From: Odontesthes bonariensis
Taxonomy: Eukaryota; Chordata; Actinopteri; Atheriniformes; Atherinopsidae
Length of the DNA: 64,000 nucleotides
Direction: 5' to 3'
Assembly (NCBI RefSeq): GCF_027942865.1
Contig: NC_134525.1
Coordinates: forward strand, 1,432,723-1,496,722
Below the pieces are notes generated by a model, which had not been told where the DNA came from, did not search any database, and worked only from the letters and a program-made list of their open reading frames with translations. The translations under genes and the position numbers were made by a program. Below, piece after piece: positions 1 to 64,000 of this stretch (positions are counted from its first letter, which is position 1; each line of letters opens with the position of its first letter).

Positions 1-3000
1 TGTCTAACATGTGTCTAACATGTGTCTAACATGTGTCTAATACATGTCTTACATGTCTAATAAATGTCTAATACATGTCTAACATGTGTCTAACATGTGT
101 CTAATACATGTCTTACATGTCTAATACATGTCTAACATGTCTAACATGTCTACTACATGTCTAACATGTCTAACATGTCTAACATGTCTAACATTTCAAA
201 TATGTCTAATACATGTCTAACATGTCTAACATGTCTACTACATGTCTAACATGTCTAACATGTCTAACATGTCTAATACATGTCTAACATTTCAAATATG
301 TCTAATACATGTCTAACATGTGTCTAACACATGTCTAACATGTCTAATACATGTCTAACATGTCTAATACATGTCTAACACATGTCTAACACATGTCTAA
401 CACATGTCTAACATGTCTAACACATGTCTAATACCTGTCTAACATGTCTTACATGTCTAACATGTCTAATATGTGTCTAATATGTCTAACACATATCTAA
501 CACATGTCTAACATTTCAAATGCATGTCTAACACATGTTTAACATGTCTAACATGTCTAATACATGTCTAATACATCTCTAGCACATATCTAACATGTCT
601 AATACATCTCTAACACATATCTAACATGTCTAATACATCTCTAACACATCTCTAACATGTCTAATACATCTCTAACACATATCTAACATGTCTAACATGT
701 CTAATACATGTCTAACACATATCTAACATGTCTAATACATGTCTAACACATATCTAACATGTCTAACATGTCTAATACATGTCTAACACATATCTAACAT
801 ATCTAACATGTCTAACACATATCTAACATGTCTAATACATCTCTAACACATATCTAACTTGTCTAACATGTCTAATACATGTCTAATACATCTCTAACAT
901 GTCTAACATGTCTAATACATCTCTAACACATATCTAACATGTCTAACATGTCTAATACATGTCTAATACATGTCTAATACATGTCTAACACATATCTAAC
1001 ATGTCTAATACATGTCTAATACATGTCTAATACATATCTAACATGTCTAATACATGTCTAATACATGTCTAATACATCTCTAACACATATCTAACATGTC
1101 TAATACATGTCTAATACATCTCTAACACATATCTAACATATCTAAAATGTCTAATACATGTCTAATACATGTCTAATACATCTCTAACACATATCTAACA
1201 TGTCTAATACATGTCTAATACATCTCTAACACATATCTAACATATCTAACATATCTAACATGTCTAATACATGTCTAATACATCTCTAACACATATCTAA
1301 CATGTCTAATACATGTCTAATACATGTCTAATACATCTCTAACATGTCTAACATGTCTAATACATCTCTAACACATATCTAACATGTCTAATACATGTCT
1401 AATACATATCTAACATGTCTAATACATGTCTAATACATGTCTAATACATGTCTAATACATCTCTAACACATATCTAACATGTCTAATACATGTCTAATAC
1501 ATGTCTAATACATGTCTAATACATCTCTAACACATATCTAACGTGTCTAATACATGTCTAATACATCTCTTACACATATCTAACATATCTAACATGTCTA
1601 ATACATGTCTAATACATATCTAACATGTCTAATACATGTCTAATACATATCTAACATGTCTAATACATCTCTAACACATATCTAACATGTCTAACATGTC
1701 TAATACATGTCTAATACATCTCTAACACATATATAACACATATCTAACATGTCTAACATGTCTAATACATCTCTAACATGTCTAACATGTCTAACATGTC
1801 TAATACATGTCTAATACATCTCTAACACATATCTAACATGTCTAACATGTCTAATACATGTCTAATACATCTCTAACACATATCTAACACATATCTAACA
1901 TGTCTAACATGTCTAATACATGTCTAATACATCTCTAACATGTCTAACATGTCTAACATGTCTAATACATGTCTAATACATGTCTAATAGATATCTAACA
2001 TGTCTAATACATGTCTAATACATCTCTAACACATATCTAACACATATCTAACATGTCTAATACATCTCTAATACATCTCTAACACATATCTAACATGTCT
2101 AATACATGTCTAATACATGTCTAATACATCTCTAACATGTCTAATACATGTCTAATACATGTCTAATACATGTCTAATACATCTCTAACACATATCTAAC
2201 ATGTCTAATATATCTCTAACACATATCTAACATGTCTAATACATCTCTAACACATATCTAACATGTCTAATACATGTCTAACACATATCTAACATGTCTA
2301 ATACATGTCTAATACATCTCTAACACATATCTAACATGTCTAACATGTCTAATACATGTCTAATACATCTCTAACACATATCTAACACATATCTAACATG
2401 TCTAACATGTCTAATACATCTCTAACATGTCTAACATGTCTAACATGTCTAACATGTCTAATACATCTCTAATACATCTCTAACACATATCTAACATGTC
2501 TAATACATGTCTAATACATCTCTAACACATATCTAACACATATCTAACATGTCTAACATGTCTAATACATCTCTAACACATATCTAACATGTCTAACATG
2601 TCTAATACATGTCTAATACATCTCTAACACATATCTAACACATATCTAACATGTCTAATACATGTCTAATACATCTCTAACATGTCTAACATGTCTAATA
2701 CATGTCTAATACATCTCTAACATGTCTAACATGTCTAACATGTCTAATACATGTCTAATACATCTCTAACACATATCTAACATGTCTAACATGTCTAATA
2801 CATGTCTAATACATCTCTAACACATATCTAACACATATCTAACATGTCTAACATGTCTAATACATCTCTAACACATATCTAACATGTCTAATACATGTCT
2901 AATACATCTCTAACATGTCTAACATGTCAAATACATCTCTAACACATATCTAACATGTCTAATACATGTCTAATACATGTCTAATACATCTCTAACATGT

Positions 3001-6000
3001 CTAACATGTCTAATACATCTCTAACACATATCTAACATGTCTAATACATCTCTAACACATATCTAACATGTCTAACATGTCTAATACATGTCTAATACAT
3101 GTCTAATACATGTCTAATACATGTCTAATACATCTCTAACACATGTCTAATACATGTCTAATACATCTCTAACATGTCTAATACATGTCTAATACATGTC
3201 TAATACATCTCTAACACATATCTAACACATATCTAACATGTCTAATACATGTCTAATACATCTCTAACACATATCTAACATGTCTAATACATGTCTAATA
3301 CATGTCTAATACATCTCTAACACATATCTAACACATATCTAACATGTCTAATACATGTCTAATACATCTCTAACACATCTCTAACATGTCTAATACATGT
3401 CTAATACATGTCTAATACATCTCTAACATGTCTAATACATGTCTAATACATGTCTAATACATCTCTAACACATATCTAACACATATCTAACATGTCTAAT
3501 ACATGTCTAATACATCTCTAACACATATCTAACATGTCTAATACATGTCTAATACATGTCTAATACATCTCTAACATGTCTAACATGTCAAATACATCTC
3601 TAACACATATCTAACATGTCTAATACATGTCTAATACATGTCTAATACATCTCTAACATGTCTAACATGTCTAATACATCTCTAACACATATCTAACATG
3701 TCTAACATGTCTAATACATGTCTAATACATCTCTAACACATCTCTAACATGTCTAATAGATGTCTAATACATGTCTAATACATCTCTAACACATTTCTAA
3801 CACATATCTAACATGTCTAATACATGTCTAATACATCTCTAACACATATCTAACATGTCTAACATGTCTAATACATGTCTAATACATCTCTAACACATAT
3901 CTAACACATATCTAACACATATCTAACATGTCTAACATGTCTAATACATCTCTAACACATATCTAACATGTCTAACATGTCTAATACATCTCTAACATGT
4001 CTAACATATCTAACATGTCTAATACATGTCTAATACATGTCTAATACATATCTAACATGTCTAATACATGTCTAATACATGTCTAATACATCTCTAACAC
4101 ATATCTAACACATATCTAACACATGTCTAATATGTCTAATACATGTCTATTACATTTCTAACACATATCTAACATGTCTAATATGTCTAATACATCTCTA
4201 ACACATATCTAACATGTCTAATACATGTCTAATACATCTCTAACATGTCTAACATATCTAACATGTCTAATACATGTCTAATACATGTCTAATACATATC
4301 TAACATGTCTAATACATGTCTAATACATCTCTAACATGTCTAACATGTCTAATACATGTCTAATACATCTCTAACATGTCTAACATGTCTAACATGTCTA
4401 ATACATGTCTAATACATCTCTAACACATATCTAACATGTCTAACATGTCTAATACATGTCTAATACATCTCTAACACATATCTAACACATATCTAACATG
4501 TCTAACATGTCTAATACATCTCCAACACATATCTAACATGTCTAACATGTCTAATACATGTCTAATACATCTCTAACATGTCTAACATATCTAACATGTC
4601 TAATACATGTCTAATACATGTCTAATACATCTCTAACATGTCTAATACATGTCTAATACATGTCTAATACATCTCTAACACATATCTAACACATATCTAA
4701 CATGTCTAACACATGTCTAATACATCTCTAACACATATCTAACATGTCTAATACATGTCTAATACATGTCTAATACATCTCCAACACATCTCTAACATGT
4801 CTAATACATGTCTAATACATGTCTAATACATCTCTAACATGTCTAATACATGTCTAATACATGTCTAATACATCTCTAACACATATCTAACACATATCTA
4901 ACATGTCTAATACATGTCTAATACATCTCTAACACATATCTAACATGTCTAATACATGTCTAATACATATCTAACATGTCTAATACATGTCTAATACATG
5001 TCTAACACATATCTAACATGTCTAATACATGTCTAATACATATCTAACATGTCTAATACATGTCTAATACATGTCTAATACATCTCTAACATGTCTAACA
5101 TGTCAAATACATCTCTAACACATATCTAACATGTCTAATACATGTCTAATACATGTCTAATACATCTCTAACATGTCTAACATGTCTAATACATCTCTAA
5201 CACATATCTAACATGTCTAATACATCTCTAACACATATCTAACATGTCTAACATGTCTAATACATGTCTAATACATCTCTAACACATCTCTAACATGTCT
5301 AATAGATGTCTAATACATGTCTAACACATTTCTAACACATATCTAACATGTCTAATACATGTCTAATACATCTCTAACACATTTCTAACACATATCTAAC
5401 ATGTCTAATACATGTCTAATACATCTCTAACACATATCTAACATGTCTAACATGTCTAATACATGTCTAATACATCTCTAACACATATCTAACACATATC
5501 TAACACATATCTAACATGTCTAACATGTCTAATACATCTCTAACACATATCTAACATGTCTAACATGTCTAATACATCTCTAACATGTCTAACATATCTA
5601 ACATGTCTAATACATGTCTAATACATGTCTAATACATATCTAACATGTCTAATACATGTCTAATACATGTCTAATACATCTCTAACACATATCTAACACA
5701 TATCTAACACATGTCTAATATGTCTAATACATGTCTATTACATTTCTAACACATATCTAACACATATCTAACATGTCTAATACATGTCTAATACATCTCT
5801 AACATGTCTAACATATCTAACATGTCTAATACATGTCTAATACATGTCTAATACATATCTAACATGTCTAATACATGTCTAATACATCTCTAACATGTCT
5901 AACATGTCTAATACATCTCTAACACATATCTAACATGTCTAATACATCTCTAACACACATCTAACATGTCTAATACATCTCTAACACATATCTAACATGT

Positions 6001-8825
6001 CTAACATGTCTAATACATGTCTAATACATCTCTAACACATATCTAACATGTCTAATACATCTCTAACACATATCTAACATGTCTAATACATCTCTAACAC
6101 ATATCTAACATGTCCTAATACATCTCTAACACATATCTAACATGTCTAACATGTCTAATACATCTCAAACACATGTCTAACATGTCTAACATGTCTAATA
6201 CATCTCTAACACATCTCTAACATGTCTAATAGATGTCTAATACATGTCTAATACATCTCTAACACATTTCTAACACATATCTAACATGTCTAATACATGT
6301 CTAATACATCTCTAACACATATCTAACATGTCTAACATGTCTAATACATGTCTAATACATCTCTAACACATATCTAACACATATCTAACACATATCTAAC
6401 ATGTCTAACATGTCTAATACATCTCTAACACATATCTAACATGTCTAACATGTCTAATACATCTCTAACATGTCTAACATATCTAACATGTCTAATACAT
6501 GTCTAATACATGTCTAATACATATCTAACATGTCTAATACATGTCTAATACATGTCTAATACATCTCTAACACATATCTAACACATATCTAACACATGTC
6601 TAATATGTCTAATACATGTCTATTACATTTCTAACACATATCTAACATGTCTAATATGTCTAATACATCTCTAACACATATCTAACATGTCTAATACATG
6701 TCTAATACATCTCTAACATGTCTAACATATCTAACATGTCTAATACATGTCTAATACATGTCTAATACATATCTAACATGTCTAATACATGTCTAATACA
6801 TCTCTAACATGTCTAACATGTCTAATACATGTCTAATACATCTCTAACATGTCTAACATGTCTAACATGTCTAATACATGTCTAATACATCTCTAACACA
6901 TATCTAACATGTCTAACATGTCTAATACATGTCTAATACATCTCTAACACATATCTAACACATATCTAACATGTCTAACATGTCTAATACATCTCCAACA
7001 CATATCTAACATGTCTAACATGTCTAATACATGTCTAATACATCTCTAACATGTCTAACATATCTAACATGTCTAATACATGTCTAATACATGTCTAATA
7101 CATCTCTAACATGTCTAATACATGTCTAATACATGTCTAATACATCTCTAACACATATCTAACACATATCTAACATGTCTAACACATGTCTAATACATCT
7201 CTAACACATATCTAACATGTCTAATACATGTCTAATACATGTCTAATACATCTCCAACACATCTCTAACATGTCTAATACATGTCTAATACATGTCTAAT
7301 ACATCTCTAACATGTCTAATACATGTCTAATACATGTCTAATACATCTCTAACACATATCTAACACATATCTAACATGTCTAATACATGTCTAATACATC
7401 TCTAACACATATCTAACATGTCTAATACATGTCTAATACATATCTAACATGTCTAATACATGTCTAATACATGTCTAACACATATCTAACATGTCTAATA
7501 CATGTCTAATACATATCTAACATGTCTAATACATGTCTAATACATGTCTAATACATCTCTAACATGTCTAACATGTCAAATACATCTCTAACACATATCT
7601 AACATGTCTAATACATGTCTAATACATGTCTAATACATCTCTAACATGTCTAACATGTCTAATACATCTCTAACACATATCTAACATGTCTAATACATCT
7701 CTAACACATATCTAACATGTCTAACATGTCTAATACATGTCTAATACATCTCTAACACATCTCTAACATGTCTAATAGATGTCTAATACATGTCTAACAC
7801 ATTTCTAACACATATCTAACATGTCTAATACATGTCTAATACATCTCTAACACATTTCTAACACATATCTAACATGTCTAATACATGTCTAATACATCTC
7901 TAACACATATCTAACATGTCTAACATGTCTAATACATGTCTAATACATCTCTAACACATATCTAACACATATCTAACACATATCTAACATGTCTAACATG
8001 TCTAATACATCTCTAACACATATCTAACATGTCTAACATGTCTAATACATCTCTAACATGTCTAACATATCTAACATGTCTAATACATGTCTAATACATG
8101 TCTAATACATATCTAACATGTCTAATACATGTCTAATACATGTCTAATACATGTCTAATACATCTCTAACACATATCTAACACATATCTAACACATGTCT
8201 AATATGTCTAATACATGTCTATTACATTTCTAACACATATCTAACACATATCTAACATGTCTAATACATGTCTAATACATCTCTAACATGTCTAACATAT
8301 CTAACATGTCTAATACATGTCTAATACATGTCTAATACATATCTAACATGTCTAATACATGTCTAATACATCTCTAACATGTCTAACATGTCTAATACAT
8401 CTCTAACACATATCTAACATGTCTAATACATCTCTAACACACATCTAACATGTCTAATACATCTCTAACACATATCTAACATGTCTAACATGTCTAATAC
8501 ATGTCTAATACATCTCTAACACATATCTAACATGTCTAATACATCTCTAACACATATCTAACATGTCTAATACATCTCTAACACATATCTAACATGTCCT
8601 AATACATCTCTAACACATATCTAACATGTCTAACATGTCTAATACATGTCTAATACATGTCTAATACATCTCTAACACATATCTAACATGTCTAATACAT
8701 CTCTAACACATATCTAACATGTCTAACATGTCTAATACATGTCTAATACATGTCTAATACATCTCTAACACATATCTAACATGTCTAATACATCTCTTAC
8801 ACATTTCTAACGTGTCTTATACATG
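1..8825. repeat. Large satellite array of 9-11 bp units
   Basis: The whole stretch is a head-to-tail mixture of short units such as CATGTCTAA (9 bp), TACATGTCTAA (11 bp), TACATCTCTAA and CACATATCTAA. It is already running at base 1, so its left end is outside the window. The order of unit variants is itself repeated: the rare variant TCTATTACATTT appears near 4147, 5737, 6621 and 8220, giving a higher-order spacing of about 2.48 kb (4147 to 6621, 5737 to 8220). Stop codons are dense and I see no gene. It ends in unique DNA near 8825. Confidence 0.97.
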
Positions 8826-9394
8826 AAACCTTCTGGTTCTTCCTGCTGTCAGTGATTCCCTGACCTGTCTGATTCTGAATGGTTGGATCTCATGTTGGGA
8901 ACAGCTGATCCAGGCTGTTAATACAGGATGTTTTCATGACCTTTAATTTAATTATGCATTGAGAATCAAACAAAACGACTTTTGAAACCCGAGCTGTTCA
9001 AACTGCCGCTCCCTTCCCAGCAACAACCACCCAAAGCTGCAAACAAACCGTCAGCCATGTGATTCTGAGGAATAACACGACTGCCGTCAGACAACAACGA
9101 TGACACAGACTCGCACATGATCGGGAGGATCGCTTTCAGAAACAGCTCAGTCATCAGCTCCTCAGTCCTCCGTCAGTCAATAAAGACTTTGTGACCGTTC
9201 TGCTGTTGTGCTCTGACGGGGAAGCTTCAGCTCCTGGTGAATCAGCCCACAGGAGCGCACACACTGCAGCAGGTGGAACCAGATGCTTTGTTGAACAGGT
9301 CACCGGGATGCTAAAACCACTCAGATAGGCATCACTTTCAAAGCCTGAGCAGTGCTTTGGTGCCTCACCCTACCTCACCTGAAGCAGGAAGCAT
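8826..9394. other. Unique intergenic DNA, nothing recognised
   Basis: About 570 bases of ordinary-composition sequence between the satellite and the LINE. Short open frames exist (for example 8966-9154 on the minus strand) but have no recognisable domain or splice context. I see no RNA gene. Confidence 0.5.
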
Positions 9395-10760
9395 CAAATC
9401 AAATCAAATCAAATCAAATCAAATTTATTTATATAGCACATTTCATGTACAAACAATTGCTTTACATCAAATAAAAGCATTGCAGCAGGGAGTGGAAGAA
9501 GCATTAAAAATACATAAAAGAATATAAAGAGAAACAAATAAAATAATTTAAATGAATTTAAAAAGATATTTCATGCATAGACACATGAGAACAGAAATGT
9601 CTTTAACCTGGATTTAAAAATGTCTCCATTTGGTGAAAGTTTAATCTCCACTGGCAGTTTGTTCCACTTGTTTGCAGCATAACAGCTAAATGCTGCTTCT
9701 CCATGTTTAGTCTGGACTCTGGACTGGACCAGCTGACCTGAGGCCATGGATCTAAGAGCTCTGCTGGCTTTATATTCTCTGAACACATCACAGATGTATT
9801 TTGGGCCTAAACCATTCTGGGATTTGTAAACCATCAGCAGGCTTTTAAAATCTATTCTGTGACTGACTGGAAGCCAGAGTAAAGATTTTAAAGCTGCTGT
9901 GATGTGTTCAGATCTCTTAGTCCGGGTTAAAACTCCAGCAGCAGCGTTCTTGATGAGCTGCAGATGTTTAATGCTCTTTTTGGGAAGTTAAAAGTTAAAA
10001 GAGCGTTACAGTGATGAAGTCTGCTGGAGATGAATGCATGGATGAGTTTCTCCTGGTCTTTTTGGGAGAGGAAACCTTTAATTCTGTTGATGTTTCTGAG
10101 ATGGTAAAAAGCTGCCTTGGTGACAGCTTTGATGTGGCTGCTGAAAGTCAGATCTGAGTCTATCAACACTCCGAGGTTACGAACTTGGTCAGTGATTGTA
10201 AGGTCCCGAGTCTCAAGATATTTACCAACGCTGACCCTCTTCTCTTTGCTACCAAACAGAATGATCTCAGTTTTGTCTTCATTTAATTATAGAAAATTAT
10301 CTCTCATCCAGGTGTTTACTTCCTCCAGACACTGACACAGTACGTCTGCTGGGCTGCAGTCGTCCGGTGACAGAGACACATAAAGTTGTGTATCGTCTGC
10401 ATAACTGATGATAACTGATGTTAAAATTCTGCAATATCTGACCCAAAGGGAGCATATACAAGTTAAACAGAAGAGGTCCAAGAATTGACCCCTGGGGGAC
10501 TCCACAAGTCATGGCCACACGCTCAGATTCATAGCTGCCAATAGTAACAAAATAACTCCGGCCTTCTAAGTAGGACCTGAACCAGTTAAGGACCGCTCCA
10601 GAAAGTCCAACCCAGTTTTCCAGCCTGTGCAACAGGATTCTGTGATCTACAGTATCAAACGCAGCGCTGAGGTCCAACAGAACCAGGACTGAAACATTAC
10701 CAGAATCAGTATTCAACCTGATGTCGTTTAACACTTTGACCAGAGCTGTTTCAGTGCTGT
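9395..10760 (-). mobile_element. 5'-truncated CR1/L2-like LINE with reverse transcriptase remains
   Basis: Read on the minus strand, this holds the 3' half of a non-LTR retrotransposon. Reverse-transcriptase motif A ([12 protein letters not shown]) and motif B ([13 protein letters not shown]) lie in one frame at 10297-10734. The catalytic YADDTQLY motif lies in a different frame at 10287-10505, so a small indel separates them; a 10-bp direct repeat (ATAACTGATG twice, about 10402-10422) is the likely cause. The thumb and C-terminal parts follow in further frames at 9927-10169 and 9571-9834 (ends with a SRLKTFLFS-type motif). The 3' end is marked by a short (AAATC)n tail at about 9395-9425. The element is truncated and cannot be active. 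Placement in the CR1/L2 group rests on recognised motifs. Confidence 0.85.
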
Positions 10761-11125
10761 GAGGACGTCTGAAGCCTTAATGGCTTAATGGCAGCTGTCT
10801 TTAGTGACTTGGGAAAAATGCCTGATGCCAGTGAGCTGTTAACCATTTGTAGGAGATCACTTTCTACTGAGGTAAAAACAGTTTTTAAAAAGTCGGCTGG
10901 TATTATGTCCAGAGAACAAGTTGTTGATTTCAGATGCCGAACTGTTTCCTCTAGGATTTTTAAATCTACAATATTAAATTGTGAAGCATGGCTGCTGTCT
11001 GTTCTCTGAGTTTAGCCTGTTTGTGTTCTGGAGTTATCGGTTTGTTGTCTGCATTTCTTCAGTTTAGTTATTTTCACTTTGATCAGTTAGTCTTAGTTTT
11101 CCTCAGTTCCCTCTAAACAACATCA
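10761..11125. other. Low-information flank of the LINE
   Basis: Sequence between the LINE and the 19-bp array. The open frame 10788-11009 (plus) has no domain I recognise. It may be more repeat-derived DNA. No gene is supported. Confidence 0.35.
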
Positions 11126-11828
11126 TTTAAGCTAAACAACATCATTTAAGCTAAACGACGTCCATCCATGCGGGGGGGCTGGAGCCTATCCCAGCAGTCA
11201 ATGGGCGAGAGGCGGGGTACACCCTGGACAGGCCGCCAGTCCATCGCAGGGCCTAAATGACGTCATTTAAGCTAAACAACATCATTTAAGCTAAACAAAG
11301 TCATTTAAGCTAAAGAACATCATTTAAGCTAAACAACATCACTTAAGCTAAACAACATCATTTAAGCTAAACAACATCATTTAAGCTAAACAACATCATT
11401 TAAGCTAATCAACATCATTTAAGCTAAACGACGTCATTTAAGCTAAACAACATCATTTAAGCTAAACAACATCATTTAAGCTAAACAAAGTCATTTAAGC
11501 TAAACAACATCATTTAAGCTAAACAACATCATTTAAGCTAATCAACATCATTTAAGCTAAACAACATCATTTAAGCTAAACAAAGTCATTTAAGCTAAAC
11601 AACATCATTTAAGCTAAACAAAGTCATTTAAGCTAAACGACATAATTTAAGATAAACAAAATCATTTAAGCTAAACAACATCATTTAAGCTAAACAAAGT
11701 CATTTAAGCTAAACAACATCATTTAAGCTAAACAACATCATTTAAGCTAAACGGCATCATTTAAGCTAATCAACATCATTTAAGCTAATAAACATCATTT
11801 AAGCTAAACAACATCATTTAAGCTAAAA
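11126..11828. repeat. 19-bp minisatellite
   Basis: Head-to-tail copies of CTAAACAACATCATTTAAG, about 30 in all, with variants such as CTAAACAAAGTC and CTAATCAACATC. The array is interrupted at about 11157-11258 by a different sequence (separate entry). The unit is AT-rich and non-coding. Confidence 0.95.
11157..11258. mobile_element. Short dispersed repeat inserted in the 19-bp array
   Basis: About 100 GC-rich bases containing GGCTGGAGCCTATCCCAGC and ACCCTGGACAGGCCGCCAGT. I recognise this as a sequence type found many times in teleost genomes. Both sides are 19-bp array units (a short GACGTC-containing string is at each edge), so it inserted after the array had formed. The superfamily cannot be assigned from this window. 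Confidence 0.6.
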
Positions 11829-12785
11829 GATGTCGTTTCTACAGGTTCTTGAGTCACATGGTTCCACATTGGGAGCGATGCTAATTCATTCCTCACGTCA
11901 GTTTGTGCACTAACTCTTATTTACTCTCCTTCTTGGTTCCTTTTATATTTGCTGCCCTTTTTTTTTTACATTTTAAACATCCTAATTTCAGACAATCAAG
12001 AAAACACTGAAAATAACCGAGTTAATTCAACAAAAAGAGTGATTTCCTTAAAAGCTGCGGCTCCTCATCGGCTTTTCACGTGTTCTTTCTCTCCTTCAGA
12101 ATCTTCCTGCATCATTTTACCTGATTTAGCTCTTTACTTTGAGCAGAGAATTACTCGGATTTGACAGTTTTGTGCAGATTTGACAGTTTTGTCCCTTCTT
12201 CTTGTCGTTTTGTCACATTCGGTCCTCTTTGTTTGTTCCACTTGTGTTTTCATGCTAACCGGGTCACTGATTTCTCACCCATTCAGCATTTGCTGCATTC
12301 ATAATTAATACCCACTCTGTGTGTTTTTCTGCTGTTTACAGAAAATCCCTCGGCGTGCAGCCAGCCGCTTTTCGCCAACACAGCATCTGGAAGCAGGACA
12401 AACCCCTTAATGGGCCCTCTTGCTGGTTTCTGCTTGATGTCGTCTGACAGCACGCCGCCGGGCAGAAACACCTCGGCTCCTACCTGAGGAGGGTCCTGAC
12501 AGAACAGTTCGGGTGGTCACGGACAAAAGATTTTCCACTTAAGATCCCGTCTTTCTGAAGCCCAACGTGAAGATGGAAGACGGGATTTTGAGTCAGAAGC
12601 AGAAGAAGTCGAGCCGGAAGCAGGAAATGATTGGCCTTTTTTTGATTAATAAAACTTAAATGATTCTCGGCATCTTCTCTGATATTCTTCTTTGACTTTA
12701 GAAGCAGAATCTGAAGCATCAGCTGTTCCAGAGTTCCCATCCTGCTCCGTTGCTTCCTTTAATGACCTTCTTAACGCTTTGACAG
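11829..12785. other. Intergenic DNA without a recognised gene
   Basis: About 950 bases of moderate AT content. Small frames at 11949-12164 (plus), 12283-12471 and 12480-12740 (minus) show no domain or plausible exon borders. I see no repeat of note. Confidence 0.4.
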
Positions 12786-13066
12786 AGGTGGGTAGTAACG
12801 AGTTACATTTACTTGAGTAAGTTTTTTAAACAATTATACTTCTAGGAGTAGTTTTAAATCTCTATACTTTTTACTTTTCCTTGAGTAGATGTGTGCAGCA
12901 GAAACTGTCCTCTTACTCCGCTACATTAGGCTACAATGAGCTGGTTACTTTTCTTCTTACCTCTTTGGTATTCTACGCCTCATTATTTTTATCCCCCCGC
13001 GTACGCCTCATTTTAATGTTTCATTCTGACAGAGAGAGAGACTTCCGCCAAAGGCTCTACCACCTG

Positions 13067-13600
13067 ACTGTGTTCGAAACCGCATACTACATACTGCAGA
13101 GCGTTTACCCACAATGCATTTCGCTCCTGCCCGAGCTGAAATCAGCCGGCCTGAAGCTGATTTCCTTTAAGCTCTAAACTCTGTAAACTTTAGCAACATT
13201 TGAAACATTTTCAGGTGAGAAAGTAGTCGTTTAGATCCCCAACGTGTTGAAAACCTGACAAAATACCGGCTGTTTACCATTTTGTTCCCATGAATTCGTT
13301 GCCTTTTATCATAGGGAAAGCCATTACCATACAATTGGTGCTTTTGTTTTGAAAACAGGAAGTGAACCTACCCTCGTTGTAGCTAGCTTGAAACTGCCGT
13401 TTTGACAGGAAATGACGATCGGCGACGTCACGTTACGTTGCATCTTGGGTAGTTTGAGTATGAGTAGTAACCTCATGATGCATACCCAACATTTCAGAGA
13501 ATCTAGTACGCATCCGGGAACTTCTGCTTACTCAAACTCGCACACTAACTTAAAAAGTTAGCATGAGTAGTAGGAGAAGTATGTGGTTTGGAACACAGCC
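13067..13600 (+). mobile_element. MITE, GGCTGTGTTC family, copy A
   Basis: Starts ACTGTGTTCGAAACCGCATAC and ends GTTTGGAACACAGCC, giving short inverted ends. Inside are the family landmarks CGTGTTGAAAACCTGACAAA and CATACAATTGGTGCTTTTG. It lacks about 75 bases present in the other copies, after GAATTC near 13300. It is the first of two copies in tandem, sharing a 30-base flank (AGAGACTTCCGCC... at 13037, 13601 and 14232). Confidence 0.85.
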
Positions 13601-13630
13601 AGAGACTTCCGCCAAAGGCTCTACCACCTG

Positions 13631-14231
13631 ACTGTGTTCGAAACCGCATACTACATACTGCAGAGCGTTTACCCACAATGCATTTCGCTCCTGCCCGAGC
13701 TGAAATCAGCCGGCCTGAAGCTGATTTCTCTTAAGCTCTAAACTCTGTAAACTTTAGCAACATTTGAAACATTTTCAGGTGAGAAAGTAGTCGTTTAGAT
13801 CCCCAACGTGTTGAAAACCTGACAAAATACCGGCTGTTTACCATTTTGTTCCCATGAATTCGGCGCTACTAAAGCTAGCCGCAGTGAGCTAACGCACTTC
13901 CTGTTATTTTCACAAAATAAAATACCCGTTGCCTTTTATCATAGGGAAAGCCATTACCATACAATTGGTGCTTTTGTTTTGAAAACAGGAAGTGAACCTA
14001 CCCTCGTTGTAGCTAGCTTGAAACTGCCGTTTTGACAGGAAATGACGATCGGCGACGTCACGTTACGTTGCATCTTGGGTAGTTTGAGTATGAGTAGTAA
14101 CCTCATGATGCATACCCAACATTTAGGAGAATCTAGTATGCATCCGGGAACTTCTCGCTGACTCAAACTCGCACACTAACTTAAAAAGTTAGCATGAGTA
14201 GTAGGAGAAGTATGTGGTTTGGAACACAGCC
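13631..14231 (+). mobile_element. MITE, GGCTGTGTTC family, copy B
   Basis: Near-identical to copy A but with the missing internal segment present (CTAAAGCTAGCCGCAGTGAG). It begins ACTGTGTTCG at 13631 and ends ACACAGCC at 14231. The identical 30-base flank on both sides of each copy shows tandem duplication of MITE plus flank, not two independent insertions. Confidence 0.85.
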
Positions 14232-14720
14232 AGAGACTTCCGCCAAAGGCTCTACCACCTGACTGTGTTCCACCAATCAGACGCAGCCGTGCAGTCTGGT
14301 CACGTGACCGTACTCGATCTCAGCGGCGGGACGGGTTAGCTTTAGCATTAGCAGTCGCAGCAAACAAACAAAGAAACAGATGAAAGATGTCAGAACCAAC
14401 GGTGGGAAATGAAGACGCAGACGAGGCCTCATACTGAAAGCATGTTTACCTTACAAAGAGGGAGAAAGGTTGGAGCGTGGAGACACTGAGAGTCCTTTCA
14501 TCAGACCTGCGTCTGCTGAGTTCAAGCCGACCAACGAGTTACAGATTTAGGTTTTTCTGCATTTTAGAAAACTTCCAAACGTTTTTGGATGAATGGATAG
14601 AAGACGATGTGAACTCTATCTCCTCTGTGGGGGGGTTTCTGCAGCTGACATGAGAAAAATGAGCCTTTGATTTACTGCTTGTGTGCGTACGGGCTGTGTT
14701 CCAACACTTTGACATTTACA

Positions 14721-15852
14721 CAGGGTTGCCAACTTTTCCAAAAACCTTGGAGTGAGATGTCAGCGGGTCGGTTGGCGACACGCATCTCAGAAGTTGTTCC
14801 ACAGTACAGATATATATATATATATCTGTGTAGATATGATGTAGATACATGTATACATTTTATGAATATGCAATCATGCAGAGTGTGGGGCCTTCCTCTA
14901 GAAAATTTTGAATTTCTTAAATACAATTTCTTCCATTCTAGTCGATTTTAGGGTGACTAGTTAGACATGGTAAATCCTAAATTCACTTGAATCGAATAAC
15001 CCTACATTGCTGTAGTGAGACAGCGCTGCGTTACCAATCAGATTTGGCCTTGGCAGACCGACGTCACTGACGTACCGACTGACGTAATGACAGGCCGTTT
15101 CCAGCGAATCAACAATCAGAGAGGGATTAGACACTCTGCTGTGGCCAATCATGAGTTTAAGCATTCGGAAATTATAGAACGAGAGTGAAAAAAAATCAAC
15201 ACAGAAAGAAAAAATGATCTAGCGTGAGATTTCTTTGTTAAAGGTAGGGTAGGAGATCCTGGATTTTGAGTCCAGCGAAGCTGCATTTTGAAAATACACA
15301 GGTACCCTTTTCTTCACTTTCCCCCCGAAGGCACGCCTCTAGAGTACATGAACGCGCACGAGCACGAAGGTGCACGAGCGCTGTTCTGACAGCAACCATC
15401 GATCGTTGCCATATTTAGTATTTAGTTTATGCTAACTATACGTTTAATAATGCTAGGTGCTAGCCAAGCTGGCTCTAGTTTAGCTTCCTGCCAAGCTTCT
15501 GGGCGAGTAATTCGTTCACGGAGCAGGGTACGTGCACAGGGGGAAGGAGGGGGAGGGGGAGCAGATTGCAGTTTGATAGACGCATCAGAATCCAATCATT
15601 GTTAACGGTCCGTTCAGTATGATTGGATACTGTTTTTCCTAATTTGTACGTTCTAGAGGCCACTAAAACTTTTCATTTTTGTGTCAAAACTTTTAATTAA
15701 TTGGTTGCAATGGGGGTGTGAAGAGTATTTCAAGCAATATGTAAAAAAATGTTTCAGAAAAAGATCCCCTACCCTGCCTTTAAGTGTGAGAGCGTGACAC
15801 TAAGTCTGAAAGAGTGAGTGTCCCGGCAGGTGTGTGAGAGTTGGCAACCCTG
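14721..15852. mobile_element. hAT-like DNA transposon with a nested element
   Basis: Exact 14-bp inverted ends: CAGGGTTGCCAACT at 14721-14734 and AGTTGGCAACCCTG at 15839-15852. The 8 bases outside each end (CATTTACA and CAGCTACA) match at 6 of 8 positions, as expected for an aged 8-bp hAT target duplication. No transposase frame is visible, so it is non-autonomous. A second element sits inside it at 15242-15779. A palindromic (AT)n stretch is at about 14807-14828. Confidence 0.75.
15242..15779. mobile_element. Nested TTAA-target MITE
   Basis: Lies inside the hAT-like element. Ends are AGGTAGGGTAGGAGATC and the reverse complement of GATCCCCTACCCTGCCT, with TTAA immediately outside at 15238-15241 and 15780-15783. 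TTAA target duplication is typical of piggyBac-type elements. No transposase is encoded. Confidence 0.65.
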
Positions 15853-15936
15853 CAGCTACAGCATCTAAAAACCAGATCAGCCTCCACATGCAGGAAACTT
15901 GCAGGCCGGGGTTTCTGTGTAAGAATCAGTCAGCAG

Positions 15937-16206
15937 CCTCAGGGAGGAGCTCAGGGAGGAGCTCAGGGAGGAGCTCAGGGAGGAGCTCAGGGAGGAGCTC
16001 AGGGAGGAGCTCAGGGAGGAGCTCAGAGAGGAGCTCAGAGAGGAGCTCAGGGAGGAGCTCAGAGAGGAGCTCAGAGAGGAGCTCAGGGAGGAGCTCAGGG
16101 AGGAGCTCAGAGAGGAGCTCAGAGAGGAGCTCAGAGAGGAGCTCAGGGAGGAGCTCAGGGAGGAGCTCAGAGAGGAGCTCAGGGAGGAGCTCAGAGAGGA
16201 GCTCAG
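15937..16206. repeat. 12-bp minisatellite (GAGCTCAGGGAG)n
   Basis: About 22 copies of a 12-bp unit, GAGCTCAGGGAG or GAGCTCAGAGAG. Because the period is divisible by three, it keeps long frames open, giving artificial Gly-Gly-Ala-Gln or Ser-Ser-Gly-Arg peptides. It starts about 85 bases right of the hAT-like element. I do not regard it as coding. Confidence 0.95.
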
Positions 16207-17140
16207 GTCCGCAGGAGTTCTACCTGCAGATCTGCTCCAGTGAATGAAGCTCCAGAGTTAACGTGCTGCAGCAGGAAGTTTCTTCAGCTAAAGCACTGAA
16301 ATACGTCCCTGCGAGTCAAAAAACTGGGTTTGTGCTCAGAAGGAATCTGCAAACCTGTTGAATATGACTCTGGCCCCGTTTACACGATGGGAAGACGCAG
16401 ATATTTTCCTCTCATTTACACCAAAACCCCGTTTTTAATCACAGAAAACGATTATTTCTAAAACCTCCGACCAAAGTGGAGATTTCTGATAACGCCGGTT
16501 ATGTGTTGCCGTGTCAACGGGGAGAAACGGCGTTTTAGGTTCTTAAACGTCACATTATGCGCCAGAAAAAGCTCAACGTCATGCGAGCGCCTTGCTTACA
16601 GTTTGTTTGGGTGCTGATCAGGATCATAAAGGGATTCTATAATCCGTTGATCTGGTTTGAGCCATACTGAATAAACACTGACACACGTCTTCATTTTTCA
16701 GACATTTTACTTCTGACGAGATCTGACACTTGACAGACACAAAATCAAATTTTGTGTTTGTCATTAATCCAGAAAAAGTCGCTCGTGTTATTTGTTGGTG
16801 TCGATTCTGAGGCTTCTGATTGGCTGGCATGGCTTTGTTCCTTCCGACAGGTTTGGCACAGTTATTATGGCGCTTGACGGCATATTTATGCGGGTTGATG
16901 TAAATGACAAGTTTTTTGAAAACGATGTTGTGTGCACGATGTTATTATTGAAAACGGAGGGGGGGGAAATATCCGTTTCTCTAAATCTATGTGTAAATGT
17001 GGCCTGTGTTTCCCTGAAATATGCAGCAGGAGAAGAGTGACGACAGAGCGGCTCAGCCAGAAGTGTTCTACCTTAGGGCTGAAGCCTCAAAGCATGTTCT
17101 CAAGAGCAATCAGAAGAAATAAGAAGAATTACAACTCGTC
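16207..17140. other. Intergenic DNA, nothing firm
   Basis: Small frames at 16792-17040 and 16932-17165 (plus) and 16624-16830 (minus) show no recognisable family. It may contain degraded transposon sequence. No gene or RNA is supported. Confidence 0.35.
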
Positions 17141-17372
17141 ACAGAATTCAAGAACCTCGGCGTGATACTTGATTCCACTTTGACCTTCAAGTATCATATT
17201 AAAAAACTGGCCAATACTGTAAAATGTAACCTTAAAGCTTTTTTAACACTCGGTGCTGCCAGAATGTTTCTCCATTCAATGATTTTATCTCACATTGAAT
17301 ACTTGCATCACAAGTTGTTCTCTCACCAATGTAGATTATAATGACAATAAAGGCGATTCTGATTCTGATTCT
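17140..17372 (+). mobile_element. LINE C-terminal fragment with (GATTCT)n tail
   Basis: A broken plus-strand frame reads as the region after the reverse-transcriptase core of a non-LTR element (NLGVILDSTLTF, then a HIKKLANTVK-type string). It runs into an AATAAA-containing end and a GATTCTGATTCTGATTCTT tail near 17350-17372. The tail is the landing site of the L1-like insertion to its right. Confidence 0.6.
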
Positions 17373-18425
17373 TTTTTTTTTTTTTAATACTTTATTGCAA
17401 GTTTCACACGGTCATAGAAACATTTCTTTTGATTGCAGTTCCATCTTGCAAACATTTTTTTTTTTTTTTGTCCATAAAGAATGGTAACAAGTGAAGTAAA
17501 CTGATAAGTGCCGGGGAGAAATAAAAGGAAAAATAAAATCCAACGGCTTTCATATATTGTTCAATAAGGGGGAGGGGCAAGAAGAAAAATAAATAAATAA
17601 ATAAATAAATAAAAGGAAAAAGAAAAGAAAAGAGGAAAGAGCCCAATATTTTAGTAGATAGGTAGATCATAAATGTGTGTGTGCCCCATGTGCGTGTATG
17701 CGTGGGGGTATGGGTTGGTAGGTGGATGCTTTGTTTTAATTATATTTATTTCAATCTGTTCTGTAAAAATAGCTTGTTATTTTAAATGTTATGCTATTTG
17801 GATATAGTTTATACCATTTATGTAATTGATTTCTGGAGCGTAAAGTAAGTTTCTCCATATTCAAAATATTTTCTATTATATTATACCAATTATCAAGGTT
17901 TGGTGGTATTGGTTGTTTCCACTCTTTTGTTATTTGTTTTATTGCAGAAATACGCAATATATGGAATAACTTTTGATTTGTTGGTTTAATTTTACTTGAG
18001 ATGTTAGTGCCTAAAAGGTTCTCTACAGTCAGGGATTGTTTTATACCCAAGATGTATTTCACAGCTTTTTCAAATCCTTCCCAGAATGTGTTTAATACTG
18101 GACATAAAAAATCTGTGACTGTAGTTTGCTCTTTGTTCTCCACAGTTCCTCCAGCAATTTGTCCCTGTTTGCGTTCGGCTACATTTCTCCGGTGTAATGA
18201 AAAATCTCTGTTGTTTTTTCCATGCAAATTCATTCCAATATCTTGATTGTGTCATTTTTATATTTCCTTTTAGTGAATCTGACCAGTTTTCCATTGTGAT
18301 GTCAATATTCAATTCCTCTTCCCATTTTTGTTTTACTTCCATTTTAACACTGGTAAGTTTTGTAATATTTTATATATTTTTGAAAGCTTACCGTTGCCTG
18401 TGAATCTGTTATCCCCTAAATATTG
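17373..18425 (-). mobile_element. L1-like LINE 3' end, minus strand
   Basis: On the minus strand a frame at 17751-18233, with overlapping frames to 18342, resembles the C-terminal region of fish L1 ORF2 (FWEGFEKAVKYILG and a KWYKLYP segment). Downstream on that strand is a 3' UTR containing (AAAT)n at about 17590-17615 and an AATAAAG followed by a poly-A run at about 17371-17395. It is flanked by GATTCTGATTCT-type sequence on both sides (about 17355-17372 and 18425-18443). Frames are interrupted, so it is dead. Confidence 0.7.
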
Positions 18426-19318
18426 GATTAATTCTGATTCTGATGTATTTTCTTTCCTGTGTATTTGCCTGCCGAGGGACTACGGATGAAAACTAGCTTT
18501 GTAGCTATAATCCGGCATATTTACATTTGTTTTTATACTGATGTTCATTAATGTGCATTGTCCCTGTTCAAATAAATAAATAAATTAAAAAAAAAACAGT
18601 GAACTGACAGCTTTGCGACCCTCTCGCTTCTGCCCCAGCTGGTGAACAAGAACCTTAAACTCGACCCTTTCCTGCCTCAGGCCTGGACATGTTTATCCCC
18701 CCCCTGCCCCCCCCCACAGCGCCTGCTGGAGGTCTCCACGGGGGGGAACCCACCTGGATCACATCACCTGTAAACAGGAGAGATGAAATCCCGCCACAAC
18801 CAAACTGGAGGTTCTGTCCGTGACATTTATGAACAGAATAAGTGAGCAAAACACTGCAAAAACAAAGAAAAACCTCTCAGCTTTGAAGCAGAAACACCAT
18901 GAAGGACACAGTTGGACGTTCTCCAAGTCCAAAAACACACGTGAAGACAAACTCCCACATCCTCCAAACCCTTCTGAAGGTAAAGAGCTGCTCCAGGAAA
19001 ACTCTGGACCTCTGTGGAACCTCTGTGGAACCAGATGTTTTAGCTGTGGCATGTAGAATAAAGTGAGTTTGAGGACACTTTAAGGTCGTGTTTGCTTATT
19101 CTTCCACTTTGATTTGAACATCCCGCGTTACTTTCTGTTTGGACTCTTCCTGGCTTTAACACACTGCATCATCCTGAAGGTTTTTATCTCTTACAGCGTC
19201 TCAAACCCACCGGCGGGCTTTTGGAGAGTCAAAGAATCGGGTCGTTTGCCTCTTTAAAACAAAGAAAAACTTTGCTCTGGATGCAGTTCAGCCGCTTTAT
19301 TTCTGCTGAAGGACACCA
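18426..19318. other. LINE tail remnants and unassigned DNA
   Basis: At 18440-18590, a segment with ACTACGGATGAAAACTAGC, ending in (AAAT)n and poly-A, resembles the 3' end of a fish LINE and is probably the displaced end of the element cut by the L1 insertion. The remainder, to 19318, has a C/G-rich stretch at 18690-18750 and no recognisable gene. Confidence 0.45.
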
Positions 19319-19878
19319 CACTGCAAAAAGCTTTCAAAAACAAGAAAAAAAAGTACAAACATTAGGTGTATTTTGCTTAAAAAACGCAAAATTATCTGCC
19401 AATGGAAGAAGATGTGGCTTGTCAAGATTTTTCGAAACAAGTAAAAATATCTAATCTCAATTAACCCACAACTACCTTAGAATTAGTGTATTTTAACTAA
19501 TAACAAGTACATTTTTCTTGATTCTAATTAAATACACGTGGCCTATTTTCTCAATATATTGTAAAATATTCTTGAATTAAGTAAATGCTAGAGCCATTAT
19601 CTTGACATAGTGGTATGCACTGGGCCTTATATTTCTTGAAACCAGCTTGGAAACTGTTGATATTCTAGCTTCAAGCATGTACAACTTACTCAAAACAGGT
19701 CATAACATCTCAGTAACAAGCTGTAATATATTATTTAGATAATTAAGGACAGAAACAAGTGAAGCAGTCTAACATAAAAACTGCTTACTAAGAAGAACCA
19801 TCTTATCGGACAAAAAATAAGCATATATCCCTTTGAGCTGAGATATTTCTTTTTACTTAGATTTCACTTTTTGCAGTG
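19319..19878. mobile_element. MITE with CACTGCAAAAAG ends
   Basis: Perfect 12-bp inverted ends: CACTGCAAAAAG at 19319-19330 and CTTTTTGCAGTG at 19867-19878, enclosing about 560 AT-rich bases without a transposase frame. This terminal sequence is common in fish MITEs. A clear target duplication is not visible. Confidence 0.75.
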
Positions 19879-20545
19879 CAGATGTTGCAGCTCGAGCTTT
19901 CTACATGCAGATGTGCATCAGGATTAAAGGTGGCAGCTTTCTTCCCGTCTGCGTCACCTGTATTTGCAGGTGGAATCAAGCTAATCGACTGAGAGCTTTC
20001 AGTGGGAAACGATGTGCGTGACAAACAGAGAGAAACATGGAAAACACGAGGCTGATGGCTCGCAGGAATCCCGTTCGCTTCCCTTTTCCTGCTGCTGATG
20101 TAGAGTCTGAGAAGCTAAAACACCCTGAGAGGAGGAAGAGCAGCAAACAAAGGCAGAGGAGCAGATTAGTGATGGAGAGGAGAGGGTAAACTAATGAGCC
20201 CTGATGGCTTAAAGAACAGGTCCAGGATTAAACTCAGAGTGTGATCGATGTGACGGGTGAGAACGTCCCGAGGCTTTAAAATCACACGGAAGCATCAAAT
20301 CATTAATAATTCATTTGTTCTGAACATTTTATTCACTTTCTCAAGGATGTTTCTGTTTGTTTCCCTCTTTATTTAAAGCTTTCATGAATTCTCTTTGTCG
20401 TTTAATCAGTTTACTGTATTATTGCTGTTATCAGGATACAACTTTAAACACTGTCCTACTGCTCAGATATATTTCAATGTTTCTGTTGTTTTTCGCATTT
20501 GTTCTAAGTGTGCAACACAAAGAAAGATTTTGTTCTGGAGTTTAT
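19879..20545. other. Intergenic DNA before the 32-bp array
   Basis: Nothing recognised at 19879-20430. From about 20490, the sequence leading into the array may be the remnant of the same hAT element seen whole at 39691-40983, because the array and the segment after it match that element. No left terminal repeat is visible here. Confidence 0.35.
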
Positions 20546-22332
20546 GGGGTGAGAGCAGCAAACTACAGGCTTTTATTTTGTGAAAGTCTGTTGCTCAGAG
20601 GCTTTTATTTTGTGAAAGTCTGTTGCTCACATGCTTTTATTTTTGTAAAAGTCTGTTACTCACAGGCTTTTATTTTGTAAAAGTCTGTTGCTCACAGGCT
20701 TTTATTTTGTAAAAGTCTGCTGCTCACAGGCTTTTATTTTGTGAAAGTCTGTTGCTCACAGGCTTTTATTTTGTAAAAGTCTGCTGCTCACAGGCTTTTA
20801 TTTTGTGAAAGTCTGTTGCTCACAGGCTTTTATTTTGTAAAAGTCTGCTGCTCACAGGCTTTTATTTTGTGAAAGTCTGTTGCTCAGAGGCTTTTATTTT
20901 GTAAAAGTCTGTTGTTCACAGGCTTTTATTTTGTAAAAGTCTGTTGTTCACAGGCTTTTATTTTGTAAAAGTCTGCTGCTCACAGGCTTTTATTTTGTGA
21001 AAGTCTGCTGCTCACAGGCTTTTATTTTGTGAAAGTCTGTTGCTCACAGGCTTTTATTTTGTAAAAGTCTGCTGCTCACAGGCTTTTATTTTGTGAAAGT
21101 CTGTTGCTCACAGGCTTTTATTTTTGTAAAAGTCTGTTACTCACAGGCTTTTATTTTGTAAAAGTCTGTTGTTCACAGGCTTTTATTTTGTAAAAGTCTG
21201 TTGTTCACAGGCTTTTATTTTGTAAAAGTCTGTTGTTCACAGGCTTTTATTTTGTAAAAGTCTGTTGCTCACAGGCTTTTATTTTGTGAAAGTCTGTTGC
21301 TCAGAGGCTTTTATTTTGTAAAAGTCTGTTGCTCACAGGCTTTTATTTTGTAAAAGTCTGTTGCTCACAGGCTTTTATTTTTGTAAAAGTCTGTTACTCA
21401 CAGGCTTTTATTTTGTGAAAGTCTGTTGCTCACATGCTTTTATTTTTGTAAAAGTCTGTTACTCACAGGCTTTTATTTTGTAAAAGTCTGTTGCTCACAG
21501 GCTTTTATTTTGTAAAAGTCTGCTGCTCACAGGCTTTTATTTTGTGAAAGTCTGTTGCTCACAGGCTTTTATTTTGTAAAAGTCTGCTGCTCACAGGCTT
21601 TTATTTTGTGAAAGTCTGTTGCTCACAGGCTTTTATTTTGTAAAAGTCTGCTGCTCACAGGCTTTTATTTTGTGAAAGTCTGTTGCTCAGAGGCTTTTAT
21701 TTTGTAAAAGTCTGTTGCTCACAGGCTTTTATTTTGTAAAAGTCTGTTGCTCACAGGCTTTTATTTTTGTAAAAGTCTGTTACTCACAGGCTTTTATTTT
21801 GTAAAAGTCTGTTGTTCACAGGCTTTTATTTTGTAAAAGTCTGTTGTTCACAGGCTTTTATTTTATAAAAGTCTGTTGTTCACAGGCTTTTATTTTGTAA
21901 AAGTCTGTTGCTCACAGGCTTTTATTTTGTGAAAGTCTGTTGCTCAGAGGCTTTTATTTTGTAAAAGTCTGTTGCTCACAGGCTTTTATTTTGTAAAAGT
22001 CTGTTGCTCACAGGCTTTTATTTTTGTAAAAGTCTGTTACTCACAGGCTTTTATTTTGTAAAAGTCTGTTGTTCACAGGCTTTTATTTTGTAAAAGTCTG
22101 TTGTTCACAGGCTTTTATTTTGTAAAAGTCTGCTGCTCACAGGCTTTTATTTTGTAAAAGTCTGTTGCTCACAGGCTTTTATTTTGTAAAAGTCTGCTGC
22201 TCACAGGCTTTTATTTTGTAAAAGTCTGTTGCTCACAGGCTTTTATTTTGTAAAAGTCTGTTGCTCACAGGCTTTTATTTTGTAAAAGTCTGTTGCTCAC
22301 AGGCTTTTATTTTGTAAAAGTCTGTTGCTCAT
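20546..22332. repeat. 32-bp minisatellite, block 1
   Basis: About 55 copies of a 32-bp unit made of GTAAAAGTCTGTTGCTCAC followed by AGGCTTTTATTTT. Variants alternate GTAAAAG/GTGAAAG and TTGCTC/CTGCTC/TTGTTC. Groups of variants recur in the same order, showing block duplication. The same unit forms block 2 at 40025-40500 inside a hAT element. The segment just after this block (22330-22372, GATTAATTAGATTAAACAT then GCCCAGC) matches the right end of that hAT. Confidence 0.96.
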
Positions 22333-22372
22333 GATTAATTAGATTAAACATTTTAATTGTTGCCCAGCTCTA
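22333..22372. mobile_element. hAT right-end fragment beside minisatellite block 1
   Basis: Matches the right end of the hAT element at 40938-40983 (GATTAATTAGATTAAACAT and a GTTGCCCRGCYCT-type terminus). This shows that block 1 was also part of such an element, whose left end is lost. Confidence 0.6.
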
Positions 22373-22779
22373 GTTTTATGACATCATGTTGTATATTTGA
22401 ATCTTTTGCACCGTGACGTCCCTGCTGTTGGAGCCGTCAGAACCTGCATCCATCTGTTTTATGAGCTTTTGTTGCGGTGACAGCTGCAGGCAGGTGGCGC
22501 CCCCTGCTGGTCAACAACATGAACTCCACAGACGGATCACAGTGTGTCACACTTTCTATAGCAAGAAAACACCTTCTCACAGCTGCTTTTCCCTCCGTGG
22601 CTCCTCTTTAGCTGCATGTTTCCTTCTCTGTATCCTGATTAAAAGCCGTTTCCATCTGTTTGCTGAAGCTCTGTGATGAGGCACTGAAGCTCAATAAAAA
22701 AAAATCACACTTTGATTTCAGCTCAAAGGAAACGCCGCTGAAGTTGGCATCCGATTCGCCAATTAAAGGGATGGGCATA

Positions 22780-23090
22780 AAGGGCCATTTCACTGCATTT
22801 TTTTGCATTTTGATCGCTATAAACTGGGTCCTGTATCGAAACTACAATAGTTAGACTGCTCAAATCTGGATGGAATTATTCTAAAGAGGCTGTAGATTCA
22901 TTAAAACCTTGTTTGGGATTTGTGAAACCTTTTTCTGATTTGTAAAAATGCAGAACAGGGCCATTTTACTGCTTTTTTTTGCATTTTGATCGCTATAAAC
23001 TGGGTCCTGTATCGAAACTACAATAGTTAGACTGCTCAAATCTGGATGGAATTATTCTAAAGAGGGTACAGAGTCTTTAAAACATTGTTT
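22780..23090. repeat. Tandem pair of a ~185-bp dispersed repeat
   Basis: The string TTTGATCGCTATAAACTGGG and the downstream CTACAATAGTTAGACTGCTC occur twice, about 185 bases apart. A diverged relative is at about 42200-42345. It is therefore a dispersed repeat, locally duplicated. No protein is encoded. Confidence 0.7.
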
Positions 23091-23545
23091 GAGATTTATG
23101 TTGGGCCTCTCTTTGATTGAACTGGTCTTTAAATGAGTGACGGAAGCACTTTAATCGGGACTGAATCGTACAGTAATCTCTGGTTTTGCACAGACCTGAG
23201 CTGTGTGTCTGTCCAACAGAAGGTGAGCTGATGCTGCAGAGCATCACTGGCCCCACATAAACATCTGAAATGTGTGAACCTGACGGAGACAACCTGACTC
23301 TAAATGTTGCATCCCTGGCCCCACAGTCTGAGGCCTGCTGACACCTCCTGGGTGTGTTTTACAGAGCAGCAGGTCATTGCATACGTCACTTTTTTACTGA
23401 CTTTGTGTTTGAATCAGGTCGCTGCAAAGCATGCAGGGAGATGTGATTGTCTCTCTCCCCTCTCTCTCTGTGGGAGTGGTCTCCTGCAGGTCACGTGGTC
23501 CGGGCCTTTGTTGATGTGATTCAGCGGAGAACGAACAGGAGGACA

Positions 23546-24330
23546 AAAAAAAAAAAAAAAAAAAAGTCCCGGTCCGACCCACCGACCGTTTCCGTCCACC
23601 TTCACCCGGCGCACACTCGCTCCGCTTCGGCCCGGATGCTACTGAGAGCCGCTTCGGACCTCCACCTGGTTCTGCTCCGCGCGGCGCTGCGCGGTCGCTT
23701 CTCCCCGCCGGTTTGAGAGCTCGGCAGCGCGGCTGGGGGATGGAGTCTGAGTCCGGGCTGTGAGCAGACTGCTTTCAGGGGGTGGCGGAGGTGTGGGGGT
23801 CGCTGTGTGAAGCCCCGGGCCCTGCGTTGCTTTGTTGTCCCGGGCTCCGCTTTGCGGCTTTCCTCGCGGCTTTCGCCTCGTTTTTCCCGGCCCGTTCCCC
23901 CATGGAGCCGCTCTCCTGAGACCCTGCGGGACTTTTAGGGAAACACATGGACAAAAGCAGCATCTGAGGCTGCCTGTGGCCGCAGCTTTTTATTGTCTTC
24001 TTGTTCTGCGGTGTTGTTTGTTTCCTCTGCAGGAGAACCACAGAAAGACATTTCAAATCATCCTTTTTATCCATCTTTATTCCTCCCGCTGCTCAGTCCT
24101 CAGTCCGCCCGCATCTAGCTCCATCTGTCCCTGCCTCCATCATGGCTCCGCGCCGGTCCTCCTGGTCCCGCTGCCTGCTGCTTCTGCCGGTCCTGCTGCT
24201 GCTTCTCCCCGCCGCCCGGAGCTCCTTCCCCCGCGGCGGCGGCTCGGACTGCGGCCCCGGGAAGGCCGCTGACTGCCCAGGTGAGTCACCGCGGCCTCCG
24301 CGGCGCGTCACACACCTGCACGCACACCTG
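23546..24330 (+). promoter_or_regulatory. tmeff1: CpG-rich promoter and 5' UTR region of tmeff1
   Basis: Base composition changes sharply after a poly-A run at about 23546-23566: the next 750 bases are GC- and CpG-rich, extend across the start codon and fade in intron 1. This is the usual form of a vertebrate CpG-island promoter. No TATA box is evident. A possible splice acceptor in the 5' UTR (TTTCCTCTGCAG, ending about 24032) could mark a non-coding first exon. The exact start site cannot be read from sequence. Confidence 0.6.
24142..24280 (+). CDS. tmeff1: tmeff1 coding exon 1: signal peptide
   Basis: Begins at an ATG in good context (CCATCATGG). It encodes a basic start followed by an uninterrupted leucine-rich core ([12 protein letters not shown]), then ARSSF, a typical signal peptide with likely cleavage around residues 25-28. 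A Gly/Cys-rich stretch follows. It ends CCCAG before GTGAGT, leaving one base of the next codon. Upstream ATGs in the same frame lie in the CpG-rich UTR and do not lead with a signal peptide. Confidence 0.9.
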
Positions 24331-27300
24331 AGGCCAAAGGTCAGAGGTCATTTTCTCCGCTCCTGGGTGCAGCCAATCACGTGATCCAGCGCTCGTTACC
24401 TTTTCCATCTTTGTGTGTTTTTTTTCTGTTGTCATGGCGACCCGCCGGAGGATAAAACAAGGCGCGTGCACACCTCAATGATGGAGTGATAGGGCAGCTG
24501 TCACCATGGCAACAGGGAGGTCGATAAGCGCACCTGTGTGATGTAATGAGACTGAACAGATGTTTAACCTGCTGGAGCTGCTCTGATGTGTGTGCGTGTG
24601 CACGTGTGAGCGTGCACGTGCATGTGACGTGCACGTGCTGACCACCCCTCACTGACCTGCTCTATTCTCGGGTTAATTACAGGCTGGAGAAGCAGGGCGA
24701 GGTTAAACCATGTGTGACTGTACTGGCAGATTTATAGCAGCTGGAGGGGGGCTGCTGGCCAAATGTGGCCCCCAGACACAGAAAGGCTCCCAGAAGCTGC
24801 TGTGACTGGTGAAAAAAAAAGGATGGACGCCCTCAGGCAGCCTCAGATCTGTCCATAAATCCAGGTGGCCGTTACGTCCCGAGTTACGTCCTGAGCTACG
24901 TCCTGAGTTACGTCCCGAGTTACGTCCAGAGTTACGTCCTGAGTTACGTCCTGAGTTACGTCCAGAGTTACGTCCAGAGTTACGTCCAGAGTTACGTCCT
25001 GAGTTAACCCGAGTTACGTCCCGAGTTACGTCCTGAGTTACGTCCAGAGTTACGTCCCGAGTTACGTCCCGAGTTACGTCCCGAGTTACGTCCAGAGTTA
25101 CGTCCTGAGTTAACCCGAGTTACGTCCCGAGTTACGTCCCGAGTTACGTCCTGAGTTACGTCCTGAGTTACGTCCTGAGTTAACCCGAGTTACGTCCCGA
25201 GTTACGTCCTGAGTTACGTCCAGAGTTACATCCAGAGTTACGTCCCGAGTTACGTCCCGAGTTACTTCCAGAGTTACGTCCTGAGTTAACCCGAGTTACG
25301 TCCCGAGTTACGTCCTGAGTTACGTCCAGAGTTACGTCCCGAGTTACGTCCCGAGTTACGTCCCGAGTTACGTCCCGAGTTACGTCCCGAGTTACGTCCC
25401 GAGTTACGTCCCGAGTTACTTCCAGAGTTACGTCCTGAGTTAACCCGAGTTACGTCCCGAGTTACGTCCTGAGTTACGTCCAGAGTTACGTCCCGAGTTA
25501 CGTCCCGAGTTACGTCCTGAGTTACGTCCAGAGTTACGTCCTGAGTTAACCCGAGTTACGTCCCGAGTTACGTCCCGAGTTACTTCCAGAGTTACGTCCT
25601 GAGTTAACCCGAGTTACGTCCCGAGTTACGTCCTGAGTTACGTCCAGAGTTACGTCCCGAGTTACGTCCCGAGTTACGTCCCGAGTTACGTCCCGAGTTA
25701 CGTCCCGAGTTACGTCCTGAGTTACATCCTGAGTTACGTCCAAAATTACGTCCTGAGTTACGTCCTGAGTTACGTCCTGAGTTACGTCCTGAGTTACGTC
25801 CAGAGTTACGTCCTGAGTTACGTCCCGAGTTACGTCCCGAGTTACGTCCAGAGTTACGTCCTGAGGTACACTCTGAGTTACGTCCTGAGTTACGTCCAGA
25901 GTTACGTCCAGAGTTACGTCCTGAGTTACGTCCTGAGTTACGTCCAGAGTTACGTCCTGAGGTACGTCCTGAGTTACGTCCTGAGTTACGTCCAGAGTTA
26001 CGTCCTGAGTTACATCCTGAGGTACACTCTGAGTTACGTCCTGAGTTACGTCCTGAGTTACATCCCGAGTTACGTCCTGAGTTACGTCCTGAGTTACGTC
26101 CTGAGTTACATCCCGAGTTACGTCCTGAGTTACATCCTGAGTTACATCCCGAGTTACGTCCTGAGTTACATCCTGAGTTACGTCCTGAGGTACACTCTGA
26201 GTTACGTCCCGAGTTACGTCCTGAGTTACGTCCTGAGTTACATCCCGAGTTACGTCCTGAGTTACATCCTGAGTTACGTCCTGAGGTACACTCTGAGTTA
26301 CGTCCTGAGTTACATCCTGAGTTACGTCCCGAGTTACGTCCTGAGTTACATCCTGAGTTACACTCTGAGTTACATCCTGAGTTACGTCCTGAGGTACACT
26401 CTGAGTTACGTCCTGAGTTACATCCTGAGTTACGTCCCGAGTTACGTCCTGAGTTACATCCTGAGTTACACTCTGAGTTACATCCTGAGTTACATCCTGA
26501 GTTACGTCCTGAGGTACACTCTGAGTTACGTCCTGAGTTACGTCCTGAGTTACATCCTGAGTTACGTCCCGAGTTACATCCAGAGTTACGTCCCGAGTTA
26601 CGTCCCGAGTTACGTCCAGAGTTACGTCCAGAGTTACGTCCAGAGTTACGTCCTGAGTTACGTCCAGAGTTACGTCCAGAGTTACGTCCAGAGTTACGTC
26701 CTGAGTTACGTCCTGAGTTACGTCCAGAGTTACGTCCAGAGTTACGTCCTGAGTTACGTCCAGAGTTACGTCCCGAGTTACGTCCCGAGTTACGTCCCGA
26801 GTTACGTCCAGAGTTACGTCCAGAGTTACGTCCAGAGTTACGTCCTGAGTTACGTCCAGAGTTACGTCCTGAGTTACGTCCAGAGTTACGTCCAGAGTTA
26901 CGTCCTGAGTTACGTCCAGAGTTACGTCCAGAGTTACGTCCCGAGTTACGTCCCGAGTTACGTCCCGAGTTACGTCCCGAGTTACGTCCCGAGTTACGTC
27001 CCGAGTTACGTCCAGAGTTACGTCCCGAGTTACGTCCAGAGTTACGTCCAGAGTTACGTCCAGAGTTACGTCCTGAGTTACGTCCAGAGTTACGTCCCGA
27101 GTTACATCCCGAGTTACGTCCCGAGTTACATCCTGAGGTACACTCTGAGTTACGTCCCGAGTTACATCCAGAGTTACGTCCCGAGTTACGTCCCGAGTTA
27201 CGTCCAGAGTTACGTCCAGAGTTACGTCCTGAGTTACGTCCTGAGTTACATCCTGAGTTACGTCCTGAGTTACGTCCAGAGTTACGTCCAGAGTTACGTC

Positions 27301-30300
27301 CAGAGTTACGTCCTGAGTTACGTCCAGAGTTACGTCCAGAGTTACGTCCCGAGTTACGTCCAGAGTTACGTCCTGAGTTACGTCCTGAGTTACATCCTGA
27401 GTTACGTCCAGAGTTACATCCTGAGGTACACTCTGAGTTACGTCCTGAGTTATGTCCAGAGTTACGTCCAGAGTTACGTCCAGAGTTACGTCCCGAGTTA
27501 CGTCCAGAGTTACGTCCAGAGTTACGTCCAGAGTTACGTCCAGAGTTACGTCCCGAGTTACGTCCCGAGTTACGTCCCGAGTTACGTCCCGAGTTACGTC
27601 CTGAGTTACGTCCAGAGTTACGTCCAGAGTTACGTCCAGAGTTACGTCCAGAGTTACATCCTGAGTTACGTCCCGAGTTACGTCCTGAGTTACATCCTGA
27701 GGTACACTCTGAGTTACGTCCTGAGTTACATCCTGAGGTACACTCTGAGTTACGTCCTGAGTCTCTACGGGCGTCTCTAAGGGTGTCTCTACGGGCGTCT
27801 CTACGGGCGTCTCTAGGGGCGTCTCTACGGGCGTCTCTAAGGGCGTCTCTACGGTCGTCTCTAAGGGCGTCTCCACGGGCGTCTCTAAGGGCGTCTCTAC
27901 GGGCGTCTCTACGGGCGTCTCTAAGGGCGTCTCTACGGGTGTCTCTAAGGGCGTCTCTAAGGGCGTCTCTAGGGGCGTCTCTAAGGGTGTCTCTAAGGGC
28001 GTCTCTAAGGGCGTCTCTACGGGTGTCTCTAAGGGCGTCTCTAAGGGCGTCTCTAAGGGCGTCTCTAAGGGCGTCTCTACGGGTGTCTCTAAGGGCGTCT
28101 CTAGGGGCGTCTCTAAGGGCGTCTCTAAGGGCGTCTCTACGGGCGTCTCTAAGGGCGTCTCTAAGGGCGTCTCTAAGGGCGTCTCTAAGGGCGTCTCTAC
28201 GGGCGTCTCTAAGGGCGTCTCTAAGGGCGTCTCTAAGGGCGTCTCTACGGGTGTCTCTAAGGGCGTCTCTACGGGCGTCTCTAAGGGCGTCTCTAAGGGC
28301 GTCTCTAAGGGCGTCTCTAGGGGCGTCTCTACGGGCGTCTCTAAGGGCGTCTCTAAGGGCGTCTCTACGGGCGTCTCTAAGGGCGTCTCTACGGGCGTCT
28401 CTAAGGGCGTCTCTAAGGGCGTCTCTAAGGGCGTCTCTAGGGGCGTCTCTACGGGCGTCTCTAAGGGCGTCTCTAAGGGCGTCTCTACGGGCGTCTCTAA
28501 GGGCGTCTCTAAGGGCGTCTCTAAGGGCGTCTCTGACTGTAAACAAGCCGCAGCTGAAGAATAGGAGTCGGTCGCTATAGCAACCAGACAGCCTCCTACC
28601 GTGAAACCTACCAGAGAGGATGCTGTGGGACCCGATCGGCTGCAGATAACGTTATTGATCCCTCAGCTGATTGGCTGCAGATAACGTTATTGATCCCTCA
28701 GCTGATCAGCTGCAGATAGCGTTATTGATCCCTCAGCTGATTGGCTGCAGATAACGTTATTGATCCCTCAGCTGATTGGCTGCAGATAACGTTATTGATC
28801 CCTCAGCTGATCAGCTGCAGATAGCGTTATTGATCCCTCAGCTGATTGGCTGCAGATAACGTTATTGATCCCTCAGCTGATCAGCTGCAGATAGCGTTAT
28901 TGATCCCTCAGCTGATTGGCTGCAGATAACGTTATTGATCCCTCAGCTGATCGGCTGCAGATAACGTTATTGATCCCTCAGCTGATCGGCTGATCTAACC
29001 CATCCTGAGAACACACTCTCTGCTGCTTGTGTGTGAGCCGGTGCACCTGGCTGCCTCAGCACTCGGAGGTATTCACTAATCACAGGGAAGGCTGAGGTCA
29101 CGGCCCCTGTAATTACTGCCTCTAATTGGCCGGCCTGCGTGCAGAGAACCAATCAGATGCCATCAGGAAATGACCAGCCTGGATAATAGTGTGTGTCAGT
29201 GTGTTTGTGTGTCCTCCCAGCTGGTGGACGCGTTCCAGCTGAACTCGTACGTGGAAAAGCTGAATGGAATGCCCCCCAGAAAGCCTTTATTAGCTCCTGA
29301 GTTAGCCTCTCATTAAATCAGCTGCACTCTCTGTGCTGTCCAACCACCAACGAGCACGTTGCTGCAGTGTTTGCATGCATAAAGCGCGATGTAATTTAAC
29401 TCAGTCAGCGAGGAAATCCTTTACGTTCAAAGCTGGAACACATTCAGCTCAGTTTGAGTGCATCCACCTTAGAGTTATTATGACTCTGAGTCCTCGGAGG
29501 AGGAAAAGGGGTGACTTTAGAAAATGCATCTGTAGTAAGTAAGTAATCTTTATTTGTACAGCACCAGGGTCACAAAGCGGTTTACAGGTACGATAGAAAC
29601 ACAGTTAAGAAGTACATAAAAGTACAAGTTCTGTAGTTCCACCTTCAGGTCAGATAGTGACATGCGTCTAAAACACGTCGGGCTCAGTTGGAGATAACCT
29701 GCTGGGTCTGAACTTTGGAAGATGTTTAACAGCCCTGTCAGTGTTATTAACTTTGGTCTCTGGCGTGTAATTGATGGCGGGACCACCTGATCACGCCCAC
29801 CTGTTAGGATGGATGTGTTTTCCAAGAGAAATCTATTCTAGTCCACCTGGATGGCGACTCAACATCTGATGTGTCTGTTGCTGTGGTTACTAGCATGCTA
29901 ATACTAATAGCAGGTCTTCTGCTGTGGTTACTAGCATGCTAATACTAGTAACAGGTCTGCTGCTGTGGTTACTATCATGCTAATACTAGCAACAGGTCTG
30001 CTGCTGTGGTTACTAGCATGATAATACTAGCAACAGGTCTTCTGCTGTGGTTACTAGTATGCTAATACTAGCAACAGGTCTTCTGCTGTGGTTACTAGCA
30101 TGATAATACTAGCAACAGGTCTTCTGCTGTGGTTACTAGTATGCTAATACTAGCAACAGGTCTTCTGCTGTGGTTACTAGCATGATAATACTAGCAACAG
30201 GTCTTCTGCTGTGGTTACTAGTATGCTAATACTAGCAAACAGGTCTTCTGCTGTGGTTACTAGTATGCTAATACTAGCAACAGGTCTTCTGCTGTGGTTA

Positions 30301-33300
30301 CTAGTATGCTAATACTAGCAACGGGTCTTCTGTTGTGGTTACTAGTATGCTAATACTAGCAACGGGTCTTCTGTTGTGGTTACTAGCATGATAATACTAG
30401 CAGCAGGTCTTCTGCTGTGGTTACTAGCATGCTAATACTAGCAACAGGTCTTCTGCTGTGGTTACTAGCATGATAATACTAGCAACAGGTCTTCTGCTGT
30501 GGTTACTAGAATGATAATACTAGCAACAGGTCTTCTGCTGTGGTTACTAGTATGATAATACTAGCAACAGGTCTTCTGCTGTGGTTACTAGCATGATAAT
30601 ACTAGCAACAGGTCTGCTGCTGTGGTTACTAGCATGCTAATACTAGCAACAGGTCTGCTGCTGTGGTTACTAGCAAGTCTAAGCTAGTCTGATTAGCTTC
30701 TGATTTGAGCAGCTCCATCAGGCTGGACTCTCCCACCTGATGATGCTTGGTAACAGTCGGCGTTGTTTTGTCTGTTTTCAGATTTGTCAGAGAAGAAGAG
30801 CGACCTGCGCGTTTGTGACGCCGGGACGTGTCGGTTTGGAGGCACCTGCCGGGAAAATGGAGCCGACATCAAGTGCGTCTGTCAGTTCCACGTGAGTCCC
30901 GCACACGGCGCCTGTGTTTTCATCAGAACCGGTCCAGATTCGGGTCCGACTGGACACAGTTTGAGCCGCTGGTTTGCTCAGAGATGAGCAGAGAGCTGCT
31001 GAAATGAACGAGTTTGATGCAAACAAACGGTTTTGTGTTTCAGTGCCATAAGAAGTACGTCCCGGTCTGCGGCTCCAACGGAGACACGTACCAGAACGAG
31101 TGCTTCCTGCGGAGAGCCGCCTGCAAGAAGCAGAGGGCCATCAGCATCGTGTCAGAGGGACCCTGTTACCACGGTAACGCACGCTCATAGTCTGCTGTCA
31201 AACAGCGTCTGAAAGCATCCTGTCCTTCGCTCATTCATAACTCGTACAATGAACCCAGAAACAGGGTTTATCAGCCAGGGTGAGCAAATACAGCTCAGAT
31301 GCATTTTAGATTAGATTAAAATCCAGTTTCATGTGGTTATTGGGCTTAAAACAGGCCCGTATTTAGGCTTTAAATTCATATATCAGCATGGAAAGGCGCT
31401 TGAATTTTTAAAACATCCTGTGATAAGATGAAAATAGTCGGTTATTTGGTGACGCTCCGTGAAGAATCTGCCTGCGAGGTGCACAACAAAAAGTGTAGAA
31501 AATAGGGTTAAGACCGCTGCCAGAGAGAGCTGGACAGGTCAAAGTTTAGGGTTATCAACAACACCGCTGCCAGAGAAAGATTAAAGTTTAGTTTGTAGTA
31601 TCTGAGTGAAACGTGTGAGGAAGCATTAAGGAGCTTTAACGCAGCATTAAGCATCTGAGGAGCAAAATAAAGTCAAACGAGCTGGAAATAAGAAGGTAAA
31701 ACGGTTTCTGGTCCGCTGCTAACCTCGCACCGTCTCCTTCTGTCTGGCAGACGCAGGTTCGGGATCCGGAGACGGAGGTAAGCGGACTTTTGTTGCTTTA
31801 AAAACACGAAATAAAAAGGAGCTCCAGGTGAAAGCGTGTTTGTGTCCGCAGACGACGAAGGCTCCGGGCGCGGCAAGAAGGCGTCCAAATGTGGCAACTG
31901 CAAGTTCGGAGCCGAGTGTGACGAAGACTCTGAGGACATGCTGTGAGCGTGCACGCACACACGCACACACATGCACACTACAATAACCCGCTTCCTCCTC
32001 ACAGACGATGTTTGTTGTGTGCGCAGCTGCATGTGCAACATCGTGTGCAACGGCCACAACGACAACCCGGTGTGCGGCGGCGACGGCGCCACCTACGACA
32101 CGCCGTGCCACGTGCGCGAGGCGTCCTGCCTCAAACAGCTCAAGATCGACATCAAGCACGTGGGGCGTTGCCAAGGTAACCGGAACGCGGCACACAAAAC
32201 GACACAGAGTTAGGACGTGAAGAAGAAGAAAAGGAAGGGGGGATGGGTGGAGAAAGGAGAAGAAGAGTCAGCGGGGAGAAGCAGAAAAGGTGGAAAACGT
32301 TTTCAGTTCATTTATATTAAATGATGACCTGACCTCAATCTAAACACACGCCGATCTTCCTGGAGCTGCGAGGCCCGTCACTGATTAATTTATTACAGAG
32401 ACCTGAACCCTGGAACCAGGTCTGGAGCCGAGAAACAGACCTCTGAGGGCCCCAAAGGCCCCAAAGGCCCCAAAGGCCCCGCGATGCAGAGATGTACAAA
32501 CACAAACACACAAAGCAGTAACACGCATGACTGAATATTCATAAACTCATGTGAATCTCTAAGAGAAAACAACATGAAAAACTGTAACTTTCAGCTTTGT
32601 TCTGATCCAGCCTTCAATTCTTTACTCATTTCCATGGAAACGGCTGCAGAGATCCACTGAAACATGTTCAAGCATAGAAGAAAAAAACACTTTATTCATT
32701 CAAATTAGTCAAGTAGCGCAAAAAAATTATAAATATTATACAATGATTGTATATTAACAACAATAAGCTTTATAGAGCAATAAATGACTAAAGAAATAAA
32801 TCTATTTGAGAAGAACTCAGCGGTCCTGTTAAAAAGCTTCTGGCTGTGGGGTGAAGGCCCTCCTGAACCTCTCGGTCCTGCAGCTGCTCCTCGGTCCTGC
32901 CTACATGGAGAGGACGTTTATGGTTCTCCAGAACAGAATCTAACTTCCTCCTCATGCGTTGCTCCACCACAGCACTGAGAGGGTCCTACAACAGAACCAG
33001 AACCAGAACCAGAACCCTTTTTCACCGGTTTTTCAGGCGCCCACAGTTTTTTCCTGCCTGAATGGTTCATAGCTCAGAGTTACGTGGCTGAACAAAGAAA
33101 AAACACATTCCTCTGAAGATGCTCAGACAGACTGGGTACGGCAGCTGCCACACCTCGGCTCCAGGGGGAAATGTAAATGTTTGTTTTTCTTATTTCTTTT
33201 CTTTTTTTATATGAATGTATGGAATAATCAATACATTTGATTATTAATTGACTGTGTCAGTTTGTATTGATTATTCTATTATTTAATACATATAAATGAA

Positions 33301-36300
33301 CTACAAATGAAATTCTGAACAACACAATCAACTTATCTAAGTATCATCTTCCCTTTTGAAATGTGGTATCTCCCAGCCCCCCCCGAGATGACGGAGCCTG
33401 GAGGTCAAAGCTGATGTTATTAGCGGGATTTGTTGTTTGCTAATTAATGTAAAATATGAAAAGGAAGCAGAAAACTTTAGATTTATTTATCACCAAAAAA
33501 AAGGGTGATGATGGGTCCAATGTTGCCCCAGCGGCGGAGGAAGGAGGACCAGGAAGTGAAGGCGGGATTCAGGCTGTTAACGAGGCTGTCCACTTCAGCA
33601 CCTCCGTCGCTAATGCTAATACTAACGCTAATGCTAATGCTAATGCTAATGTTAATGCTAATGCTAATGCTAACAGGGAGACGGAGACGAGTCCATTGTT
33701 ATGTTAGTGGCTATGTGAGTGAGACTGCATTTGCACACAGATAAGCTACATAGCAGACTTTTGTGGTGATTATTGTATATTTATTGATTGATACTGTAGT
33801 CATGTGACTATAGTGACCTCGCCTTAGCTTAGCTTTGGCTGAATTGACGCCGCTGTGCTCAGGTACAAGGCCTAAAGATGAGGTTTGGGTGGACAGGTGT
33901 CTGCTGCTGATTCTTCCTTCGTTTGAAGTGAGAACAATAAAGAAGCAGCTTCTTCTTCTGTGGTTTCAGATAAAAGCAGGAAGGACGATGGCACCAAGAC
34001 CAAACCGGACATCTATGGTGAGACGCCGTCAACTCGCCGAACGCCTTCGCTGCGTTTGTCACAACAAGCCAATCGTTAAGCAGCATTTTCTTCTTCTGTC
34101 TTCAGCTGTGTCCAAGCCTGGTGAGGGGGAGGGCTTTGCGGACAGCCCCGCCCCCTGTCCCGAAGACTACGCCCAGTTCTGCGAGCACGGCCAGTGCGAG
34201 ATGCGGCACAACCTGCCGACCTGCAGGTAACGGCCCAGTCCCACGGGTCAGACCTCAGATCTGAACACTAAAGTATTCCTAAACCTAAAGCAGGCGTGAA
34301 CAGGAAGTACACACAAGGTGGTGAGCTCTTCAAAATAAAACAGGAAGCACCAAAGTAAAAGGTTGAGTCATAGGCTGTGTTCGAAACCGCATACTAAATA
34401 CTACATACTACATACTCATCGATCAGACAGTATGCAGAGCGTTTACCCACAATGCATTTCGCTCCTGCCCGAGCCGAAATCAGCCGGCCTGAAGCTGATT
34501 TCTCTTAAGCTCTAAACTCTGTAAACTTTAGCAACATTTGAAACATTTTCAGGTGAGAAAGTAGTCGTTTAGATCCCCAACGTGTTGATTACCTGACAAA
34601 ATACCGGCTGTTTACCATTTTGTTCCCACGAATTCGGCGCTACTAAAGCTAGCCGCAGTGAGCAACGCACTTCCTGTTATTTTCACAAAATAAAATACCC
34701 GTTGCCTTTTATCATAGGGAAAGCCATTACCATACAATTGGTGCTTTTGTTTTGAAAACAGGAAGTGAACCTACCCTCGTTGTAGCTAGCTTGAAACTGC
34801 CGTTTTGACAGGAAATGACGATCGGCGACGTCACGTTACGTTGCATCTTGGGTAGTTTGAGTATTAACCTCATGATGCATACCCAACATTTAGGAGAATC
34901 TAGTATGCATCCGGGAACTTCTGCTTACTCAAACTCACATACTAACTCAAAAAGTTAGTATGAGTAGTAGGAGAAGTATGCTGTTTGGAACACAGCCTAT
35001 GACCTTGAGCGGGGCTTCAGCCAGTTTGGCACCACGTCGGTCCCATCCCGCCCCATCCAGGAAGAGCCCGTAAATGTAGGCCCCGCCCACATGCTCAGGA
35101 GGCGGGGCTGACACGTCCTCCTTCATCATCTTGGTGACATCGTTGCTGAGGACGACGGTGTCCAAGGCCCAACCGGCCTGGACAGTGACCCCAGGTGTTG
35201 ACGGGTCAGAGCTGCAGCATGAAGACGTTTTCAGTTTTCAGCCTCTTTCACAAATCAGCTGAAATGATTGAAATGGATCCTTCAGTCGAAGTGAATCAGA
35301 AACGTTTCTGCTTTAAAGGAAAATACAGAAAAAGACGATAAAAGCAGAACACAGTTTATTATAGTTTATATATTTATAGTTTATCAGTTTATTCCATGCT
35401 GAGGTGAGGCCGGACCGACAGATGGAAACCTTCCTGCTCTCATTCTGCCCACGCCTCCGTGTTCGACCTGCTGAGCCACCGCAGGGCGCCGACTGTTCGT
35501 GATTTAAAAGAGACGAAGCTCCTGCTCACCTGCTGACCCCCGAGTCCACATCAGTCCACATCGGTCCACATCGGTCCAGCTGAAGGACAGCGTCAGATCG
35601 TCCAACACAAAGAAGTTCCCCTCTGTTCGTTCAGGAGGCGTAACCGTGGGTAACCACCGTGTGTTTGTGCGTTGCAGGTGTGACGCGGCGTACGGCGGTC
35701 CTCAGTGCGACCAGCTGCTGGACTTTAACATCCTCTACGTCGTGCCCAGCGGGCAGAAGCTGCACTACGTCCTCATCGCCGCCATCATCGGAGCCGTTCA
35801 GATCGCCGTTATCGTCGCCGTGGTGATGTGCTTCACCAGGTACGCACACCCGGTTCCCCACATCACACACGAGGGCTGTCAGAGTGAAGCGTAATGATCG
35901 GTGACCGGTGGGCCGGCTCAGAGATGAGATATTCATTCTCTGAGAGTTAACCCACCGAGGGCGCAGTGCCGGCTCTCAGCCAGCAGGGGGAGCCTGAGGC
36001 TGATGTTCAGCTGTGGCACCGCAGGCTTTTTAAGCCGCCTGCAGGAAGAGCAACACGCTGATGTCAGGCTCATCTGAAAGATGTTTTAGTGCTGGTAATC
36101 ATTTTCACCTTTACTTATTAACCCTTACTAACTCTAACCCTTACTAACCAACACCAACAGACGTGTGCACATCACTCCTGTTCTTAACTCCCTCCATTGG
36201 CTTCCTGTCCTTTATGGAACTGATTTTAAACTTTTAATGTTGGTTTTTAAAGCTCTTAGCGGCCTCGCCCCGTCGTATTTATCTGAGCTTTTAACAGTCC

Positions 36301-37564
36301 TGGCAGAGCTCTGAGGTCAGCAGATCAGTTTCTGCTGGAAGTGCCCAGGTCAGAATACAAACCCTGGGGTGAGCGAGCCTTTTCCCAAAGCTGCCCCCAG
36401 GCTCTGGAATAAGCCCCCCGTCCAGCTGCGTCTTATTTCTGACCTGGGCCTCTTCAGATCCAGGCTAAAAACCTGCTTATTTAGGATGGCTTTAATACCC
36501 AGTAGCATGATGATACTTTTATCTGATTTTATTCGATTTAGTTGCTTTCACTGTTCTTTTATTTGTTTTTACTTATTCTCCTCTTTATTTATTATCTGCT
36601 GTAAAGCACTTTGGTACGCTGTATTATTATTTAGTTATTAATTAATTAATTAATTAATTAATTAATTAATTAATTAATAATTTTTTTATTATTATTATTA
36701 TACTTATTTCTGACCTGGGCCTCTTCAAATCTAGGCTAAAAACCTGCTTATTTAGGATGGCTCTTTAACTCATTGGCTGCCAGCCATTTTCAGTGCAGAG
36801 AGACCCATACTGCCAAGTGTTTTACAGTATTTTGACTGATTTTCCAAGACCCACAGAAAAGTGTGTCTTATGACTATGTACACACGGAAATTACCAAAAG
36901 AAAGAGTAGACTCTCTTCTTTCATCAGGAAAAAAAGTTTGTTTCTACCATTTTCAGTCCTTTAGTAATAGACAGTAGAACATAGGTTGGTTTCACCAAAA
37001 ACAGCTGTTTTTGACCAAAAAACGGAGAAAACAAGCTTCTTTTTTTTTTGTGCAAAGTGGCACTGCTGCCACCTAGCGGGTAATTTTGCCAGTATATTCT
37101 CTGTTTAGTGTTTACAAGCCTAAGATTTAGTGACGAACTCCGCTAGATTGTCCCCCAGCCCGCTCCGTTAAAAACACAATTGACGGAAGCAACCGTCGAA
37201 GGCATTGAATGAGTTAATACCCAGTAGTATGATGACACTTTTATCTTGTTTTATCTCATTCTATTTTGATTCTATTTTATTTTTATTGCTTTCACTGTTC
37301 TTTTATTGTTTTTATTTATTTGTTTTTACTTATTCTCCTCTTTATTTATTACCTGCTGTAAAGCACTTGGGTACACCGTAAGGATCGTCTGTAAAGGGCT
37401 GTAGAAATTAAACACATTTACTTCAGTCTGACGGTGCTGGTTTCCATGGTGACGTGTACTTCCTGCTGTGTGCTTGCAGGCGGTGCAACAAGACGAAGCG
37501 TGGCCGCAGACAGAAGCAGCACCTGGGCCACTTCCCGTCAGGAACCTCCTCCAGGATGATGTAG
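24142..37564 (+). CDS. tmeff1: tmeff1: tomoregulin-1, ten coding exons (spliced)
   Basis: Type I membrane protein with two follistatin-like modules and one EGF-like module; the family modulates TGF-beta/Nodal/BMP and ErbB signalling, mainly in nervous tissue. Coding exons: 24142-24280, 30782-30891, 31044-31173, 31751-31777, 31852-31942, 32027-32175, 33970-34017, 34106-34226, 35678-35839, 37480-37564. All have GT-AG borders and compatible phases, giving 1062 nt and about 353 aa (human TMEFF1 about 380). Order: signal peptide, Kazal 1 ([15 protein letters not shown]), acidic GSGSGDG linker, Kazal 2 ([15 protein letters not shown]), EGF (six cysteines), membrane segment ([19 protein letters not shown]), basic tail ending SSRMM. 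The membrane segment and the GRRQKQ.LGHF tail fit TMEFF1 better than TMEFF2, from memory of the family. Introns are loaded with repeats. Which teleost paralogue (a or b) is not decidable here. Confidence 0.93.
24860..27757. repeat. 12-bp CpG minisatellite (GTTACGTCCTGA)n in tmeff1 intron 1
   Basis: About 240 copies of a 12-bp unit, GTTACGTCCNGA with N mostly T, C or A. Sub-variants include GTTACATCC and GGTACACTCTGA. Every standard unit carries a CpG. The period of 12 keeps frames open on both strands, producing apparent proteins of 776 and 980 aa made only of DVTQ/DVTL or NSGR repeats; these are not genes. The array starts about 580 bases after exon 1. Confidence 0.97.
27758..28533. repeat. 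Second 12-bp minisatellite (GGGCGTCTCTAA)n
   Basis: Directly abuts the previous array. About 65 copies of GGGCGTCTCTAA, with variants ending ACG, AGG or GGGTGTC. Both arrays have a 12-bp period and a CGTC core, so one may have grown out of the other. The plus-strand frame (SLRA)n at 27783-28580 is an artefact of the period. Confidence 0.96.
28625..28996. repeat. 35-bp minisatellite
   Basis: About ten copies of a 35-bp unit made of GCTGATTGGCTGCAGATAAC and GTTATTGATCCCTCA. Variants alternate GATTGGC and GATCAGC, and ATAAC and ATAGC, in a regular order, suggesting a 70-bp higher-order pair. Still within tmeff1 intron 1. Confidence 0.95.
28997..29867. other. tmeff1 intron 1 unique part and a retroelement tail
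   Basis: Mostly unremarkable intronic DNA. At about 29537-29620, the string AATCTTTATTTGTACAGCAC, with a following CACAAAGCGGTTTACA, has the look of a fish retroelement 3' end in reverse orientation. No gene is seen. Confidence 0.4.
29868..30676. repeat. 41-bp minisatellite just before tmeff1 exon 2
   Basis: About twenty copies of a 41-bp unit containing CTGCTGTGGTTACTAGCATG and CTAATACTAGCAACAGGTCT. The spacing between equivalent bases is 41 (30004 to 30045). Units vary at GCATGCTAA/GCATGATAA/GTATGCTAA. The array ends about 105 bases before the exon 2 acceptor. Each unit has CTAAT- or CTAGC-type strings resembling weak branch-point sequences. Confidence 0.95.
30782..30891 (+). CDS. tmeff1: tmeff1 coding exon 2
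   Basis: Acceptor TGTTTTCAG, donor CACGTGAGT. It encodes [17 protein letters not shown] and continues through GGTCRENG to CVCQFH, the cysteine-rich start of the first follistatin module. Phase 1 in, phase 0 out, matching exons 1 and 3. Confidence 0.92.
31044..31173 (+). CDS. tmeff1: tmeff1 coding exon 3: first Kazal core
   Basis: Acceptor TTGTGTTTCAG, donor CACGGTAACG. It encodes the Kazal core [18 protein letters not shown] followed by [20 protein letters not shown]. The Y..NEC..R pattern and cysteine spacing are those of follistatin-domain Kazal modules. It ends with one base of a split codon. Confidence 0.95.
31174..31750. other. tmeff1 intron 3
   Basis: About 580 bases of ordinary intronic sequence. 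A CCGCTGCCAGAGA string occurs twice (31513 and 31564), with nearby AAAGTTTAG, indicating a small local duplication. Nothing else is recognised. Confidence 0.4.
31751..31777 (+). CDS. tmeff1: tmeff1 micro-exon 4 (27 nt)
   Basis: Acceptor TGTCTGGCAG, donor GAGGTAAGC. Encodes DAGSGSGDG, the acidic Gly-Ser linker between the two Kazal modules. An equivalent linker is present in mammalian TMEFF1 and TMEFF2. Length and phase fit both neighbours. Confidence 0.88.
31852..31942 (+). CDS. tmeff1: tmeff1 coding exon 5
   Basis: Acceptor GTGTCCGCAG, donor CTGTGAGCG. Encodes [17 protein letters not shown], then [13 protein letters not shown], the start of the second follistatin module. The donor must be the GT two bases after ATG, giving a leucine codon split 2+1 with exon 6. 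Reading on instead meets TGA at once. Confidence 0.88.
32027..32175 (+). CDS. tmeff1: tmeff1 coding exon 6: second Kazal core
   Basis: Acceptor TGTGCGCAG, donor CAAGGTAACC. Encodes [19 protein letters not shown], then [18 protein letters not shown], a second Kazal module with matching cysteine spacing. The residue after the NPVCGGDG motif is Ala where family members usually have Lys/Ser; otherwise standard. Confidence 0.93.
32176..33969. other. tmeff1 intron 6 with retroelement and hAT remnants
   Basis: About 1.8 kb. (GGCCCCAAA)n lies at 32450-32480. At 32660-33000, the start CACTTTATTCATTCAAATTA and the following GCTTCTGGCTGTGGGGTGAA look repeat-derived, ending in an (AGAACC)n stretch at about 32990-33015. 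At 33456-33710 a plus-strand frame begins [17 protein letters not shown], typical of hAT-related transposase N-termini, and runs into (GCTAAT)n. No host exon is seen. Confidence 0.5.
33456..33707 (+). pseudogene. N-terminal fragment of a hAT-type transposase
   Basis: An 83-codon frame starts [16 protein letters not shown], a start seen in many hAT/ZMYM-like transposase derivatives in fish. It is followed by acidic/glycine sequence and then the 6-bp repeat (GCTAAT)n, read as Asn-Ala repeats, before stopping. No BED finger or catalytic region follows, so it is a broken piece inside tmeff1 intron 6. Confidence 0.5.
33970..34017 (+). CDS. tmeff1: tmeff1 coding exon 7 (48 nt)
   Basis: Acceptor GTGGTTTCAG, donor TATGGTGAGA. 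Encodes [16 protein letters not shown]. The KKDDG..YRPD-like pattern corresponds to the linker between Kazal 2 and EGF in mammalian TMEFF1. Phases match exons 6 and 8. Confidence 0.82.
34106..34226 (+). CDS. tmeff1: tmeff1 coding exon 8: linker and EGF start
   Basis: Acceptor TCTGTCTTCAG, donor CTGCAGGTAACG. Encodes [17 protein letters not shown] then [16 protein letters not shown], the first cysteines of the EGF-like module (C-x7-C-x4-C), ending in NLPTC with a split Arg codon. The histidine in CEHG..CE sits where TMEFF proteins carry their characteristic EGF-domain residue. Confidence 0.92.
34373..34997 (+). mobile_element. MITE, GGCTGTGTTC family, copy C (tmeff1 intron 8)
   Basis: Begins GGCTGTGTTCGAAACCGC at 34373 and ends TTTGGAACACAGCC at 34997. 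Very similar to copy D in the dynein gene. It is directly followed by sequence copied from the dynein exon beside copy D (separate entry). The bases just outside it (TCATA left, TATGA right) extend the inverted ends. Confidence 0.88.
35004..35177 (-). pseudogene. Duplicated partial dynein heavy chain exon in tmeff1 intron 8
   Basis: Nearly identical to 58705-58878, the 3' part of a dynein exon of the minus-strand gene, and in the same orientation. It encodes [19 protein letters not shown] then [16 protein letters not shown] and continues to APLK. The frame is intact with only a few base differences, at least one changing an amino acid (MMRED to MMKED). Similarity stops inside the exon at CAACCGGC (35177/58878), so there is no acceptor. 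The adjoining MITE copy C is part of the same duplicated block, so the block (MITE + donor + partial exon) was moved as a unit from the dynein gene. It is antisense to tmeff1. Confidence 0.9.
35178..35677. other. Rest of tmeff1 intron 8
   Basis: Unremarkable intronic DNA with a small 11-bp triplication (CAGTCCACATC / CGGTCCACATC) at about 35545-35578. No gene or RNA is recognised. Confidence 0.4.
35678..35839 (+). CDS. tmeff1: tmeff1 coding exon 9: EGF end and membrane segment
   Basis: Acceptor TGCGTTGCAG, donor ACCAGGTACG. Encodes [12 protein letters not shown] (last EGF cysteines), a [19 protein letters not shown] juxtamembrane string, then the hydrophobic [19 protein letters not shown] with CFTR after it. 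The membrane sequence is the best evidence for TMEFF1 over TMEFF2. Confidence 0.95.
36165..36660 (+). mobile_element. CR1/L2-like LINE 3' end in tmeff1 intron 9
   Basis: Plus-strand broken frame: a [22 protein letters not shown] string, then [17 protein letters not shown] and [16 protein letters not shown], the conserved C-terminal end of L2/Rex1-type reverse transcriptase proteins. It is followed by an AT-rich 3' tail with (TTAATTAA)n at 36630-36680. Only the 3' end is present. Confidence 0.75.
36697..37420 (+). mobile_element. Second LINE 3' end, split by a TTAA element
   Basis: The LINE segment TTTCTGACCTGGGCCTCTTC recurs at about 36705 and runs to GGATGGCT, is interrupted at 36769-37213, then resumes at TACCCAGTAGTATGATGACA and ends near 37420 (GGGCTGTAGAAATTAAA). 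The uninterrupted neighbour at 36400-36640 shows what the site looked like before insertion. Confidence 0.75.
36769..37213. mobile_element. piggyBac-like non-autonomous element (TTAA target)
   Basis: 445 bases flanked by TTAA on both sides (36765-36768 and 37214-37217). Terminal inverted repeats are CTCATTGGCTGCC (left) and GGCATTGAATGAG (right, reverse complement CTCATTCAATGCC), imperfect but aligned. The parallel LINE copy upstream has GGCTTTAATACCCAG with nothing inserted, giving a natural empty site. No transposase frame. Confidence 0.85.
37480..37564 (+). CDS. tmeff1: tmeff1 coding exon 10: cytoplasmic tail
   Basis: Acceptor GTGCTTGCAG. Encodes [18 protein letters not shown] then PSGTSSRMM and stop TAG at 37562-37564. 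The RGRRQKQ.LGHF tail and the terminal SSRM(V/M) match the TMEFF1 cytoplasmic tail as I know it. Confidence 0.95.
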
Positions 37565-38194
37565 CCGCCCTCCTCTCCTCGTCTTTTTTATAAAATCCCC
37601 CTTTTCGTACCACAGGGACAGACTGCAGTTTTATACCAACGTTTTGGTGCCTGGTTGTTTGTTTTTCCCGTTTCTTTAGTTCTGAAGGGGCCTTATTTCC
37701 CAGGTTTGTTTCTGTTGGTGGAGCTGCCGCCGGGCCCTCCGACAGGAAGCAGAAACCTTATTTATATGATTGTATGGTCATGTCATGCTGAAACACACAG
37801 GTTTCCACCCTGTGGGACGCACTCTTGCACCGTTTTCCTGCCTCTTCTGTTCGATTGGTTTAACTTTACGCAGCCTGCAAGTCGGTCAGCGCCAACACCG
37901 GCGGATGAATCTGAGATGTGAAGGTTAAAGGCAGTTTTCTTCCTGAATGTCAGTGAGAATACAAGCTCAGATCTCATGACAAAGCATTCATCTCAACCTC
38001 TTTTATATTTGAGCAGAATTATTTCTCCACATTTAATGTTTCTGTGAACAGATTTGAGACGCTTTGCTTTTTACGGACTGCTCCTTTAGCAGCTGCTGCC
38101 ATGTTCCTCCGAGCTCTGAAACCCTTTGAGCAGTGACGCCTTTCAGACATGAAGCGCTGCCTCAATGCTTTCTGGGCCTGCTCACGTCTCACAT

Positions 38195-38622
38195 TAAAGG
38201 GACAGTTCGCCTCTTCTGACATGAAGCTGTGTAACATCCCATATCAGCAACATCATTTCTGAACATCTTCTTACCCCCTGCTGCGTCCTGTGAGCAGAGT
38301 TCCAGCCTCGTTTTGGTGTTGATGAAGGTAGTCCGGCTAGTTGGCTAGGGTTTAAAAAATAAAGCGTTTTGCTTCTCAGAACAATATGCGTTCAAAAGAG
38401 TAATACATTTGCATCACACAATGGTTCTCCAGGAAAAAGTCAGACCTCACAATTATTTTTTAAACCCCAGCCAACTAGCCGGACTACCTTCATCAACACC
38501 AAAACTCAGCTGGAACTCTGCTCACAGGACGCAGCAGGGGGTAAGAAGATGTTCAGAAATGATGCTGCTGATATGAGATGTTACACAGCTTCATGTCAGA
38601 AGAGGCGAACTGTCCCTTTAAA
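38195..38622. mobile_element. Foldback MITE forming a ~165-bp-arm hairpin
   Basis: Left arm (about 38195-38360) reads TTAAAGGGACAGTTCGCCTC through to CCGGCTAGTTGGCTAGGG. The right arm (about 38455-38622) is its near-perfect reverse complement, ending GAACTGTCCCTTTAA. The loop is about 95 bases. A short repeat of the end (GGCAAACTGTCCCTTTAAG) follows directly. Terminal inverted ends and lack of coding mark it as a foldback MITE in the tmeff1 3' UTR. Confidence 0.85.
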
Positions 38623-39526
38623 GAGGCAAACTGTCCCTTTAAGGCGCTCACACACGGCGGCGGCGGGACTAGAAGCCCCGGCTCTCCTCGCTCCATCTGA
38701 GCCAGATGATGAAAAAACTGCAGTTTTTCTCCACATTTGTTGCTGCAGCTGCATAAAAGCATCGAGAAAGAGTTCTTAAAAATGTAAAAGCTTGTAGAGA
38801 AGAGCCGTTTCCACCCGTGAACTGTGAGGAAGCTGCTCATCATGTCTGAAAGGGTCCGTGTCTGCTGGAATCTAAACTTTTAAACTCAACGGATTCGTTG
38901 CTTCTCAGATTTAAACGAGGCGTTTTCTTCCATTGAACATTCCAGAATGAACCCGCAGACTGTGGGAAGTTCCCATCGAGCCGATTCCAAAGCAGCGCTG
39001 CGGCTCACGTTTGGCTCGACTTTTCTTTTTCTGTGTCGTTTAATTCCGCCTTAAACCTCCAGGGGGCGCTGTGCACCGGGGAAACAGGATTATCAGGGAC
39101 CACTGAAGCCCCTCGGGCTCGCTTTGCTGTGTCCCACAGGGACAGAAGTAACATTTCATGTTTGTATTTGTCACGATGAGACGCACCTGGAAACCAAAAT
39201 GCTGTTTTTTCTACTGCTGGAGTTGTTTTCCCCGCTTCTTTTTCAGGTGACGCCACTCCGGAAATGGACTCCAGTTTTTTTTTTGTGTGTGTTGGGACGA
39301 GTCGGGGATGACAGTCTTTCTTTTTTGGCTTTTTAATCTGATTTGTAACGACGGTACGAAGTGTCTGTGTTGGCTGTTTTCTGGTAGAAGGAGTAGACGG
39401 ATCAGCTGGGCCGCGGCTCCCGCTGCGCCGGGCAGCCGACGCTGCAGGAGCCGCGGCCCGATTTTACTGTAGATGTTGCATGAACCACTGAAGTTGATGT
39501 TTAGACTGTGCTGTAGCTGAACTAGA

Positions 39527-39532
39527 ATTAAA
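39527..39532 (+). terminator. tmeff1: Candidate tmeff1 polyadenylation signal ATTAAA
   Basis: ATTAAA follows the 3' UTR and precedes the T-rich GCTTTTGTTTTCC. It is the common variant signal. Assigned by position only. Confidence 0.4.
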
Positions 39533-39799
39533 TTATGATGTTTAAACCACTTCGCTTTTGTTTTCCATCCATTCGAACTGAAAACCTGATCAGAGTCTGC
39601 TTTAAGGAGAAGCTTTTTACAGGGAACACCTGTAAAAGTTAAAATATCTCCCCAGTCCCAGGGGGCGGAGCTCTGGCAAAAGGTTTCCGTTAGGGCTGGG
39701 TGAATTAACTCGTTATTATCACGTTAACGCATTCATTATTTAACGGCATTAAATATTTTATCGCACATTAACGCATGTTTTATTTATTTTACAATTTTT

Positions 39800-40012
39800 T
39801 TAAATTAAAAAAAAAAAAAATTCCTTTTGAGGACTTTTGTGCCTTTAATGGAAAGTTCAGAGAGACAGGAAGCAGGGGGAAGAGAGAGGGGGAACAACAT
39901 GCAGCGCAGGGCCGTCCGATATGGGACTTGAACCGGGGCCAGCTGCAGCGAGGACTATAGCCTCTGTACACGGGGCGCCTGCTCAACCCACTACGCCACA
40001 AACCACCCCTGT
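39800..40012 (-). mobile_element. tRNA-derived SINE inside the hAT element
   Basis: On the minus strand it starts near GTGGCGTAGTGGGTTGAG, a good polymerase III A box (TGGCGTAGTGG). About 40 bases on comes the B box GGTTCAAGTCCC. A pyrimidine-rich body with CCCCCTCTCTCTTCCCCC and an A/T-rich tail follow. A TGTTTTATT-rich string occurs on both sides, consistent with target-site duplication. Host age: it is younger than the hAT copy it sits in. Confidence 0.75.
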
Positions 40013-40024
40013 TTTATTATTTAT

Positions 40025-40500
40025 TTTATTATTGTAAAAGTCTGCTGCTCACAGGCTTTTATTTTGTAAAAGTCTGCTGCTCACAGGCTTTTATTTTGTA
40101 AAAGTCTGTCGTTCACAGGCTTTTATTTTGTAAAAGTCTGTTGCTCACAGGCTTTTATTTTGTAAAAGTCTGTTGCTCACAGGCTTTTATTTTGTAAAAG
40201 TCTGCTGCTCACAGGCTTTTATTTTGTAAAAGTCTGTCGCTCACAAGCTTTTATTTTGTAAAAGCCTCTTGCTCACAGGCTTTTATTTTGTAAAAGTCTG
40301 TTGCTCACAGGCTTTTATTTTGTAAAAGTCTGCTGCTCACAGGCTTTTATTTTGTAAAAGTCTGCTGCTCACAGGCTTTTATTTTGTAAAAGTCTGTTGC
40401 TCACAGGCTTTTATTTTGTAAAAGTCTGTTTCTCACAGGCTTTTATTTTGTAAAAGTCTGCTGCTCACAGGCTTTTATTTTGTAAAAGTCTGCTGCTGTC
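40025..40500. repeat. 32-bp minisatellite, block 2 (inside hAT)
   Basis: About 15 copies of the same 32-bp unit as 20546-22332 (GTAAAAGTCTGCTGCTCAC plus AGGCTTTTATTTT). The spacing is strictly 32 except for the truncated last unit. Confidence 0.95.
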
Positions 40501-40544
40501 TGCTGTGGAACAGGAAAAGAAAGTAATCGGCGGATCCACCAAAC

Positions 40545-40850
40545 ATGGAGAAGGGTACGGAACTTTTACTCGGCCATTTTCATTTTAAAGTTCTTCCAGA
40601 CGGCGGAGTCGACAGAACCAAAGTCATCTGTAAACTCTGCCAAGTTGAATTGTCTTCTCAGCGTAGTAGTTCCAGTCTAAAATATCACTTAAAGGCAAAA
40701 CACACAACTGATAGCAGCAAGTCATTCAAGGAAACAGACAGTGGAGCGAGGCTTCTACATAAAAACTACAGAAAGATGCTGATGTTAAAAGTGTGTTTGC
40801 ACAACAAATGTTATGGCACTTTCATTCATATGGCAGCACATTTAAAATAA
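40545..40850 (+). pseudogene. BED-type zinc finger fragment of a hAT transposase
   Basis: A 101-codon frame starting ATG at 40545 contains KVICKLCQVELSSQRSSSS and LKYHLKAKH, i.e. C-x2-C ... H-x4-H, the BED zinc finger found at the N-terminus of hAT transposases. The rest of the transposase (RNase-H-like catalytic core and dimerisation region) is absent. It is thus a remnant retained in a non-autonomous derivative. Confidence 0.75.
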
Positions 40851-41399
40851 AGCTAAATGCTAAAAGCTATACGCTACTTTTGGATTCATTTTTGGATTCT
40901 GCGTACAAATGCGATTAATCGTGATTAATCAGGGAAATCATGTGATTAATTAGATTAAACATTTTAATCGTTGCCCGGCCCTGGTTTCCGTGCGAGTTAA
41001 CGGCAGCTCAGTTCAGAATCAGATCTGATGGACCAAGAGTTAAAAAAATGGTGCAACTTTGGACATATTAGCTATGAGCGCATACTGAAACTACAAAACA
41101 GATTGAAATGGATTAACATCCGCCCCTGAGTCGGGTCGAAGCTTCTCCTCTGACTCACTCAGTTGTTAAACTGCTGACTCCGCCCACCTGGAGGGAGGGA
41201 GGGACCAAAGCCGAGCGCCCCTGGCAGCTGAAGCAGCCTCGGTGGTTAAATATAGGGATGACTGCAGGACGGTTATAGGCTGCAGCTGGTGGAGGTCTGT
41301 TAGGTGGTGGGGAGTCCCCCCCCACCTCCACCTAAAAGCTTCAAGCTATTCTTCGATATTCGATCATCAGCTGGTCGCTGTCCAATGTTTTCATTAAAC

Positions 41400-42045
41400 G
41401 TTCCGCTGCAGACGGGTTGAAAGTTGGTTATAAGGCCGTTTCCAAACTATCTGGAGTCCATCGTTCTATAGAGAGAAAGATTATTCACAGGTGGAAAACA
41501 TTCAGGACAGCTGTCAGTCTGCCCAGGAGTGGACGTCCCAGCAAGGTCACCCCAAGGTCAGAAACCCAAAGAGCTACATCTCAGACTCTGCAGGCCTCAG
41601 TTAGCATGTTAAAGGTTAAAGGTCACCCCAAGGTCAGAAACCCAAGAGCTACATCTCAGACTCTGCGGGCCTCAGTTAGCATGTTAAAGGTGAAAGGTCA
41701 TGACAGCACAGTTAGAAACAGACTGAACAGGTGTTGCTTGTGTGGAAGGGCTGCAGGAGAAAGCCTCTTCTCTCTAAAAAGAACATGGCAGCACAGCTTA
41801 GGTTTGCAAAGCTGCATCTGAACAAAGCACAAGACTTCTGGAACAATGTCCTTTGGACAGAGCAGACCAAAGTGGAGATGTTTGCTCATGATGCACAGCA
41901 GCACGTTTGGAGGAAACCAAACACAGCATATCAGCACAAACACCTCACACCAGCTGTCAAGCACGGTGGTGGAGGGCTGATGATCTGGGCTGGTTCTGCA
42001 GCCACAGGACCTGGGCACCTTGCAGCCACTGCAGAGAAGAAGGTA
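41400..42045 (+). pseudogene. Dead Tc1/mariner transposase
   Basis: Broken plus-strand frames read as Tc1-like transposase: a helix-turn-helix part (KAVSKLSGVHRSIERKI, then LPRSGRPSKVTPRSE), a middle part, and NNVLWTEQTKVEMFAH with KHGGGGLMIWAG at 41731-42020. In active Tc1 elements the first catalytic aspartate sits in a W(S/T)DE-type string; here it reads WTEQ, so that residue is lost. A segment of about 72 bases is duplicated in tandem (GGTCACCCCAAGGTCAGAAA at about 41545 and 41620). Several frameshifts. No clear inverted ends. Confidence 0.8.
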
Positions 42046-42196
42046 TTTCTTTATTTAGTAATCTGCATCCTGACATTCAGAGGGACGTTTCCTTCCATTT
42101 TCTGTCAATTAAACTTCTTAAACAATCTTCTAAGACCAGCCGCACATCCACCAACAGGACGATTCTCCACCGGCTGGTTTGGGATTTGATGGCGTT

Positions 42197-42350
42197 GGCT
42201 GGCCAAAACAAGGTCCCGTATGGAAATTACAATAGTTACACTGCTCAAATCTGGATAAAATTATTCTAAAAAGGCTGTAGATTCATTAAAACCTAGTCTG
42301 GGATTTCTGAAATCTTATTTTGATTTGTGAAAATGGTGAACAGGGCCATC
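42197..42350. repeat. Third copy of the ~185-bp dispersed repeat
   Basis: Strings ACTGCTCAAATCTGGAT and GGCTGTAGATTCATTAAAAC match the pair at 22780-23090, about 19 kb away, with some divergence. It lies directly right of the Tc1 remnant. Confidence 0.65.
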
Positions 42351-43846
42351 GTCATTGCCATTCATTTCAATGGTGAATATTGATTTGACGTATACGCTTG
42401 TTTGTTATTATCAAGGTCTAAAAGTATAACTTTAACCAAGCTACTTAAAGACTAACCTACATGATCTAGTTTAATTTTATAGTAGCTAGACTGGTAATTT
42501 ATTTTTAAGTAAGTTAAAGCACAAGAATGGAGACAAATAATTTAAGTTTAACACAATATTGAGGTTTATCCGGGTGTCTTATTTTGTGTAGGGACAGATA
42601 ACAATGAAAAGACTTCTTTGTAAAGAAGCACAAGTCAGACCCAGATCAGGCCCAGTCAGACCCCAGCCATGAAACCAGCAGCCCTGTTAGCTCCCAACCA
42701 GGCAAGTCAGTGTGGGCAGACACAGGAGCCAGGCTACCACCACCAGGTCAGAGTATTCAAAGGCAGCTAAATGCATCTCCAGTTTATAGAAGTGGAGCCT
42801 CACTTTGCCCAGATTGTTAATGTAAAGAGGGATGCGTATGTCCTGCTGGTGAATATTGTGATCACAATAGTGTGAGTGGGTGAGAGAGAGAGAGATATGA
42901 CCTTTTTATATACATTCTATGGGCTTGATGTGGCGCTCATGTGCCACCCCTGGAACACCCCACATTTAAAATCACTGCACCCTGCCACCGGGCCTGAAGA
43001 ATCTGTGGCCAGCGTCCTGCTGGCAGATGCCCCAGAATCCTGAAAACTCCACTGGCTTCTTGCTCCTCCCACCTTGGGCTCCAACCAAATGTGGACGAGC
43101 CGACTCTGGCGTTAGAATTCAGAACGCTTTATGGAAATCTGGCCCTCCATTTGGAGCCCCGAGGGGCCCGAAAACCTCCAGAACCCAAAAAGCTGGAGGG
43201 ATTAAGACAGAACAAAGTGAAAAGTTGGTGGTTGATTGATGGGTGACGGAGGAATAGATGGGAGGGGGTTTCCACTTCTTTTAATACCCTCATGTCCCAA
43301 AGAAGCATGGGGAGTCACTTTACCTCGGCTGTATTTATAGCAGCAGAGCACAGGGAGACGCTGGGGTCCATGACACCCTTCATCCATCACATGCTTTCCA
43401 TTTTAAAGCTCTTGGTGAGCAGGTCGGTGTTTCTGGAGCCGCGCATTCATGCTTCATACCAGCATGAGCAGCAGACCCTCGCTGGCTGCCATCTCTTTAC
43501 AACGCTGACTAGATGCTGTTAAAGTTCACCGATCCTCCCGGCGCTCCTTCTGTTTTTTACCTCGTCTCTTTTTAGCTCCTCCACCCCCCCTCCCTCCCTC
43601 GTCCAACAGGGTGGAGTCTGTCAGTTGGTCCGAACGGATTTCGGGTCAACCTCCAGTCGTAGAGGGGTGCTTCTGTTTGACTCCGTCTTTTTCCTCTGGA
43701 TCCCCAACCTTCAACCCACATGTGATCTTCGATATTTGGAGAAAACAGAACCAACTGCAGCAGATCCTGTTGGATTTTTCATTTGGATCGCTGGATTCAA
43801 AGTGAGGGGGCGACCAGGCCACGGAGAGACGAGCCAACAAGCAGAC
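42351..43846 (+). promoter_or_regulatory. cavin4: Upstream region and 5' UTR of cavin4
   Basis: No gene is visible before the cavin4 start codon. At 43331-43340, GTATTTATAG resembles a TATA/MEF2-type AT-rich motif (one mismatch to the MEF2 consensus), which would suit a muscle gene; this is inference only. A C-rich stretch at 43575-43605 and an in-frame open stretch from 43625 precede the ATG at 43847. The latter lacks any cavin homology and is taken as UTR. Confidence 0.35.
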
Positions 43847-44209
43847 ATGGCAGATAAAGCTGGCATGCCGGCCGGTGGGGGGGACGATGCGGGCAGCATC
43901 ATGGCGCTGCTGGAGCGCGTGGCCGGCCTCATGGAGAGCGTCCAGACCACGCAGCAGCGCATGGAGGAGCGCCAGCAGGAGCTGGAGAGCACGGTGAAAA
44001 CCATCCAGGCTGATGTGGTCAAGCTCACCAGCGACCATGCCAACACCAACTCCACGGTGGACCGGCTGCTGGAGAAGACGCGCAAGGTCAGCCGCCACGT
44101 CAAAGACGTCCGGGTGCGCGTGGAGAACCAGAACCTGAGGGTGAAGAAGGTGGAGGCCACCCAGGGGGACCTGCTGGCCAAGAACAAGTTTAGGGTGGTC
44201 ATTTACCAG
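43847..44209 (+). CDS. cavin4: cavin4 coding exon 1: HR1 coiled coil
   Basis: 121 codons. Starts [17 protein letters not shown], then the heptad-rich HR1 ([36 protein letters not shown]), ending [11 protein letters not shown] exactly at TTTACCAG before GTAAGAGC. The ATG at 43847 is the first that leads directly into cavin-like sequence. The last 27 bases plus the donor are the parent of the 32-bp array that begins at 44210. Confidence 0.93.
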
Positions 44210-47200
44210 GTAAGAGCAAGTTCAGGGTGGTCATTTACCAGGTAAGCGCAAGTTCAGGGTGGTCATTTACCAAGTAAGAACGGGTTCAGGGTGGTCATTT
44301 ACCAAGTAAGACCGGGTTCAGGGTGGTCATTTACCAAGTAAGAGCAAGTTCAGGGTGGTCATTTACCAGGTAAGAGCAAGTTCAGGGTGGTCATTTACCA
44401 GGTAAGAGCAAGTTCAGGGTGGTCATTTACCAGGTAAGAGCAAGTTCAGGGTGGTCATTTACCAGGTAAGAGCAAGTTCAGGGTGGTCATTTACCAGGTA
44501 AGCGCAAGTTCAGGGTGGTCATTTACCAGGTAAGCGCAAGTTCAGGGTGGTCATTTACCAGGTAAGCGCAAGTTCAGGGTGGTCATTTACCAGGTAAGAG
44601 CAAGTTCAGGGTGGTCATTTACCAGGTAAGCGCAAGTTCAGGGTGGTCATTTACCAAGTAAGAACGGGTTCAGGGTGGTCATTTACCAAGTAAGACCGGG
44701 TTCAGGGTGGTCATTTACCAAGTAAGAGCAAGTTCAGGGTGGTCATTTACCAGGTAAGAGCAAGTTCAGGGTGGTCATTTACCAGGTAAGAGCAAGTTCA
44801 GGGTGGTCATTTACCAGGTAAGAGCAAGTTCAGGGTGGTCATTTACCAGGTAAGAGCAAGTTCAGGGTGGTCATTTACCAGGTAAGAGCAAGTTCAGGGT
44901 GGTCATTTACCAGGTAAGCGCAAGTTCAGGGTGGTCATTTACCAGGTAAGCGCAAGTTCAGGGTGGTCATTTACCAAGTAAGAACGGGTTCAGGGTGGTC
45001 ATTTACCAAGTAAGACCGGGTTCAGGGTGGTCATTTACCAGGTAAGAGCAAGTTCAGGGTGGTTATTTACCAGGTAAGAACAAGTTCAGGGTGGTCATTT
45101 AAGGGTAAGAACAAGTTCAGGGTGGTCATTTAAGGGTAAGAGCAAGTTCAGGGTGGTCATTTACCAGGTAAGAACAAGTTCAGGGTGGTTATTTACCAAG
45201 TAAGAACGGGTTCAGGGTGGTCATTTACCAGGTAAGAACAAGTTCAGGGTGGTCATTTACCAGGTAAGAGCAAGTTCAGGGTGGTCATTTACCAGGTAAG
45301 AACAAGTTCAGGGTGGTCATTTACCAGGTAAGAACAAGTTCAGGGTGGCCATTTAAGGGTAAGAGCAAGTTCAGGGTGGTTATTTACCAAGTAAGAACAA
45401 GTTCAGGGTGGTTATTTACCAGGTAAGAACAAGTTCAGGGTGGTTATTTACCAAGTAAGAACAAGTTCAGGGTGGTTATTTACCAGGTAAGAACAAGTTC
45501 AGGGTGGTTATTTACCAAGTAAGAACAAGTTCAGGGTGGTTATTTACCAGGTAAGAACAAGTTCAGGGTGGTTATTTACCAGGTAAGAACAAGTTCAGGG
45601 TGGTTATTTACCAAGTAAGAACAAGTTCAGGGTGGTTATTTACCAGGTAAGAACAAGTTCAGGGTGGTTATTTACCAGGTAAGAGCAAGTTCAGGGTGGT
45701 CATTTACCAAGTAAGAACGGGTTCAGGGTGGTCATTTACTAGGTAAGAACAAGTTCAGGGTGGTCATTTAAGGGTAAGAACGGGTTCAGGGTGGTCATTT
45801 ACTAGGTAAGAACAAGTTCAGGGTGGTCATTTAAGGGTAAGAACAAGTTCAGGGTGGTCATTTACTAGGTAAGAACAAGTTCAGGGTGGTCATTTAAGGG
45901 TAAGAGCAATTTCAGGGTGGTCATTTAACAGGTAAGAACAAGTTCAGGGTGGTTATTTAAGGGTAAGAACAAGTTCAGGGTGGTCATTTACTAGGTAAGA
46001 ACAAGTTCAGGGTGGTCATTTAAGGGTAAGAGCAATTTCAGGGTGGTCATTTAAGGGTAAGAACAAGTTCAGGGTGGTTATTTAAGGGTAAGAACAAGTT
46101 CAGGGTGGTCATTTACTAGGTAAGAGCAAGTTCAGGGTGGTCATTTACCAGGTAAGCGCAAGTTCAGGGTGGTCATTTACCAGGTAAGCGCAAGTTCAGG
46201 GTGGTCATTTACCAGGTAAGCGCAAGTTCAGGGTGGTCATTTACCAGGTAAGAGCAAGTTCAGGGTGGTCATTTACCAGGTAAGCGCAAGTTCAGGGTGG
46301 TCATTTACCAAGTAAGAACGGGTTCAGGGTGGTCATTTACCAAGTAAGACCGGGTTCAGGGTGGTCATTTACCAAGTAAGAGCAAGTTCAGGGTGGTCAT
46401 TTACCAGGTAAGAGCAAGTTCAGGGTGGTCATTTACCAGGTAAGAGCAAGTTCAGGGTGGTCATTTACCAGGTAAGAGCAAGTTCAGGGTGGTCATTTAC
46501 CAGGTAAGAGCAAGTTCAGGGTGGTCATTTACCAGGTAAGAGCAAGTTCAGGGTGGTCATTTACCAGGTAAGCGCAAGTTCAGGGTGGTCATTTACCAGG
46601 TAAGCGCAAGTTCAGGGTGGTCATTTACCAAGTAAGAACGGGTTCAGGGTGGTCATTTACCAAGTAAGACCGGGTTCAGGGTGGTCATTTACCAGGTAAG
46701 AGCAAGTTCAGGGTGGTTATTTACCAGGTAAGAACAAGTTCAGGGTGGTCATTTAAGGGTAAGAACAAGTTCAGGGTGGTCATTTAAGGGTAAGAGCAAG
46801 TTCAGGGTGGTTATTTACCAAGTAAGAACGGGTTCAGGGTGGTCATTTACCAGGTAAGAACAAGTTCAGGGTGGTTATTTACCAAGTAAGAACGGGTTCA
46901 GGGTGGTCATTTACCAGGTAAGAACAAGTTCAGGGTGGTCATTTACCAAGTAAGAACGGGTTCAGGGTGGTCATTTACCAGGTAAGAACAAGTTCAGGGT
47001 GGTCATTTACCAGGTAAGAGCAAGTTCAGGGTGGTCATTTACCAGGTAAGAACAAGTTCAGGGTGGTCATTTACCAGGTAAGAACAAGTTCAGGGTGGCC
47101 ATTTAAGGGTAAGAGCAAGTTCAGGGTGGTTATTTACCAAGTAAGAACAAGTTCAGGGTGGTTATTTACCAGGTAAGAACAAGTTCAGGGTGGTTATTTA

Positions 47201-50200
47201 CCAGGTAAGAACAAGTTCAGGGTGGTTATTTACCAAGTAAGAACAAGTTCAGGGTGGTTATTTACCAGGTAAGAACAAGTTCAGGGTGGTTATTTACCAA
47301 GTAAGAACAAGTTCAGGGTGGTTATTTACCAGGTAAGAACAAGTTCAGGGTGGTTATTTACCAGGTAAGAACAAGTTCAGGGTGGTTATTTACCAAGTAA
47401 GAACAAGTTCAGGGTGGTTATTTACCAGGTAAGAACAAGTTCAGGGTGGTTATTTACCAGGTAAGAGCAAGTTCAGGGTGGTCATTTACCAAGTAAGAAC
47501 GGGTTCAGGGTGGTCATTTACTAGGTAAGAACAAGTTCAGGGTGGTCATTTAAGGGTAAGAACGGGTTCAGGGTGGTCATTTACTAGGTAAGAACAAGTT
47601 CAGGGTGGTCATTTAAGGGTAAGAACAAGTTCAGGGTGGTCATTTACTAGGTAAGAACAAGTTCAGGGTGGTCATTTAAGGGTAAGAGCAATTTCAGGGT
47701 GGTCATTTAACAGGTAAGAACAAGTTCAGGGTGGTTATTTAAGGGTAAGAACAAGTTCAGGGTGGTCATTTACTAGGTAAGAACAAGTTCAGGGTGGTCA
47801 TTTAAGGGTAAGAGCAATTTCAGGGTGGTCATTTAACAGGTAAGAGCAAGTTCAGGGTGGTCATTTAAGGGTAAGAACAAGTTCAGGGTGGTTATTTAAG
47901 GGTAAGAGCAAGTTCAGGGTGGTTATTTAAGGGTAAGAGCAAGTTCAGGGTGGTCATTTACCAGGTAAGAACAAGTTCAGGGTGGTTATTTACTAGGTAA
48001 GAACAAGTTCAGGGTGGTTATTTACCAGGTAAGAGCAGGTTCAGGCTGGTTATTTACTAGGTAAGAACAAGTTCAGGGTGGTTATTTACTAGGTAAGAAC
48101 AAGTTCAGGGTGGTCATTTAAGGGTAAGAACAAGTTCAGGGTGGTTATTTACCAGGTAAGAACAAGTTCAGGGTGGTCATTTAAGGGTAAGAACAAGTTC
48201 AGGGTGGTTATTTACTAGGTAAGAACAAGTTCAGGGTGGTTATTTACTAGGTAAGAACAAGTTCAGGGTGGTCATTTAAGGGTAAGAACAAGTTCAGGGT
48301 GGTTATTTACTAGGTAAGAACAAGTTCAGGGTGGTTATTTACCAGGTAAGAGCAGGTTCAGGCTGGTTATTTACTAGGTAAGAACAAGTTCAGGGTGGTT
48401 ATTTACCAGGTAAGAACAAGTTCAGGGTGGTCATTTAAGGGTAAGAGCAGGTTCAGGCTGGTTATTTACCAGGTAAGAACAAGTTCAGGGTGGTTATTTA
48501 CCAGGTAAGAACAAGTTCAGGGTGGTTATTTACCAGGTAAGAGCAGGTTCAGGCTGGTTATTTACCAAGTAAGAATGGGTTCAGGGAGGCTGAGCTTCTC
48601 TACTGCCTCATGGAGCCTCTGCAGTTTGTAAGGTGGTGATAAGATGTGGAGATGGTGCTGCATCCTAAAGCATGATCCTGTCTGATGACCGAACTCAGAC
48701 CAAGTGAGAATCATTCGGACCAGCAGGGCCGTTCTGCAGCAGATTTAGCAGAACCGCCTCTGAACTCAGGGCTAAGCAGGGCTGCTGGTGGAATGGGTGC
48801 CAGAGATAGTTGGGTTCACATCCCGCCAACACAGAACGGAGCAGAAAAAGCTCTCCTGGTTGAATTTGCTGCACGATTCTCCGCTTCAGGCTCCGTCAGC
48901 AGCAGATTTATCGGTCAGAAAGGTGTTCGGCCTGTTTGTTAAAGACTCTGAGAGTCTTTGTTCGTCTCTGAGCTGAACTTTTAGTTTCTACATTTTGTTT
49001 ACCCACATCTGAGGGTTTTTTAAAATGAGTGCCGGGGGGATAAATGTCTCTGAGGTTGAAATAGCAACAACACGCACGCTGGCATGCACGGCTTCAGTTT
49101 ACCTCTTTGGCCTTCACAGTTAGCAGCTGCCAACACCTCTTTGGCCTGGTTATTTTAGCCCGCTGAAAGGTTACTCTGCAGAGCAGAGCTCAGAGGGAGA
49201 CCTCTCACTCGGACTCAAATCCAAAGGATTATTTAGTGCTTCGGGGGGCTGAATGTTTGGGTCTTTAAGGTGTGTTGGAGGTGTGACTGAGATGCTCAGC
49301 TCAAACCTCAGCAGCTCCGGGTCAACATGTCAGCCAGCTTCCTGACCTCTGTGAGGTCACAGAATCCTGCACCGTGATTGGCTGCTGGACGTCAGGCTGC
49401 AAAGATTTCTGCTCTCTGCATCGGTGCATGTCCACTGCAGCGTGGCTCAGAGGGAGTTCTGCTCACGGCAGATGGAACGTGAGGTTCTCTCACAGGTATC
49501 CAGCGCCTCACCCGAGCTCCACAGCCTCACTCTGCTGCTCCAGAAGAAGCCAGAGGAGGCTGTAGGGGCCATTTCAGTGCAACAAATGTCATCTCAAGGC
49601 ACTTAAATAATAAAGTCCAATTCAAGCCAATTGGAATTCAATTCATTGTAATCATAATTATTTACAAAATAATCCAATTCATTCATATAGAGCCAATTCA
49701 AAAACAGTTTCCTAGCTAAGGAAACCAACAGATTGCACTGAAACTTGTCTTCGGTCCAATCTCCCGTCCTGAGCGGGCCTGAGGCGACTGTGGAGAGGAA
49801 CAACTCCCTTTGAACAGGAAGAAACCTCTGGCAGAACCAGAACCAGAACCAGACTCAGGAAGGGTGGCCATCCGCCTCCACCAGCTGGGGTTTGAGAAGA
49901 CAGAAAAGAGGGGACAACAAACACTGTAACACCATTCAAAGGACATCTGTTGGAACAGGGAAACACGAGTTAATGACCACAATAATGTCACATGGACATA
50001 ATATCATTTGGGAAAATTCTGGCCTCGTTTTGCTCGTTAGCTGCAGAGACAGTCGAGGTTCCAGTGGGCCGCTGGATCAGACCTGAGCTGCCCCCTCGTC
50101 TTATCTTGGACCAGAAGGTTTTTAGTTGTGGTTTGGATTCTAACGTTTGAGCATCACAGCTGCTGCTGTGGAAGCTTTATCAGCCCACCCGTTCGTATGT

Positions 50201-53200
50201 GCACACACCAAAGCATCGAACATCCCTCCGATGCTCCGTCACAAGACGTGGAAATCACATGAAAACCCGTCAGAGCTCCACCGTGCAGCATGTGCTGAGC
50301 TCTCAGAGTCTGTACTGTAAGTGTGCGTGCCAGCTGAGCGCCGACAGACCGGGTTATTCTGAGTCTGAACAGCCACCATCTCCTAATATAGCTGTCTGCT
50401 CATCCCCTGGTAAGCCTGGTCCGATGGTCCTGTGAGCTGCCGACAGGCCGCTGCCTGCAGGTTTGAGTTCGGCTGGTGGAGAAGCGCTGAAGCTGTGGGG
50501 TCAGCTGGGTCAGGTGACCTGTGACCCTCGGCCCTGATCACAACATCTAGTTTTATTCTAAACTGCATGCTCCTGCTGTGTGACAGGTATGACAGTGATG
50601 CCTCCTGTCACAGCTCTGGAAATGTCAGCCTCCCTATCGGGTGTCATATCGCGCCCATGATGCGTGTAATCAAAGCTCCTGATGCTGCTATTAGCCATGG
50701 AAGAGAGTTTAACTCATGCTGGGCTGAAAAAAACTAAATACTTCATGTTCCTGAGGTGGCAGACGGGAAGAAGGTGGCTTTGTTTCCACGGTTCAGGGGG
50801 AGTTCAGAAGGTCTGCAGCACATTTATGACCCAGAACAGTTAGAACATCAGCCCGAGCTGTTCTTTCCTGTTGGGTCGTTTCAAACCAGAGGCTCAAATG
50901 GAGGCCCAGCATCGGTGGTCAGTGTGGGCAGCTGAGGGTGGTTAAACCCTGGATCAGAGTCCGTTTGCACCTCAGTTTCAGTGTCACCTGATCTCAGGGA
51001 CAGATGCACGCCATGATGCAGCCCGGAGCTGAAAGCGATCCAGCTCGGCTCCGTGTGCACGCTGCTGCTCGCTGATATGTTTAGCTTCCTGCAGCAACAG
51101 GTGCTGCAGTTTATTTATGGAGGCAGGATCCAGGCCCGCACACTAACTGCTCAGGCCTGCCTGACGCACTTTAACCGCAGACTTATACCCGACATCACAT
51201 CAAGCTTTGTCCAGATTTAAACCCGACATCACATTAAACTTTGTCCAGATTTAAACCCGACATCACATCAAACTTTGTCCAGACTTAAACCGGACATCAC
51301 ATTAAACTTTGTCCAGACTTAAACCGGACATCACTGTCACACTTTGTCCAGACTTAAACCGGACATCACTGTCACACTTTGTTCAGACTTAAACCCGACA
51401 TCCCATTAAACTTTGTCCAGACTTAAACCGGACATCACTGTCACACTTTGTCCAGACTTATACCCGACATCACATCAAGCTTTGTCCAGATTTAAACCCG
51501 ACATCACATCAAACTTTGTCCAGATTTAAACCCGACATCCCATCAAACTTTGTCCAGACTTAAACCCGACATCCCATCAAACTTTTTTCAGACTTAAACC
51601 CGACATCACATTAAACTTTGTCCAGACTTAAACCGGACATCACTGTCACACATTGTCCAGATTTAAACCCGACATCACATCAAACTTTGTCCAGACTTAA
51701 ACCCGACATCACATCAAACTTTGTCCAGACTTAAACCCGACATCACATCAAGCTTTGTCCAGACTTAAACCGTACATCACATTAAACTTTGTCCAGATTT
51801 AAACCTGACATCACATCAAACTTTGTCCAGACTTAAACCGGACATCACATTAAACTTTTTTCAGACTTAAACCCGACATCACATCAAACTTTGTCCAGAC
51901 TTAAACCCGACATCACATCAAACTTTGTCCAGACTTAAACCCGACATCACTGTCACACTTTGTCCAGATTTAAACCCGACATCACATCAAACTTTGTCCA
52001 GATTTAAACCCGACATCACATCAAACTTTGTCCAGATTTAAACCCGACATCACATCAAACTTTGTCCTGATATAAACCCGACATCACTGTCACACTTTGT
52101 CCAGACTTAAACCCGACATCACATCAAACTTTGTCCAGATTTAAACCCGACATCACTGTCACACTTTGTCCAGACTTAAACCCGACATCACTGTCACACT
52201 TTGTCCAGATTTAAACCCAACATCACTGTCACACTTTGTTCAGATTTAAACCCGACATCACTGTCACACTTTGTTCAGATTTAAACCCGACATCACATCA
52301 AACTTTGTTCAGACTTAAACCCGACATCACTGTCACACTTTGTTCAGATTTAAACCCGACATCACTGTCACACTTTGTTCAGATTTAAACCCGACATCAC
52401 ATCAAACTTTGTTCAGACTTAAACCCGACATCACTGTCACACTTTGTTCAGATTTAAACCCGACATCACATCAAACTTTGTTCAGACTTAAACCCGACAT
52501 CACTGTCACACTTTGTTCAGATTTAAACCCGACATCACATCAAACTTTGTCCAGATTTAAACCCAACATGACATCAAACTTTGTCCAGATTTAAACCCGA
52601 ATGTCAGACTTTTAAAAGGCGTTTGGACCACAGTTCACACTCTGTCCTTTGCTCTCCTGCAGGGCGACCAGGAGGTGAAAGCCGTCACCCCAGGCAACGA
52701 GCCCGTGGAGTCCAGCGGCGCCGCCGCAGCTAAGCCCGAGGTGGAGCCCGACAAGTTCGACCTGCCTCCAGAGTCGGACGAAGAGTATATGGTGGTGGAG
52801 GAGGCGGATTCCTCATCCGCAGGCCGCACCAAGAAGACCGGCCTGAGTCGCATCGAAAGCTTCAAAGCAACCTTCTCCAAGGAGAACATGAGCAAGACCC
52901 GCGAGAACCTGGGCACCAAGGTCAACAAACTGGGCGAGCGCATTGTGACGGCAGAGAGACGCGAGAAGATCCGTCAGTCCGGGGAGAGGCTGAAGGAGAC
53001 CATCACCAAGAGCGTCCCTGCGAAGCTCAACCTGAAGAAGGAGAGGACTGTGGCGGAGGGCCAGGAAGGAGCCGAGGGGGCCTCCGAGGGGGCCGCGCCC
53101 GTCCCGCCTCCCAAGGGCCACAAGGGCAGCCCGCAGGCCGCCAAGGCGGCCGACGACGAGGCCAAGGCGGAGGAGTCCGAGGTGCCGATGTACGACATGA

Positions 53201-53214
53201 AGCAGCTGTCATAA
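43847..53214 (+). CDS. cavin4: cavin4 (MURC): muscle caveolae-associated protein, two coding exons (spliced)
   Basis: Cavins coat caveolae; cavin-4 is the striated-muscle member and has roles in T-tubule/caveola organisation and Rho/ROCK and ERK signalling. Exons 43847-44209 and 52663-53214 join in phase 0 to give 304 aa plus stop (human 364). Residues about 15-121 form the helical HR1 trimerisation region, with LLEKTRKVS and the KFRVVIYQ end typical of cavin-4. Exon 2 gives an acidic region, the conserved [35 protein letters not shown], and [10 protein letters not shown], all close to mammalian cavin-4. The two-exon structure is the family norm. The 8.45 kb intron has a 4.4 kb array at its donor and a 1.4 kb array at its acceptor. 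Adjacency to tmeff1 supports orthology. Paralogue a or b is undetermined. Confidence 0.93.
44210..48590 (+). repeat. 32-bp minisatellite of ~137 duplicated 5' splice sites (cavin4 intron 1)
   Basis: Tandem 32-bp units, each made of the donor GTAAGAGCAAG, then TTCAGGGTGGTC, then ATTTACCAG. This is the end of cavin4 exon 1 plus the first intron bases, repeated. Variants after GTAAG: AGC, CGC, AAC, ACC. Variants before it: ACCAG, ACCAA, ACTAG, AACAG and AAGG. The GTAAG core is kept in essentially every copy I read. Blocks of copies recur with the same variant order (offset 1654 bp, e.g. 44651 to 46305 and 44971 to 46625). The array ends in unique sequence near 48590. Confidence 0.97.
48591..51175. 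other. Middle of cavin4 intron 1
   Basis: About 2.6 kb with no gene recognised. At 49613-49970, strings such as GGCGACTGTGGAGAGGAACA and GGAAGAAACCTCTGGCAGAA, with (CAGAAC)n, match a sequence type common in fish retroelement 3' regions. The rest is unremarkable. Short frames (48685-48942, 50199-50435) show no domain. Confidence 0.45.
51176..52606. repeat. 34-bp minisatellite at the acceptor end of cavin4 intron 1
   Basis: About 42 copies of a 34-bp unit built from ACATCACATCAAACTTTG and TCCAGACTTAAACCCG. Main variants are CATCACTGTCACAC for CATCACATCAAAC, and TTCAG for TCCAG. It ends about 55 bases before the exon 2 acceptor at 52661-52662. Local frames are artefacts. Confidence 0.96.
52663..53214 (+). 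CDS. cavin4: cavin4 coding exon 2: C-terminal half
   Basis: Acceptor TTTGCTCTCCTGCAG. 183 codons and stop TAA. It opens [16 protein letters not shown], then an acidic stretch with [14 protein letters not shown], then basic HR2-like sequence ([46 protein letters not shown]), [12 protein letters not shown], and an Ala/Pro/Lys-rich low-complexity end. Compared with mammals, the C-terminus is shorter. Codon use is strongly G/C-ending, like exon 1. Confidence 0.93.
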
Positions 53215-53670
53215 GCCACCGGACCCGGGCCGTTTTCTTTGGACGTGAGAAAAGCACGCAGAGCGAGGAGAGTTTCTGGGGTTTCTGCCAACGAGCAGAA
53301 CTGCATCGATAAAGAAAAAACATTTGTAGAAGTTGGAGGAAGTGAGCAGAGAACAGGCCGGACACCGAGCAGCTCTGACTGAACACCAAGGCCACAGTCC
53401 AACAGAGATTCCACTGATCTCAGGAATCTAACACAGTTATCACCAGATTCGTAGTGTAAACGGTCATTTTTTTGATTTGCTGACTTTGGAAACTAATGAC
53501 AGAGTTCAACTGCTCCACAAAGCTTCTCTTAAGGCCCTGCTGCTGTCCACCTGTTTGCATGTTGATGAGCTTGAAATGTTATGTAGATGGACACGAGTTT
53601 ATGTATGGGGTGGTTCTGAAACGTGTAGAAAAAAGGAGGTTCTGTTAAATAAACTGGACTTTGTGTTGGG
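53215..53670 (+). other. cavin4: cavin4 3' UTR (probable)
   Basis: Follows the stop codon. The first canonical AATAAA is at 53648-53653 (TTAAATAAACTGG), followed by a GT-rich TTTGTGTTGGG about 15 bases on, a normal polyadenylation layout. A longer transcript is possible. Confidence 0.5.
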
Positions 53671-54620
53671 AGAATGGGATGCTTTGTTCCTGCAGAGCTC
53701 CTGGTGGGTTCTGAGGCTTTCTGAGGGCTTTCTGAGGCTTTCTGAGGGCTAACAGTTAGTCTCCACCAGGACCAAAAGCAGAATAATTTGTCACAACTGC
53801 AGTTCGGGATCAGCTCAAGGACACAGGACCCGAGAATCGGCCTCTAGTTTTTTGGACTGTTTACCGATCGCTGCCCAAAAAAAATCTGCGTTACGAAGAC
53901 ATAGAAACAAACGTTAAGCTCCATTTTATTCATACTAATAAAAGTTAATTATTATTAAGTATTTTTGTTTCTTGTTTATTGCCCAGAAATTGGTTAAATA
54001 CTCCAGGATTTGAGAAAACTATAATTTATTAGCTCAGAAATATCTAAATATTGATGAATTAGATAAGAAAGATAAAAAAAAAGTTTTCAGGGCATTCAGA
54101 TTCGGCCAGAGGGACGTCACTAAAAGATCTTGCCACTTCCACTCGTCCTTAACTCCTTATCTTACCACACAGCTGTAAATTTGAGCATAACATTGCTTTT
54201 CTGTTTGACGTATAGCTAGCTGCTCAATGTGCTACTAAAGCTGCATTTGGGCCTAAAGTTCCAGGTACTTCCAGGTGGAAAACTGGGCTAATGAGCCTCC
54301 TGACTGGCTGCTACAGGTCTGAGCTGTGGCCACAGACAGCAGTGAGGCTTCACCTGCATTCAGACTTCCTTCAGGGTTGTACCGAGCATGAAAAGTGCCG
54401 ATCCACTGCTCCAACTCTCCAGCTCGTGTTGTGCTGCGTCTCCGCTCGATGAAGCGGACATGAATGATTTGAATGCTACGTTTCCAAACGGTTCCTGCTG
54501 CAGGGCTTAAGGTGTAGGTAAAAGCTCCGAACACTTAAAAAAAGTAGCCTAACCACGAGCATGATGGGGGTACAATGCCGTCCTGGTAGGGTCGGGATCG
54601 GGAGGGAAGCGCCTAAAATC
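53671..54620. other. Intergenic DNA
   Basis: No gene recognised. A short imperfect duplication of CTTTCTGAGG lies at 53718-53748. The minus-strand frame at 54253-54534 has no family identity. Confidence 0.4.
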
Positions 54621-54624
54621 TGTA

Positions 54625-56536
54625 GTTCCTGCAGCCACAGTCCGACTGGTTCCTGCTGACTGGTTCCTGCAACCACAGTCTGACTGGTTCCTGCAGGTGA
54701 AACTGCAACCACAGTCTGACTGGTTCCTGCAGCCACAGTCTGACTGGTTCCTGCTGACTGGTTCCTGCAACCACAGTCTGACTGGTTCCTGCAGGTGAAA
54801 CTGCAACCACAGTCTGACTGGTTCCTGGTTCCTGCTGACTGGTTCCTGCAACCACAGTCTGACTGGTTCCTGGTTCCTGCTGACTGGTTCCTGCTGTCAC
54901 AGTCTGACTGGTTCCTGCAGTCACAGTCAGACTGGTTCCTGCTGACCGGTTCCTGCAGTCACAGTCTGACTGGTTCCTGCAGTCACAGTCAGACTGGTTC
55001 CTGCTGACTGGTTCCTGCAGTCACAGTCAGACTGGTTCCTGCAACCACAGTCAGACTGGTTCCTGCTAACCGGTTCCTGCAGCCACAGTCCGACTGGTTC
55101 CTGCTGACTGGTTCCTGCAGCCACAGTCTGACCGGTTCCTGCTGACTGGTTCCTGCAGTCACAGTCTGACTGGTTCCTGCTGACTGGTTCCTGCAGTCAC
55201 AGTCTGACTGGTTCCTGCAGCCACAGTCTGACTGGTTCCTGCTGACCGGTTCCTGCAGCCACAGTCCGACTGGTTCCTGCTGACTGGTTCCTGCAGCCAC
55301 AGTCTGACTGGTTCCTGCTGACTGGTTCCTGCAGCCACAGTCTGACTGGTTCCTGCAGCCACAGTCTGACCGGTTCCTGCTGACCGGTTCCTGCAGCCAC
55401 AGTCCGACTGGTTCCTGCTGACTGGTTCCTGCAGCCACAGTCTGACCGGTTCCTGCTGACTGGTTCCTGCAGCCACAGTCTGACTGGTTCCTGCAGCCAC
55501 AGTCTGACCGGTTCCTGCTGACTGGTTCCTGCAGCCACAGTCTGACCGGTTCCTGCTGACTGGTTCCTAAAGCCACAGTCAGACTGGTTCCTGCTGACTG
55601 GTTCCTGCAGTCACAGTCTGACTGGTTCCTGCAGCCACAGTCTGACTGGTTCCTGCTGACCGGTTCCTGCAGCCACAGTATGACCGGTTCCTGCTGACTG
55701 GTTCCTGCTGACTGGTTCCTGCAGCCACAGTATGACCGGTTCCTGCTGACTGGTTCCTGCTGACCGGTTCCTGCAGCCACAGTCTGACCGGTTCCTGCTG
55801 ACTGGTTCCTGCTGACTGGTTCCTGCAGCCACAGTCTGACTGGTTCCTGCAGCCACAGTCTGACCGGTTCCTGCTGACTGGTTCCTGCAGCCACAGTCAG
55901 ACTGGTTCCTGCAGCCACAGTCTGACCGGTTCCTGCTGACTGGTTCCTGCTGACTGGTTCCTAAAGCCACAGTCTGACCGGTTCCTGCTGACCGGTTCCT
56001 GCTGACTGGTTCCTGCTGACTGGTTCCTGCAGCCACAGTCTGACTGGTTCCTGCAGCCACAGTCAGACTGGTTCCTGCTGACTGGTTCCTGCTGACTGGT
56101 TCCTGCTGACTGGTTCCTGCAGCCACAGTCTGACCGGTTCCTGCTGACTGGTTCCTGCTGACTGGTTCCTGCAGCCACAGTCTGACCGGTTCCTGCTGAC
56201 TGGTTCCTGCTGACTGGTTCCTAAAGCCACAGTCTGACCGGTTCCTGCTGACCGGTTCCTGCTGACCGGTTCCTGCTGACTGGTTCCTGCTGACTGGTTC
56301 CTGCAGCCACAGTCAGACTGGTTCCTGCTGACTGGTTCCTGCAGCCACAGTCTGACCGGTTCCTGCTGACTGGTTCCTGCTGACTGGTTCCTGCTGACTG
56401 GTTCTTGCAGCCACAGTCTGACCGGTTCCTGCTGACTGGTTCCTGCTGACTGGTTCTTGCAGCCACAGTCTGACCGGTTCCTGCTGACTGGTTCTTGCAG
56501 CCACAGTCTGACCGGTTCCTGCTGACTGGTTCCTGC
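54625..56536. repeat. Mosaic 14/24-bp minisatellite
   Basis: Two related units intermix: CTGGTTCCTGCTGA (14 bp) and CTGGTTCCTGCAGCCACAGTCTGA written as CTGGTTCCTGCAG + CCACAGTCTGA (24 bp). Both begin GGTTCCTGC, and their order is irregular. Long minus-strand frames (up to 309 codons of AGTSQ/QEPV type) come from this low-complexity pattern and are not genes. It lies between cavin4 and the dynein gene. Confidence 0.96.
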
Positions 56537-57440
56537 AGGGCGGTGGGGCTATGGCTCCTGCAGCCTGTGTAACACTGTAGCTGTGGATGGCAAAACATCC
56601 CATCATTTCTGCTAATGAAAGCGTGCGGCTGGTGTTAGTCTGTAAGCAAAGGTTGTTTAAACTTTCTGATTATTTCTACGGTAACTTTGGATTTATTTAG
56701 CTTTAGTGAGTGAGTGAGCGCATGGCTGCAGCTGATCAAACTAAACTTTATTCTGTGTTTGTCACGTTGGAAAAATAAAAGTTTACTCCAATCCTTCCTG
56801 TACGCAGAGTGCGTCTGCTCTTCTTTCAGGACAACCTCTCCTCTTAGTCTCTCTGGATCTATTCACAATTCTTCACATTTGTATAAAAATGACACTCAGA
56901 ACTTTAGAGATTAAACCCAAAGAGCTGATGAAAAATGTGTTTTAAAGATCCAAGTGAAGTTTTATCAGAGATGCTCATTTTTGTGGGTAGATTCCTTACG
57001 GTTGGTTTTCCTTTCTCTGTGCATTTGGGCTTTTTTAGACTGTGTTTATGCCCGTTTATATGACCGATTCTACGGTTATCATGACTGGCTTCAGAGTGCC
57101 AGTAAATGCTCTGATGCTGTCAGAGTCAGAGCTGGAAAAACCTGAAGAACACAACGTCTGAGATGTGTGGAAATGTTCCTTTAATAAAGACATGAAACTG
57201 TGGAAATAAGATAAAAATCAACTCCTGAGTTTCAAACCGTGTATTTTCAAACACGTGCACACATTAAAGAAGCTTGCAGAAAAGTCCTCCAACACGGGCG
57301 GTGAAGGAAGAAGCGTTATCTGGGGAAGATTCCCCAGAAGAAGAGAAAGAAGCAGAAGTAGAAGAATACACGTCTCATTCAGAGCAGACCAAACTGTGGG
57401 AAAACAGAGAACTGAGAAGAAAAGTGGGGAGTCTATTCGA
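56537..57440. other. Intergenic DNA between convergent genes
   Basis: No gene recognised. An AATAAA (plus) near 57182 could serve a long plus-strand transcript. The frames 57255-57452 and 57274-57483 have no clear family and overlap the dynein 3' end. Confidence 0.35.
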
Positions 57441-57444
57441 GTCT

Positions 57445-57450
57445 TTTATT
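57445..57450 (-). terminator. Candidate polyadenylation signal of the dynein gene
   Basis: AATAAA on the minus strand (TTTATT on plus), about 93 bases past the stop codon. Between stop and signal lie three copies of a ~20-bp unit, GCGTCACGTGGTCAACGTC, at about 57475-57537. Confidence 0.6.
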
Positions 57451-57542
57451 GACCCTGAAGCATCAAAGACGTTGACCACGTGACGCAGACGTTGACCACG
57501 TGGCGCAGCTGCAGACGTTGACCACGTGACGCAGCCGGCGGA

Positions 57543-57776
57543 CTACGTGCAGTCGCAGAGCAGCGCGGCGCCCCGCAGCGTCCAGTGCTCCGCCGGCTGC
57601 GCGCTCCTCAGCTGCAGGTAGAAGATGAAGTTCAGGTCGGTGCGGCGTGGCTTCCTGTAGACCGGACACGAGTACAGGCCAACCGCGCCACCGCCGCCGG
57701 GCTGACGCTTACTGTCGGCCATGTTGGCCGAGCTGACGGCGTAGACGTGCACCACCGGGAGCGGCGTGAAGAGGAC
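57543..57776 (-). CDS. dnah8: Dynein exon (last): C-terminus and stop
   Basis: Acceptor CGTCCGCAG on the minus strand. Encodes [19 protein letters not shown], an insertion-like [12 protein letters not shown], then [17 protein letters not shown] and the invariant-type end [14 protein letters not shown], stop TAG at 57543-57545. The glycine-rich insert is absent from the mammalian sequences I recall. Confidence 0.88.
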   Translation of the reverse strand, partial: VLFTPLPVVHVYAVSSANMADSKRQPGGGGAVGLYSCPVYRKPRRTDLNFIFYLQLRSAQPAEHWTLRGAALLCDCT

Positions 57777-60700
57777 CTGCGGACGGACGAGGGATTAGAA
57801 CGTGTCATCTTTATCTTTTTTAAAGCCGAACAGAAACAGAACAAAATGGCTGTGTTCGAAACCGCATACTACATACTTCCATACTACATACTTCCATACT
57901 ACATACCGCATACTACATACTTCCTACTACATACTGCACACTACATACTACATACTACATTCTACATACTGCATACTACATACTACATACTGCATACTGC
58001 ATACTACATACTTCCATACTACATACTTCCATACTACATACCGCATACTACATACTTCCTACTACATACTGCACACTACATACTACATTCTACATACTGC
58101 ATACTACATACTGCATACTACATACTCATCGATCAGACAGTATGCAGAGTGTTTACCCACAATGCATTTCGCTCCTGCCCGAGCCGAAATCAGCCGGCCT
58201 GAAGCTGATTTCTCTTAAGCTCTAAACTCTGTAAACTTTAGCAACATTTGAAACATTTTCAGGTGAGAAAGTAGTCGTTTAGATCCCCAACGTGTTGAAA
58301 ACCTGACAAAATACCGGCTGTTTACAATTTTGTTCCCACGAATTCGGCGCTACTAAAGCTAGCCGCAGTGAGCTAACGCACTTCCGGTTATTTTCACAAA
58401 ATAAAATACCCGTTGCCTTTTATCATAGGGAAAGCCATTACCATACAATTGGTGCTTTTGTTTTGAAAACAGGAAGTGAACCTACCCTCGTTGTAGCTAG
58501 CTTGAAACTGCCGTTTTGACAGGAAATGGCGATCGGCGACTTTACGTTACGTTGCATCTTGGGTAGTTTGAGTACGAGTAGTAACCCATTTCGGAGAATC
58601 TCGTATGCATCCGGGAACTTCTCGCTTACTCAAACTCGCATACTAACTCAAAAAGTTAGTAGGAGTAGTAGGAGAAGTATGTGGTTTGGAACACAGCCAC
58701 TGACCTTGAGCGGGGCTTCAGCCAGTTTGGCACCACGTCGGTCCCATCCCGCCCCATCCAGGAAGAGCCCGTATATGTAGGCCCCACCCACATGCTCAGG
58801 AGGCGGGGCTGACACGTCCTCCCTCATCATCTTGGTGACATCGTTGCTGAGGACGACGGTGTCCAAGGCCCAACCGGCGGACAGGTTGGAGCGCGTCGTC
58901 TCCTGACACACGGCGGTCAGAAAACCCTGAAACACAAACCGCCACGTGAATAAAACCAGGACGTTTCTGAGCCGGCGTGTTCCCAGAGCGCCGATCCAAC
59001 CTGCGGGTTGAAGAAGCCGGTGAGCCAGAACTGATTCGGGCGGCCGGCGCCGATCCAGACGCCGAGTTGCTGGTTCCTCTGCAGCAGCTCGCCGAACCAG
59101 AAGCCCAGCGTGGCCGCCGGCCAGCTGAGCCGTAGCCACAGGCGAGGGACGCAGGCGTCAAACACGCAGTCCAGCGCGTCCCGCAGGTCCTCCGACATGA
59201 TGATGGAACCTGCAGAACGGAGACGGACGGAAAATAAAAGCTCAGTTTAGTTTTTACCCAAAACCTGACGAATGTTAAAGATTAAAATGTGATGAACTAT
59301 CAGAGGTGATCCTGTGATGTCACTGTGAGGTCACTCAGCAGGTGATCCTGAGTGTGTTTGTCGGTGTGACTGACCGTCGATGGCCAGTTTCAGGTCGGTG
59401 AGCGTGCTCCGTACGCTGCTGATGACCCGCTGCATGCGCTCCAGTTCCTGTCGGAGGAAGATGTTCATTGGCTGAAGTGGACCCATCTTCTGCAGTTGAC
59501 CTTTCACCTTTTAAAACACACACAGAAGTAATGTTGAGCCGGAGAGACTTTGGCTGTGTTCGAAACCGCATACTTCTCCTACTACTCATACTAACTTTTT
59601 GAGTTAGTATGCGAGTTTGAGTAAGCGAGAAGTTCCCGGATGCATACTAGATTCTCCGAAATATTGGGTATGCATCATGAGGTTACTACTCATACTCAAA
59701 CTACCCAAGATGCAACGTAACGTGACGTCGCCGATCATCATTTCCTGTCAAAACAGCAGTTTTAAGCTAGCTACAACGAGGGTAGGTTCACTTCCTGTTT
59801 TCAAAACAAAAGCACCAATTGTATGGTAATGGCTTTCCCTATGATAAAAGGCAACGGGTATTTTATTTTGTGAAAATAACAGGAAGTGCGTTGCTCACTG
59901 CGGCTAGCTTTAGTAGCGCCGAATTCGTGGGAACAAAATTGTAAACAGCCGGTATTTTGTCAGGTTTTCAACACGTTGGGGATCTAAACAACTACTTTCT
60001 CTCCTGAAAATGTTTCAAATGTTGCTAAAGTTTACAGAGTTTAGAGCTTAAGAGAAATCAGCTTCAGGCCGGCTGATTTTGGCTCGGGCAGAGCGCAATG
60101 CATTGTGGGTAAACACTCTGCATACTGTCTGATCGATGAGTATGTAGTATGTAGTATGCGGTTACGAACACAGCCGATGGCTTTCAGTCAGCTGGGGCGC
60201 CAGCTCACATTGGCCCCGCCCCAGCTCACATTGACCCCGCCCCAGCTCCCATTGGCCCAGCCCCAGCTCACATTGGCCCCGCCCCAGCTCACATTGACCC
60301 CGCCCCAGCTCCCATTGGCCCCGCCCCAGCTCACTTGGCCCTGAAGCTAAACCCACCCGGTGAACACTCTGTTAACACTGAATACTCTCTGATCTGTCCG
60401 TGGTTCACACACCTCATGCGGAACGTAGTCAGGCGGCAGCTTCTGCAGCATCTCGTCGGCCTGGCACCGCACGCCGGCCTCCCTGGTCTCTCCGGCTCCG
60501 CCCCCGCCGTCCTTCGGCTGGATGCTGGTGATGGTGCGGAACGTCTCGTTGGCCAGGTTGGTCTGATAGGTGATGTCGGCGTTGGGGTGGAGCCCAAACA
60601 CCTGCAGACGGGCCGAGTTTAGGAAGAGGCTGCTGGTCTGGGGACCCTTTTAAAATGCGTGTCAGACCTCGGGGGAGTCGAGCAGCGGCAGCGCCTCGAT

Positions 60701-63700
60701 GTGCCGCAGGACGTCCTGGACGGTCCGGGGCTTAGTGGGGACGCCGTAGCCCTCATAGAAGCAGAAGTCCTCGCTGAAGGTGTTCTCGCTGAACCAGACG
60801 CGCGTGAAGGTGTTCAGGAGACGTTTGTCCAAGTCGTCCGTCACCCGGCCGCCATACTGGACCTCACCTGCATCCCAAACACAGAAACACAGCTAACACG
60901 GGACTTCCTGCTTCAACATCTGGTCTGTTAGGAGCCTTCAGTTATCAGGCCCCTCTCTGTGGAACCAGCTGCCAGTTTGGGAGGCAGAGCCTTCAGTTAT
61001 CAGGCCCCTCTCTAGGTATTCTCTAACGGGTGGGTATTCTCTAACGGGTGGGTATTCTCTAGGGGTGGGTATTCTCTAACGGGTGGGTATTCTCTAACGG
61101 GTGGGTATTCTCTAGGGGTGGGTATTCTCTAACGGGTGGGTATTCTCTAACGAGTGGGTATTCTCTAATGGGTGGGTATTCTCTAGGGGTGGGTATTCTC
61201 TAACGGGTGGGTATTCTCTAGAGGTGGGTATTCTCTAGGAGTGGGTATTCTCTAGGGGTGGGTATTCTCTAGCGAGTGGGTATTCTCTAATGGGTGGGTA
61301 TTCTCTAGGGGTGGGTATTCTCTAACGGGTGGGTATTCTCTAGGGGTAGGTATTCTCTAGGGGTGGGTATTCTCTAGCGAGTGGGTATTCTCTAATGGGT
61401 GGGTATTCTCTAGGGGTGGGTATTCTCTAGAGGTGGGTATTCTCTAGGAGTGGGTATTCTCTAGGGGTGGGTATTCTCTAACGTGTGGGTATTCTCTAGG
61501 GGTGGGTATTCTCTAACGGGTGGGTATTCTCTAGAGGTGGGTATTCTCTAACGGGTGGGTATTCTCTAACGGGTGGGTATTCTCTAGGAGTGGGTATTCT
61601 CTAGGGGTGGGTATTCTCTAGAGGTGGGTATTCTCTAGAGATGGGTATTCTCGAGGAGTGGGTATTCTCTACGGGTGGGTATTCTCTAACGGGTGGGTAT
61701 TCTCTAGGGGTGGGTATTCTCTAACGGGTGGGTATTCTTTAGGGGTGGGTATTCTCTAACGGGTGGGTATTCTCTAACGGGTGGGTATTCTCTAGGAGTG
61801 GGTATTCTCTAGGGGTGGGTATTCTCTAGAGGTGGGTATTCTCTAGGAGTGGGTATTCTCTAGGAGTGGGTATTCTCTAGAGGTGGGTATTCTCTAGGAG
61901 TGGGTATTCTCTAGGGGTGGGTATTCTCTAACGTGTGGGTATTCTCTAGGGGTGGGTATTCTCTAACGGGTGGGTATTCTCTAACGGGTGGGTATTCTCT
62001 AACGGGTGGGTATTCTCTAGGAGTGGGTATTCTCTAGGGGTGGGTATTCTCTAGAGGTGGGTATTCTCTAGGAGTGGGTATTCTCTAGAGGTGGGTATTC
62101 TCTAGAGGTGGGTATTCTCTAGGAGTGGGTATTCTCTAGGAGTGGGTATTCTCTAACGGGTGGGTATTCTCTAACGGGTGGGTATTCTCTAACGGGTGGG
62201 TATTCTCTAACGGGTGGGTATTCTCTAGGGGTGGGTATTCTCTAACGGGTGGGTATTCTCTAACGGGTGGGTATTCTCTACGGGTGGGTATTCTCTAACG
62301 GGTGGGTATTCTCTAGGGGTGGGTATTCTCTAACGGGTGGGTATTCTTTAGGGGTGGGTATTCTCTCGGAGTGGGTATTCTCTAATGGGTGGGTATTCTC
62401 CAGGGGTGGGTATTCTCTAGGGGTGGGTATTCTTTAGGAGTGGGTATTCTCTAACGGGTGGGTATTCTCTAGGAGTGGGTATTCTCTAGGGGTGGGTATT
62501 CTCGAGGGGTGGGTATTCTCTAGAGGTGGGTATTCTCTGGGGGTGGGTATTCTCTAACGGGTGGGTATTCTCTAGGTGTAGGTATTCTCTTGGGGTGGGT
62601 ATTCTCTAGGAGTGGGTATTCTCTAACGGGTGGGTATTCTCTAGGAGTGGGTATTCTCTAACGGGTGGGTATTCTCTAGGAGTGGGTATTCTCTAACGGG
62701 TGGGTATTCTCTAGGAGTGGGTATTCTCTAGGGGTGGGTATTCTCGAGGGGTGGGTATTCTCTAGAGGTGGGTATTCTCTGGGGGTGGGTATTCTCTAGG
62801 GGTGGATATTCTCTAGGGGTGGATATTCTCTAACGGGTGGGTATTCTCTAGGGGTGGATATTCTCTAAAGGGTGGGTATTCTCTAGGGGTGGATATTCTC
62901 TAACGGGTGGGTATTCTCAAGGGGTGGATATAATCTAGGGGTGGATATTCTCTAACGGGTGGGTATTCTCGAGGGGTGGGTATTCTCTAGAGGTGGGTAT
63001 TCTCTAGGGGTGGATATTCTCTAGGGGTGGGTATTCTCTAACGGGTGGGTATTCTCTAGGGGTGGGTATTCTCGAGGTTTGGGTATTCTCTAGAGGTGGG
63101 TATTCTCTGGAGGTGGGTATTCTCTAGGGGTGGGTATTCTCTAGGGGTGGGTATTCTCTAGAGGTGGGTATTCTCTAGGGGTGGGTATTCTCTAGGGGTG
63201 GGTATTCTCTAGGGGTGGGTATTCTCTAGAGGTGGGTATTCTCTGGGGGTGGGTATTCTCTAGGGGTGGATATTCTCTAGGGGTGGGTATTCTCTAACGG
63301 GTGGGTATTCTCTAGAGGTGGGTATTCTCTGGAGGTGGGTATTCTCTAGGGGTGGGTATTCTCTAGAGGTGGGTATTCTCTAGGGGTGGGTATTCTCTAG
63401 AGGTGGGTATTCTCTAGAGGTGGGTATTCTCTGGGGGTGGGTATTCTCTAGGGGTGGGTATTCTCTAGAGGTGGGTATTCTCTAGAGGTGGGTATTCTCT
63501 AGGGGTGGATATTCTCTAGGGGTGGGTATTCTCTAGGGGTGGGTATTCTCTAGAGGTGGGTATTCTCTAGAGGTGGGTATTCTCTAGGGGTGGGTATTCT
63601 CTAACGGGTGGGTATTCTCTAGGGGTGGGTATTCTCTAGGGGTGGGTATTCTCTAGGATAACTCCAGAATATATGGGTCTGCTCTGTGTGCCTGAACGTC

Positions 63701-63988
63701 AGAGAGGTTCACAGATTCTACAGCTGAGGAGGGTTGCATCTTTCTTCAGATGCTTCTAAACACGCCTGCTCATTGAATAATCTGATGGATGGAACTCGTT
63801 CTGGCTCAGTTGCAAAGCGGATTTAAAGAGTTCTGACCCAACATGTATCGCAGACAGCTCCAGTTCACGCCTCTCTTGGCGTCCAGGTTGTCCAGGTGGT
63901 TCTGGACGAACTGCAGGCTGGAGGTGAAGTCCGCCTGGTTGAACTCGTAGGGGATGTTCCAGCCGAGAGGACCGAACTTACGCCGCTC
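57543..63988 (-). CDS. dnah8: Axonemal dynein heavy chain (DNAH8/DNAH5 group), last seven coding exons
   Basis: C-terminal part of an outer-arm axonemal dynein heavy chain, the motor of motile cilia and flagella. Exons on the minus strand: 63838-63988, 60668-60867, 60413-60601, 59375-59507, 59001-59209, 58705-58926, 57543-57776; together 1338 nt, 445 aa and stop. Borders and phases all agree. Landmarks in order: [165 protein letters not shown] and the C-terminus look nearer DNAH8 than DNAH5 from memory; the paralogue is not certain. The AAA+ modules lie outside the window. Confidence 0.85.
57848..58698 (+). mobile_element. MITE, GGCTGTGTTC family, copy D, with internal microsatellite
   Basis: Starts GGCTGTGTTCGAAACCGC at 57848 and ends TTTGGAACACAGCC at 58698, in the last dynein intron. 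The stretch just inside its left end, CATACTACATACTT, has expanded to about 250 bases (57865-58125). Its right end touches the +7 position of the splice donor of the exon at 58705. Confidence 0.9.
57862..58128. repeat. Microsatellite-like array in the MITE end
   Basis: Irregular repeats of CATACTACATACTTC/CATACTGCATACTACAT. The other MITE copies have only two to four such units, so the expansion arose within this copy. Confidence 0.85.
58705..58926 (-). CDS. dnah8: Dynein exon with the MITE at its donor
   Basis: Acceptor TGTGTTTCAG, donor CTCAAG|GTCAGT; the next base is the first of the MITE. 74 codons: [19 protein letters not shown], then [35 protein letters not shown], and APLK. Its 3' two thirds are duplicated at 35004-35177. 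Confidence 0.9.
59001..59209 (-). CDS. dnah8: Dynein exon: [13 protein letters not shown] to GFFNPQ
   Basis: Acceptor CGTTCTGCAG, donor CCGCAG|GTTGGA. Encodes [18 protein letters not shown], then [18 protein letters not shown] and [13 protein letters not shown], the conserved helix and W(M/L)TGFFNPQ motif of dynein C-terminal regions. The donor is a weak GTTGGA. Confidence 0.9.
59375..59507 (-). CDS. dnah8: Dynein exon: [15 protein letters not shown]
   Basis: Acceptor TTTTAAAAG, donor GACG|GTCAGT. Encodes [20 protein letters not shown], then [16 protein letters not shown] and DLKLAID. 44 codons plus one base, matching the next exon. Confidence 0.9.
59552..60175 (-). mobile_element. MITE, GGCTGTGTTC family, copy E, opposite orientation
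   Basis: The reverse complement of copies A-D: the region after its left end (ACTCAAAAAG / CTTTTTGAGTTAGTATG) corresponds to the right end of the others. Ends GGCTGTGTTCGAAACCGC (59552) and GAACACAGCC (60175). It lies in the dynein intron 59508-60412, about 45 bases from the exon, and together with copy D brackets two exons in inverted orientation. Confidence 0.88.
60190..60342. repeat. 21-bp GC-box/CCAAT-like repeat
   Basis: About seven copies of CCCCAGCTCACATTGGCCCCG with variants TTGACC and CTCCCATTGG. Each unit has CCCCGCCCC (GC-box-like) across the unit joint and ATTGG (reverse CCAAT). It follows MITE copy E directly, within the dynein intron. Confidence 0.9.
60413..60601 (-). CDS. dnah8: Dynein exon: [13 protein letters not shown]
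   Basis: Acceptor CCGTCTGCAG, donor CATGAG|GTGTGT. 63 codons: [38 protein letters not shown], and [12 protein letters not shown]. The [13 protein letters not shown] pattern is characteristic of the DNAH5/8 group. Confidence 0.92.
60668..60867 (-). CDS. dnah8: Dynein exon: [15 protein letters not shown]
   Basis: Acceptor TGGGATGCAG, donor CCCGAG|GTCTGA. Encodes [40 protein letters not shown], and [12 protein letters not shown]. The intron to the next exon is only 66 bases (60602-60667). Confidence 0.92.
60868..61012. other. Start of dynein intron beside the 17/18-bp array
   Basis: Contains the string GAGCCTTCAGTTATCAGGC twice (60931 and 60987) with CCCCTCTCT after each, a small duplication of LINE-like 3' sequence. 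No gene. Confidence 0.5.
61013..63658. repeat. 17/18-bp G-rich minisatellite in a dynein intron
   Basis: About 150 copies of GGGTATTCTCTAGGGGT (17 bp) or GGGTATTCTCTAACGGGT (18 bp). Variants: CTAGAGGT, CTAGGAGT, CTAATGGGT, GGATATTC. Every unit has one or two runs of three or more G on the plus strand. The array fills most of the 2.97 kb intron between exons 60668-60867 and 63838-63988. Confidence 0.97.
63838..63988 (-). CDS. dnah8: Dynein exon: GWNIPYEFN
   Basis: Acceptor CTCTCCCCTCAG (AG complement at 63989-63990), donor TTGG|GTCAGA. Encodes [18 protein letters not shown], then [19 protein letters not shown] and WSCLRYML, 50 codons plus one base. GWNIPYEFN is the dynein heavy-chain hallmark that marks the end of the motor's last AAA region. 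Further exons continue past the right edge. Confidence 0.93.
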
Positions 63989-64000
63989 CTGAGGGGAGAG

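Follow-up and report, generated by a model that had tools for sequence, protein, structure and literature searches.

How does a transcript settle on its splice donor when the exon edge carrying that donor is repeated head to tail far into the following intron, and does such a repeat serve the gene or is it simply carried along? The question is raised by a cavin4b gene in the 64,000-nt stretch of teleost DNA analysed here (the window), for which a first-pass annotation had reported that the edge of exon 1 and its donor are amplified about 137-fold into a "decoy" array.

The cavin4b gene and its exon-edge array

The gene and the array are laid out as follows.

43847..44209, + strand: coding part of cavin4b exon 1 (363 nt, 121 codons, phase 0), assigned by Pfam, structure match and homologues
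44210..44217, + strand: native splice donor, CAG/GTAAGAGC, read directly; U1 pairing -11.0 kcal/mol
44180..48586, + strand: donor minisatellite (TRF); 137 units past the native donor, 138 GTAAG including the native one
52663..53214, + strand: coding part of cavin4b exon 2 including the stop; acceptor CTGCAG/GGC at 52662/52663

Joining the first donor to 52663 removes an intron 1 of 8.45 kb and yields a product of 304 aa. Residues 14-121 of this product match the Pfam family PF15237 (PTRF_SDPR, E 1.9e-48), its nearest solved chain is 4qkw, "Muscle-related coiled-coil protein", and its top homologue (best 120 of 489) is caveolae-associated protein 4b of the atheriniform silverside Leuresthes tenuis, with 93% identity over the whole length; together, these matches uphold the earlier naming of the gene as cavin4. 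Given this top homologue, the DNA probably comes from a silverside-like fish. PF15237 is present in all 120 homologues listed (best 120 of 489), of which the best informatively named ones are caveolae-associated proteins 4a/4b, cavin4 and muscle-related coiled-coil protein. Since the reading frame runs uninterrupted through exons 1 and 2 and can be aligned with the orthologues over its full length, the coding sequence suggests that the correct cavin4b product is still made.

The existence of an array of exon edge plus donor in about 137 copies is confirmed. TRF calls it at 44180-48586 with a period of 32, 138.5 copies and 92% matches, thus spanning the exon-intron boundary from a start inside exon 1 (which ends at 44209) to 4.4 kb into the intron; as a tandem repeat, it is far beyond chance. 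Between the start codon and 48600, a scan for GTAAG gave 138 sites from 44210 to 48569, with the extra donors at 44242-48569. Neighbouring sites lie 32 nt apart in 112 of the 137 intervals and 31 nt apart in the other 25, and because no interval within the array skips a donor, GTAAG, which had been credited to nearly all copies, is found in 138 of 138 sites. The table of U1 pairing used below holds 139 sites, as it includes one GTAAG outside the array, at 48628.

Other details of the first description need adjustment. The period of 32 applies to 112 of the 137 units, the other 25 being 31 nt long with a terminal AGG in place of CCAG; units of the longer kind end with CCAG, CCAA, CTAG or ACAG. 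AG/GT is present at 85 of the 138 sites and GT at all of them, and 27 distinct types occur among the 137 units. Copies were said to differ from the native junction by one or two bases. Compared with the 30-nt exon end, this is correct for 54 of the 112 units of 32 nt, with one (4 units) or two mismatches (50), while the rest show three (29), four (22), five (4) or six (3); the 25 units of 31 nt were left out of this count. A fading of the copies with distance from the exon was considered and rejected, as the regional means of mismatches in the 32-nt units, 2.93, 2.55, 2.89, 2.63 and 3.29 from 5' to 3', follow no clear gradient.

Origin and growth of the array

The peptide encoded at the exon edge is found in all 120 listed homologues (best 120 of 489), identical in 114, as KNKFKVVIYQ in five and as KNKYRVVIYQ in one. 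Upon alignment of the protein with 19 homologues chosen from these 120, K112-Q121 shows no variation, and the residues next in line in the orthologues are G-(D/E), as in exon 2 here. A second Gouania entry (P0072) contains a 21-residue insert between the edge peptide and G-(D/E), which is not array-like; neither of two short peptides expected from translation of the array was found in any of the 120 listed homologues. Because the edge peptide occurs throughout these homologues, the protein comparison bears out the proposal that the exon is the ancestor and the array the derivative.

The anatomy of the junction indicates how the unit may have been formed. From 44180, the exon end reads AAGAACAAGTTTAGGGTGGTCATTTACCAG (30 nt), which the closest units match with one mismatch. 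An 11-mer in two versions one base apart, AAGAACAAGTT / AAGAGCAAGTT, flanks the native junction on both sides; AAGAGCAAGTT follows the native GT and equals the start of the exon-end segment save for one base. As the stretch behind the GT thus repeats the start of the exon segment, the unit appears to correspond to some 30 nt of exon followed by the GT of the intron. With AAGA at the beginning of the exon segment, every joint in the head-to-tail series would re-create CAG/GTAAGA, a near-consensus donor built largely of exon bases, with exon-derived letters from position +3 on. Array and exon show a single fixed difference, C instead of T in a Phe codon of the exon (column 14, C in 137 of 137 units), which is synonymous. 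In this reconstruction from the anatomy, the founder event would have been a head-to-tail duplication of exon segment plus GT across the exon 1/intron 1 boundary, followed by growth through unequal exchange or replication slippage, in the course of which a block of 52-57 units was recently doubled:

44466..46119, + strand: internal block 1, 52 units
46120..47932, + strand: internal block 2, 57 units

The two blocks are identical at 1648 of 1653 aligned bases (99.7%), with 161 gap columns and five substitutions, while shuffling the order of the units (n=20) gave a mean block identity of 93% and a maximum of 94%. Such identity in a shared unit order is best read as a recent expansion of the array that included the doubling of a block. 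An assembler that inflated or invented the copy number would be another source of it, as the misassembly of a doubled block would also leave near-identical copies; however, the gap columns and substitutions between the blocks and the 27 unit types among 137 make such an artefact very unlikely. An error could lie in the block doubling but hardly in the existence of the array itself.

Tandem arrays (TRF score of at least 200) cover 43.7% of the window (1-64000), the largest being located at 1-8825; hence, arrays arise often in this window. Two separate arrays, at 20565-22331 and 40024-40497, share one 32-bp unit up to rotation (TTTTATTTTGTAAAAGTCTGTTGCTCACAGGC) although they lie about 18 kb apart. 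An open frame at 40527-40850 encodes a BED zinc finger (Pfam zf-BED, 1.8e-07) and is perhaps a transposon remnant.

Choice among 138 donors

The consequences of donor choice for the protein follow from translation of all donors.

44243..44245, + strand: in-frame TAA met with donor 3 or any later donor; 132-aa product

Only the first donor yields the 304-aa protein. Donor 2 leads to a product of 136 aa with a stop inside exon 2, and donors 3-138 (136 of 138) lead to 132 aa; the frame logic of the first-pass annotation, with a frameshift at the second donor and the TAA from the third onward, therefore holds. By the usual rule, a stop codon located farther upstream of a junction than 50-55 nt marks a transcript as a target for decay. 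With 135 of the 138 donors, the stop precedes the junction by 50 nt or more, so that RNAs mis-spliced in this way should undergo nonsense-mediated decay.

Donor strength was expressed as the pairing energy with the 5' end of U1. Of 138 donors, 69, including the native one, pair at -11.0 kcal/mol, 16 at -9.4, 25 at -8.9 and 28 at -4.5. The repeat units thus resemble the donor consensus, but the donors, described as near-identical, are not all equal. Sites 3-5 are weak (CAA/GTAAG, -4.5), and sites 6-14 match the native strength. Greater structural openness of the native donor was considered as well; the predicted probability of 9 nt being unpaired is 0.0039 there and has a median of 0.0012 in the array (quartiles 0.0004 and 0.015), so that predicted accessibility does not single the native donor out. 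Because 69 of 138 donors are equal in U1 pairing and the accessibility of the native one is unremarkable, donor strength and local folding alone, as modelled here, do not explain a preference for the first donor.

Exon enhancers, proximity to the cap or the order of transcription might favour the first site. Under the influence of SRSF1 or hnRNP A1, competition between donors can be decided in either direction (PMC5585400), and the intron-proximal site may be preferred, e.g., with SRSF1. Were this to be the rule at cavin4b, later donors would be the main ones, exon 1 would grow by up to 4.36 kb and the gene would be damaged here. Against this stands the intact frame for 304 aa, 93% identical to the Leuresthes tenuis protein; had the gene been lost like this, signs of decay should have appeared in it unless the array is very young, and we regard this outcome as most improbable.

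The word "decoy" implies a function, of which the sequence-based analysis of the array gave no sign. Only 12 of the 32 columns of the unit vary, and invariance of all five GTAAG columns has p = 0.077 if variable columns fall at random; thus, the invariance of GTAAG across 138 sites is not significant and selection on it was rejected as evidence of function. This also weighs against a tunable brake, by which slips to later donors would cause truncation at 132 aa and decay, and the output of cavin4b would fall as the array lengthens. Such a brake would draw on the 136 of 138 donors that lead to the 132-aa product, on the stop position with 135 of the 138 and on the native U1 pairing shared by 69 sites, native included, and in human IFI6 two repeat units further downstream reportedly act as donors (PMC4526556). 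On the other side, comparable arrays of lancelets are reported not to give rise to aberrant mRNAs (PMC3087553, PMC3902484). Nothing in the analysis specifically favours a length-dependent brake, and we do not consider it likely. Its more elaborate form is improbable: a splicing rheostat, in which the share of the first donor would depend on array length and on levels of splicing factors, and heritable or somatic changes of length would set cavin4b output in muscle. In a milder form of this reading, the exon context or cap-proximity of one donor would prevail over its more than a hundred near-identical rivals farther along the transcript.

U1-complementary sites are not confined to the donor array. 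The + strand of the remaining window has 137 sites at -8.9 kcal/mol or better, and 116 of these lie within one other array, at 61015-63657, whose 17-bp unit (GGTATTCTCTAGGGGTG) presents GGGTGGGTAT on the + strand, complementary, with wobble pairs counted, to 10-11 nt at the 5' end of U1 (-11.2 to -12.6 kcal/mol). On the - strand, 58648-60649 holds exons for the C-terminal domain of an axonemal dynein heavy chain, with Dynein_C in three of the four frames scanned; the piece at 60347-60649 falls below the curated cut-off of Pfam and matches solved dynein heavy chains, one of them Dynein axonemal heavy chain 5. Because these exons adjoin the 17-bp array, its U1 sites are probably antisense to the dynein heavy chain gene. 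Many U1-complementary sites can, therefore, arise without being donors.

This bears on the idea of a landing strip, on which many U1 snRNPs bound to the array would keep the 8.45-kb intron from being cleaved and polyadenylated prematurely or would raise the output of the gene. In its favour, the array holds 110 sense-strand sites at -8.9 kcal/mol or lower and the rest of the intron (48593-52662) none, and seven AATAAA/ATTAAA motifs lie in the intron downstream of the array, six of them inside a second array. However, the unrelated 17-bp array has its 116 sites probably antisense to the apparent host gene, and the donor sites are predicted to lie in phases of the unit with lower accessibility; we rate the landing strip as highly unlikely.

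Recursive splicing inside the array is also unlikely, as the upstream pyrimidine share at the 85 AG/GT sites averages 0.50, compared with 0.875 at the native acceptor and 0.49 at all + strand CAG in the window. The second array is located next to this acceptor:

51178..52600, + strand: second, unrelated array with a 34-bp unit containing acceptor-like CTTTGTYCAG (TRF); ends 62 nt before exon 2

Of its 41 CAG sites, at least 34 are preceded by ACTTTGTY; their pyrimidine share (mean 0.65, maximum 0.75) is below that of the native acceptor. The unit and the pre-acceptor stretch (CACACTTTGTCC / CACACTCTGTCC) match weakly, with a best local score of 22, which was equalled by 14 of 500 and 23 of 500 shuffles for two stretches; for a third one, lacking most of the CACACTTTGTCC / CACACTCTGTCC match, the score was 17 and 99 of 500 shuffles equalled it. 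The second array is a possible acceptor-side counterpart at exon 2, although this match is not significant.

Taken together, the donor array probably is a tolerated passenger, a minisatellite of the mirage type (see below) lying across the exon 1/intron 1 boundary of cavin4b. The first donor, joined to the real exon, would serve most transcripts, and use of a later one would cause a frameshift or early stop and degradation of the RNA, which together would make the array tolerable and presumably neutral. The passenger is favoured over its rivals because GTAAG is not significantly preserved, because the window is rich in arrays and because U1 sites also occur in another array. By analogy, the lancelet arrays, reported to leave splicing undisturbed, would speak for a passenger, while IFI6, where downstream units can be used, would speak against it, as would the modelled equality of 69 of 138 donors (native included) in U1 pairing and the no more accessible native site. 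The cavin4b transcript is, in effect, a natural competition among 138 donors, half of them with native U1 pairing, in which the full protein is obtained from the first alone. Should the first donor prevail nevertheless, the decision must lie with position or exon context, and comparing alleles that differ in length would gauge how strongly.

Comparison with known repeat-borne splice sites

The first-pass annotation knew of no described case of a minisatellite whose unit is a functional exon/donor junction at this copy number. This does not stand, since both the lancelet mirages (PMC3087553, PMC3902484) and a donor minisatellite of human IFI6 (PMC4526556) precede it. With these already described, the cavin4b array belongs to a known kind; it is its copy number, not its kind, that is unusual. 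A splice-donor array in cavin-4 itself was not found in the literature searched, an absence that is weak because most subscription papers lay outside the search.

Tandem repeats are also known from the evolution of introns. In PMC3087553, Rogers is cited for intron gain through duplication of segments with AG/GT proto-splice sites, and PMC2812944 describes intron changes via internal tandem repeats in human paralogues. As in intron gain of the Rogers type, the duplicated segment of cavin4b carries AG and GT; unlike it, the repeats lengthen an existing intron and establish no new intron position.

The minisatellite of human IFI6 (6-16, G1P3) has a 12-bp unit and about 26 copies. It "provides multiple splice donor sites" (Turri, Cuin and Porter 1995, via PMC4526556), and two of its downstream units are reported to serve as donors. 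The same work is cited in PMC3618361 as an example of splicing disturbed by a minisatellite and, furthermore, in PMC2915984 and PMC2572611. Like IFI6, cavin4b has a vertebrate minisatellite with many donor sites; however, the extra donors of IFI6 are used and give rise to isoforms, whereas those of cavin4b would nearly all truncate the protein.

The closest parallel is provided by the mirages of lancelets (amphioxus), i.e., tandem repeats that straddle exon-intron boundaries and in which the AG/GT signals recur, for which Adh, troponin C and the globins BflGb6 and BflGb9 are named (PMC3087553, PMC3902484); imperfect repeats over splice sites are additionally mentioned for PGBD5 (PMC3902484). 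According to PMC3087553, BflGb6 has six and three units on two haplotypes, Adh3 units measure 10-72 bp, many units carry AG/GT, both 5' and 3' boundaries can be affected, and regular splicing is said to be undisturbed. On this description, the cavin4b array is of the same build, a minisatellite-like duplication across an exon-intron boundary in which AG/GT is repeated. The internal block doubling at 99.7% identity, seen in one assembly, may reflect the instability in length through unequal exchange that marks mirages. In contrast to the lancelet mirages, the host is a teleost, the 32-bp unit is almost wholly exonic in origin and, compared with the six and three units given for BflGb6, there are 137 extra units. 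The mirage phenomenon would, thus, extend from the lancelet to a fish gene, with a copy number far above the lancelet counts cited here.
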